The notes under the pieces were generated by a model, which was given only the letters and a program-made list of their open reading frames with translations, was not told where the DNA came from and made no database searches. The position numbers and the translations under genes were made by a program. From a virus, in the IMG/VR virus record IMGVR_UViG_3300032738_000331, positions 1 through 35,642 of that record: a stretch of 35,642 bases of DNA, one strand, 5' to 3'. Shown here one piece after another: positions 1-35,642 of this stretch (positions are counted from its first letter, which is position 1; every line of letters begins with the position of its first letter).

Positions 1-898
1 AAGGTACGCAAAAAACTCTACCGTCTGGAAGCAGCACTCCGCCATTAAAAGCATTACTACCAGGATAGGTTCCTGTTGGAGTTATAAGTGTGTCAGTTAC
101 TGGGTCGTAGATACGAGCTGAAGTTGAATCGTGAGGTACGCAAAAAACTCTACCGTCTGGAAGCAGCACTCCGCCATTAAAAGCACTACTACCAGGATAG
201 GTTCCTGTTGGAATGGTAAGTGTGTCAGTTGCTGGGTCGTAGATAAGAGCTGAAGTTGAAGCGTGAGGTACGCAAAATACACGACCATCGGGTAATAAAA
301 CACCACCAATAAAAGCATCACCACCAGGATAGGTTCCTGTTGGAGTGGTAAGTGTGTCTGTCTGTGATCCATAATTAACCGCACGAACATTTTCAAAGTA
401 GCTGTAAGGTGTTGGGGGAAACCAGTAGTCTAATGAATATCCAAATTGCACTGAATATGCAGCAATGCAATCATTATCTGATGTACCATAAAAAGTTATA
501 GATAATACAGCGGATTTACTTGATGAGATAGATGATGGTTTGTCACCGATGAATACCCATCCAGCCGGAAATGTTAAATTACGATTAGTGCCATCACAGA
601 TTAATCGTAATGACACCATACGCCCAATAGCACGATTTGAAGATGTAAATGTGAGATTACCAGTTAGGCTGATTGTTCTGTATTTTTGGTCTAAAGTGAG
701 CATATCTAAATTAATTGATGCTGAATATGTAATAGTATCAAATGATATAACTTCTTGTTTTGCAGTCCAAGATAACCCACTACCCGTGCTAGTTAATACA
801 CTACCAGCAGTTCCTACAGTTGATCCCGCTAAGATTGTAACTGGTAGAAATTGACGAGAATCGTCAATTACGGTATTACCCGAAATCTTTATTGCCAT
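1..898 (-). CDS. Tail fibre-like protein with kelch-like tandem repeats (C-terminus beyond window)
   Basis: The reading frame starts at the ATG at 896-898 (MAIKISGNTVIDD) and stays open to base 1, so 299 residues are visible and the C-terminus is missing. Residues 1-160 resemble the tip or attachment domain of other phage fibres (GRMVSLRLICDGTNRNLTFP). From about residue 167 the protein becomes tandem 44-residue units of the type GGVLLPDGRVFCVPH...IYDPATDTLT, which look like kelch or galactose-oxidase beta-propeller blades. Two full units and the start of a third are visible. A perfect late promoter lies 30 bases upstream, inside the end of the preceding gene. A surface adhesin or receptor-binding role is inferred from the fibre-gene neighbours and the blade-like repeats. 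Confidence 0.7.
   Translation of the reverse strand, partial: MAIKISGNTVIDDSRQFLPVTILAGSTVGTAGSVLTSTGSGLSWTAKQEVISFDTITYSASINLDMLTLDQKYRTISLTGNLTFTSSNRAIGRMVSLRLICDGTNRNLTFPAGWVFIGDKPSSISSSKSAVLSITFYGTSDNDCIAAYSVQFGYSLDYWFPPTPYSYFENVRAVNYGSQTDTLTTPTGTYPGGDAFIGGVLLPDGRVFCVPHASTSALIYDPATDTLTIPTGTYPGSSAFNGGVLLPDGRVFCVPHDSTSARIYDPVTDTLITPTGTYPGSNAFNGGVLLPDGRVFCVP
3..398 (-). repeat. 132-bp in-frame tandem repeats encoding kelch-like blades
   Basis: Units begin at about 3, 135 and 267, exactly 132 bases (44 codons) apart. Units 3-134 and 135-266 differ at only about 7 of 132 positions. The unit from 267 encodes a similar protein stretch but has diverged with synonymous changes and loses the repeat at its far end. 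The array continues past base 1. Confidence 0.9.
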
Positions 899-918
899 CT
901 TCGCTATTTAAACTCGGC

Positions 919-2235
919 TTACTTATTATTTATATTATTATTTAATTCCTTAATGGCCTCTATTAAGATTCCAATTATTGCAATATAATTTACTGATTTT
1001 ATACCTTCATCACTCTCATGAACCAATTCTGGTAATATTTCTTCAATTTCCTGAGCAATTACGCCGTATGATTTGGTACTAGTTGCATTCCACTCAAATC
1101 CAACACCATGCAATTTAGATATTAGTTCTAACGGTGATTCAATTTCAGAGATATTTGTCTTTAAGTTTATATCTGAAGTAGAATTAAAATCTGTTGCAGT
1201 TATTACTGTTGCAGTAAAACTACCATTAGCATCTCTAGCAACAATTGTATCGCCAGCCACATTTGATGATGTTGCAGCAGCAGAAACTGTTACTGGTGTT
1301 GATCCATTATATGACCCAACAGTTAAATAACTACCAAAGGTCAAAGTAGATAATGTACTCCCAAGACCAACTCCAGATATTGTACTATTTTGTAATTTTG
1401 AGTTTTGTATGGTGGAATTAACAATATCAGAATTTTGAATCGAACTTGATAATGATAATTTAGAATATGCAATAGATGCTCCAATGGCCACATGATCATT
1501 CACAATTCCTAAATCAACAATCATATCAGATGTAATCACATTTGGAGAACCAGTGACTACAATAGTACCAGATATGTTAGGAACAGTAATTACTCTAGTT
1601 GTACTTGTTGATATACCAGAAGCATCAAATCTAAATTTTTTAGTATCATTATTATTGTCAAAAAATAATGTTGTAGATGCCTCAAGAGATTTATTTAGAA
1701 TTATATCTGATGTATCTGTACCAACAATATCACCAGATAATGGCGCAGGCTTACCACCCAAATACTGTGAATTTAACTTATTAACTTGTGTTGTTGATGA
1801 TACTATTAGTGGTGCATCACCAGTAGTTATAGTTGAAATAAACTGATTTGATTGTATATTATCTGTTACGGTTAAGAACCCAGTAATTTTAGTTCCACCT
1901 ACAACTTCAAATTTACTTGAAATTACTGAGGTTCCAACACCAACATTACCATTTAATCTATATACATCAGAACCAGCACTAGACCACCTATCTACAGTTG
2001 GATCAAATAATTCACCAACACCATCAAGATAAAATGAAGTTGCAGTAACAACCCCAGATGCAAATACATCACCATCTAGTATGGTATCACCAATAACATG
2101 TAATTTTGATTCTGGATTTGTAGTTCCAATTCCAATATTTGGTGAAATTGATGTTGTTATTGATATATTACCTGAACTATTATCAACTAATAAGAATGAA
2201 CCAAATTGTGATAATTCTCTACTTCTTTCTGTCAT
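919..2235 (-). CDS. Tail fibre protein with C-terminal S74 self-cleaving chaperone domain
   Basis: This 438-residue fibre begins MTERSRELSQFG and has a GIGTTNPESKLHVIG collagen-free fibre repeat near the N-terminus, followed by beta-rich low-complexity segments (residues about 60-350). The last 85 residues form a peptidase S74 intramolecular chaperone: SDINLK at 354-359, then GFEWN, YGVIAQEIEEILPELV and a helical tail. In the endosialidase family the protein cuts itself just before the serine of S-D-x-x-x-K, using that serine and the lysine five residues on. Both residues are present (S354, K359), so release of an 85-residue chaperone after trimerisation is expected. It lies 12 bases after the 163-residue fibre gene, and its last codons contain the late promoter of the next gene. 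Confidence 0.88.
   Translation of the reverse strand: MTERSRELSQFGSFLLVDNSSGNISITTSISPNIGIGTTNPESKLHVIGDTILDGDVFASGVVTATSFYLDGVGELFDPTVDRWSSAGSDVYRLNGNVGVGTSVISSKFEVVGGTKITGFLTVTDNIQSNQFISTITTGDAPLIVSSTTQVNKLNSQYLGGKPAPLSGDIVGTDTSDIILNKSLEASTTLFFDNNNDTKKFRFDASGISTSTTRVITVPNISGTIVVTGSPNVITSDMIVDLGIVNDHVAIGASIAYSKLSLSSSIQNSDIVNSTIQNSKLQNSTISGVGLGSTLSTLTFGSYLTVGSYNGSTPVTVSAAATSSNVAGDTIVARDANGSFTATVITATDFNSTSDINLKTNISEIESPLELISKLHGVGFEWNATSTKSYGVIAQEIEEILPELVHESDEGIKSVNYIAIIGILIEAIKELNNNINNK
927..934 (-). promoter_or_regulatory. T4-type late promoter TATAAATA before the kelch fibre gene
   Basis: A perfect TATAAATA on the minus strand lies about 30 bases before the ATG at 898. It overlaps the last codons (Asn-Ile-Asn) of the S74 fibre gene. 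T4 late promoters need only this -10 element, read by gp55 sigma with the gp33 coactivator. Chance matches occur in DNA this AT-rich; the position just ahead of a start is what supports the call. Confidence 0.6.
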
Positions 2236-2247
2236 TGGATTTACCTA

Positions 2248-2739
2248 CTAAAATATTGGATTATAAACAACAAATTCAATAGTTTCACCACCAAAAGTAG
2301 GATCATTTAAATATACATTAGACCCAGTTGTTGCAGAAAATTCAGTTGGTGCAAGTCTAATACCATTAACATATGTATCAACCAACCCAATAGTATATGA
2401 AACAGAAAATGCAGTAAAGCCAATTCCAGCCGTATATACAGTTGATGTTCTTGGGGATAAATTAGGTGTTGCCCAGGTTTGTCCATACCCAGTTTTTACT
2501 ATAAGTTGATTTGAAACACCAATGGAACCTCCTATAGATATATCTCCATCAACACGCAAATCATTTGTGGTTAATCCTATTGATACATTAGACGTTTGTG
2601 TTCTTATAGTACCATAGACATCTAATGTATCAATAGGATTAGTTGTTCCTATTCCAACTTTACCTGAATTATTATTAGCAAAAATTAAATTAGTATTAAC
2701 TTCTATGCCATTTTTTACAACAAAATTCTTATCAGCCAT
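2248..2739 (-). CDS. Short fibre/virion structural protein
   Basis: The 163-residue protein starts MADKNFVVKNGIEV and carries a VGIGTTNPIDTLDVYG repeat at about residues 28-43, the same fibre motif as the next gene downstream. A second half (AFSVSYTIGLVDTYVNGIRLAP...) looks like a small beta domain often seen at the ends of cyanophage fibres. The start is supported by a strong ribosome-binding site (GAGGGGAAA) about 12 bases upstream. It is expected to be a virion protein; the exact location on the particle cannot be told from sequence. It sits between the vWA protein gene and the S74 fibre gene, all on one strand. Confidence 0.65.
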   Translation of the reverse strand: MADKNFVVKNGIEVNTNLIFANNNSGKVGIGTTNPIDTLDVYGTIRTQTSNVSIGLTTNDLRVDGDISIGGSIGVSNQLIVKTGYGQTWATPNLSPRTSTVYTAGIGFTAFSVSYTIGLVDTYVNGIRLAPTEFSATTGSNVYLNDPTFGGETIEFVVYNPIF

Positions 2740-2771
2740 TGAGGTTCGCTTTCCCCTCTAAGTTATATTAT

Positions 2772-2779
2772 TATTTATT
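2772..2779 (-). promoter_or_regulatory. Possible late promoter (AATAAATA, one mismatch)
   Basis: AATAAATA on the minus strand lies in the 41-base gap before the 163-residue fibre gene, about 33 bases before its ATG. It differs from TATAAATA only at the first base. Position supports it; sequence alone would not. Confidence 0.35.
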
Positions 2780-2780
2780 A

Positions 2781-3788
2781 TTATAATGTTTCAGATAAAA
2801 ATTCAGCTATACATCTAGTGAAGGCCACTCGATTATCAACTAAACTATTAACAAATACATTCCTGATCTTAAATAAAGCACCCAAACTTTCTTGTGCTAA
2901 ACTTATCGTATTATGAATTTGTAATATACTTGGAGTCCAATCTGAGGGTGGAGTTGAACTTCTTATAATATTATAATCCGTGGGTGTTGTGAATATAACA
3001 TACCCATATGGTAAAGATGATGATTCACCATAGAATAAAACACCATCATAATTAATATCTGAGGTATATGAACTTAATGATATCACTCTATATTCACGAT
3101 TTAATACTTCACCCAGTCCATCATTTAATATTCTTGTCCCAGAGGATACATTAACTGGAACGTTAATCATATTGATGGGAGATGCGCCCTGCTCATCTGA
3201 TGCTGTTATTATAATTGTTTTTGATCCGGCTCTTATTGGTGATGTTATAATTGAACCATATCTACCAGCAGTACCAGATACAATACTGTTTGGTGTGGTA
3301 TAAATCGACCATAAATTACCATGAACATCCTCAGTATATGGGGAGCCACCACTATTAAGAGGATTAAAACTATTTAATCTCCCATTCTGATTGCAAACAT
3401 TAATATAAAAATTTCCAATATTATTATAATAACTATTAATCCAATTTGTTTTTGTGGATGAACCACTCAATTCCCCTCTCATAAAAGTATTTTGTATTAA
3501 TAATGAGCCATTGGAATTAATAATTTGGAAATTACTTGAATAATTTCTACTATATAAACCAAAATATGAATATAAATTTGGAAATTCCCCTAAATCATCA
3601 CCTATTTCTTGGGTAAGTAATGCATCTTGAATCGACTCAATAAAATCACCATCACTAAAAAATTGATTAACATCATCCATTGATCCACTTTCATCATTAT
3701 GAATAATCATATTAATTCCAAGGGCTCTATTATTTCCCTTGAATAATATTGGTGATTGATTACAACTAGCAGAGCCGTGAAATGCCAT
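2781..3788 (-). CDS. von Willebrand factor A-like virion protein with MIDAS motif
   Basis: I place the start at the ATG at 3786-3788 (MAFHGSASCN), two bases after the upstream gene's stop, instead of a TTG at 3815 that would overlap that gene; this gives 335 residues. A vWA-type metal-ion-dependent adhesion site can be traced: strand GINMIIHN, then DESGS (D32, S34, S36), GGSPYTEDVHG with T151, and strand KTIIITASDEQ with D197. vWA domains usually bind a divalent metal and a protein ligand. The setting among fibre and baseplate genes suggests an adhesion or assembly role. I do not recognise a named family for the whole protein. Confidence 0.65.
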   Translation of the reverse strand: MAFHGSASCNQSPILFKGNNRALGINMIIHNDESGSMDDVNQFFSDGDFIESIQDALLTQEIGDDLGEFPNLYSYFGLYSRNYSSNFQIINSNGSLLIQNTFMRGELSGSSTKTNWINSYYNNIGNFYINVCNQNGRLNSFNPLNSGGSPYTEDVHGNLWSIYTTPNSIVSGTAGRYGSIITSPIRAGSKTIIITASDEQGASPINMINVPVNVSSGTRILNDGLGEVLNREYRVISLSSYTSDINYDGVLFYGESSSLPYGYVIFTTPTDYNIIRSSTPPSDWTPSILQIHNTISLAQESLGALFKIRNVFVNSLVDNRVAFTRCIAEFLSETL

Positions 3789-3789
3789 A

Positions 3790-6700
3790 TTATGAATACT
3801 TAGCAAATACTCCAAGCACTTTCCAAGTAGAACTTATTCTTAAGAACGTGAACCCCATAAAATATGTTCCTGCTGTAGTTCCACTTGGACTAATACCATT
3901 AAGCCATTTAATTGATACCGTTGAACCATTAATTTGAAATGTTGATGGTAGTGTAGTTGTTGAAGTTGTCTCCATAATTAAAGTATAATTCAGTGCTTTA
4001 TTATTTCCAGTAGAAACACTTGTAATATTTAATGATGATACAGTATTATTTGAAATATACCTTATTGGGCCATCTGCAAAACTCACAGATAAGCTACCAC
4101 CACCGAAAGAAGAATTATTAATGACATCAGAAATTTGATAGAATGTACTAATGCCAATACACTGATCCCCAGCCTTATTAAGTGGTGTATATCCCAATCT
4201 AGAGCTAATGTCCTCGTAGTACCCCCCAGTTTGACCTACACCGGCTGTGTTTACCAATTTACTTACCGATGCATCTACAATGCCACCACCACCCCTTACA
4301 GGGATTGTATTGGGGGTATTAGCTAAGTCAGCACCATAACCATCTAGATAATCAGAATTAAGATTATCAACCTTAATAGATGAAGCAACACTAATTGGGG
4401 ATAGTGTTGTTGTTGTGGAAATTAATCTAGAACCACTACTAGTTCCATATATCGTTAATGCACCATCACTTACCAATCTAGCAATTTCAGTTGTTCCACC
4501 ATACCACTTGAATGCATAAGCCCCATCATTTTTAGGTACAGAGAACCACAATGAATCATTTATACCTATACCAGAAGCAAAATCAACGTTTGTTGAATCT
4601 AAGCTGTCATAATAAACAACTCTAGTTCCAGAACTTCTTGTTGTGAATGTTGGTATATTTTTTCCTAGGGTATTTGTGAAGTTTAATACATCTAATGGGT
4701 TTTCAACAAATATTGTAGTGAACCCACTAACTGAATCAAAAGAACTATATACATTTAATTCAAATCCATTGGGTGAACCAGAGAATTTCAATGATGAAGC
4801 ATTACCAGTGTAATTGGTGGTAGTATTCGTCCCAGTATAAATTCCAACGGTATTTAATGGATCCCCACTAAATCTAACTGTCGTAATTCTAGAATTCTCA
4901 TCATACTGGGTAATAACTGTTATTCCCACACCAACAAAATCTATTTGAGTTGAGAAACCAACAGTACCTGAATTAGAACTAACCCCAACACCAAATAGGT
5001 TATTGTTAATCCACCCAAAAGATCTCCACTCATTATCTGTAGTATAAATCCACCCAACATTTGAGTTATCTACTGGTAATGAATTAAATGAAATATCACC
5101 ATAAGTTCCAGACAAATTAGGAATAGTACTAGAGACTGTAAATTCTCTAGATACATTTTCTTCACCATTAATATATAATTTTTTAACTTCCACCCCATTA
5201 TCTGAAGTTGAAGTTAATTTATTATTAATTAAAATCGGTCCATTAAATGTAGATAATAAATCTTTGTTCTCCCCACCATCAACCTGTATTGTTCTATTGA
5301 TATAACTTTCATCAGTTTTTATAAGATTAAATCCAAGTCCACCTGAATCATTGTTTTTATGCTGCTCACCAAGTACAGTTAGAAGTGGTGAGTCATATAA
5401 CTCCTCCTCACCTGATGATAATTTTATTTTCTTATTACCATTATAATAATGACCAGTACTGCTTTTTGCAGTGTAGTCAACTATTCCACCATTAAATTTA
5501 CTTGACTGTGCCAATATAACTTCAGAACCACTCAACTCTCTGGTTTGCCTTTCTGGGAACGCAGATGAATAATTACCAGGACCAAATCCCACATAAGCAA
5601 ATGTATGACCAGATGCACTAATAATAGAGTTTCTTCTTAATTCAGTTGGTAATATTTTAATCTTATTCACTAAAGAATTAGAACTATGTGTCTGCCTCTT
5701 AGATCCAAATAGTGATCTATAAACATTAACAGTATTACCACTTACTGTCGTTTTAATTCTAAAGATCTCATCATTTATTTGAAGATAATCACCAATTTGG
5801 AATCCATTTAATACTGCATTTGATATGACTAATTGATCTGAGATTGATACATCAGTTAATTCTGCTAGTATTACTGTTCCTATTCCAGCATAATTATATG
5901 ATAATCTACCAGATATATTTTCATCATTTAGGGAAATGTTTCCGTTATTTGATTCATAACCATTTTTATAGCAATAAATTACACCACCAGTACTTAAACC
6001 TACACCACCAGCACCATAATTGACAGTAATAGATGTTTGATCAGGAACATTTTCAATATATACTTTTTGATTGAAGTATTCTGATTCAACTCCACCGATA
6101 ATAATTGAATTATCTGTATATAAACCATGACTAGTATTAAATCCAACTGTTGCTATTCCACTTATAGAATCATATACGAACGATGTGGCTAAAAGTGATT
6201 TCCCAGTTAAGTATAATACTGATTTTTCTAATGTAGTTATTCCAACAGAACCAGAAGAATTTGTAATTGTCGATGCAGAAGATACAATTATCTTATGTGG
6301 GTCAACAATACTTGTTATTCTATAATGGGTATTATATGATGAATAATCATTAGAAACATTTGATATTTCTAATGTATCATTAATATTATTTTGTATTCCA
6401 TCAACTCTTAATGTGGCTGGGACAAATCCAGTAGTTGTTCCTATTCCAGCAGCCGGAATCGCACTGATAGTATTTCCAATACCATATGCACTTCCCCTTG
6501 CCATAATCTGAATTGATGTTACTGATCCACCAGCACCAACCTCAATTCTAGCACTACCATATAATCCTGTAGTAGAACCAGCATATCCAACAAGATCTAC
6601 ACCAAAATAAGTCCCCTGAATATAATTTGAACCACCACTAATAATACTTAATCGTGATATACCATTATATCCATGATCAACTTCGGTATAAATTGTATGA

Positions 6701-9700
6701 GATGTTCCAACAACATTGGTTTCAATTTGTGTTATACCAATACCAATATTAAAATCCCTTAATAATTTATTAGAAGTTTCTTTTGTTATACTATTTTCTG
6801 GATTATTAGATACTACAGAACCAATAATATTAGGAAGAGCAAATGTAATTGCTGGTTCTACATCAGATTTTGGATTATCTCTATTCTTTCTTGGATATAA
6901 TTCTTGAATAGGTTGTGATAATTTTATGTCAGTAAATGGTGCAATTAATGGTGAATTTGTAGTATTAATTAATGTTAAATGATAGACACCATCTTGAATA
7001 TTTGGAATATAATCATTCAAGGTTTCCTTTTTATAAATTTGGAATGTTGTTTTAGTATCTTGTTTTTTAACAATTGGTAAACTCAAATTCCTTATTGTTA
7101 AATCATTTGTGAATGTTCCAGGATCACTAGGCAGTGAATATGTAAATTCCCTACTATTTGGTACTGAAGTGATTATAAATTCACCATTATAGCCATCATC
7201 ATATATCCCTGAAGTATTACTTGAAGATGTTACATTTTCAATTCTTACTCTAGTTCCAACAATACAGTTATGATTTAATTCAGTTTTAATGGTTGCTACT
7301 GAGATATTCCAAGTTGCATCAGAAATAAATTTAGATATTCTTAACTCATTTGGAGAAGATAAATTAACAATGGATGTGCTATAGTATTTTGATAGCTCAC
7401 TTAATGTTAACCCAGTTGAGTTGCTTTCTTGAAGAATAAATCCATCAGTTGGTGATCTTCCAAATAATTCTGATTCTTTTGGTACAACATATCTAACTCG
7501 TTGTATTGTATCATTAAGTTTTCTATCATCAGAAAATCTTGTAATGTATGTTCTTGGTGTTGCATTTCCTATGCCGCCAACACCATAAGAATTAATTGCA
7601 TTATATAAATTATTTTGTGACGATGCAATTGAAACATTGATATACCAGTTACTATTATCAGAATCCCACTGTATAGGATGACCAATATCATTGGTATTTT
7701 TATCAACAACCCTACTAATTACACTTAATTTTCCACCCTTATAATTTACTGTTATTTCATTATTCTCAACAGCAGAACTTAATGTTTTTGCCAATTTAAT
7801 TTCAGTGGATCCCAGACCAACTGAAACGTCTGAAGAAATTATAAAATATGCTGTATCATAAGATAAACCATCCGGCAAATGTCCATTATCAGAATATATT
7901 CTAACTTGCTCACCAGTTTGGAAGTCGTGAGGTCCGGTTAATGTGATTACATTAGATACTATAGAATTTTCTAAATTATTATTCTTTCTATGAACATCAA
8001 TTTCTTTAGTTGAAATATACTCATTACCATTGACTGTTGGTAATATAATAGATGCGCTATAGGTACTAGTAATTCCAGATTGTGATATTTCACAATATAG
8101 GGTTTCATCTATTTTTGAACCAATTCTATATCCATCAATAACGTTTAATGGTTTTCTATTGATATTATTTCCATTATAAAGATATAATCTATTATAGTTA
8201 GTCGCTCCAATAGAAACTGATGTAGTTAATCCAACATCTATAGATAAAAATTCTATTGTTTTTGTTGTATTTTCAATAACCTTTGATGGTATAATATGTG
8301 TAATGTATCCAGTGTCATCCTTAACAAAGGCGCTTCTCTGATAACCTTCAGATACTAAAGATTTTGCACCAAAATTAGAATTAGAATTTGTTATTTCTAA
8401 CTCACCACCACTCTCTACTACAAATTGCTTAGCATAACCTATAGCAAAAACAGATACTAATTGTAAGAATGAATTATTAGTTGCCTTTATATGATAATTT
8501 TCATATGATGGTTTAAATATTGATAATGAGTCGGTATGTAAATTAGAAACTGTTAATAAATCTTTATATTCACCACTACTTGAATCATACTTAATAAACG
8601 CATTATCGTCTTTCTGTAACCCGATTCCTGTGAATTCAGCAACCACTACAGATTTAAATCCATCGACAACATCACCATCAGCAAGTAATCCACACATTCC
8701 CCATACTGATCTTAAACTACAAGATTTTATATATGGTGATGACGATGTTACAGTATCAACTGATATATTTAAAGATGCATTTACAATTGTTGGAAGTGGT
8801 TCAATTGGAATTATACTTGATCTATATTGCAATTCTGTTGTGCTATTTATAGCATAAACTATAAATTGACCATCATATCCACTCTCATTCACTCCTGATA
8901 TATCAATTGGGGTGTCAACACTAATGTTATCAAATTCTCTACTTAATGTAACTGTAATGAAATTACTTGGAGTTACACCATCCCCAGATCTTATACTGGT
9001 GATACCAATCTCATCACCCCGTGTTCCAACTATTCTATACTCATCTATAACTGGTTCTATATCAACTTCATTAATTGCAACTGAAGCTGAATCAATTTCT
9101 CTACCACTTGATGGTCCATAAACTAATGATATCTTCTGGTAATACATATCAAGATCAGTATATTCTGAACTGAATGTCAAAAAGTCATCATCAATCTTTA
9201 CATTATTCTTACCATCAATGAACTGAAAGGCATCTAATTTATGGTGTGAAAAATTAGATGCAAATTTATTTTTTGTATAATCCTTAAATACCTCCCCATT
9301 TTGGTTTCCATCTTTAAATGTTATTTCTTTAAAATAACACCCACCAGTAAATCTAAAAATACAACTTCTTTCTATCGAGTCATTTTGAGGATTTGGAGCA
9401 TATGTTGGCCTAAAAATTGTCTTTCTTAAATCTAAAGCAATAATACTTGTTCCCCTGGGAACAATAACACCACCATGAATTGAATTTAATTGATATAATT
9501 CATTATCACTAGATTCTATATCAAAATTAGATAAATTATTCCACTCATTAAATGCAGTTTCAGTTTCTCCACTTCTTAAATAAAAACTATTAGATGAATC
9601 TACTATCCAACCAGGTCTATTATCTATAGTATAATCACCAGGATATACTATTATTGTAGTTTTATTAAACCTATCATTATTTATTCCAGATTGATATGAA

Positions 9701-9864
9701 AATCTAGTGGACTCAGCTAAGGCTCTTTGAACACTTTTAAATGGTCTTGATAATGAATTACCAGTATTTGATATATTATCAGTGGAATCTAATCCATTTT
9801 TATCAACATAAATGATATTACCTTTTACTGATTTTAAGAAATTTTCTAATCTGGAAAGACCCAT
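3790..9864 (-). CDS. Giant virion structural protein (baseplate/fibre, beta-helix N-terminus)
   Basis: This 2,024-residue protein starts MGLSRLENFLKSVKGNIIYV, an N-terminus I associate with very large structural proteins of cyanophages. Residues 38-80 (SRPFKSVQRALAE, TTIIVYPGDY) look like the opening of a right-handed parallel beta-helix, as in pectate-lyase-like fibres. The middle is a long series of beta-rich modules, including glycine-rich GSNYIQGT and GSARIEVGAGGSV segments like those in the gp5 homologue here. The end contains LNSDYLDGYGADL, a fibre motif also present in modified form in the S74 fibre. Size and position next to the fibre genes suggest a long fibre or baseplate appendage. 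The stop abuts the vWA gene. Confidence 0.7.
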   Translation of the reverse strand: MGLSRLENFLKSVKGNIIYVDKNGLDSTDNISNTGNSLSRPFKSVQRALAESTRFSYQSGINNDRFNKTTIIVYPGDYTIDNRPGWIVDSSNSFYLRSGETETAFNEWNNLSNFDIESSDNELYQLNSIHGGVIVPRGTSIIALDLRKTIFRPTYAPNPQNDSIERSCIFRFTGGCYFKEITFKDGNQNGEVFKDYTKNKFASNFSHHKLDAFQFIDGKNNVKIDDDFLTFSSEYTDLDMYYQKISLVYGPSSGREIDSASVAINEVDIEPVIDEYRIVGTRGDEIGITSIRSGDGVTPSNFITVTLSREFDNISVDTPIDISGVNESGYDGQFIVYAINSTTELQYRSSIIPIEPLPTIVNASLNISVDTVTSSSPYIKSCSLRSVWGMCGLLADGDVVDGFKSVVVAEFTGIGLQKDDNAFIKYDSSSGEYKDLLTVSNLHTDSLSIFKPSYENYHIKATNNSFLQLVSVFAIGYAKQFVVESGGELEITNSNSNFGAKSLVSEGYQRSAFVKDDTGYITHIIPSKVIENTTKTIEFLSIDVGLTTSVSIGATNYNRLYLYNGNNINRKPLNVIDGYRIGSKIDETLYCEISQSGITSTYSASIILPTVNGNEYISTKEIDVHRKNNNLENSIVSNVITLTGPHDFQTGEQVRIYSDNGHLPDGLSYDTAYFIISSDVSVGLGSTEIKLAKTLSSAVENNEITVNYKGGKLSVISRVVDKNTNDIGHPIQWDSDNSNWYINVSIASSQNNLYNAINSYGVGGIGNATPRTYITRFSDDRKLNDTIQRVRYVVPKESELFGRSPTDGFILQESNSTGLTLSELSKYYSTSIVNLSSPNELRISKFISDATWNISVATIKTELNHNCIVGTRVRIENVTSSSNTSGIYDDGYNGEFIITSVPNSREFTYSLPSDPGTFTNDLTIRNLSLPIVKKQDTKTTFQIYKKETLNDYIPNIQDGVYHLTLINTTNSPLIAPFTDIKLSQPIQELYPRKNRDNPKSDVEPAITFALPNIIGSVVSNNPENSITKETSNKLLRDFNIGIGITQIETNVVGTSHTIYTEVDHGYNGISRLSIISGGSNYIQGTYFGVDLVGYAGSTTGLYGSARIEVGAGGSVTSIQIMARGSAYGIGNTISAIPAAGIGTTTGFVPATLRVDGIQNNINDTLEISNVSNDYSSYNTHYRITSIVDPHKIIVSSASTITNSSGSVGITTLEKSVLYLTGKSLLATSFVYDSISGIATVGFNTSHGLYTDNSIIIGGVESEYFNQKVYIENVPDQTSITVNYGAGGVGLSTGGVIYCYKNGYESNNGNISLNDENISGRLSYNYAGIGTVILAELTDVSISDQLVISNAVLNGFQIGDYLQINDEIFRIKTTVSGNTVNVYRSLFGSKRQTHSSNSLVNKIKILPTELRRNSIISASGHTFAYVGFGPGNYSSAFPERQTRELSGSEVILAQSSKFNGGIVDYTAKSSTGHYYNGNKKIKLSSGEEELYDSPLLTVLGEQHKNNDSGGLGFNLIKTDESYINRTIQVDGGENKDLLSTFNGPILINNKLTSTSDNGVEVKKLYINGEENVSREFTVSSTIPNLSGTYGDISFNSLPVDNSNVGWIYTTDNEWRSFGWINNNLFGVGVSSNSGTVGFSTQIDFVGVGITVITQYDENSRITTVRFSGDPLNTVGIYTGTNTTTNYTGNASSLKFSGSPNGFELNVYSSFDSVSGFTTIFVENPLDVLNFTNTLGKNIPTFTTRSSGTRVVYYDSLDSTNVDFASGIGINDSLWFSVPKNDGAYAFKWYGGTTEIARLVSDGALTIYGTSSGSRLISTTTTLSPISVASSIKVDNLNSDYLDGYGADLANTPNTIPVRGGGGIVDASVSKLVNTAGVGQTGGYYEDISSRLGYTPLNKAGDQCIGISTFYQISDVINNSSFGGGSLSVSFADGPIRYISNNTVSSLNITSVSTGNNKALNYTLIMETTSTTTLPSTFQINGSTVSIKWLNGISPSGTTAGTYFMGFTFLRISSTWKVLGVFAKYS

Positions 9865-9898
9865 GGTTAAATATAAATTATTTTTTTATTGATTATAA

Positions 9899-9906
9899 TA
9901 TTTATT
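9899..9906 (-). promoter_or_regulatory. Possible late promoter (AATAAATA) before the giant structural gene
   Basis: AATAAATA on the minus strand, one mismatch from the late consensus, lies in the 46-base gap about 35 bases before the ATG at 9864. Confidence 0.35.
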
Positions 9907-9910
9907 CTTT

Positions 9911-10093
9911 TCAGATATCACTTGAGTATGTTAAGAAATCTGTTCCACCAATCATAGAGGTAACAAATGAATATATCGAATCAAATTCTTGAATGTTATC
10001 TGCAATTACTTTTTTAATAGTCCCATCACTACCAAACATCGTAAATGTTCTTTTTAATAAATTCACTTCACACCTTTCTAAAAGTTCTTCCAT
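9911..10093 (-). CDS. Small conserved phage protein, function unknown
   Basis: A 60-residue acidic protein, MEELLERCEVNLLKRTFTMF, ending LTYSSDI. It has no transmembrane segment or recognisable catalytic motif. Similar small proteins occur between structural genes in cyanophages as far as I recall, but no function is known to me. A perfect late promoter 22 bases upstream and no gene overlap support it being real and expressed late. Confidence 0.55.
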   Translation of the reverse strand: MEELLERCEVNLLKRTFTMFGSDGTIKKVIADNIQEFDSIYSFVTSMIGGTDFLTYSSDI

Positions 10094-10114
10094 TTTAATC
10101 CCCCATATACAATA

Positions 10115-10122
10115 TATTTATA
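10115..10122 (-). promoter_or_regulatory. T4-type late promoter TATAAATA
   Basis: A perfect TATAAATA on the minus strand in the gap 10094-10133, about 22 bases before the ATG of the 60-residue gene at 10093. Confidence 0.6.
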
Positions 10123-10133
10123 CCTCATTATAA

Positions 10134-10859
10134 TCATCCATTTTTTATGTCATAATGATATCCAGAAATTGAATATTCTAAATTATTTCCTGGGTAATCA
10201 TTGGGGGTTTCGCCTTCATATTCTGGAATTAATTTTTCACCATCATTCCTCTGAGCCACAACAAAATAATTTATCTTAGTGTATTCATTTTTATTACTCC
10301 ATGATAAGTGGGATATTGGTAAACCTTTAATATAAAATCCATTGGATTCAAGAGAATAAGTTAGAACTAATGGGACCATAGTGCAGCTCAAATGCACCGT
10401 TAATGTATTAGAATCTACAAAGTTATTCCAATAATCTGGGAACCTAACAAAAACATGAACTTTATCACGATATAGTTTAACACATCCCCTAAAATATACA
10501 CCATTCTCTGGACCCTCTAAACAAGTATGTCTAAGTCTCCAGTTTTGTTTCGCTGGGTGTGATATATCAAAATTCTTTTTAGATGATAATACATGACCAC
10601 CACCATTAGATGTTATTTCACCAGTGGCATTAACACCAGTGGCATTAACATTCTCCAGAGCCAATAAATTACCAACCTTCATATTATAATAATACCAAGG
10701 CTCACACCTAGGTTTTAAATCCAAATCAACATCATCAAGAATATCTTCTTTATGATGCTTTGGAACAAAATCAAATCTTGTTGATGGTACTCCACTAATT
10801 ACTGGATCAGCGCAATCAATTTCACCAAATAGACCCTCTTCTAATATACTTTCACTCAT
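10134..10859 (-). CDS. Fibre-type virion protein, paralogue of its upstream neighbour
   Basis: The ATG at 10857-10859 (MSESILEEGLFG) overlaps the previous gene's TGA as ATGA, so I prefer it to the slightly longer frame; this gives 241 residues. The first third is unique. The central motif KKNFDISHPAKQNWRLRH followed by TCLEGPENGVYFRG is shared almost word for word with the next upstream gene. The C-terminal beta-rich part ends GEKLIPEYEGETPNDYPGNN, again parallel to the neighbour. This module occurs in tail-fibre or appendage proteins of several phages. The exact structural role is not known to me. Translational coupling to its paralogue suggests they are made in similar amounts. Confidence 0.65.
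   Translation of the reverse strand: MSESILEEGLFGEIDCADPVISGVPSTRFDFVPKHHKEDILDDVDLDLKPRCEPWYYYNMKVGNLLALENVNATGVNATGEITSNGGGHVLSSKKNFDISHPAKQNWRLRHTCLEGPENGVYFRGCVKLYRDKVHVFVRFPDYWNNFVDSNTLTVHLSCTMVPLVLTYSLESNGFYIKGLPISHLSWSNKNEYTKINYFVVAQRNDGEKLIPEYEGETPNDYPGNNLEYSISGYHYDIKNG
10486..10577 (-). repeat. Copy 1 of a ~92-bp near-identical segment shared by two adjacent genes
   Basis: Bases 10486-10550 are identical to 11199-11263, and the match continues to about 10577 with only two mismatches (10551 and 10562). Flanking regions of the two genes are much less alike. Confidence 0.9.
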
Positions 10860-11677
10860 AATTTCCACCCCGATTCATTTCTTTTATCATAATCCCACCC
10901 AACAACTGAGTATTGCCTATTATCACCAGGATAATCATTTGGTGAATTTCCCCCATACTCTGGAATTAATTTTTCACCATCGATTCTCTCAGCAAATATT
11001 TGATAATCAAATTTCATGGTTGTTATTTTTTTATCCGATGAATATACTGTAATTTTGTGCCCATCTAATTTATAATAAAGACTTTGTGGCACATCAAATG
11101 GTGTTAATGTAACTGTGATATTATCTATATCAACAAAACCAACCCAATAACTAGGTAAGTCTATATCAACACTAAATCTACCGTATTCTTTAACCTTACC
11201 CCTAAAATATACACCATTCTCTGGACCCTCTAAACAAGTATGTCTAAGTCTCCAGTTTTGTTTTGCTGGGTGTGGTATATCAAAATTCTTCTTTAATGAT
11301 AGTAAATGTTGTCCCCCATTAAATCTTGATATAACTTCACCCTGTGCTAAAACGTGCCTACCAGTTGCAATCGTTTTATTGACTGATAGGTTATCAAATA
11401 TAGCAGCATCCCCAACAACTGATAGTGAATATGGTGAAAAATTCAATCCACAAACAGAACCTGGAATAATAGGTACTGGTGAATCAGTATTAAGAACTGG
11501 ACCAATCATTACCCCAGCAGAAATACTAGGGAATAATGATGTGCTACCAAAGATTGATGGCGATTCAATATAAGAAGAACCCCTAATTGTTTTTGGCCCT
11601 AATCCCAATGATACCGGATAGTTTTGCCCAACAACTAATTGGTGTGATATTGAAGCAGTATCTAATTGAAATGACAT
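10856..11677 (-). CDS. Fibre-type virion protein, paralogue of its downstream neighbour
   Basis: The 273-residue protein (MSFQLDTASISHQLVV) has a Gly/Ser-rich beta N-terminal half, then the shared module KKNFDIPHPAKQNWRLRH and LEGPENGVYFRG at about residues 133-165, then a beta-rich C-terminus with GEKLIPEYGGNSPNDYPGDN. Compared with the downstream gene, the N-terminal half is different while the module and end are common, suggesting duplication followed by replacement of the attachment half. It lies two bases from the beta-helix protein gene. It is probably a minor fibre or baseplate decoration protein. Confidence 0.65.
   Translation of the reverse strand: MSFQLDTASISHQLVVGQNYPVSLGLGPKTIRGSSYIESPSIFGSTSLFPSISAGVMIGPVLNTDSPVPIIPGSVCGLNFSPYSLSVVGDAAIFDNLSVNKTIATGRHVLAQGEVISRFNGGQHLLSLKKNFDIPHPAKQNWRLRHTCLEGPENGVYFRGKVKEYGRFSVDIDLPSYWVGFVDIDNITVTLTPFDVPQSLYYKLDGHKITVYSSDKKITTMKFDYQIFAERIDGEKLIPEYGGNSPNDYPGDNRQYSVVGWDYDKRNESGWKL
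11199..11290 (-). repeat. Copy 2 of the ~92-bp near-identical segment
   Basis: Partner of 10486-10577, offset by 713 bases. It encodes the ENGVYFRG and RLRHTCLEGP region of the upstream paralogue. Confidence 0.9.
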
Positions 11678-11679
11678 AA

Positions 11680-12315
11680 TTAAAATATTGAATTTTGATT
11701 GAATTCTTCGCTAGACGCCAAATAAGACTTATCAGCTAAGAACGATGATGCTGAACTTAGACTATTCATAAAATTACTATACATGTTCATTGATGTGTTT
11801 GCTATTAAATCAATTGTATATGGTGTAATCATCTTAATTCCACTCTTAGCCTTAACACTAAATCTTAGCGTGTTGATATTCACCGCTTCATTAGAATCAA
11901 TAATTACAGAACCCCTGGTATTATCTGGACCATCGGCTCTGATGTGAATATCTTGTGCTGACATTCTAATTCTACCATTTGGTGCCCGCAATACAATATC
12001 ACCATGCTCAGCTATAAGTAAAAATCCAATCCCATCCTCGGCATTTTCTGTACCAGCAGTATCGGATGCACATTTTATTCCATATACACCTGGACAACGA
12101 TTTAATGTCCAACCCTTTCGGACACCATCATTTTCTAATGTGGTATAATGGCGGCTATCAAGAGCTTGTAACATTACACCAGATTGAACATCAGATTCTA
12201 ATTCATCACCATTTCCAACATGCAAATGACCAAATTTAATTGTACCATTTTTATTACCATATTCTATGTTTTTATCGTCTTTCTTTTTTCCTGATGTTCC
12301 CCTATTACTTGTCAT
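11680..12315 (-). CDS. Baseplate spike-like protein with short beta-helix
   Basis: I choose the ATG at 12313-12315 (MTSNRGTSGKKKDD), preceded by GGGGAAG five bases upstream, over a further-upstream start inside gp5; this gives 211 residues. The central part reads in short repeated strands: GDIVLRAPNG, RIRMSAQDIHIRADG, SVIIDSNEAVNINT, KSGIKMITPYTIDLIA. That register resembles the triple-stranded beta-helix at the C-terminus of T4 gp5 and VgrG spikes. The gp5 homologue directly upstream shows no such C-terminus, so this could be a separately encoded needle or spike. The gene overlaps gp5 by 11 bases. The function is inferred from pattern and position. Confidence 0.5.
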   Translation of the reverse strand: MTSNRGTSGKKKDDKNIEYGNKNGTIKFGHLHVGNGDELESDVQSGVMLQALDSRHYTTLENDGVRKGWTLNRCPGVYGIKCASDTAGTENAEDGIGFLLIAEHGDIVLRAPNGRIRMSAQDIHIRADGPDNTRGSVIIDSNEAVNINTLRFSVKAKSGIKMITPYTIDLIANTSMNMYSNFMNSLSSASSFLADKSYLASSEEFNQNSIF

Positions 12316-14353
12316 ATACTTCCCCAACACAATCAACTACATCAATAATGGAGATACCAGCTGGGGTATTCTCCAATTCACTCAATCTAATAACATTGAA
12401 AACAGGAACCATTCTTGCATTAATTCCAGTTGTACTATTAATATATATGTTCGGTCTTTCAGTGAATCCTATACCTGGGCTATCAACAGCAACTTTAATT
12501 AATCTACCAGCATCATCAAACACTGGTGTTAATTCACTACCAAGATCTGGAGTAATAACAATATTATCATTATCATTATAATTTATTCCTGGATTTGTAA
12601 TATAGATATCCTTAATCTCCAATGCAACTGGGTATCTATTATTTAATCCCGGTCCTGAAATGACTTGAACAACTTCACCAACATTAAGTGATATTTCAGT
12701 GTTTGGTGGGATTACTGAATATGTTTGGCCATCATATACAATAGTGTCTTCTGGATTACTAAATTTATTTTGTCCTGCACCAGTACTTCCATTTGGTGAT
12801 TGTAAATATGCAACCCCAGTATCTAAAATAATTAAATCATTAATAGAGCCACCACTAGAATTAACTACAGGTAAAATGACTGCCCCATTACCAGTCCCAC
12901 AATTATTACCAAATGAAACTGATGGATTTTGAATATAATTTGATCCATTATTAAATACATCAAAGGCCAATAGTGCTCCTGATCCACTAATAATTGGGTT
13001 AGCAGAAAACCCACCACCAGTAGAGCTTATAATATTTACTTGAGGTGGACCACAAAGCACTGGGGCAGAACTACATGAACCACCACTAGATCCTAAAGCA
13101 TTAGAAATACTTTCTGATACATTTTCAGACATTTTTTGTGGGCCATACCAAAAACTCCACTCATCTATATCTGGGCATTTTAATGGTTCCTCGCATGAAA
13201 AGAATTTAAGAGTGTTAGAAATAATATCCAATGCACTTAATACATTTCCAGCAAAATCCACAACCTTACCCAAAATACCACTGATTGACGATAATGCACT
13301 ATCAATCGCACTTGTAATATCACCTAAAATATTAGATAATACACTACCAACAACATCTAAAACGCTACATATTGAGGCACTGACTCCACCAATTAACTCC
13401 ATAAATGCGGAAGTCACTAAACCTAAAAGTAATTTTGTAATTTTATTGAATACACAATTGAGAGTATCAGTTGCAGCTTCATTGGCAATTCTTAGATTTG
13501 GCCTTAAATTTGGTGGAATCAATGAAATACTAGACGCGACGACAGAATTAAATTGATTCAGAGTATAGTTTCTCATATTTTGAATCATTTCTTTAATGAA
13601 AGAACTAACCCCATTCGATACAGAATCAATTATTGATGATATTGATGTCGGCAATGCAGTAGCAGCATTTAAAAAACTATTTGTTTCACTATTTATTTTA
13701 TTAGTTGCGTTTAATCCATTCTGGATTATATTTTGCACCCCCTTAAGTTGTCCTTTGGGTCCGTCACAATCATAAGTTTTTGGTATATAATCAACCTTTA
13801 CCCCATCTTGTAATTGTATATGTCTTTCAACATAATTAACATTAGGATCAGTATTTTCCGAAGTACCAGTACCATCAGCTAATATTTTTAAATTTGATAC
13901 TAGGTGCCATTCTTTAGATGGATCATAGCCAGTAGCTGGAAAATACCTAGCCTCCTCTTCATTCTTATCATACTTAAATAATTCAGTCTGCGGCACATTT
14001 GGAATAAGTCCAAGTATAACCGGCTCTCTTGAATTGATACCGTCCTTATAATATCCCATAACATAGGTATTCTGACCAATGCTGGGGGTCATAGTACCCC
14101 CACCAATACCAGATCCGGCAGTTGTTGGTAGAAGGACTTCGGCCATAACAGCCTCATTATTTTTCAGCCCATCTTTAATAAACTTAGGATCTTGACCAAA
14201 CATTAATACTTTATATCGCTTTCCCCAACCAGGAACATCTTCACGATCATGAACTTCTGGGTTTTCATTCCCCTCCCAGTCCCCGAGCACCTGACCATAC
14301 CAGAAGGTAAATTTTGTTTTTCCTAAATGCTCGGAATTAAAATACTCAGACAT
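12305..14353 (-). CDS. 5: Baseplate hub protein gp5-like (OB-fold), without obvious lysozyme domain
   Basis: The ATG at 14351-14353 (MSEYFNSEHLGKTKFTFWYG) has a GAGG ribosome site at good spacing, giving 682 residues. Residues 10-125 match the OB-fold of cyanophage gp5: FWYGQVLGDW, DREDVPGWGKRYKV, VLLPTTAGSG, GQNTYVMGYYKDG and EPVILGLIPN. A long helical, hydrophobic segment follows (about 200-385). A Gly/Asn-rich beta section makes up the rest (GGGFSANPIISGSGALLAF, PGINYNDNDNIVITP). I see no T4-lysozyme-type catalytic sequence, so cell-wall cutting is probably supplied by the large proteins encoded upstream. gp5 trimers normally plug the tail tube and join the hub. Confidence 0.8.
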   Translation of the reverse strand: MSEYFNSEHLGKTKFTFWYGQVLGDWEGNENPEVHDREDVPGWGKRYKVLMFGQDPKFIKDGLKNNEAVMAEVLLPTTAGSGIGGGTMTPSIGQNTYVMGYYKDGINSREPVILGLIPNVPQTELFKYDKNEEEARYFPATGYDPSKEWHLVSNLKILADGTGTSENTDPNVNYVERHIQLQDGVKVDYIPKTYDCDGPKGQLKGVQNIIQNGLNATNKINSETNSFLNAATALPTSISSIIDSVSNGVSSFIKEMIQNMRNYTLNQFNSVVASSISLIPPNLRPNLRIANEAATDTLNCVFNKITKLLLGLVTSAFMELIGGVSASICSVLDVVGSVLSNILGDITSAIDSALSSISGILGKVVDFAGNVLSALDIISNTLKFFSCEEPLKCPDIDEWSFWYGPQKMSENVSESISNALGSSGGSCSSAPVLCGPPQVNIISSTGGGFSANPIISGSGALLAFDVFNNGSNYIQNPSVSFGNNCGTGNGAVILPVVNSSGGSINDLIILDTGVAYLQSPNGSTGAGQNKFSNPEDTIVYDGQTYSVIPPNTEISLNVGEVVQVISGPGLNNRYPVALEIKDIYITNPGINYNDNDNIVITPDLGSELTPVFDDAGRLIKVAVDSPGIGFTERPNIYINSTTGINARMVPVFNVIRLSELENTPAGISIIDVVDCVGEVYDK

Positions 14354-14361
14354 TATAGACC

Positions 14362-14571
14362 TCACTCATACATTCTACATTCTGGGGCTTCTGGGTTTAA
14401 ATTACAATATAATTCCAATGATGATGGGTTATGATTATCATCAGGATTATCAATTTTATATTGCATAATATTAACTAACTCATCCTCAAGATGTCTGCGT
14501 CTTTGCTTACTCATCATCACGGAATTTAATTCTTCGATTATATCTTTAGCACGATTATGTATTGTTTCCAT
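14362..14571 (-). CDS. Small conserved baseplate-region protein, function unknown
   Basis: A 69-residue, mostly helical protein (METIHNRAKDIIEELNSVMM) with basic QRRRHLEDEL and an end YCNLNPEAPECRMYE. The two cysteines near the end and the PEAPEC phrase are features I recall from a conserved small cyanophage protein beside gene 5. It abuts the hub-protein gene and sits 8 bases before the gp5 start, in the same transcript. Its role is unknown; assembly factor or minor hub component are possibilities only. Confidence 0.55.
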   Translation of the reverse strand: METIHNRAKDIIEELNSVMMSKQRRRHLEDELVNIMQYKIDNPDDNHNPSSLELYCNLNPEAPECRMYE

Positions 14572-15912
14572 TTATTTTTTATATATTGTATCTCTAACTA
14601 GATGTACTGAACTAAATGATCCTGTTCTATTAATTCTATGTGATATATCCATAATTAAGTATTTACCACTTTTAATATCGCTAGTCCTCTTAATTATATT
14701 TGATGTGTGTTCTAGAAAGTCACATTGGATAACATCACCGGCATGAATTCCAAAATCCATCGGTATCAATATATTTAGTTGTGATGTAAACATTTGATTT
14801 ACTCTATTTGATGCCTGCCTTGTTATCTTATCAATATCGAATTTAAATAGTTTAGATTCTGGTTGCTGTTCCTTCCAATTTCTACCTTTTGGTAATACCC
14901 CAGTATCCCAGAATTTGGTAGAAAATCTAGATGCTTTTTCTTGTAACTTCAAATCACTGGCTAATTTATAAAACTCAACACCCGCATTATTATCAACCAA
15001 CTCCTGCTCCAAATAATCAAAATCATTCTGTTCAAATGCTTTATTAAATGGCTCAAAGGTTCTTATCTCCCTTTTAAATAATGAACCAGAAACTAATTGA
15101 TCCTCAACATCAATATTAACATTCTCATAATGATTTATAATTTTATAATCATACCCATCTGGTAGTAATGTTGTAAGATTATGAATTAATTTTCTTTTTG
15201 GCTTCTGTGAGAATAATTTATCAATTGATTTAAATTTATATCCACCATTTTCCCCATCATGAGCTATTTCATAAAATAAATAACCAGCTAATACCCCATT
15301 TGCACCTGGAATATCCTCTGGGATACAGTGCTTAGCTAACCACGTGCAAATGTGAAATACTTTTTGACTTCCTCCAATAAAAGTAAATTCATTTAATGTC
15401 TTATCAGATTCTAAATCTTTACCAGTTTTAAGAACCTCGGTTAGAATTTCAGTAACCATATCATTAATTTTACCCTCATATTTCTGAGTTACCCTATTTT
15501 CAACCAAATGATTCATCATTGATTCTTTAGAATAGAAATCAGTTACAAGTGCAACACTAGTACTATTTCCACCAAAAGCTTCTCTAACACTACGTTTTGT
15601 TCTTAATTGATAATCACCAGTAAATAATAGTTTCTGTTTATATCCATCCTCAACAATTAATTCAGTCTTCTCACCCGCACTTTTATTAAAGAACCCCCTT
15701 CTGGCACTCTCAAAAACAGCACCGCCAGTTTCACCATAACCAGTATCAACAAATGCAGCACTAGCTCTTACTGTATTGTCCATTAAACTTTCATATAAAC
15801 TCAATTCAGAAATACCAGTAGAGAAATCTACAGTGGTCCCATCATAATTTGAAGTTATTTCTAATTTCTTAATATCAGAATTCCCACCCTGGGCAGATAC
15901 ATTTGATGGCAT
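14572..15912 (-). CDS. Baseplate hub protein, gp27-like candidate
   Basis: The 446-residue protein (MPSNVSAQGGNSDIKKLEIT) opens with a hub-domain pattern: strands, then ISELSLYESLMDNTVRASAA and FVDTGYGETGG, as in tail-hub proteins (T4 gp27, Mu gp44 type). It ends with strands around LNILIPMDFGIHAGDVIQCD and SGKYLIMDISHRINR, typical of the second hub domain. T4 gp27 is 391 residues, so size fits. It is encoded between the cell-wall-cutting tape-measure-like protein and gp5, its expected binding partner. Its ATG overlaps the upstream stop as TAATG. The gp27 assignment is inferred from pattern and place, not from an alignment. Confidence 0.5.
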   Translation of the reverse strand: MPSNVSAQGGNSDIKKLEITSNYDGTTVDFSTGISELSLYESLMDNTVRASAAFVDTGYGETGGAVFESARRGFFNKSAGEKTELIVEDGYKQKLLFTGDYQLRTKRSVREAFGGNSTSVALVTDFYSKESMMNHLVENRVTQKYEGKINDMVTEILTEVLKTGKDLESDKTLNEFTFIGGSQKVFHICTWLAKHCIPEDIPGANGVLAGYLFYEIAHDGENGGYKFKSIDKLFSQKPKRKLIHNLTTLLPDGYDYKIINHYENVNIDVEDQLVSGSLFKREIRTFEPFNKAFEQNDFDYLEQELVDNNAGVEFYKLASDLKLQEKASRFSTKFWDTGVLPKGRNWKEQQPESKLFKFDIDKITRQASNRVNQMFTSQLNILIPMDFGIHAGDVIQCDFLEHTSNIIKRTSDIKSGKYLIMDISHRINRTGSFSSVHLVRDTIYKK

Positions 15913-18900
15913 TATGCTCTACCTAGATCTAAGTTCATTTCTGGAACACTAGAAGATCCAGATGCAATAAATGGATATCCCATTGTTTTTGCTATTTGTT
16001 GTGATGGTTTATTAATAATTACAGGTTGTATAAACACATTAGCTGTTTGAGTTGGTTCATTATACGATGCGAATTTACTTATATTATTACTATTTATTTG
16101 TGGTTGTAGTGACGATACCCCACCTCTAGTCTGGGTTTGTTGAATTCTCATGACTTCCTGTGCTCTTTTAAGGAAGTCATTTTTATCAATTTGCCTGCCT
16201 TGCATATCAAAATATTTATCTTCTGGTAATCCTAGTATATTTCTTCCAGCAACAAATGTACCCACTCCAGGTATTCTTACTTTCTCTCCACTACCAGGCT
16301 TTGCGGATTTAATTTTCTTATCTAAATCACCAGCCATTTGTGGTGTAATGATTGGTGATGCAGTGTTGGTTGCTCTCGATGTTGGTGCTGCTGCGGCTGA
16401 TCTACCTAATTGTGGTGGTTTATTTTTATCTTGTTGTTTTCTGTGATTTTCCTTGTCTTCTGCCGTCCAAACTTTAGGCTTCCAAACATCTTTACCATTT
16501 TCCTTTACAATTATACCCTCAACACCATTTTTCATTGCTAATCTAGTGGGATTTTCAGCTTTCCATCCAGTTTGCCAAGGTTTAACCACCTCATTCCTTA
16601 AAACTTTCCATGGATCACCACCTTTATCCAATGAATTTACATGAGTTGTTGCATGTGGGCCAGATGCACTACCACTCATACCCTGTAATCCTATTATTTG
16701 ACCACGGGTTAATACCTGCCCAACTCTTAGATTTGATTTTTTATGTAAGTGTCCTATCAATAATTCATATTTTTTTCCATCTTTACCAATAAATGTTCCG
16801 GTGATATAATGCCCAAATCCTCTAGTACCATTCCAATTCCATCCATCAGCTTTTGTGATTGTTAATTTATCTACTGGGTTTGGGATTTTTGCTCCATTAT
16901 TAAACCCACCAGAAGAATCTAATAATGCAACATCCATACCAGAATGCTGATTATCTGGATCATTACTTTGTGTAATAGTTGCCCCACCTTTATAAGCTAA
17001 GGTGGCACCATTTAAATGCCCTCCAATACTAACCTGAGGCATTCCTGGGACCAACATAGCCCTATTTCCCGCTGTATTAAAAATATGTCCTTTATGTCTG
17101 ATTGTATTAACATTCTGAGAAGAATCCCCCCCAGCACTTGGTGTTCTAAATCCAGTAACTGCTAGAAGATTTCTTATTTGTGATTCATTATAACCTTCTG
17201 ATTTTAATTTTGTTTTTAATTGGTCCGTATTCAATGCAAGAATCAATGCACTATTCGCTTTCGCATATTCAGATTCAGTGAGTGTTCTTTTCAACTTACC
17301 TTCTCTTACTGGCTGATATTGGCCCGACCCATTGATAATATCAGTTAAACTTGAACTATTAGATAAATATTCACCTGCTGTAATTTTACCAGCTTTTATT
17401 AAAGCAGATCGATTTAATACGGATCTAGCTACTAAAGCAAGACCAACATCACCCTGCCCACTCGCTTCAGCAATCATCAATCGTAGTAATAATTCCCTCT
17501 CACCCCCAGTGACACCCTTTATATCCTCAATAAATTGCCCATCCCCATCAAATCCATCACCTGATTCCCCAGGATTTTCACCTCCTCTTTCATAATCGCT
17601 CTTACTGATCTCCATTTTAACAACATTTAATGCCTCCTTCATTTTCTTGCTAATGGATCTCTGAAGAACACCAGATAATTGCTTACTATCCATCAAACCA
17701 GAATCAATTGATAATGATCTTTCGGGTGGAATTTCACCACCCATTGAAAATGTCGAAATTCTTGACAATAATTGTCTAGTATTATCTGCACTAAAGGCAG
17801 ATACAATATACATAATTGAGTTTGATATATTCTCATATATATTCTTCGATGGCATCTGACCAAGAACCATATCAACAGTCGATGACATAAGAGAACCAAT
17901 ACCAAATGGTATATCTCTCATAATTCCAGCAATTTTAGTTAATGCTCCAAACGGGTTTGGTTTTTTTCTCCCAGATACCCTATCAATAACATCACTAAAA
18001 GTATGTGAATTTTCTGGATCTTTAAACAGCTTTGTAATCTCCCTTGGGCCACCTACATTTTTTCCTGGGGCGCTTCTTTCATTTCTAATTACAGGTCTTT
18101 TAATATCCTGATGTTTGGCTTTTATTGTTCTTTTAGGTGCTCTGGATCTGACAATTCGCCTTTTCTTATTTGTTTTCGCTACCGTTCCACCTGACCTAGC
18201 ACCCTGTGTCTCCTTTGGTCCGACGTTCTTTTTACCTGTGAAAAACACATCATAAAGCTTAGCACCAATGTAATCACCAGCAAGTCCCCCCAGAATGGCA
18301 CCAACTGGCCCCCCTAAGCCAGCTCCAATCGTTCCAAGTAGGCCAGCACCAATTAGGGAAAATGCAGCCCTTCCTAGGGGCTCTCCAAGTGCAACAGAAA
18401 TTCCAAAATCAAGAAAAGCACCTATAACGGCCATTCGTCTTAGTGCTGGTCTTACTGCCTTTAATATCACACCACGCCCGATCTTTTTTGTGGAAATTCT
18501 AGCTAGTTGCTTAGCCTTAGTTAATTTACCCTTAGGAGCTTTTGGGGTTTTAGAATCAGGTTTTTTTGAATTTGGTTTATTAGGATCTCTCTTATTTGGA
18601 TCAGGCGTATCCTTCTCATCTAATATAGAATTTGCTAATAGTTTTGTGCCACCCATTACAGCCAGCATAGTTGCTCCAGATAGAGCAAATAGAGTTCCAA
18701 AATAACCCAATTGATCTGTAAATTTATTGAAAATATTCTGTGATTCTGGTGCTCCATCTTCACCCTTAACTCTTTTTATTAAACCACTTATTGTATCATG
18801 TAATTTATATCCTTGATCAACAAAAAATACAAAAGTATCTAATAAAAACATAAATGTATTATTAATTACCTCAAAGAAAGAAGCAGTTAAAATCGATCCG

Positions 18901-19328
18901 ATTTTCCTAACTAGAGGTGAAGCCCCACCTAAAGAAAAATTATTAAATAGCCACCCTAAAAATGTAAATAATAGAAAGTTTCCTATCTTATCAAAAAAAT
19001 TAAAATTAATTTTATTGAAGGGATTTGTTATACTTGGTAATTTTATACCTAAACCCTTTGGTTTTTCTAGTTTCTTTTCTCTATCTTCATTCTTTTCTTT
19101 TTTAGCTTGCTCTCTCTTTCTTTTATCCTCTTCTTTATTATTTTTTATTAATTTTTTGAGTGATTCATTAACCTCTTCTAATGGAGTACCAATAGTATAT
19201 AAAATACCATTATTTTGTGGTGTTGAAGTGGTAGATTTATTACTCTGAATTCTACTACGCCTTACTCTAGGACTTGTATTAGTCTTCTTGTTTATAGTTG
19301 TTAATTTTGATAGTAAAGTTGAACCCAT
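15912..19328 (-). CDS. Tail tape-measure-like protein with SleB-type hydrolase and M23 endopeptidase domains
   Basis: 1,138 residues. A Lys/Glu-rich coiled region (about 55-95) leads to a hydrophobic segment (FLLFTFLGWLFNN, about 117-130) and further membrane-like stretches near 140-175, 215-235 and 305-360, the last very glycine-rich. At about 605-760 is a cell-wall hydrolase of the SleB type: LLLRLMIAEASGQGDVGLAL and ARSVLNRS. At about 790-895 is a peptidase M23-like domain: HSGMD (zinc ligands), GHLH with RVGQVLTRGQIIGLQG, and SGPHATTHVN in place of the usual TGPHLHFE. A role in perforating the cell wall during injection is inferred. It is coupled to the hub gene and follows the related 934-residue gene by 3 bases. 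Confidence 0.72.
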   Translation of the reverse strand: MGSTLLSKLTTINKKTNTSPRVRRSRIQSNKSTTSTPQNNGILYTIGTPLEEVNESLKKLIKNNKEEDKRKREQAKKEKNEDREKKLEKPKGLGIKLPSITNPFNKINFNFFDKIGNFLLFTFLGWLFNNFSLGGASPLVRKIGSILTASFFEVINNTFMFLLDTFVFFVDQGYKLHDTISGLIKRVKGEDGAPESQNIFNKFTDQLGYFGTLFALSGATMLAVMGGTKLLANSILDEKDTPDPNKRDPNKPNSKKPDSKTPKAPKGKLTKAKQLARISTKKIGRGVILKAVRPALRRMAVIGAFLDFGISVALGEPLGRAAFSLIGAGLLGTIGAGLGGPVGAILGGLAGDYIGAKLYDVFFTGKKNVGPKETQGARSGGTVAKTNKKRRIVRSRAPKRTIKAKHQDIKRPVIRNERSAPGKNVGGPREITKLFKDPENSHTFSDVIDRVSGRKKPNPFGALTKIAGIMRDIPFGIGSLMSSTVDMVLGQMPSKNIYENISNSIMYIVSAFSADNTRQLLSRISTFSMGGEIPPERSLSIDSGLMDSKQLSGVLQRSISKKMKEALNVVKMEISKSDYERGGENPGESGDGFDGDGQFIEDIKGVTGGERELLLRLMIAEASGQGDVGLALVARSVLNRSALIKAGKITAGEYLSNSSSLTDIINGSGQYQPVREGKLKRTLTESEYAKANSALILALNTDQLKTKLKSEGYNESQIRNLLAVTGFRTPSAGGDSSQNVNTIRHKGHIFNTAGNRAMLVPGMPQVSIGGHLNGATLAYKGGATITQSNDPDNQHSGMDVALLDSSGGFNNGAKIPNPVDKLTITKADGWNWNGTRGFGHYITGTFIGKDGKKYELLIGHLHKKSNLRVGQVLTRGQIIGLQGMSGSASGPHATTHVNSLDKGGDPWKVLRNEVVKPWQTGWKAENPTRLAMKNGVEGIIVKENGKDVWKPKVWTAEDKENHRKQQDKNKPPQLGRSAAAAPTSRATNTASPIITPQMAGDLDKKIKSAKPGSGEKVRIPGVGTFVAGRNILGLPEDKYFDMQGRQIDKNDFLKRAQEVMRIQQTQTRGGVSSLQPQINSNNISKFASYNEPTQTANVFIQPVIINKPSQQIAKTMGYPFIASGSSSVPEMNLDLGRA

Positions 19329-19331
19329 TTA

Positions 19332-22136
19332 TTAACCTACCATCACACCATAGGTTTCTAAAATCCTTGCCCTATCAGTTAAAGCTGAATTTGGAACTGT
19401 TGAGAACATGTATCCCATATCACCGCCACCGGAATTAGACGCTATAGGTGTTCTACCACCACCAACAATAGGTGGCAATGTTGAAACATTCCCGCCAGAT
19501 TTATCTCTTGAATATGGCCTAATACTCGATTGATTTGTATTATTTCTCATTAATTGCGAAGAACCTGTAGATGACATACTTGGTGGTCTTATTGTCAATC
19601 CACCCCTAATTGGCTCAGTTCTTGCCTTCTCTACAATATTCCTCTCTGATGACGTAGCCTTATCACTTGGCCCAACCCATGGAGAAATTCCACGTTCTTT
19701 CATTAAATGTAGGGCTAATATATCTTGAACCTGTGGGGTAAACTTCATATTCATATTAAGGTTTGCCTTCTTCAACAATTCTGGTAAGGTATTTCCCACA
19801 ATTTGATACTTACCAACTGCATGTAATTTGCCAGCTTTAATCCACTGATCATCATCCATGGATTTATCATCATGTTGAAGTTCAATAATCTCAGCAATTG
19901 TTAAACTTGTTAGTGGTTTTCCTTTGTGTTGTGTCATTTTAGTGAAATCGCCGGAATATCCAGATGTCCCTCTTCCCCCAGAATGACCTAATTGATTAAC
20001 AGCATTATATCCACCACTAGATAATGATTCATACTTACCAAGAACCTCTAAGGCATCCCTTTGACTTTTGGTTAAATTAGATGTTATACTTGGTATAGTT
20101 GCAGCGCCAGCAGGTCTACCACCAATTGGCACGGGTTGTTTTGGTCTTGGCTTCGGTGTTGGTTTACCTCTTCTATTAACTTTTCTTGGCTTCGGTGTTG
20201 GGGTAGTTTGCGTCCCACCACTCCAAATATTACCTAGATTTCTCTGCACATTCCCGGTAATATTTATAGCTGCATTACCAACACCACGTAATTTATCAAC
20301 AGCAGAACTACCAACACCACGTAATGCATTACCAACACCACTTAATGGATTTGTCATCCCACCCAATCTCTCCCTAATTCCACCTACAATACCACCCCAT
20401 TGATAACCGCTTATTGAATTTGAACCAAATGCAGATGTGATATTATCACCATTACGAGTTTGTATTTTATTAGAATCAACTTTTTTTACTGGCCTTTTAC
20501 CAACATAAGATGCAACATCAAATCCAGTTTTTGAATGTATATTTTCTTGGTCCTTATGTGTTAATACAACTTCACCTGGCTTAGCCACGATTAATTGGGT
20601 ATCTGGGCCAGCCCCGGTAACAGATACCCCAGTATCACTCTCAACCCCACCATAACCATCTTCTAATACACCACCAGATTCCAAACTCTGAAGCATTCCA
20701 TATGGAGAGGCTTGAATATTCCCAACATTGCCAACACCAGGAACTGGAATTGCCTTTCCAGACTGTACCTTAGCAGCTCTTTCAGTTTGTTTCTGGGCAG
20801 CTTCGTTCTGACCAGTAACTTTATTAGCCAAATATGATGTACCAGCAACAGCACCAATAACTAACCCAGCCTTACCTAATGGGCTCTTCAATAACTTACC
20901 AGCTCCCCTGGCAAGTTTTGATTTAGCAAGTTTTCCAACTAGTGATTTCAATCCACCAATAGCTTTAATCATTCTAGGAATGAATTTTATTATCCATGAT
21001 GTCATTCCCTTAACTATTTTTAAGGTACTTAAAATAAAACCACCAAGTGGAGTCAAAAATAATACGACAGCAGCTAATATTGCAGGCCACCAATCTTTAA
21101 TAAATCGGTTTAATGTCTCAACTTTCTTAGCATTAGCTGGATCAGTAAACCATTTCAATAAAGAATTGAATAATTTTCCTAATACAGTAAAGACTATAAA
21201 CTTCCTAATAGCTTCAAGAACACTTTCAAATGGTTTGAGTATATTTTTAAATACAACTAGTTTTTTTAATTTCCTACCTAATTCTAATCCATCTTCACGT
21301 TTCTTTCTATTCTTTTTTTCTTCATCTGTTCTATTTTTTCGTTCTTCTTTAGTTCCTTTTTTAAGTGAATCCTTAAAAATTAAATTAATAGAACCAATAG
21401 TTTTTAGAATCTTTGATAGCTCAGCTTCACCATCAAAATTACTAGGTTTTAATACTTTTTTATTTATTTTATCTGGTTTTAGTATACCTTTAATTTTTTT
21501 ATTAGGTATACTTGAACTGTTTGGCTTATTCTTAACAAATTCAAACTGACCAGTTTTATCCTTAATCCTTAAAAATTCAGTTCGTATTTTCTCAACTTTC
21601 TCAGTTGATCCCCCCCTACCAATTTGAGCTTTTACTAGATATTCCTTAAGAAATAATCGATATTCTTCATAAGTAAAATCTTTAATGTCATTAAGACCTA
21701 AAGTATTTAATACATCAGTATCAACAATTTCTCTAACAAATTTATTAGATTTTTTACTACTTATTCTTCTGGATCTTATTGCTGGTTTTTTGGGGGGATC
21801 TGGTTGTTTTGGTATTTTTGTGTTTGATTGCTTTGAAAACTTATCCTTGTTATTAACGTAGTAATCCCAAAGATAATAATAATACTCCAGTCTAGTCCCA
21901 GGAACAGACACAGCCTGATCCACAGGTGATGGGTGTTTTTTATCAGATTTTAATATAGCCTCAATAACTGTCCCAACAACATCATCAACATTAACATTAA
22001 ACTTCTTAGCAATAGCTTCCGAAACCGATTCAAAATTAGATTCGATTGATTCTAAATATAACTTCCTTCTGGATGCGGATTGATCCTTAATTGGGGTTAC
22101 ATATTGTGAAATTAACTTGTTAACCGTTGATGCCAT
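19332..22136 (-). CDS. Tail tape-measure-like protein with lysozyme-like domain
   Basis: 934 residues (MASTVNKLISQYVTPIKDQS). Residues 1-300 are helical and strongly charged. At about 311-325 a hydrophobic segment FIVFTVLGKLFNS closely matches one in the downstream 1,138-residue protein, followed by membrane-like WWPAILAAVVLFLTPLGGFI and a Gly-rich helix near 400-440. A Pro/Lys-rich linker (PTPKPRKVNRRGKPTPKPRP) precedes a lysozyme-like domain at about 690-830: LGKYESLSSGGYNAVNQ (likely catalytic Glu), AVGKYQIVGNTLPELLKKA, FTPQVQDILALHLM. The size, helicity and membrane segments fit a tape-measure or gp29-like role with a built-in muramidase; this is inference. Its start overlaps gp51 by 17 bases. 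Confidence 0.68.
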   Translation of the reverse strand: MASTVNKLISQYVTPIKDQSASRRKLYLESIESNFESVSEAIAKKFNVNVDDVVGTVIEAILKSDKKHPSPVDQAVSVPGTRLEYYYYLWDYYVNNKDKFSKQSNTKIPKQPDPPKKPAIRSRRISSKKSNKFVREIVDTDVLNTLGLNDIKDFTYEEYRLFLKEYLVKAQIGRGGSTEKVEKIRTEFLRIKDKTGQFEFVKNKPNSSSIPNKKIKGILKPDKINKKVLKPSNFDGEAELSKILKTIGSINLIFKDSLKKGTKEERKNRTDEEKKNRKKREDGLELGRKLKKLVVFKNILKPFESVLEAIRKFIVFTVLGKLFNSLLKWFTDPANAKKVETLNRFIKDWWPAILAAVVLFLTPLGGFILSTLKIVKGMTSWIIKFIPRMIKAIGGLKSLVGKLAKSKLARGAGKLLKSPLGKAGLVIGAVAGTSYLANKVTGQNEAAQKQTERAAKVQSGKAIPVPGVGNVGNIQASPYGMLQSLESGGVLEDGYGGVESDTGVSVTGAGPDTQLIVAKPGEVVLTHKDQENIHSKTGFDVASYVGKRPVKKVDSNKIQTRNGDNITSAFGSNSISGYQWGGIVGGIRERLGGMTNPLSGVGNALRGVGSSAVDKLRGVGNAAINITGNVQRNLGNIWSGGTQTTPTPKPRKVNRRGKPTPKPRPKQPVPIGGRPAGAATIPSITSNLTKSQRDALEVLGKYESLSSGGYNAVNQLGHSGGRGTSGYSGDFTKMTQHKGKPLTSLTIAEIIELQHDDKSMDDDQWIKAGKLHAVGKYQIVGNTLPELLKKANLNMNMKFTPQVQDILALHLMKERGISPWVGPSDKATSSERNIVEKARTEPIRGGLTIRPPSMSSTGSSQLMRNNTNQSSIRPYSRDKSGGNVSTLPPIVGGGRTPIASNSGGGDMGYMFSTVPNSALTDRARILETYGVMVG

Positions 22137-22293
22137 CTTGTCGTTTCTTATTTCTTATTTCTTCTTCTTCTAAATGCTGTTCAAGTAAGATTAAGTAAAT
22201 ATCCCTTTCCCAAGGAATCATATCTTCGATTTCAACGAGTGACCAGTGGTGGTATTGAATCAAAGCAAAGTTTGTTTTATAATAACTTATCAA
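22120..22293 (-). CDS. 51: Baseplate hub assembly protein gp51-like, TTG start
   Basis: A 57-residue frame not starting with ATG: (L)ISYYKTNFALIQYHHWS, then LVEIEDMIPWERDIYLILLE and a Glu-rich tail with basic end (IRNKKRQDGING). The SYYKTNFALIQ and IPWERDIY pattern matches what I recall of cyanophage gp51, a catalyst of hub assembly. In the frame between the upstream stop and this block the only NTG codon is TTG at 22291-22293; no ATG or GTG is available and no clear ribosome site is seen. It fills the gap between gp26 and the 934-residue gene and overlaps the latter, so coupling to gp26 is likely. In T4, gene 51 is likewise near gene 26. Confidence 0.68.
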   Translation of the reverse strand: MISYYKTNFALIQYHHWSLVEIEDMIPWERDIYLILLEQHLEEEEIRNKKRQDGING

Positions 22294-22310
22294 ATCAACA
22301 TTGCAAAGAA

Positions 22311-23075
22311 CTAGTCGAAAAAATCGGCAAGACCCTCTAACACAACTTCACATTTAACTTTTGTTTCTTTATTTGTGAATTTAAGTTTATGCCTCAATTT
22401 TGGCATAGTATCAAAGAATGTGCTGATGGTTTGAAATGATGACTGGTCTAAACTTTCAACAAAATCATTTAATTCATCATCCGTACAGTCAGATGTGGAA
22501 TATGATTCACCATCATTAGAGGTAATGGTATCAATACATCCTGAAATCAATCTAAAAGTTTGATTCATTTGCTCCAATTTACCATCACCGTCAATTAATT
22601 CACCATTCTCATCAGTGTTCTTAGAATAATCAAAATTATTATCAATGAAGTGTTTGAATGTAGGATACTTCATTTTAATAATTAGATCATCACCAATTTC
22701 AAATGTGTCCTTGTGGTCTTTATTTCTTTCAACTTTAATATCGTTAACGTTTAGTTTTATATCAATCTCAGTCTCACCATCATCTGGGCATACTAAACGA
22801 AGATTGAATATATCATCAACCGATCTCCTATACATGTTAAGGAATAGGAATTCCAAATCGAATGTAGATAGATCATCGATATTTAAATCTTTATCTAAAA
22901 CACAATTACTTAGAACTTGCCTAACTGCCATTGTAACTTGATTTGGATCATTTGATTCATTGGCAATGATCATAATCTTCTCTTCTTTTACAAGAAATGG
23001 GCGATATCTAATCGATTTCTTATTTGAAGGCAATTCAATTTCATAAATTGGGGTATTTAGTTTTGGTAATGACAT
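22311..23075 (-). CDS. 26: Baseplate hub subunit gp26
   Basis: 254 residues, MSLPKLNTPIYEIELPSNKK, with KSIRYRPFLVKEEKIMIIA, the hallmark opening of the T4 gp26 baseplate family, and LRLVCPDDGETEIDIKLN. In T4 gp26 is a minor hub protein needed for the central part of the baseplate. The end (LRHKLKFTNKETKVKCEVVL, GLADFFD) also fits cyanophage homologues. A perfect late promoter lies about 30 bases upstream. The stop is followed within 18 bases by the probable gp51 start. Confidence 0.85.
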   Translation of the reverse strand: MSLPKLNTPIYEIELPSNKKSIRYRPFLVKEEKIMIIANESNDPNQVTMAVRQVLSNCVLDKDLNIDDLSTFDLEFLFLNMYRRSVDDIFNLRLVCPDDGETEIDIKLNVNDIKVERNKDHKDTFEIGDDLIIKMKYPTFKHFIDNNFDYSKNTDENGELIDGDGKLEQMNQTFRLISGCIDTITSNDGESYSTSDCTDDELNDFVESLDQSSFQTISTFFDTMPKLRHKLKFTNKETKVKCEVVLEGLADFFD

Positions 23076-23104
23076 ACTATTAATAATAATAAATTAACAC
23101 ACAT

Positions 23105-23112
23105 TATTTATA
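23105..23112 (-). promoter_or_regulatory. T4-type late promoter TATAAATA before gp26
   Basis: Perfect TATAAATA on the minus strand in the 57-base gap between gp54 and gp26, about 30 bases before the gp26 ATG. It would head the gp26-gp51-tape-measure-hub-gp5 transcript. Confidence 0.65.
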
Positions 23113-23132
23113 AGAGCTAATTTGATGTATTT

Positions 23133-24002
23133 TCAAATGAAATTAATATTACTATTGAATGCTATTGGGTTATTAATAATTCCAGCTAGTCTACTAGAAA
23201 AATCCCCAGCACTGCTGGTGTTTGTATTATTACTTTGCACTGCAATATTATTCTGTGGTGCTGATGATGCAGATGCAGATGAAGATGCACTACCATTTCT
23301 TTTAAGAATATAACGGGAATAACTCATCGATATCGTGCATTTCAATAACTGTGATGATTCATAGGTTACTGGCATTGATGCTATATTAATTGGATATGCA
23401 TCTTTGAATATATATTCTAGTATAGACTTATTATCATTAGCGGAATTATCATTTTTATATTTGGTTCCAAATCCCGGCCCAATTTTATTTGTTTCATTTA
23501 GATCATAATCCTTTTCAAATTTGTAAATTCTAATATCATTCCGATAATATTTTGGAAATCTAACTCTATAAAAATAATTTGATGCTTCTATACCACCATT
23601 AGATTCAGTGGTAAATTGTTCATTCACGATATATGACATCCACTTCTCAAAAAACCAAATAATATTATATCCACTTTTAAATGTTCTACCTCCAGTATCA
23701 ACATAAAATGTAAAATCAGTTTGATTGTCATATAATCTCCTATACGCAAATCTCTCAGTTACCCCGTGATAATCATCACTAACTTGATTTGTAGTCAGTG
23801 ATGAACCCGGAAGATATGCATCACTACAAGATAAACTAATCAACTCTTGCATAATAGAATTATTATAAATTAATTCATTACTAGCCAAGTGATTGATAAC
23901 CGATTCAGGTGGGGTAAATGAACATACAAAATGGGAGGTTAATGCTGGCTTCAATAACAAAGCCCGTACAGTATTTGCTTCAACTGCGTTTGGTAAAACC
24001 AT
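23133..24002 (-). CDS. 54: Baseplate tail-tube initiator gp54
   Basis: 289 residues starting MVLPNAVEANTVRALLLKPA, followed by LTSHFVCSFTPPESVI, SLSCSDAYLPGSSL and YHGVTERFAYRRLYDNQTDF. These match the cyanophage gp54 family as I know it; gp54 sits on the baseplate and nucleates the gp19 tail tube, to which it is related in fold (TFYVDTGGR, YNIIWFFEKWMSYI, YYRNDIRIYKFE). The end is a Ser/Asn-rich flexible tail (residues about 240-289). It is the first gene of the leftward late block, opposite gp4, and starts just 28 bases from its promoter. Confidence 0.83.
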   Translation of the reverse strand: MVLPNAVEANTVRALLLKPALTSHFVCSFTPPESVINHLASNELIYNNSIMQELISLSCSDAYLPGSSLTTNQVSDDYHGVTERFAYRRLYDNQTDFTFYVDTGGRTFKSGYNIIWFFEKWMSYIVNEQFTTESNGGIEASNYFYRVRFPKYYRNDIRIYKFEKDYDLNETNKIGPGFGTKYKNDNSANDNKSILEYIFKDAYPINIASMPVTYESSQLLKCTISMSYSRYILKRNGSASSSASASSAPQNNIAVQSNNTNTSSAGDFSSRLAGIINNPIAFNSNINFI

Positions 24003-24022
24003 TTACAATAAAAATGTATATG

Positions 24023-24030
24023 TATAAATA
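24023..24030 (+). promoter_or_regulatory. Late promoter TATAAATA, rightward half of palindrome, for gp4
   Basis: Plus-strand TATAAATA. Together with 24031-24038 it makes the 16-base palindrome TATAAATATATTTATA. The gp4 ATG is 21 bases downstream, leaving a very short leader without a visible ribosome-binding site. Confidence 0.7.
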
Positions 24031-24038
24031 TATTTATA
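24031..24038 (-). promoter_or_regulatory. Late promoter TATAAATA, leftward half of palindrome, for gp54
   Basis: Minus-strand TATAAATA, immediately abutting the plus-strand copy at 24023-24030. It lies 28 bases before the gp54 ATG at 24002. Confidence 0.7.
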
Positions 24039-24051
24039 TTTAATGTAGTGC

Positions 24052-24498
24052 ATGCGAAATTACTATCAGGGTTTATTTACACCTAAGAATCCCCAAAAAT
24101 ATATTGGAGATGTTAATAACATCGTTTATAGAAGTTTCTGGGAATTGAAATTCATGAGGTGGTGTGACCAGGATGAAAATATATTAGAATATGGCTCAGA
24201 AGAAATACCTATTCCATACTTTGATAAAACAACTGAAAAAATTAGAAAATACTTTCCAGATTTTTACATAAAAATTAAAAATTCACAAAATATAATAGAA
24301 AAATATATTATAGAAATAAAGCCAAAAAAACAGACAATCCCACCAAAAGAACCAAAAAGAAAAACTAAAAATTGGTTATATGAGTCCGTGACATATCAAA
24401 AAAATAAATGTAAATGGGAGGCTGCCATACTATTCTGTGAGAAACATGGGTTCAAATTCAAGATAATTAATGAGGATCACTTAAATATAAAATATTAA
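24052..24498 (+). CDS. 4: Head-completion protein gp4 with PD-(D/E)xK nuclease-like core
   Basis: 148 residues (MRNYYQGLFTPKNPQKYIGD). NIVYRSFWELKFMRWCD, EYGSEEIPIPYFD, KYFPDFYIKIK and KYIIEIKPKKQT are the conserved blocks of T4 gp4 (gp50/gp65) head-completion proteins. The Glu of WELK, the Asp of PDF and the ExK of EIK form the catalytic pattern of the PD-(D/E)xK nuclease superfamily, as in TnsA. In T4 gp4 works on the DNA-filled head before tail joining; a trimming nuclease role is inferred from the motif. It is the first rightward late gene, 34 bases from gp48. Confidence 0.85.
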   Translation: MRNYYQGLFTPKNPQKYIGDVNNIVYRSFWELKFMRWCDQDENILEYGSEEIPIPYFDKTTEKIRKYFPDFYIKIKNSQNIIEKYIIEIKPKKQTIPPKEPKRKTKNWLYESVTYQKNKCKWEAAILFCEKHGFKFKIINEDHLNIKY

Positions 24499-24512
24499 CT
24501 CTAAATACTTTA

Positions 24513-24520
24513 TATAAATA
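24513..24520 (+). promoter_or_regulatory. T4-type late promoter TATAAATA before gp48
   Basis: Perfect plus-strand TATAAATA in the 34-base gap between gp4 and gp48, 12 bases before the gp48 ATG. The predicted transcript start would fall almost at the ATG, so the leader is extremely short. Confidence 0.6.
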
Positions 24521-24532
24521 AAATAAAGCATA

Positions 24533-25879
24533 ATGGCAGAAGAAATTCAAGTTGTTCCCTTCCAAGAACCAAAGGTAATTAATAATATTTTCTATTCACA
24601 GAGAAGATTATTTAATATTCAAAATTCAGATAATTCAATTTCAGTTGGTTATCTCACACAGCCATCTGAAGTTAGTAATATTACGACACAAAACAATACT
24701 AGTCAGTTATTAAATTTAACTGGGGTTGGTGATATAGCAATTCTTGGTTCATTTGGTGCAGATAGCAATCAATTCACTCCAGGTCCATTATCAACAGGAC
24801 CAGATTCTGCTGCAAATGGTAATGAAAGAATTTCAAATGCTATATTCAGTGATCCAAATTATCACTCATTAATCACAAATTCGAATCCGACAACCACATC
24901 TACAAGTCCCGCTGCTGGAACTGACGGGTTTGGTGATTCATCAGTTACGAGAGTTGAGGTTTCATCACCGACAAGTCCAGAAATTCAAGGGGTTTCAAGT
25001 CAGGACGTAAGATACCCACTTAATATTTCAGACGATCAAGATTATGTCCAATTTAATGTGGTAAAATTAGAAACTAGGGAGTTGGGTAGCACCAGAGGCT
25101 TAAGTGGTTCAGTAAACGCAAATGTATACACTCCGGTTAATACACCAGAAGCAGGAACAATTATTATAGGAACTCAGGCGCCAATTTATGAAAGAACCCA
25201 GGTTGGTTGGGGTGACGATTCTCTAAATGCCCTGCAAATGGCAGCGGCAAATTTATCTGTAGATGCAGCAACTTCTGGGTTTGGTGGGGCAGAAGCAGCA
25301 ATTAATGAAGCATATAAAGCGACTGGCGTAGCAATTGAAGAAAATTCTGGGGGAATTCAAGGTGCTTTGGGTGCATTAGCCGCTGGGCTTAACCCAGGGG
25401 CAGTTTTCTCAAGATCACAGAGAAAAATAATAAATCCCAATTTAGAATTGTTATTTTCTGCGCCATCACTAAGACCGTTTACTTTTGAATTTAAATTTGC
25501 GGCCAGAGAGCTAAAGGAAGCTCAAATGATTAAAAAAATAATTAAATACTTTAAACAAAATATGGTCCCTAGAGTTGACACTTCAGGTGAAGGTTTATTC
25601 TTACAAGCTCCTTATGTATTTACTATTCAATATATGAACGGAAAGAAAGGCGTTCATAAGTCAATAAATTTAATTAGTGAATCACCAATAAAAAAGGCAT
25701 GTGCTCTAGTTTCATGTGATGTAAATTATACTCCATTATCAACTTATATGACCTTTGCAGATGATCCAGAAGCAACCATGGTCGCATATCAAATGAGCTT
25801 ACAATTCCAAGAAATTGAACCAATTTATAGCAAGGATTATGAATCAGGACCAGGAAAAACCCACAGTATAGGTTATTAA
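24533..25879 (+). CDS. 48: Baseplate tail-tube cap gp48
   Basis: 448 residues, MAEEIQVVPFQEPKVINNIF, then YSQRRLFNIQNSDNSISVGY. A Ser/Thr/Gly-rich middle (about 80-170) separates it from a helical, alanine-rich section (LQMAAANLSVDAATSGFGGA) and a tube-like C-terminal domain: LELLFSAPSLRPFTFEFKFA, ARELKEAQMIKKIIKYFKQN, and CALVSCDVNYTPLSTYMTFA. This domain resembles the gp19/gp54 tube fold. In T4 gp48 forms the ring between the baseplate hub and gp54. It lies one base before gp53 on the same strand, so the two are probably co-translated. Confidence 0.8.
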   Translation: MAEEIQVVPFQEPKVINNIFYSQRRLFNIQNSDNSISVGYLTQPSEVSNITTQNNTSQLLNLTGVGDIAILGSFGADSNQFTPGPLSTGPDSAANGNERISNAIFSDPNYHSLITNSNPTTTSTSPAAGTDGFGDSSVTRVEVSSPTSPEIQGVSSQDVRYPLNISDDQDYVQFNVVKLETRELGSTRGLSGSVNANVYTPVNTPEAGTIIIGTQAPIYERTQVGWGDDSLNALQMAAANLSVDAATSGFGGAEAAINEAYKATGVAIEENSGGIQGALGALAAGLNPGAVFSRSQRKIINPNLELLFSAPSLRPFTFEFKFAARELKEAQMIKKIIKYFKQNMVPRVDTSGEGLFLQAPYVFTIQYMNGKKGVHKSINLISESPIKKACALVSCDVNYTPLSTYMTFADDPEATMVAYQMSLQFQEIEPIYSKDYESGPGKTHSIGY

Positions 25880-25880
25880 T

Positions 25881-26621
25881 ATGGCAGAAGATTACTTCAG
25901 AAAAGTACCAAACTTTGAGTATGTAAGTAGAAACTCAGATGAAAAAAATATTGATGATTATGTTGTAGTCAAAAATCTATTTAAACGTGGTAAAATCAGA
26001 GAGGACATATTTGAGAATGCAGTCTATTTTACAAAATATGCTATTATTGGTGATGAGCGACCAGATAATGTATCATATAAAGTGTATAAAGATCCCAAGT
26101 TAGATTGGGTTATACTATTAGCAAATAACATATTGAATATTCAGTCTGAATGGCCACTAACACAGAAAGATTTTGATACGGTCATGTCTGAAAAGTATAG
26201 ATCATATGAGAATCTATATGCAGGTATCCATCACTATGAAGCTAAGGAAATTAAAAATACACTAAATCAAGTTATTATACCCGAAGGAACAATACTTCCA
26301 CAATTAAGAAGAGATTACAGAAAATATCTATTAGATGATTCAATCAATCCAGAATACGATACAATGGTTCCGTATTTTATTGAATATTATGATTCGGGAT
26401 TAAGAAAAGAGGTGCTTCACACTGGATTTGTTGTTCCAATAACAAATTTTGAATATGAAGATAGAATAGAAAACGAAAAAAGAACCATATTTATTTTAAA
26501 ATCACAATATGTGGGCCTTGTTCTAGAAGACATGGACAGAATCATGCCATACAAAAAGGGTGGAGAACAATACGTGTCCCCCACCCTTAAACGAGCTGAT
26601 AATATCAGACTATGGAATTAA
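25881..26621 (+). CDS. 53: Baseplate wedge protein gp53
   Basis: 246 residues: MAEDYFRKVPNFEYVSRNSD, NLFKRGKIREDIFENAVYFT, ERPDNVSYKVYKDPKLDWVI and LANNILNIQSEWPLTQKDF. These are the signature of T4 gp53, the last wedge protein, which joins the wedges around the hub; its N-terminal half is a small LysM-like domain in T4. The stop overlaps the stop of the oppositely directed gene 32 by three bases. Codons 226-236 contain an inverted repeat that serves the other strand as a terminator. Confidence 0.87.
   Translation: MAEDYFRKVPNFEYVSRNSDEKNIDDYVVVKNLFKRGKIREDIFENAVYFTKYAIIGDERPDNVSYKVYKDPKLDWVILLANNILNIQSEWPLTQKDFDTVMSEKYRSYENLYAGIHHYEAKEIKNTLNQVIIPEGTILPQLRRDYRKYLLDDSINPEYDTMVPYFIEYYDSGLRKEVLHTGFVVPITNFEYEDRIENEKRTIFILKSQYVGLVLEDMDRIMPYKKGGEQYVSPTLKRADNIRLWN
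26553..26588 (-). terminator. Intrinsic terminator for gp32, located inside gp53
   Basis: On the minus strand bases 26588-26556 fold into a 14-bp stem (AAGGGTGGGGGACA pairing with TGTTCTCCACCCTT, including two G-U pairs) with a five-base loop, running into a T tract ending at 26553. It begins 30 bases after the gp32 stop. On the plus strand the two G-U pairs become A-C mismatches and no U tract follows, so it should work only leftward. Confidence 0.75.
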
Positions 26622-27580
26622 TCTTCAGCTAGTTTTGCAAACTCACTCAATTCAGCATCAAATTCATCATCTTCATCATCAGTTTTCACAAATGATGGTG
26701 TTGGCTTTTGTGATGCCTTCTTATATTCACTCACCAAATCATTTACAAGATCATCGTTTGATTCTTCTAGTTCATCATTAGCGGGAATTGGTTGACCTTT
26801 ACCCAGAACTAACATCAAACGCTTCTGAAGTTGATCAGCAGGCTTAAACTTATCAGGTGCAATTAGTTCATCCAATGAATAAAGATTTTCATGAAGCTCC
26901 TTAAGAGCCTGAATATTTGCATCCTCAGTTTTACATCCTGCGACCTCTAACATTCCACGCCTATCAAAACTGGAATCATCATAATTCCAATACTTACCTT
27001 TACCACCTTTATTATCAGTTTGCTTAATTCTGATAATGAAATTAGCACCAGTGGCATAATTCCATGGCTCGTATGGTTCCTTTTTGTCCACATCAAGACC
27101 TAGAACATCTTCCTCTGGATCAACCTCGGCCATTAATTTCTGAGCAATCTTAATTCCATATTTGAATAAGAAATGCTTTCCGTTATTGTCTGGATTAAAT
27201 GGATCTTTAACAACAATTATGTTGCTAATATATGATGTCTTTCTCTTACGACTAGATTTATCAAAATCACTGTATTCATCCCAGTGTTCAGAATTATATA
27301 AGGAAATGGGATCAGTCTCACCAAGGGTTGATCTTGAATTCTCAATAAACCACTGATTACCCACTTTAAAAGAATGGTGATACAATTTTACAAATGGCAT
27401 TTCCTCACCGTCAGGTGGTGGTAGAAAGCGAATTACTGCTCCACCAACACCACTCTTATCCACCTCAGGTTTCCAATAACGATCATCCTTCGTGAAACCC
27501 CTAGTCTGCTCTGCTTGTAGAGCCTGTTTTAGTTTACTTGAAACACTTCCACTCTTCTTAATAAAATCTTCAAACGACAT
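26618..27580 (-). CDS. 32: Single-stranded DNA-binding protein gp32
   Basis: 320 residues. The N-terminal basic domain is MSFEDFIKKSGSVSSKLKQA; the OB-fold core includes VIRFLPPPDGEEMPFVKLYH and KTSYISNIIVVKDPFNPDNN with GKHFLFKYGIKI; the acidic C-terminal arm is DDEDDEFDAELSEFAKLAED. In T4 gp32 coats single-stranded DNA and recruits gp59 and polymerase through the acidic arm. The T4 zinc-binding cysteines appear to be replaced here: FIENSRSTLGETDPISLYN has no Cys. It has its own promoter, a repeat-rich leader, a GAGGAAA ribosome site, and a terminator inside gp53. The order 33-59-32 is as in T4. Confidence 0.9.
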   Translation of the reverse strand: MSFEDFIKKSGSVSSKLKQALQAEQTRGFTKDDRYWKPEVDKSGVGGAVIRFLPPPDGEEMPFVKLYHHSFKVGNQWFIENSRSTLGETDPISLYNSEHWDEYSDFDKSSRKRKTSYISNIIVVKDPFNPDNNGKHFLFKYGIKIAQKLMAEVDPEEDVLGLDVDKKEPYEPWNYATGANFIIRIKQTDNKGGKGKYWNYDDSSFDRRGMLEVAGCKTEDANIQALKELHENLYSLDELIAPDKFKPADQLQKRLMLVLGKGQPIPANDELEESNDDLVNDLVSEYKKASQKPTPSFVKTDDEDDEFDAELSEFAKLAED

Positions 27581-27583
27581 ATA

Positions 27584-27624
27584 CTTTCCTCTTTGGCTTT
27601 AATTTGGCTTTTTGGCTTTTGGCC
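27584..27624 (-). promoter_or_regulatory. gp32 leader with four GCCAAA repeats: candidate autoregulatory operator
   Basis: On the minus strand the expected gp32 leader reads as four GCCAAA units (plus-strand TTTGGC at 27592, 27603, 27611 and 27618), spaced 7-11 bases apart and ending at the GAGGAAA ribosome site. The stretch is A-rich and poor in self-pairing. T4 gp32 represses its own translation by binding an unstructured leader with short repeats; the present repeats are a candidate equivalent. Confidence 0.5.
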
Positions 27625-27633
27625 TGAATAACA

Positions 27634-27662
27634 ACTTTATCACATATGTAAAGGGATGTCAA
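27634..27662 (-). promoter_or_regulatory. Sigma70-like promoter of gp32
   Basis: Minus strand TTGACA (27662-27657), a 17-base spacer, then TAAAGT (27639-27634). The spacer contains TTACA and TGTGA at the same places as in the gp33 promoter. It begins three bases after the stop of the upstream GIY-YIG gene. Confidence 0.65.
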
Positions 27663-27665
27663 GCC

Positions 27666-28310
27666 CTAGTTCTGTTGTATTTTTTTTAATGAATCACTTA
27701 TTTTTTTCCTAGTTTCTTCTGAGAGTGTTTTTCCTTTTCTAAATTCACTCATTTTCTTTCTAGTTTCTTCTGAATGTTTTTTACCATAAAATGGATTATT
27801 TTCACCACTTAAAGATTCACTTATTTTTCTCTTAGATTCTTCTGTGTGTTTTCTACTTTTTCCATAATTTGGATTATTTTTACCTTTAGTGGCTTCACTC
27901 ATTTTTTTTCTATGTTCTTCTGAATGTTTTTTACCATAAAAATGATGTTTTTCACCACTTTTAGATTCACTCATTCTCTTTTTAGTTTCTTCTGAGAAAA
28001 TTCTTTCTTTTAGTTTCTTTTTTGTTTCTTCTGAATGAATATACCCAGAACACCAATCACCACCATCAGTACGATTCTGTAGAATCCCAGTTCGCAAATC
28101 TTTTCTACCTAGAACTGAGATCATGTATATCTCATGTTTAAAGGCTTCTTCTTCAGTTAGATTTTGTTTTAGAAATAATATTCTATCTTTATCTTTAGGT
28201 GGTAATACTCTGTGACGATGAATACAATAAGCTCTACTACCTTTACCCTTACCAATATAATAAGGAGTTCCGTCTTCTCTTAAGTAAGCATAGGTATAAT
28301 AGTTATTCAT
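27666..28310 (-). CDS. GIY-YIG homing endonuclease with NUMOD3 repeats
   Basis: 214 residues. The GIY-YIG nuclease core is at 4-90: [34 protein letters not shown], a [15 protein letters not shown] helix and GGDW. Residues about 90-212 are DNA-binding repeats of the NUMOD3 type, [49 protein letters not shown], and so on. Free-standing endonucleases of this kind spread by cutting a nearby target in related phages. The ATG overlaps the gp59 stop (ATGA) and the gene ends just before the gp32 promoter. The nearby target may be gene 32 or 59; T4 SegG beside gene 32 is a parallel. Confidence 0.88.
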
Positions 28311-28900
28311 AAATTATTAATTTTATTTAATATAATCTTTTTATACTTATCATTATCTATTTTTAAAAACACTCCATATTTATGAATAATCAATGAGGTA
28401 CTGTTCCATATTGGATCATCCAATTTTTTATCAAAATTTTCTGTATAAGTTATGAACTTATTGAGAATAACAAGTGTTTCCAATGAAACATTTTTCCTTA
28501 AATACTCTTTTAATATAATAGGATGATAACCATTTTCACATTTGAATAATTCAGAAAATTCATATGAATCTAATAGATATGAAATTTCATTTGTGAACAG
28601 ATATGTTAATGATTGAATCTTCTTCTTCCATGATAAGTATGTCGTGTTACCATTCTTAATAATATCACCAATCCATAAATTTTTACAATTATTCATCGCA
28701 AAATTTGCAATAAAGAATTGGAGAATTTCTTGTTTTGTTTTTAATCTAGCTAATTTTTCAAAATAAAATCGATCTTTACGCTTATTAAAGGCTGCACTAG
28801 AAGCTTTAACCACACCTTTATATTTTATGTAGTCATATTGCCTTGATCCAAAATGATTTTTAATTGCCAAATATAACTTAAAGCACTCAAATGCGTCCAC
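28307..28900 (-). CDS. 59: Helicase loader gp59
   Basis: 197 residues with a GTG start (28898-28900), the only usable start after the in-frame stop upstream. The sequence [58 protein letters not shown] and WIGDI follows T4 gp59 block by block (KLYLMIK, YDVIKYN, AAYQKRRDKYFFQKL, AWIGDI). T4 gp59 is 217 residues, all-helical, and loads gp41 helicase onto gp32-coated forks. It lies between gp33 and the endonuclease, with gp32 next, consistent with joint function. Confidence 0.85.
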
Positions 28901-28901
28901 A

Positions 28902-29192
28902 TTAAAAAGTTAACTTGCTTGTTCTCTTCTTCTTCAAATAATTCAATTGGATAGCATCATGCTCTATTCTTTTCTTCAGTTGCTTACTGACTAGTTTTGA
29001 TACGGTGTCTATGTCAATATCCATATCCTCACAATATAAAACCGTTGCATCAATATAGTTTAATTCTGGATTATTTGCCACTAAGGTTTCAATATCAGAA
29101 GTGAACTTATCGGCGCAAATAAATTTTGATTCTAGCTCACTCTCAAATTTCTTTTTCTGTTGTCCCGTCATCAGTGGTTCTTTAGTAATCAT
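28902..29192 (-). CDS. 33: Late transcription coactivator gp33
   Basis: 96 residues, mostly helical: MITKEPLMTGQQKKKFESEL, ADKFTSDIETLVANNPELNY, IDATVLYCEDMDIDIDTVSK and a basic end, LKKRIEHDAIQLNYLKKKR. The length, the YIDAVLYYCE-like helix and the gene order 33-59-32 fit gp33. In T4 gp33 joins RNA polymerase and the gp45 clamp so that gp55 can fire late promoters. The presence of many TATAAATA promoters in the window fits. It has its own strong promoter overlapping the upstream exonuclease gene. Confidence 0.75.
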   Translation of the reverse strand: MITKEPLMTGQQKKKFESELESKFICADKFTSDIETLVANNPELNYIDATVLYCEDMDIDIDTVSKLVSKQLKKRIEHDAIQLNYLKKKRTSKLTF

Positions 29193-29218
29193 TTGGATTT
29201 AATCTCAAACATAATCAT

Positions 29219-29247
29219 ATCATATCACACTTGTAACTGGTTGTCAA
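29219..29247 (-). promoter_or_regulatory. Sigma70-like promoter of gp33-gp59
   Basis: Minus strand TTGACA (29247-29242), a 17-base spacer, then TATGAT (29224-29219). The -35 box lies in the last codons of the exonuclease gene (Leu-Asp). The spacer shares TTACA and TGTGA positions with the gp32 promoter. The gp33 ATG follows 27 bases later. Confidence 0.75.
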
Positions 29248-29905
29248 GTCGGAATTGATTCAATTGTTTCTTAAATTTTTTGATGTATTTCATATCAAAT
29301 TTTTCTATGAATACTTCAACTTCCATATCACGAGAAACCATCATAATAACAATTTGTTTAACTTTAACTCCCGTCAATTCATAGATCATGCAAGAATATA
29401 TTGCACATTGAATAAAATAAGATTCAATCCATTCCTTACGTTTAATTTGGTCACTGGTTTTAGTATCAATAATAGATAGCTCACCATCAAACTCAGCTAT
29501 AATATCTGGAGTTCCCGCAACACCTAATATTTTACTATAAAGCTGCTGCTCTATGCATCGTATATTATTTATACGATGCAATGTTGGCTTTAATTTATTA
29601 AAAAACATTTTCAATAATGGTCTAGAGAAATCAACTTCTTTATTCTGAAGATAATTCTCAACAATACTATGAAAAGCCGTACCATTGGTTGATGTTCTGT
29701 TCATTTTATTATCAGCAGCTCTATCCCCGACTCTATTTCTCCATTTTTGAATTGATTCCTTTTTAGCATGTGATAATACAGATGTCACAGAAACCATTGG
29801 TTTTGTTTTTGTGTCACCAACAATAATATAATGTCTAACTCCATTAATTTCTATTCTCTCTAATTTTGGGAACTCAATATCAAAACCCTTATAATCATAT
29901 TTCAT
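29225..29905 (-). CDS. RecB-like PD-(D/E)xK exonuclease
   Basis: 226 residues. After an N-terminal beta section (MKYDYKGFDIEFPKLERIEI, VSVTSVLSHAKKES) come the RecB/Cas4/MGME-type nuclease motifs: GTAFHSIVENYL (His), VAGTPDIIAEFDG (Asp), LSIIDTKTSDQIK (DxK) and FIQCAIYSCMIYE (Q-x3-Y). Such phage exonucleases take part in recombination or DNA degradation. The start overlaps the PhoH stop (ATGA), so they are co-translated. The coding region includes a perfect 11-bp inverted repeat and the -35 box of the gp33 promoter. Confidence 0.75.
   Translation of the reverse strand: MKYDYKGFDIEFPKLERIEINGVRHYIIVGDTKTKPMVSVTSVLSHAKKESIQKWRNRVGDRAADNKMNRTSTNGTAFHSIVENYLQNKEVDFSRPLLKMFFNKLKPTLHRINNIRCIEQQLYSKILGVAGTPDIIAEFDGELSIIDTKTSDQIKRKEWIESYFIQCAIYSCMIYELTGVKVKQIVIMMVSRDMEVEVFIEKFDMKYIKKFKKQLNQFRLDNQLQV
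29554..29580. repeat. Perfect 11-bp inverted repeat within the exonuclease gene
   Basis: TGCATCGTATA (29554-29564), a five-base TTATT spacer, then TATACGATGCA (29570-29580). It encodes His-Arg-Ile-Asn-Asn-Ile-Arg-Cys. There is no T tract, so it is not a typical terminator. Confidence 0.85.
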
Positions 29906-31890
29906 CTTATACCTAAATTATACTTAGCAATAATATATTGCTTCACAAAATCTGAGCGAACAATATCATCAATACCAAACTCAATCACATCAAATGAATT
30001 CATTTGATTAATAATTCTCATAAAATCAATAATTCCATTTTTCTCAGATAACTTGGTTAAGTCAGATTGTGCCGCATCACCACAAAAACATATCTTACAG
30101 TCTTCACCAACTCTTGTAATAATTGAATCATTCTCATGAAATGATAGATTCTCAAATTCATCAACAATGATAATTGCCCGATCAAAAGTAGTTCCCCTAA
30201 TAAATGAAGTACTCCAAAAACTAATAGTTCCTTGCAATTTTAAATTTGAATAAATTGTCTCGTATTGTTCAGCATTATCAAAATCAAACATACCCTTAAC
30301 CATATTTTTATATGGTATTTCATACAATGCCGATTTATCGTCATGAGAGTTGTGAGTAACTATGTAGTCATCAGTAATATAAAGATTTTCAGAATTATCA
30401 ACACTAATACATTTAACCTCCTTAACCCCGATTGGCTCAATAGACTTTATTCCAATATTGTGCATATATTTACATGAAAATCTTTCAGCCTTTCTAGAAA
30501 TAAAGAATGGATTAATATCATTTGGTAAACTTATTGTAAATTCATAAGATATTAATCTGCATGTTAATTTCTGTCGTTTTCCTTGTCTATCAGTAATATA
30601 TGAAATCATACCAACCCTATCCCTCTCACATAATACAGATCTACCACCAAGAGATTTAACTATTTCAATTACATCCATTGCCAATCTCTTTGATGTTGTG
30701 GTATATGAAGCCTCCCCAATCTTCTTTACTGTACCATCAGTATCCATTAACCCCCGTAATAATTCAATTCTATCATGAATTGATGAAAATTTATATAAAT
30801 CTGGGATAAATTTTGTATCACATTTTGATTTATTTAACCCAAGTTTAATCAACTCATTTTTTATTATATTTTCTGATAATATTTTTGTTGGAATAAATTC
30901 ATATTTTAAATTATCGACAACTTTATTATTTTCACAATAATATTTTAATGTTGATCTCTTTTTATTTAATGATTCTAAAGCAACACCAATTGAATGATAC
31001 TTTTCACTCTCGGAAGTATCAAGATTTGTAACTAAAACTCTTTTGGCTGGTTTATTATTTTTAGGCGAATTATTTATAGTGTAAGTAATATTACGATTAT
31101 TATTTGTTAAATAACACCCCATTGATGTAATTTCATCATCTACTCTCTCAATTAACTCATTATCAGTATTTGAGAATGAAATAGAAGATGATATACTACC
31201 GTCACCTAAAATTACACCAAGTGTATATGGTGGGATAGGTAAATTATTTTTTGTAAACTCAATCGCTGCATTTCTAGGAAGATAATGATTTATTTTACCA
31301 CTATTGTTTAATAAAGTTTCAATAATTTGTTTGGTTGTTTTTGTTGACCCAGGTTTACCTCTCTTTTTTTCTTCATACGTTCTCGTCACCCATAAATGAT
31401 CTTCACAACATTCAGTGGATGTATTTTCCGTAGTTGTAACTTTATATACTAATTTCTTTCCCTTTGGGAATACCTTTGTTACTTTCGTTTGTTTACCATC
31501 ACAACCAATAACATAATCGCCAACTTTAATTTCACCCATAGTAGACCAGCCAGTTGGAGTTAGTATTTTAGCATCTAATGGCTGTGGTCCTGGAAGGAAA
31601 CCAATCTCCCTAGTTGGAACTAAAGAACGCACAATATAGATTTTATCATAAGGTGTTCTATAATCAAGAACATCTCTTAAAGCATTATATAAAACACACA
31701 TCGTCTTACCAGTTCCCGCAACACCATGTGCAATTATGTGTTTTCCTTCTTTGTATGATTCAAATAATCTTCTTTGATTCACGGTAAGTGGTTCAATAAC
31801 TGATAACTTTGAAATATCTATTGGTTTTTTAGTCCTCCTACCATTAGAAAATTCATTAGTATTTGTATTTCTTGCTTTTCTTGCTGGCAT
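29902..31890 (-). CDS. phoH: PhoH-like ATPase interrupted by an intein
   Basis: The 662-residue precursor is a 249-residue PhoH (residues 1-101 and 515-662) with a 413-residue intein. PhoH motifs: NQRRLFESYKEGKHIIAHG, Walker A GVAGTGKT (56-63), and, after the intein, the Walker B strand AIIIVDEFENL and CFCGDAAQSDL. Joining FLPG to SHDDKSALYEIPYKNM restores the usual cyanophage PhoH sequence, and the spliced length is normal. PhoH is a P-loop ATPase of uncertain role, common in marine phages. The gene is coupled to the exonuclease (ATGA overlap) and lies 11 bases from a free-standing HNH endonuclease gene. Confidence 0.9.
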   Translation of the reverse strand: MPARKARNTNTNEFSNGRRTKKPIDISKLSVIEPLTVNQRRLFESYKEGKHIIAHGVAGTGKTMCVLYNALRDVLDYRTPYDKIYIVRSLVPTREIGFLPGPQPLDAKILTPTGWSTMGEIKVGDYVIGCDGKQTKVTKVFPKGKKLVYKVTTTENTSTECCEDHLWVTRTYEEKKRGKPGSTKTTKQIIETLLNNSGKINHYLPRNAAIEFTKNNLPIPPYTLGVILGDGSISSSISFSNTDNELIERVDDEITSMGCYLTNNNRNITYTINNSPKNNKPAKRVLVTNLDTSESEKYHSIGVALESLNKKRSTLKYYCENNKVVDNLKYEFIPTKILSENIIKNELIKLGLNKSKCDTKFIPDLYKFSSIHDRIELLRGLMDTDGTVKKIGEASYTTTSKRLAMDVIEIVKSLGGRSVLCERDRVGMISYITDRQGKRQKLTCRLISYEFTISLPNDINPFFISRKAERFSCKYMHNIGIKSIEPIGVKEVKCISVDNSENLYITDDYIVTHNSHDDKSALYEIPYKNMVKGMFDFDNAEQYETIYSNLKLQGTISFWSTSFIRGTTFDRAIIIVDEFENLSFHENDSIITRVGEDCKICFCGDAAQSDLTKLSEKNGIIDFMRIINQMNSFDVIEFGIDDIVRSDFVKQYIIAKYNLGIR
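30349..31587 (-). mobile_element. PhoH intein, class 3-type, with LAGLIDADG endonuclease
   Basis: The 413-residue intein begins PQPLDAKILTPTGW (Pro1, not Cys or Ser) and ends YIVTHN before Ser+1. Class 3 inteins lack an N-terminal nucleophile and show a separated W-C-T set: Trp two residues after the block B His, Cys in block F, Thr before the final His-Asn. All are present: H64/W66 (CEDHLW), C393 (VKCISVD), T411-H412-N413. The insert holds a two-motif LAGLIDADG endonuclease: TLGVILGDGSISS and LLRGLMDTDGTVKK. Confidence 0.83.
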
Positions 31891-31901
31891 ATTTTTGTTT
31901 T

Positions 31902-32288
31902 CTAATTGGTTTTTATATGTTCTGAAATCTTAAGTACATGATCTATAAAATCACTGGCATTTAATGTATGTTTCATGAAATTACATTTAGAACAACATGG
32001 AACAGAATTTTCTTCAGTATATCCAACATCATTATTAACTCGATCAATTCCTTGAAATTTTATTGGATTACCATGTAATGAACTTCCATGTCTAGAAGTA
32101 TTTTTAAATTGTTTTAATGGAGCAGTTACTCCACAATAATAACAGTCACCTTTAACAATACTAATAAATGATGATTCCGTTAAATTAAAATTCCTACTTC
32201 TTCTAGTTGCATCAGATTTATATTTACGATATCGTCTTCGATATACATCTGATTCGGTAGAATTTATAGTATAAATTATTTCATTCAT
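31902..32288 (-). CDS. Free-standing HNH homing endonuclease
   Basis: 128 residues. The zinc-knuckle HNH core is CYYCGVTAPLKQF, FQGIDRVNNDVGYTEENSVP and CCSKCNFMKHTLNA, followed by a helix FIDHVLKISEHIK. The first half is basic (YRRRYRKYKSDATRRSRNF) and may contact DNA. This IDRxxN...GYT...N.VPCC..CN form is a common homing-endonuclease type in T4-like cyanophages. It starts on the stop of the small FmdB-like gene (ATGA) and ends 11 bases before phoH, which suggests insertion between two genes that were once closer. Confidence 0.85.
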   Translation of the reverse strand: MNEIIYTINSTESDVYRRRYRKYKSDATRRSRNFNLTESSFISIVKGDCYYCGVTAPLKQFKNTSRHGSSLHGNPIKFQGIDRVNNDVGYTEENSVPCCSKCNFMKHTLNASDFIDHVLKISEHIKTN

Positions 32289-32533
32289 ATTTTCTTCACA
32301 GATGAACCTGGAACCCGTCCAACTTTCGATAAAACTTCATTCCAACTTGAATGTTTCTTGATTAGTGTATCCTTCCATTCACCCATTTCAACACCAGATG
32401 GGCAAGTCGATGGATCTGACCAATCTCTAATACAGTTTGTATTATCCTTTTTAAATTGCTCCCACTCATCAACACTCAATTTTAATTCTGTCTTCTCACC
32501 AGTTTTTATATTCACAATTGGATATATTGGCAT
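32285..32533 (-). CDS. Small FmdB-like phage protein
   Basis: 82 residues: MPIYPIVNIKTGEKTELKLS, VDEWEQFKKDN, and a basic end SSWNEVLSKVGRVPGSSVKK. The opening MPxYxxxNxxTGE...SxxEwxxFxKDN resembles phage proteins of the FmdB-like small zinc-ribbon group, but the expected CxxC pairs are missing; the only cysteines are single (NCIRDW, TCPSG). The function is unknown. Ribosome site GGGAGAA and tight spacing with its neighbours support the start. Confidence 0.6.
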   Translation of the reverse strand: MPIYPIVNIKTGEKTELKLSVDEWEQFKKDNTNCIRDWSDPSTCPSGVEMGEWKDTLIKKHSSWNEVLSKVGRVPGSSVKKI

Positions 32534-32554
32534 AAATTATTCTCCCATATATTA

Positions 32555-33337
32555 CTATTTAACAAGTTTCCAACCTCTATATGTTTTCCTCTTCTCATTA
32601 ATTAACCTACTAACACCATTTGGTAATAAGTTATTATTATTTGCAAATAAAGATAACTCACCAATAATAACATAATAATATTCCCCATTAGGAGATAATA
32701 AACAATATTTATTACCAGAACCTGGACTATTCCAATCACTTACCGGCTTTAAATTTTTAATTTTACTGGGATTTGTTAAAGTCCACCCCTTATGTTTATA
32801 TTGTTTATATGATCTAAGTGAATATAAACAATATAAACTTAAATTATTATCTATTGAAAATTGTTTAATATTTGTACCAGAATAGATAATACCATCTGGG
32901 GAGGTGAAGGAATATTGGCTCACATGTAGTGGTGGCTTTATCCAAAGATTTTTATTCCGTTTAGACAGTCGTAATTTTGCCTCATTGCTCATTCCAGGCC
33001 CAAGTATCCTACCCCTAAGAGATTTACTAATCTTAATTTTACTTTCTTTTGTATGTCCTGTAAATATTGGAGGTGAATCACCACCATCAGTAAGGTTTCT
33101 AAGTATTCCAGTTCCTAAATCTTTTCTACCTAAAACATCAATCATGTATTTCTCATGTTTAAATGCTTCCTCTTCAGTTAGGTTTTGCTTTAGGAATAGT
33201 ATTCTATTTTTATCTTTAGGAACCGGAAGACGACGATTTGAATTGAATGCTCTATCATTAGACCCCTTACCGATATAATAAGGAGTTCTGTCTTCCCGCA
33301 AATACGCATAAGTATAAAATCTGTTAGGATTTACCAT
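32555..33337 (-). CDS. GIY-YIG homing endonuclease with different C-terminal DNA-binding repeats
   Basis: 260 residues. Residues 6-90 ([60 protein letters not shown]) closely match the first 90 residues of the GIY-YIG enzyme between gp59 and gp32. The rest differs: a short NUMOD3-like helix (HTKESKIKISKSLRGR) and two copies of a 48-residue module of the type YSFTSPDGIIYSGT...NNLS...YKHKGWTL and YCLLSPNGEYYYVI...NNLL...YRGWKLVK. The target is probably in thyX next door or its intein-free relatives. The ribosome site is AAGAGCAG. Confidence 0.85.
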   Translation of the reverse strand: MVNPNRFYTYAYLREDRTPYYIGKGSNDRAFNSNRRLPVPKDKNRILFLKQNLTEEEAFKHEKYMIDVLGRKDLGTGILRNLTDGGDSPPIFTGHTKESKIKISKSLRGRILGPGMSNEAKLRLSKRNKNLWIKPPLHVSQYSFTSPDGIIYSGTNIKQFSIDNNLSLYCLYSLRSYKQYKHKGWTLTNPSKIKNLKPVSDWNSPGSGNKYCLLSPNGEYYYVIIGELSLFANNNNLLPNGVSRLINEKRKTYRGWKLVK

Positions 33338-33366
33338 AACTGCTCTTTAGTTGACTGCATTAATAT

Positions 33367-35076
33367 TTAGGGGGATAATTTCGCCTTGTGCAATCTTTTT
33401 TCTTCATAATATTCACATACATTGGGTGCCCAAGATTTAAGTTTTGGCCACAACATTTCACATAATGCCTGAATTTCTAATTGTGCATCACGCTTAGCTC
33501 TTAGGTCCATGAAATGGAGAGCAGATCTCAAATTCATAGTAACAACAAAATTCTGTCTTATACCCTGTGGTAATAGATCACGAATATGTTCCTCATTATA
33601 CCCCTGTAATCTCCTTCTGTCATACTTCTGACAGGCTAATAGTATATCTGCTAAATCTTCTTGAATGTCTTCTTCTGTGTATGTATAACGATCTCCCTGA
33701 CGATCAATATAAAAGCCAGGGGGTCTTAGATAGAATACATCTTCTATTGGAATGAGGCCATTTGCAACCTTCTGAACTCTCCTGCCGGTGTATCGTTGAG
33801 ATTGACAATTGTGAACAACAATACCATCACATACAAAATTATGATATTTAGAATCAACCTCTATATCATATGTTACATCAGTTCTTAGATATTCAATAGA
33901 AACAATTTTTCTAAAATGAGTTCTTAAACTTTTATGTTCTTTAACATGGCAAGATGAACAAAGAATTTCATAATTGTCTAAATTATATGATTCTTTAATA
34001 TTGTCTTTTACTGGAATTATGTGATGACAATGCAGATTTTCAGTTGTTCCACAATTATTACAAACTCTACCATGATGATCTAATATCTTAGATTTTGAAT
34101 ATTTTTGCCAATTATAAACTCTATTTTCAGTAAAATCATCATATTTTCTCGACGGGTGATTTTCTTTATTTTTTAAATGCGCAAGTTTTATGTTATTAAT
34201 TCCATTCAATCTTCGTCTATTAATTTGTTCTTCTGTAAAATGAGAAGTATCTAATTTTTTACCAGTATTATGATCTCTTCGATATTCCCAAGTAATACCA
34301 AACAGATATGCATATTTCTTAATTACTTCATAAGAACACCCCAATTCAGATGCTATGGTTTTAGGTGACTTTTCTTTTAGTTGTTCAGATAACCAAATTG
34401 GATTACTATACCACTCTCTAGCACCTCTTACACTTAATTTAACACCCCTTAAACTTACATTAACACCATTACATGCAACATTATCACCAATATTCAATTC
34501 CTTTAATCTCATCCAACCATTATCTGTAAAAATTCTATGATCCATAGAACATTTTAACTGTTTGCCATCATCTAAAGTAACTTGATATAAATCCTTTTCT
34601 GAATTTTTAAAAACTTTACCAATTTTTGAATATTCAAAATACCCTCGATCCTCATTTAATGATTTAATTAATGGTAATTCTTCATTGGAAGAGTATTTTT
34701 CATATAAATCTTTAATGGTTAGCTTTTTCTTCTTTTTATACTTTACATCTATTAAACTCTCTTCAGCAAGACAATCAAAACTCATCAATCTATGAGTCCT
34801 AGCCTGAACCATAACACTATGAACAAACCCAACACAATTAAAAGTTATACTTGGATGTTCTAAAGGCCCAAAATGCCCCCTATCATTAGCTAGAAGACTC
34901 TCTACAATCCACTTACCATGATCTTTAGGTACTGGTTTATCATATATTGCATCTTCTGAATAATCATTTTTCGCGGCTTGCCAAATAACCTGTTCTGCTA
35001 ATGGATAACATTGTAATACTTCAACTTTTAAATTCTTATCAAGACTCACTAAATCTTGTGCGCTTACTGGTTTCAT
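33367..35076 (-). CDS. thyX: Flavin-dependent thymidylate synthase ThyX interrupted by an intein
   Basis: The 569-residue precursor equals a 247-residue ThyX plus a 322-residue intein. ThyX makes dTMP from dUMP with FAD and methylene-tetrahydrofolate. Evidence: FGPLEHPSITFNCVGFV, QARTHRLMSFD joined after splicing to CQSQRYTGRR, reconstituting the RHRxxS...SxRY signature, then EDIQEDLADILLACQ, LLPQGIRQNFVVTMNLRSAL and FMDLRAKRDAQLEIQAL (substrate-binding Arg and Asn side chains conserved). The spliced length is normal. The gene lies between a GIY-YIG endonuclease and a small Cys-rich gene. Confidence 0.92.
   Translation of the reverse strand: MKPVSAQDLVSLDKNLKVEVLQCYPLAEQVIWQAAKNDYSEDAIYDKPVPKDHGKWIVESLLANDRGHFGPLEHPSITFNCVGFVHSVMVQARTHRLMSFDCLAEESLIDVKYKKKKKLTIKDLYEKYSSNEELPLIKSLNEDRGYFEYSKIGKVFKNSEKDLYQVTLDDGKQLKCSMDHRIFTDNGWMRLKELNIGDNVACNGVNVSLRGVKLSVRGAREWYSNPIWLSEQLKEKSPKTIASELGCSYEVIKKYAYLFGITWEYRRDHNTGKKLDTSHFTEEQINRRRLNGINNIKLAHLKNKENHPSRKYDDFTENRVYNWQKYSKSKILDHHGRVCNNCGTTENLHCHHIIPVKDNIKESYNLDNYEILCSSCHVKEHKSLRTHFRKIVSIEYLRTDVTYDIEVDSKYHNFVCDGIVVHNCQSQRYTGRRVQKVANGLIPIEDVFYLRPPGFYIDRQGDRYTYTEEDIQEDLADILLACQKYDRRRLQGYNEEHIRDLLPQGIRQNFVVTMNLRSALHFMDLRAKRDAQLEIQALCEMLWPKLKSWAPNVCEYYEEKRLHKAKLSP
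33808..34773 (-). mobile_element. ThyX intein, class 1, with HNH endonuclease
   Basis: The 322-residue intein runs from Cys1 (CLAEESLIDVKY) to GIVVHN, then Cys+1. Block B is LKCSMDHRIFT. The endonuclease is HNH: VCNNCGTTENLHCHHIIP, then ILCSSCHVKEHKSL. A helix-turn-helix-like segment (PKTIASELGCSYEVIKKY) precedes it. It interrupts the catalytic signature of ThyX between Asp101 and the Cys after splicing. Confidence 0.88.
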
Positions 35077-35083
35077 ATTTTAA

Positions 35084-35356
35084 TTAATCCTCACGTTGAT
35101 TATCTAATAACTTTTGTATAAATATATTCATTATTCCAGCGGCACCACAATAACCACCCTCATAGCATTCATCAGCAACTTGGATATATGCTGAATGTTC
35201 TCCCCATTTTTCATATACCATAAGCCAAGAATTTGATGGGCCAACTAACATATCACCATGTTTACATGGATCAAATAATTCCACTTGTTCATTACAACAT
35301 ATATCCTTCGCACCCATAAACACATTTCGGCACACTGAACAATATTTACTTTCCAT
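35084..35356 (-). CDS. Small Cys-rich protein, function unknown
   Basis: I use the ATG at 35354-35356 (MESKYCSVCRNVFMG), giving 90 residues, in preference to the TTG two codons upstream. CSVC and ICC at the N-terminus followed by DPCKHGD suggest a small zinc-binding knuckle; more cysteines follow (DECYEGGYCGAAG). No family is recognised. It is 7 bases ahead of thyX and likely in the same transcript. Its short leader contains part of a large interlocked inverted repeat. Confidence 0.55.
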   Translation of the reverse strand: MESKYCSVCRNVFMGAKDICCNEQVELFDPCKHGDMLVGPSNSWLMVYEKWGEHSAYIQVADECYEGGYCGAAGIMNIFIQKLLDNQRED

Positions 35357-35376
35357 ATTCAATTAATTACTCGTCA

Positions 35377-35461
35377 TTAATTTCATTATTATCATATGTA
35401 CCCCATAATAATATGATAATATTAAATAATAATAATAATGAAATTAAAAGGGGGTACATAT
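35377..35461 (-). repeat. Interlocked inverted repeats (pseudoknot-like order) in leader
   Basis: Two perfect inverted repeats overlap in the order A B A' B'. One pair is 16 bp: 35377-35392 with 35432-35447. The other is 11 bp: ATATGTACCCC at 35394-35404 with GGGGTACATAT at 35451-35461. They fill the only sizeable gap at the right end, between a gene end (stop 35464) and the start at 35356. The arrangement allows a pseudoknot or two alternative hairpins, on either strand. Confidence 0.75.
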
Positions 35462-35463
35462 AT

Positions 35464-35642
35464 TCAGTTTCTCTTAAATTTAGAATGTAAAGATAAAAAT
35501 ATTTTAGTTGTATCGTCGTTAAGTTTTAAGACCCATTCTTTAGCCATTAAACCACACACATAAAAGAATACTGAAAATTTAGCTATGTCATATACAGTAT
35601 TCTTAATTGTCGGTGCCCAATCACTACGTGTTACCTTTTTAA
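35464..35642 (-). CDS. Partial gene running off the window end, function unknown
   Basis: A minus-strand frame is open from the right edge to a TGA at 35464-35466. The visible 58 residues include TRSDWAPTIKNTVYDIAKFS, a hydrophobic stretch FSVFFYVCGLMA and a C-terminus LKLNDDTTKIFLSLHSKF ending KRN. The start lies outside. Codon usage is normal for the window and the gene lies in line with its neighbours, but no family is recognised. Confidence 0.45.
   Translation of the reverse strand, partial: KKVTRSDWAPTIKNTVYDIAKFSVFFYVCGLMAKEWVLKLNDDTTKIFLSLHSKFKRN

Follow-up and report, generated by a model that had tools for sequence, protein, structure and literature searches.

In Podospora anserina, the WD40 repeats of HET-D, HET-E and HET-R (HNWD) are under concerted evolution, with positive selection at two positions of the d-a loop and at two more of the b-c turn; between 2 and 15 repeats are present (Table 2 of PMC1805685). 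Short-read assemblies of WD40 arrays of this type are described as unreliable (PMC12222747). In phages, beta-propellers are involved in receptor binding, or have been proposed for it, in phiKZ (gp131C, seven blades), phi11 (Gp45, five blades), and PRD1 (P2) (PMC4901313). A kelch protein, CBB_552, is located in the virion of phage CBB (PMC5259590), and another is unique to cyanophage P-HM2 (PMC3037559). New propellers, those of Kelch families included, are continually amplified from one blade, and viruses are represented among them (PMC9218822; the topic is also treated in PMC6805158). The same survey of repetitive propellers reports diverse blade numbers and doubts about assemblies, and its main text does not mention phages (PMC9218822). 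In long-read marine viral data Kelch repeats were nine times higher, and repeats were blamed for fragmented assemblies (PMC9238414).

The array described here is located at one end of a virus record of 35,642 bases, which was analysed as a whole (the window) and stems from a T4-like phage. With a probability of about 0.7, it forms the beginning of a seven-bladed kelch-like propeller, C-terminal and made of a single chain, which serves as receptor-binding head of a tail fibre, with recombination between the blades and diversification of one face. Like the HNWD repeats, the phage blades are near-identical and diversified on the same face in the same two loops (PMC1805685, PMC2873952, PMC12222747). 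Unlike them, the phage units are kelch-like and not WD40, and they are found on fibre-type proteins, whereas the HNWD proteins are fungal STAND/NLR (NACHT) proteins. Repeat number differs as well, being 2 to 15 in the fungal repeats and nearly always seven in the phage arrays (PMC1805685). The phage arrays show the HNWD mode of evolution, concerted blades with diversified d-a and b-c loops, but they are not members of the HNWD type of sensor. Compared by description, phiKZ gp131C also has seven blades and a proposed role in receptor binding; the passages cited on phiKZ gp131C, phi11 and PRD1 P2 contain no mention of near-identical blades or blade-wise diversification, and the phi11 propeller, unlike the array here, is located mid-protein and in a trimer (PMC4901313). 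CBB_552 and the kelch protein of P-HM2 are likewise kelch-type propellers of tailed phages (PMC5259590, PMC3037559). In BFVD, phage proteins named as kelch, including one from phage CBB, are distant in fold (TMq about 0.5-0.6, 12-17% identity). A preliminary description of the locus had called a propeller at a phage tip unusual, which holds, but phi11, PRD1 P2, and phiKZ gp131C provide earlier cases (PMC4901313). In the open-licence literature, no paper was found on a kelch propeller as phage receptor-binding protein, and none on diversifying selection in the blades of a phage propeller; among the matches listed for phage tail fiber repeat units none contained the term 'concerted evolution'. 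Judged by these papers, propellers as well as kelch virion proteins have precedents in phages, and the homogenised, face-diversified seven-blade pattern is apparently undescribed there.

The gp32-like protein of the window matches 2,399 phage records; the best among the matches listed are from marine viruses, Synechococcus and Prochlorococcus phages, at about 42-43% identity. Comparison of the copies and Tandem Repeats Finder confirmed the direct 132-nt repeats noted before (2-133, 134-265, and 266-397), the program ranking positions 2-358 (period 132, 2.7 copies, score 560) first among the tandem arrays of the window. In the register used originally, identity is 95% between the first and second repeat and 68% for the third, and positions 362-397 fall outside the repeat. 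The difference of 7 in 132 bases between the first two copies was also found as described, and all six affected codons replace an amino acid. The coding strand is the minus strand, on which a single ORF, open at the end of the record, runs from 898 to 2 (Table 1), and what appeared as the third copy encodes the gene's first blade. Its changes had been considered mostly silent; relative to the next blade nine silent and seven replacement codon changes are present, and the silent ones are all contained in one patch. This patch, which was picked after viewing the data (Fisher p 1.4e-7 in a register shifted by one codon), appears to be a mosaic, gene-conversion-like mark. The 44-residue units follow the pattern D-TLTTP-TGTYPG-xxAFx-GGVLLPDGRVFCVP-xxSTSARIYDPxT. 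Since the record begins inside the array, three units are a floor and not a count; the break at the very first base fits the fragmentation of assemblies by repeats (PMC9238414). Two exact 20-base searches of viral_contigs for the missing end of the array gave no match. Residues 1-39 of the N-terminal part recur in three relatives (L020-L022) at 51% identity, and tblastn with the N-terminal part gave no match at E 1e-3 in 50,697 phage records.

Table 1. Features of the array gene and its neighbours in the window
Feature	Position	Strand	Remarks
Fibre ORF	2..898	-	At least 299 codons, open at the first base of the record; N-terminal part, linker, kelch-like blades
N-terminal part, presumed anchor/stalk	398..898	-	167 residues
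Linker YWFPPTPYSYFENVRAVNYG before first blade	371..430	-	Similar linker ahead of the array in L014 and at the end of contig L019
Blade unit 1, 44 codons	227..358	-	Unit HMM and codon comparison
Patch of silent changes, codons 18-27 of unit 1	278..307	-	9 of 9 silent differences from unit 2 in 10 codons
Blade unit 2, 44 codons	95..226	-	Unit HMM and codon comparison
Blade unit 3, stopped by the end of the record at 31 codons	2..94	-	Unit HMM and codon comparison
Neighbouring fibre gene, C-terminus Peptidase_S74 (chaperone of endosialidase)	919..2235	-	Pfam 7.3e-14; PHROG tail/baseplate families
Small fibre/baseplate-like gene, same cluster	2248..2739	-	phrog_8215, 5.9e-9

For the array domain of one relative, L006 (seven units, ten sequences), AlphaFold2 predicted a closed seven-bladed propeller with a pLDDT of 87.3 and a pTM of 0.87, in which the four strands of each unit occupy unit positions 2-4, 16-21, 27-31, and 38-41. 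By prediction, both four-stranded blades and a closed ring are present, as expected for a beta-propeller, and the array of the window would probably form such a ring of seven, too. The best PDB alignment of the model was obtained with virginiamycin B lyase (Z 30.4, rmsd 2.5, 295 residues aligned), followed by kelch-type galactose oxidases (Z 26.7); these enzymes have seven blades each. Neither phiKZ gp131C nor phi11 Gp45 is among the top structural matches listed. Sequence profiles matched the kelch-type design SAKe6AE (7.6e-12) and galactose oxidases (1.3e-9). Both the propeller and the kelch-like nature of its blades had been suggested in the preliminary description and are upheld by these results. 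A canonical kelch motif carries a double glycine after the second strand, but the corresponding site here is V-P ('RVFCVP'). Pfam Kelch_1 gave a match of E 0.0045 in one out of ten domains, and P0001 gave no match to it at E 1. Therefore, the blades are named kelch-like and are not filed as Kelch. Pfam matches to DUF4651, RCC1_2, and Rap1a were rejected as sums of weak repeats without any single stretch passing, and so was phrog_38732 for P0001. The best viral fold match in BFVD was a collagen-repeat protein of the giant virus Hokovirus HKV1 (A0A1V0SG21, TMq 0.89, 27% identity).

With a lyase and galactose oxidases among the top structural matches, and galactose oxidases also detected by profile, the propeller could be a glycan-cleaving or oxidising enzyme, or else a structural spacer, instead of a receptor-binding head. 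This seems unlikely, since the strong amino-acid diversification in every blade described below is not predicted by a single active site. A search of viral_contigs with P0001 yielded 21 loci; with an alignment of ten domains as query, 130 matches were confirmed, and the best 80 of these, from 75 loci, were kept. Three matches, of which that in an Afipia MAG is close, were obtained when 84,980 bacterial and archaeal genomes were scanned. Among the 50,697 phage records, matches were restricted to two Cylindrospermopsis phages and one Vibrio phage, and all of the matching genes are annotated 'hypothetical protein'. The same blade type is joined to very different N-terminal parts in different relatives, and the start of the propeller ORF and the stop upstream of it are often no more than a few bases apart. 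In many tailed phages the related arrays adjoin tail genes. Beside its array, L026 encodes baseplate wedge and tail proteins, L063 the central tail fibre J, L081 collagen-like tail fibres, and L052 a minor-tail-like protein. The PHROG search gave no matches for some neighbours of array genes (L037 and one neighbour in L098). Together with the S74 fibre gene next to the ORF of the window, these genes agree with the fibre setting claimed originally. The binding role also claimed is supported; it would probably consist in binding of a receptor, perhaps a glycan, by a propeller placed at the fibre tip.

Several further features of the relatives may be mentioned. Eleven contigs (L013, L018, L031, L033, L034, L065, L066, L076, L080, L087, and L097) carry two or three propeller genes, several of them adjacent. 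A short C-terminal tail past the last blade, ending like LSxYxNKL, is kept across unlike phages (L002-L014 and others); it is poorly predicted by AlphaFold2 and might serve in docking of the head or in ring closure. The isolated Vibrio phage 2E1 (L101) has a distant relative (27% identity) at 4845-6629, directly after the tape measure gene and followed by a gene annotated as hemagglutinin.

Blades were counted with an HMM of the unit, by which 111 arrays with at least three hits were detected; arrays with fewer hits and 25 of the 111 as duplicates were left out. Eight of the resulting 86 distinct arrays are open-ended and were omitted (L086, L051, L060, L017, L011, the second arrays of L033 and L065, and that of the window), and 78 are complete at both ends. 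Seven units are present in 73 of these 78, a number that is biased towards sevens by the use of seven-unit queries and the restriction to the best 80 of 130 confirmed matches, and that contains some sister arrays counted separately. In 72 arrays the count was obtained by the HMM and in one, the third array of L018, by eye, where an HMM count of six was discarded because reading of the sequence gave seven. The exceptions are L014 with eight units, L052, L061, and L065 with six, and L081 with five. When the arrays were grouped by mean DNA identity between units, seven units were found in 8/12 arrays at 0.85 or above, in 18/19 between 0.75 and 0.85, in 25/25 between 0.60 and 0.75, and in 22/22 below 0.60 (L018 third array by eye). 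With a cut at 0.83, picked post hoc, the association of departures with unit identity gave a Fisher p of 0.0006. Departures in count occur only in arrays with still-similar blades, and it is exactly there that real recombination or assembly error should be easiest. Most arrays come from metagenome contigs, and blades can be collapsed or scrambled when such contigs are assembled from short reads; even some of the sevens might be affected. L051, open at its 5' end, has one unit that is absent from the otherwise near-identical L052, which means that these close relatives either truly differ by one unit or seem to do so because an assembly collapsed. For L065, with six units and a longest exact repeat of 43 nt, the deviating number is hard to attribute to assembly.

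From the similarity of its units the array had originally been judged to be still growing, with blade number itself as the variable that alters receptor binding. The near-identical adjacent units of the window, the five complete arrays deviating from seven, and the additional unit of L051 would be in line with this. It is nevertheless rather improbable in view of the 73 seven-unit arrays, among them all arrays below 0.83 mean unit identity (L018 third by eye), and of two isolates, CrV-01T and Cr-LKS4, with different blades and seven in both. Moreover, AlphaFold2 still closed a ring of seven from the eight units of L014: the last seven form the ring, and residues 1-82 have a pLDDT below 50, the first unit being without structure, although the alignment consisted mostly of seven-unit arrays and may bias towards this result. 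The claim of growth was accordingly given up, and of the claim of variable number only the occasional departures (5, 6, 6, 6, and 8 units) are left. An identical count in all related genomes, which the preliminary description had named as evidence against such variation, was nearly, but not fully, observed. Blade number is nearly always seven, yet not absolutely fixed.

Homogenisation of blades at a conserved count is better supported than a steadily growing array. The cyanophage isolates CrV-01T from the Netherlands and Cr-LKS4 from Israel are 99.3% (600 nt) and 98.6% (72 nt) identical in the regions flanking the array, and the seven blades of each differ between the phages and are alike within. 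Excluding gaps, unit identity is 94.6% within the array of CrV-01T, 96.8% within that of Cr-LKS4, and 94.1% between the two, the margin for CrV-01T being small (94.6 versus 94.1). In the B-C loop region the two phages differ in every blade, and the region is one codon shorter in LKS4. Pairs of cold sites (outside the variable positions defined below) showing all four gametes are common in older arrays (L002, 67/168; L035, 56/119) and absent in the youngest ones (L014, 0/1; L026, 0/10). The isolate pair, the silent patch, and the four-gamete pairs therefore make recombination between blades likely, though as an overall process and not step by step.

Replacement and silent changes were compared in arrays whose blades resemble one another; at each position of the unit, additional amino acids were scored as N and additional silent codons as S. 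Sister arrays (L051, L058, L059, L060, L005, and L034) and units not exactly 44 codons long were excluded from the counts in 16 and 12 arrays. In 16 young arrays, five hot positions, 13, 14, 17, 32, and 33, accounted for N 140 and S 14, the other 39 positions for N 104 and S 195; the Fisher value of 6.5e-33 is a contrast and not a probability, as blades are non-independent. The hot positions were first spotted in L014 and L052, which are themselves among the 16 arrays, and in leave-one-out analyses over all 16 the identical five positions were chosen every time. For nearest blade pairs (27 pairs in 12 arrays) N:S was 47:4 at hot positions versus 30:37 elsewhere, and for the orthologous arrays L002 and L057 18:2 versus 27:81 (p 5e-8). 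Near-identical strains (L057-L060) showed mixed changes, with four cold N and no hot one in comparisons with L060. Units 1 and 2 of the window differ by four N at hot positions, three N elsewhere, and nine silent changes, none of which is hot. Across 283 units positions 17, 14, and 32 vary most, with A/V/I/F, G/N/S/A, and F/Y/H, respectively, as leading residues. Placed on the predicted model by its DSSP topology, loops D-A (5-15) and B-C (32-37) should share one face, and position 17 should start the innermost strand; in the opposite hairpin (22-26), N is 6 and S is 34.

The hot positions might be merely unconstrained, and the similarity of blades a product of assembly; the arrays are on metagenome contigs, the window breaks inside its array, and short-read assemblies of similar WD40 arrays are unreliable (PMC12222747). 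Drift, however, predicts about 76% replacements at the hot codons, and 91% were seen (140/154; binomial p 1.8e-6, with blades non-independent), and the same features are present in the two isolate genomes, so that this explanation is quite improbable. Selection that diversifies five residues per blade on one face, with the count conserved, is better supported than growth; this combination is absent from the preliminary description. Targeted hypermutation of the hot positions, for example by a diversity-generating retroelement, is very improbable: two or three bases are often changed in hot codons (23/51 differing codons versus 8/67 elsewhere) and NNC codons occur at some hot positions (L014, L052), but reverse transcriptase PF00078 was detected in none of 25 records, that of the window included (some above 100 kb, others possibly fragments), with matches in 3 of 14 control genomes, which argues against a retroelement, and position 17 is mostly A, V, I, or F, whereas random change of an AAC template gives other residues.

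For the seven-bladed receptor-binding head, the following course of events is proposed. Each 132-bp unit would constitute one four-stranded blade. Recombination among near-identical blades would spread variants round the ring, resulting in concerted evolution, and would occasionally add or remove one blade, while ring closure would hold the count at seven. Selection would favour replacements at positions 13, 14, and 17, in the loop into the innermost strand and at its start, and at 32 and 33 in the B-C loop, all of which lie on one face as judged by topology. The outcome would be a multivalent binding face to which each blade often contributes F, Y, or H together with N and which could be rewritten quickly without a retroelement, and the fast change on this face probably tracks changing bacterial receptors. 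A more general view can be put forward only tentatively: many tailed phages may possess a retroelement-free diversity generator, in which a reservoir of seven blades is shuffled by recombination and its face rewritten by selection, as an independent counterpart of the HET-D/HET-E sensors, with the 11 contigs containing several propeller genes widening the repertoire. If so, phages could vary receptor contacts fast through repeats and recombination within one gene, and two unrelated blade types, kelch-like in phages and WD40 in fungi, would have come under pressure to vary in the same pair of loops. Short-read assembly would then easily lose blade counts and variants, and this class of host-recognition genes is probably under-recorded.

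Some other genes of the window deserve mention. Large in-frame inserts, which we take to resemble inteins, are present in a PhoH-like gene and a ThyX-like gene (29902-31890 and 33367-35076). The adjoining genes at 10134-10868 and 10856-11677 both match phrog_17490, a family of unknown function. Two ORFs, 27666-28310 and 32555-33337, are related to each other and GIY-YIG-like by eye, and the first of them contains a 72-bp tandem repeat at 27743-27995.

Follow-up and report, generated by a model that had tools for sequence, protein, structure and literature searches.

Phage T4 carries a single lysozyme, in gp5, and has one tape measure, gp29. How its marine relatives, the T4-like cyanophages, cross the cell wall has been little studied. 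In the Anabaena myophage A-1(L), the hub protein gp15 unites lysozyme, endoglucanase and peptidase domains, two of which were shown to be active (PMC10966104). Virion proteins of S-CREM2 and S-SCSM1, two Synechococcus phages, carry the annotations “endolysin”, “lysozyme” or “carboxypeptidase”. For the S-CREM2 pair, ORF208/209, mass spectrometry of virions identified 73 and 71 unique peptides (PMC10665884), and ORF213/214 of S-SCSM1 were also detected in the virion (PMC9602691). The authors of both studies viewed these proteins as non-structural, with packaging inside the capsid or carry-over from lysis as possible explanations (PMC10665884, PMC9602691).

The window analyzed here (the whole stretch of 35,642 nucleotides) encodes a corresponding pair, P1 and P2. 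The source phage is an uncultured T4-like cyanophage of the Kyanoviridae type, for which no close phage record turned up in a search at the DNA level. Our analysis suggests that P1 and P2 are most likely tape-measure-type tail proteins that release wall-cutting domains during entry. Most proteins of this type bear the annotation “hypothetical” or “endolysin”, and reading them as paired tail proteins corrects that annotation.

Genes around P1 and P2

The P1 and P2 reading frames are both intact (Table 1), and the gp51-like frame overlaps the start of P1. The order gp26 - gp51 - P1 - P2 - hub-type tail protein, with the tube-like gene upstream and gp5 downstream, is the same as in the Kyanoviridae records compared. 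The gp26-like protein matches T4 gp26 at E 6e-10, and the tail protein downstream of P2 is named gp27-like by position.

Table 1. Features of the P1/P2 region in window coordinates; aa, amino acids.
Feature	Position	Strand	Basis
Tail tube-like protein	23133..24002	-	PHROG 45, Phage_TTP_2
gp26-like baseplate hub protein/chaperone	22311..23075	-	PF12322 E 3.5e-63; PHROG 150
gp51-like baseplate hub assembly catalyst, 57 aa, TTG start	22120..22293	-	
P1, 934 aa, probable tape-measure-type tail protein with lambda-lysozyme-like domain	19332..22136	-	PHROG 35029, 1200, 90
P1 aa 239-360, segment with charged helical and hydrophobic parts, homologue of P2 aa 42-169	21057..21422	-	
P1 Glu703, candidate catalytic residue	20028-20030	-	
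P1 aa ~690-835, lambda-lysozyme-like (GH104-like) domain	19632..20069	-	PHROG and profile comparison
P2, 1138 aa, probable tape-measure-type tail protein with SleB-like and M23-like domains	15912..19328	-	PHROG matches
P2 aa 42-169, homologous to P1 aa 239-360	18822..19205	-	
P2 Glu621, predicted catalytic residue	17466-17468	-	
P2 aa ~604-770, SleB-like (Hydrolase_2) domain	17019..17519	-	PHROG 34252; alignment A2 to PF07486-matching relatives
P2 aa ~785-910, divergent M23-like domain	16599..16976	-	PF01551 under cut-off
Conserved tail protein (gp27-like)	14572..15912	-	PHROG 350 E 4e-57
gp5-like baseplate hub/spike protein	12305..14365	-	PHROG 1922; no Pfam family

P1 and P2 stand in tandem and, as judged by profile alignment, have a homologous core (hhalign probability 98.2, E 2.7e-14; 36% identity). 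No lysozyme domain was detected in the gp5-like protein, as the first-pass annotation had stated. Its further proposal that the enzymes in P1 and P2 specifically explain this feature is not supported, since the gp5-like proteins of ten other Kyanoviridae likewise gave no lysozyme match; a lysozyme-less gp5 is the norm of Kyanoviridae-type phages.

Wall-cutting domains of the two proteins

Three different wall-cutting domains are present on the two neighboring proteins, just as initially described: a lysozyme-like domain in P1, and a SleB-like followed by an M23-like domain in P2. P1 matches PHROG 35029 (unknown function), and its lysozyme-like domain matches the PHROG endolysin families 1200 (E 3.5e-14) and 90 (3.4e-8), with no match among Pfam and NCBIfam models. 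For this domain, a profile of 33 relatives found lambda lysozyme as the best PDB match (3d3d, 1am7; E 9e-4); by hhalign the probability is 95% over 49 columns, the N-terminal half of the alignment being weak. Glu703 aligns with Glu19 of lambda lysozyme and is conserved in 97% of 59 sequences, and a V774-GKYQ motif is present.

The SleB-like domain of P2 matches PHROG 34252 (7.9e-23, labelled endolysin) and PHROG 2588 (2.2e-34, unknown function). Pfam Hydrolase_2 (PF07486) gave no report for the window P2 at E 0.1; on P2 relatives of 40-48% identity it scored E 6e-3 to 2e-5, under its cut-off of 27 bits, and in one distant relative (L012) it rose above it (31.6 bits). Glu621, corresponding to the catalytic Glu of the A-E-(A/S)-x-G motif, is invariant in alignment A2; in the comparison with SleB 4f55, a match that alone reaches only E 0.55, it falls on the corresponding E. 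Of the three domains, two thus retain their key catalytic glutamate, and the M23-like one has a changed metal/catalytic motif.

The M23-like domain scores E 5.7e-6 and 26.9 bits against PF01551, the cut-off being 28.7. Its HxxxD metal motif is kept (H795-S-G-M-D799) and His860 is present; in place of the HxH metal/catalytic motif stands H892-A-T-T-H896 (HxxxH). Because HxH is lacking, we call the domain M23-like, not M23. The suggestion that P1 and P2 could cut both glycan strands and peptide bridges is supported in so far as the domain types cover glycan and, probably, peptide bonds; cutting of peptide bridges by the M23-like domain is uncertain because of the altered motif. An HxxxHVN pattern is common to the window P2 and two relatives (L073, L088), in which the HxxxD counterpart reads DxxxD / DxxxN, its histidine lost. 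A second M23 lineage in the P1/P2 module (L083, L084) carries NQGLD. That at least one of the three domains, most likely this one, is catalytically dead and acts only as a peptidoglycan binder or structural plug has close to an even chance: the exchange of HxH for HxxxH, the changes in the two relatives, the sub-threshold Pfam score and the NQGLD of the other lineage all speak for it, whereas the window copy retains H795, D799, His860, H892 and H896, and an insertion of two residues in the strand could leave both His side chains on one face. A dead domain would be compatible with the tape-measure explanation, and the HxxxH variant is a small enzyme puzzle in itself.

Proposed role of P1 and P2 in the virion

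According to many database labels in GenBank and PHROG, P1 and P2 would be lysis enzymes (endolysins) that free the progeny, and their domains are indeed of endolysin types. This scenario is very improbable given lengths of 500-1570 aa, a gene position flanked by tail chaperone and hub genes, a long non-enzymatic core common to both proteins, and the presence of the proteins in CsCl-purified virions of two relatives, with many peptides in S-CREM2. Somewhat less improbable, but still unlikely, are capsid-internal pilot or ejection proteins (cf. the internal proteins of podophages) that pass through the tail at infection and are no tape measures. The S-CREM2 authors proposed a possible encapsulation in the capsid (PMC10665884), and neither P1 nor P2 shows detectable similarity to T4 gp29 (hhalign probability under 1%); homology to T4 gp26 and gp28 was not found either. 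Sequence similarity is often lacking between tape measures from different groups of phages. What speaks against a capsid location is that the order gp26/gp51, P1, P2, hub is typical of tape-measure genes, that the interval from tail chaperone to hub contains no further candidate for a tape measure, and that the lengths of P1 and P2 are correlated and reach their maximum where the tail is longest. The first-pass term “tape-measure-like” is based on position (the same in relatives), chaperone synteny, size and the published virion proteomes of relatives, not by homology to gp29.

The S-CREM2 tail is, at 418 nm, the longest of the isolated cyanomyoviruses (PMC10665884), and P1 and P2 are longest in this phage. 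The comparison of protein and tail length comprises five phages only: S-CREM2 (P1/P2 1565/1456 aa, 418 nm), S-SCSM1 (950/1131 aa, 173 nm), S-N03 (933/722 aa, 138 nm), S-H34 (936/735 aa, 129 nm) and S-CRM01 (one protein of 864 aa, 140-170 nm). The difference between the S-CREM2 and S-N03 tails would correspond to ~0.2 nm per residue for both proteins together and ~0.4 for one alone. A serial arrangement of P1 and P2 in the tube, taken as a simple length sum, fits poorly with single-protein relatives that have normal tails (S-CRM01). Across loci, which are not independent, the two lengths correlate at r 0.78-0.82, and weakly (r 0.26-0.34) when recognized domains are left out.

If P1 and P2 are tape-measure-type proteins, a role that we infer, together with the order of release and the enzymatic activity, with good but not full confidence, they would lie inside the contractile tail. 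Upon sheath contraction the pair would exit the tube together with the DNA or before it. Glycan strands would then be opened by the lambda-lysozyme-like domain of P1 and the SleB-like domain of P2, and peptide cross-links, if it is active, by the M23-like domain of P2, resulting in a local hole in the peptidoglycan. In this family gp5 would be a spike without lysozyme, the enzymes being housed in P1 and P2 instead. More tentatively, and with the balance leaning slightly against it, T4-like cyanophages may measure their tails with two homologous tape measures, both exchangeable carriers of wall-cutting domains that jump between genes and phages. If true, twin tape measures would explain the 418 nm S-CREM2 tail as well, with the two “endolysins” of that phage acting in this role. 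The interest of the system would lie in such paired, exchangeable tape measures; the P1/P2 reading provides a direct candidate for the tail-length determinant, and paired tail proteins with shuffled cutters make entry testable domain by domain.

Relatives and known systems

In 113 cyanophage-type loci, a P1/P2 pair, sometimes a single gene, follows gp26/gp51 and precedes the next tail gene. A recognized wall-cutting domain is present in 109 of them, most loci having been fetched through such a domain. The kits include SleB, amidase_2, VanY, GH19, glucosaminidase, GH24 and M23, and four loci of the survey have three domains. For other domain types the count is a minimum, since the probes derived from only a few phages and most loci were retrieved by way of two of the domains. 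When P1, P2 or the M23 or SleB domain served as the sole query against viral contigs, nothing was recovered beyond one near-identical fragment (L003, found with P1); the productive queries were the lysozyme-like domain alone and domain alignments. The lysozyme-like domain has switched between the P1 and P2 genes at least six times, and the wall-cutting domains, sited in the C-terminal half of both proteins, are in all probability exchangeable. The kit in the window, at first considered remarkable, is one mix from a widespread, freely shuffled toolkit at the same locus in nearly all examined relatives.

As in T4, a part of the tail would cut the wall at entry and a tape measure would be encoded in the hub/chaperone cluster; unlike T4, gp5 has no lysozyme match and P1 and P2 lack gp29 similarity. 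A-1(L) gp15 also brings three wall-cutting domains into a cyanophage tail, but on one hub protein and in another myophage. The S-CREM2 and S-SCSM1 pairs are alike in gene slots, in long proteins with wall-cutting domains and in virion presence, but differ in their kits (GH19 / lysozyme-like + GH24; glucosaminidase / VanY). Synechococcus phage B23 likewise has three domains on two proteins, its kit being GH19 / Phage_lysozyme2 + M23. Two metagenomic loci (L160, L164) share this number and the P2 order, SleB then M23, but have Amidase_2 in P1 and an M23 with canonical HxxxD/HxH. The closest relative with both cores (L073, IMG/VR 3300010370_000509; homologous at E 1e-65 and 3e-45) has a lysozyme-like and an HxxxH M23-like domain as in the window, but its lysozyme-like domain lies in P2, not P1, HxxxD reads DxxxD, and no SleB-like domain was found. 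The kind of system is already known, and what is new is the window's combination of domains.

Wall-cutting domains of P1 and P2

The T4-like structural module of the window lies on the minus strand of the 35,642-base virus record and includes two neighbouring tail proteins in tape-measure position, P1 and P2. Protein-level relatives are mainly Kyanoviridae phages of Synechococcus and Prochlorococcus; a DNA-level search of phage records with the window gave zero matches.

Features of the window, with further observations outside the P1/P2 module in the last four rows (slashes mark insert junctions)
Feature	Position	Strand	Length	Basis or remark
Tail tube-like protein		-		structural module
gp26		-		PF12322, E 3.5e-63
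gp51	22120-22293	-	57 aa	comparison with phage gp51 sequences
P1	19332-22136	-	934 aa	structural module
P2	15912-19328	-	1138 aa	structural module
Conserved tail protein		-		PHROG 350
gp5-like spike		-		PHROG 1922
Tandem paralogues 3' of gp5	10134-11677	-	244 + 273 aa	adjoining ORFs, both PHROG 17490
Two homing-endonuclease-like genes	27666-28310; 32555-33337	-		both PHROG 15526; neighbours gp59/gp32 and PhoH/ThyX genes
PhoH-like protein	29902-31890	-		split by large intein-like insert (about aa 104-515, end VTHN/S), similar to segments within phage terminase and primase families
ThyX-like thymidylate synthase	33367-35076	-		split by HNH-containing intein-like insert (RTHRLMSFD/CLAEES... VVHN/CQSQRYTG)

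The first-pass annotation had placed a lysozyme-like domain in P1 and SleB-type and M23 domains in P2, and all three are borne out, two of them well and the M23 doubtfully. P1 aa ~690-835 is matched by PHROG endolysin families and by no Pfam or NCBIfam model, and relatives of this domain occur in 66 viral contigs, nearly all at 49-66% identity. In an alignment of 59 sequences Glu703 is 97% conserved, and Y777-Q778 of a VG(K/R)YQ motif, Q804 and W820 are also conserved. A 33-sequence profile searched against 177,635 PDB sequences placed lambda lysozyme (3d3d, 1am7) in the top two positions (E 9e-4), with Glu703 aligned to lambda Glu19. Since lambda lysozyme is a lytic transglycosylase, our best guess from sequence is that the P1 domain is one too.

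The SleB-like domain of P2 matches PHROG 34252 (aa ~604-770, 7.9e-23) and the broader PHROG 2588 (aa 575-780, 2.2e-34); Pfam Hydrolase_2 reports homologues of the window P2 and not this protein itself. When P2 is aligned with five phages (40-48% identity), Glu621 and the A-E-(A/S) and N-R motifs around it show no variation. A profile aligned SleB 4f55 with the Glu621 stretch non-significantly (E 0.55), and relatives were found in 115 of 190 candidate viral stretches.

The M23-like domain of P2 (aa ~785-910) falls slightly short of the PF01551 cut-off, with 26.9 against 28.7 bits; its PDB matches include lysostaphin-type enzymes and other members of M23 (E 1e-3 to 1e-2). H795/D799 and His860 are kept, and the HxH strand reads HATTH (H892, H896). 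This HxxxHVN variant was otherwise found in just two relatives, L073 (IMG/VR 3300010370_000509) and L088, in which the HxxxD position reads DxxxD and DxxxN, respectively; other M23 domains of the module (L009, L081, L160, L164, L118, L151, L165, L100) mostly retain HxxxD and HxH. Judged by these residues, the M23-like domain of the window may either be active in spite of its unusual motif or be on its way to inactivity.

Wall-cutting kits across related loci

The survey covered every available locus in which the interval is flanked by gp26 on one side and by the downstream tail gene on the other (n=113; 99 distinct loci once copies of the same make-up were dropped). Recognised wall-cutting domains numbered zero in 4 loci, one in 63, two in 42 and three in 4, counts that are biased upwards because a lysozyme-like or SleB-like domain fetched most loci and downwards because probes for other domain types came from few phages only. 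The kit had been called remarkable; its supposed rarity is contradicted by at least one such domain in 109 of the 113 loci, in this biased sampling. Three-domain kits occur in S-CREM2, B23, L160 and L164, the last two resembling the window in P2 (SleB, then M23) and differing in P1, which carries Amidase_2. A glycan cutter is combined with a peptide or amide cutter in 36 of the 99 distinct loci. Among records chosen without the lysozyme-like or SleB-like domain, via gp26 or for tail-length comparison, S-PM2 has Phage_lysozyme2 (P1) and M23 (P2), P-HM1 VanY, S-N03 GH19 and Phage_lysozyme, and S-CRM01 a single protein with Phage_lysozyme; no wall-cutting domain was found in S-SSM7. S-PM2 P1 (L175 9886-13389), whose Phage_lysozyme2 domain is C-terminal, also matches an ADP-ribosyltransferase model near its N-terminus (PF01129, 25.1 bits, over cut-off); this tape-measure-position protein may also deliver a host-modifying enzyme.

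The absence of lysozyme from gp5, which the kit had been proposed to explain, is confirmed in the window and is not specific to it: no lysozyme match was found in the gp5-like proteins of 10/10 other Kyanoviridae, although most of these records are named 'baseplate hub and tail lysozyme'. Eight of the ten have a match, weak or better, to the Gp5 OB domain. A lysozyme-less gp5 is a family trait, and compensation by the cutters generally present in P1/P2 is reasonable at family level.

Twin scaffolds in tape-measure position

P1 aa 239-360 is homologous to P2 aa 42-169 (hhalign probability 98.2), with an E-value of 2.7e-14 that is flattering because charged helical sequence makes up part of the match; the match continues into a hydrophobic stretch. 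The four best-sampled domain families each occur in both genes: lysozyme-like (P1 in 27 loci, P2 in 15), SleB (7 and 43), Amidase_2 (3 and 24) and M23 (2 and 10). The lysozyme-like domain tree holds at least six changes between P1 and P2 on well-supported branches (eight by parsimony). L073, the relative with the closest core pair, has this domain in P2, whereas the window has it in P1. This general pattern is our best find: two homologous proteins in tape-measure position, between which enzyme domains hop. In L004, L089, L090, L094, L096, L105, L108, L110, L113 and S-CRM01 (L173), one P protein of about 860-1000 aa takes the place of the pair; the pair may therefore have arisen by duplication, or the one-protein form by loss.

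P1 and P2 are likely tape measures. Their size and their position after gp26/gp51 and ahead of the hub count for this reading, whereas the lack of any similarity found to T4 gp29 counts against it. Also in its favour, P1 and P2 lengths correlate at r 0.78-0.82 (86-87 distinct pairs), and at r 0.26-0.34 once recognised domains are subtracted. In purified virions of S-CREM2, whose tail measures 418 nm, the pair (ORF208/209) was detected with 73 and 71 unique peptides (PMC10665884); this pair is far longer than the pairs of same-cluster S-N03 (138 nm tail) and S-H34 (129 nm). Virions of S-SCSM1, with a 173 nm tail, likewise contain the pair (ORF213/214; PMC9602691). Both papers regard these proteins as non-structural enzymes.

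Comparison with known systems

No description of Kyanoviridae P1/P2 as a paired, domain-swapping tape measure was found in the open-access papers searched. In Anabaena myophage A-1(L), a lysozyme, an endoglucanase and a peptidase domain are combined in the hub protein gp15, and two of the three were shown to lyse host cells (PMC10966104). Wall-cutting motifs are also known from tape-measure proteins of other phages, among them TM4 (PMC1796659) and enterococcal phages (PMC10194240). A cyanophage tail equipped with several wall-cutting enzymes is therefore of a kind already known.

Follow-up and report, generated by a model that had tools for sequence, protein, structure and literature searches.

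A candidate translational operator in a gp32 leader: a lineage-specific GCCAAA version of a repeat array widespread before gp32 genes

The gp32 gene in IMG/VR virus record IMGVR_UViG_3300032738_000331 is preceded by a leader made up largely of four GCCAAA units and a Shine-Dalgarno stretch, GAGGAAA. This leader was compared with those of other gp32 genes, and the repeat-array architecture was found to be widespread before gp32, with the GCCAAA version being lineage-specific. Judged from sequence, the array is a candidate translational operator and on balance probably acts as one, with gp32 coating single-stranded repeat sites that extend over the ribosome site of its mRNA. Throughout, the window denotes the entire stretch of DNA analyzed, positions 1 to 35,642 of the record (35,642 nucleotides).

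The minus strand upstream of the gp32 start reads CAGGCCAAAAGCCAAAAAGCCAAATTAAAGCCAAAGAGGAAAGTAT-ATG, and the features of the region are listed in Table 1. A sequence-only reading had described this leader as about 47 bases long and almost wholly composed of four GCCAAA units plus GAGGAAA. Its length agrees with the transcription start predicted at -46 relative to gp32, and the units are present as described, although at 31 of 46 nt "almost wholly" was a slight overstatement. The array directly precedes gp32 and adjoins its ribosome site. Using a repeat score computed on the 50-nt leader, we obtained a value of 23, which is beyond all 4000 mononucleotide shuffles (mean, 2.3; maximum, 18), and dinucleotide shuffles (n=200) gave p=0.005, the lowest value attainable. 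Only 25 of 14238 50-mers sampled from the window scored as high, a count that includes overlapping samples of the array itself; the array is extreme, though simply as repetitive DNA it need not be unique. The gp32 leader ranked first in repetitiveness among the 31 window gene leaders scored. GCCAAA occurs 18 times in the whole window, compared to 16.4 expected by chance, and the cluster before gp32 is therefore local. The units are spaced at 7, 8, and 11 nt, which is less regular than across the gp32 family. The leader RNA is weakly structured, with no more structure than its shuffles, and an Rfam scan of the window returned no match.

Table 1. Coordinates of features around gp32 in the window
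Feature	Position	Strand	Basis
gp32, T4-type single-stranded-DNA-binding protein, 320 aa	26618..27580	-	PF08804, phrog_224, phmmer
Predicted 5' untranslated leader, 46 nt	27581..27626	-	start site inferred from promoter spacing
Shine-Dalgarno stretch GAGGAAA, adjoining repeat unit 4	27585..27591	-	sequence
Repeat unit 4, GCCAAA	27592..27597	-	sequence
Repeat unit 3, GCCAAA	27603..27608	-	sequence
Repeat unit 2, GCCAAA	27611..27616	-	sequence
Repeat unit 1, GCCAAA	27618..27623	-	sequence
Sigma-70-like promoter TTGACA-17-TAAAGT, TG before -10	27634..27662	-	consensus scan
GGGCTTGACATCCCTTT, promoter 17-mer common to cyanophage-type gp32 genes	27650..27666	-	
Homing-endonuclease-like ORF with NUMOD3 repeats	27666..28310	-	PF07460, phrog_314
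Gene 59	28900-28307	-	

We gathered 303 gp32 genes, each with at least 60 nt of upstream sequence, and reduced them to 76 representatives with less than 75% mutual protein identity; the representatives share ancestry, and their start sites are predicted. The controls were 256 intergenic leaders from the same loci, with genes defined by simple ORF calls. Leaders repetitive at p<=0.05 accounted for 27 of the 76 gp32 representatives versus 20 of the 256 controls, and an exact 5-mer repeat at a lag of 9 to 11 nt was present in 47/76 versus 44/256. Across the representatives, the repeats showed a sharp period of 9 to 11 nt with harmonics near 20 and 30, a large effect that was first noticed and then tested in one data set and that was not seen in shuffles or control leaders. 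They were concentrated between about -45 and -5 before the start codon, and the signal persisted when the cyanophage, other marine, and zinc-type groups were taken separately and survived clustering at 50, 60, and 65%. An obvious array is not universal, and the leaders of Shigella phage AG3 and Rhizobium phage Y68 were not significantly repetitive. The sequence-only reading had proposed that a lack of repeats in relatives would refute it; what we found was an enrichment of arrays reaching the ribosome site in gp32 leaders, far above the leaders of other genes, with a unit that is lineage-specific.

The units named here for relatives are our own reading of their leaders. The unit is AATCC in cyanophages, ATACANCG in other marine contigs, of the AACTGT or TTAAAT type in T4-like phages, ATACAATA in Vibrio phage V05, and AAAGCACA in a Stenotrophomonas phage. 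Units within one leader were more alike than units of other leaders at equal offsets. At least one GCCAAA was present in 53 of the 303 gp32 leaders but in only 1 of the 256 controls, and cyanophage leaders commonly include this unit; the four-copy array was seen in the window lineage only, which has therefore probably amplified a pre-existing unit. Contigs L476/L544 and L493 have homing-gene and promoter DNA in common with the AATCC-array contigs L223, L535, and L483, and despite this shared promoter DNA their arrays are AATAC. Their gp32 proteins are only ~57 to 61% identical to the AATCC-type gp32 of that clade and 83 to 92% identical among themselves, which indicates that the array type follows gp32 and not the promoter. 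This co-inheritance of unit type and gp32 is supportive rather than proof, since plain linkage could also yield it. As a separate observation, L028, L035, L076, and their relatives carry a complementary pair, ACGAG/CTCGT or ACGA/TCGT, at about -67 to -28 before gp32 and 5' of their ATACAACG array, and L076 has a weak pseudoknot-like scan match overlapping its predicted -10.

The window gp32 belongs to the T4-type SSB family, matching PF08804 (E=1.9e-33), phrog_224 (E=2e-83), and, by phmmer, solved T4 gp32 chains (8gme and 1gpc among others). When the ligand columns were compared, it retained only the His of the four T4 zinc ligands (His64, Cys77, Cys87, and Cys90). The full set of zinc cysteines was present in 13 of the 76 representatives, and this site is thus not defining for the gp32 family. 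One IMG/VR locus, L002, is 98% identical to the window protein over its 156 gp32 residues and has an identical leader; it represents the same lineage and provides no independent support. All other gp32 proteins except those of L001/L002 are ~41 to 47% identical to that of the window, and no relative was found in bacterial and archaeal genome contigs. In the gp32 tree, the window protein forms a long branch without firm placement, yet its promoter 17-mer is identical to the cyanophage type, making recombination between promoter and array possible.

The minus strand carries, in order, gene 59, a NUMOD3 homing-endonuclease-like ORF, an 85-nt gap containing the promoter, the array, and GAGGAAA, gp32, and then a convergent gp53. 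A homing gene also lies between genes 59 and 32 in T4, where it is segG (PMC2988022). The N-terminal half of the NUMOD3 ORF resembles a second stretch of the window at about 32960-33325 (+), or positions 2318-2683 counted on the minus strand, with 62% identity over 123 aa, and a PhoH-like gene at 29902-31890 (-) contains an intein-like insertion that matches LAGLIDADG and Hint. The 17-mer GGGCTTGACATCCCTTT followed by ATAAAG was found in 87 stretches in IMG/VR, and a gp32-like ORF lay 69 to 88 nt downstream in 78 of the 80 places fetched (L472-L551); this combination is a recurrent gp32 promoter. The gene upstream of it varies, being one of several homing-endonuclease-like ORFs or a short ORF, and the spot resembles a homing hotspot. 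We rejected GGGCTTGACATCCC as a mobile promoter spread by homing endonucleases, since gp32-like ORFs followed in 78/80 places whatever the upstream gene. A loose GCCAAA-pair pattern searched in IMG/VR was also discarded as too unspecific.

T4 gp32 represses its own mRNA via an unstructured repeat leader (PMC535899, PMC3014915). The window shares with the T4/RB69 gene 32 operator a homologous SSB and an unstructured leader of several short repeats extending into its own gene's ribosome site. The two differ in the unit, which is GCCAAA rather than UUAAA/UAAA, as the sequence-only reading had maintained, and in the pseudoknot 5' of the repeats, which is present in T4/RB69 and was not found in the window leader by a scan that recovers the known knot of T4-like phage RB27. 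They differ also in the zinc ligands, of which the window gp32 lacks three of the four in T4, where the zinc domain is essential for gene 32 repression according to a title cited in PMC535899. The RB49-type leader likewise has no pseudoknot in the literature (PMC535899, PMC3014915), and the same scan found none in that of JSE, an RB49 relative; unlike the window, the RB49 type retains the zinc ligands and has an A/U-rich leader without GCCAAA, and the two papers disagree on whether UUAA repeats are retained in it. Also similar in layout are cyanophages in our data set (Kyanoviridae such as P-SSM2, S-PRM1, and S-SRM01), which have the same succession of promoter, short unstructured array, ribosome site, and a zinc-less gp32, with S-SRM01 also having the promoter 17-mer. 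Their unit is mostly AATCC at about 10 nt, and GCCAAA is usually present in at most one or two copies, compared to four in the window. No published description of cyanophage gp32-leader arrays was found in the open-licence literature searched.

The window leader is therefore not simply a T4 operator, and of the earlier proposal of a T4-type autogenous operator the candidate operator stands, backed by the repeats in relatives and the passage of unit type with gp32, while "T4-type" was too strong given the absent pseudoknot and zinc domain. In the mechanism that we propose, a host-type promoter would start transcription directly upstream of the array, so that nearly the whole leader would consist of short sites repeated in a row, largely without structure and ending in the Shine-Dalgarno stretch. 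While single-stranded DNA is plentiful, gp32 would be titrated away and its mRNA translated; surplus free gp32 would then bind the repeated sites cooperatively and cover the ribosome site. T4 gp32 occludes 7 nt (PMC10484735), and units 7 to 11 nt apart would thus suit about one protomer each. Evolution would keep repetition and spacing, and the sequence of the unit would drift with the gp32 of its lineage. The operator is favored because the array exceeds chance, is enriched at gp32, periodic, confined to -45 to -5, and weakly structured, because T4 offers a precedent, and because unit type follows gp32 in recombinants. The missing pseudoknot and zinc ligands, the irregular spacing in the window, and the approximately one third of leaders without a repeat at lag 9 to 11 argue against it. 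With no pseudoknot and the zinc ligands mostly absent, either regulation differs here or the array has another role.

Among such roles, the leader could be an unstructured A/C-rich translation enhancer (a ribosome standby or S1 site) of an early protein produced in large amounts, without regulation by gp32. The gp32 leaders are indeed A-rich and weakly folded relative to the controls, and a good Shine-Dalgarno lies downstream of the array, but an open leader could do without units repeated at even intervals, other genes of these phages seldom have such repeats in front of them, and the unit type tracks gp32 subtype, which makes this explanation unlikely. Somewhat less likely again is that the array binds a different regulator of translation or RNA stability, such as a host factor, a small RNA, or another RNA-binding protein of the phage (for example, a RegA-like repressor). 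Any multimeric RNA binder could use repeats placed across a ribosome site, and the zinc domain on which T4 repression reportedly depends is absent. A shared regulator, however, would be expected at several genes, and gp32 is the only gene with a conspicuous array within a genome. Ranked by repetitiveness against all gene leaders of P-SSM2, S-PRM1, and a 235-kb marine contig, the gp32 leader was top or near-top, and the few that outscored it resembled coding or low-complexity sequence by eye; ATACANCG pairs elsewhere in their own genomes were scattered inexact matches barely exceeding the control pattern. The variation of the unit with gp32 subtype speaks against this regulator as well. We consider a DNA-level element (transcription-factor sites, a replication origin, or phased DNA bending) improbable; the period near 10 approximates the DNA helical repeat and the array adjoins the promoter, but it lies mostly downstream of the predicted start, confined to -45 to -5, and phased A-tracts were rejected because the period persists when only C/G-containing repeats are counted. 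Functionless repeats from replication slippage are the least credible origin, for although four GCCAAA copies resemble an expansion of a unit that many cyanophage leaders have in single copy, repeats of equal period and position recur across the gp32 family and are rare before other genes.

Returning to the operator, we tentatively suggest a broader reading, in which gp32 proteins without the zinc site, in cyanophages and other T4-like phages, may each read a lineage-specific RNA code of units spaced by ~10 nt, with approximately one unit per protomer and no nucleating pseudoknot, the array and the protein co-evolving with concerted change among the units of one leader. If this were true, an SSB that nominally ignores sequence would recognize RNA in a lineage-specific way. 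Whether gp32 mRNA is still bound and repressed in T4-like phages that lack the pseudoknot was a question left unanswered by work on T4 and RB69 published in 2004 (PMC535899), and the arrays make binding and repression in such phages testable in many lineages. Confirmation would show how a general SSB selects its own message, that autogenous control can outlast the loss of both the pseudoknot and the zinc site, and that an operator can retain its rhythm while its letters turn over.
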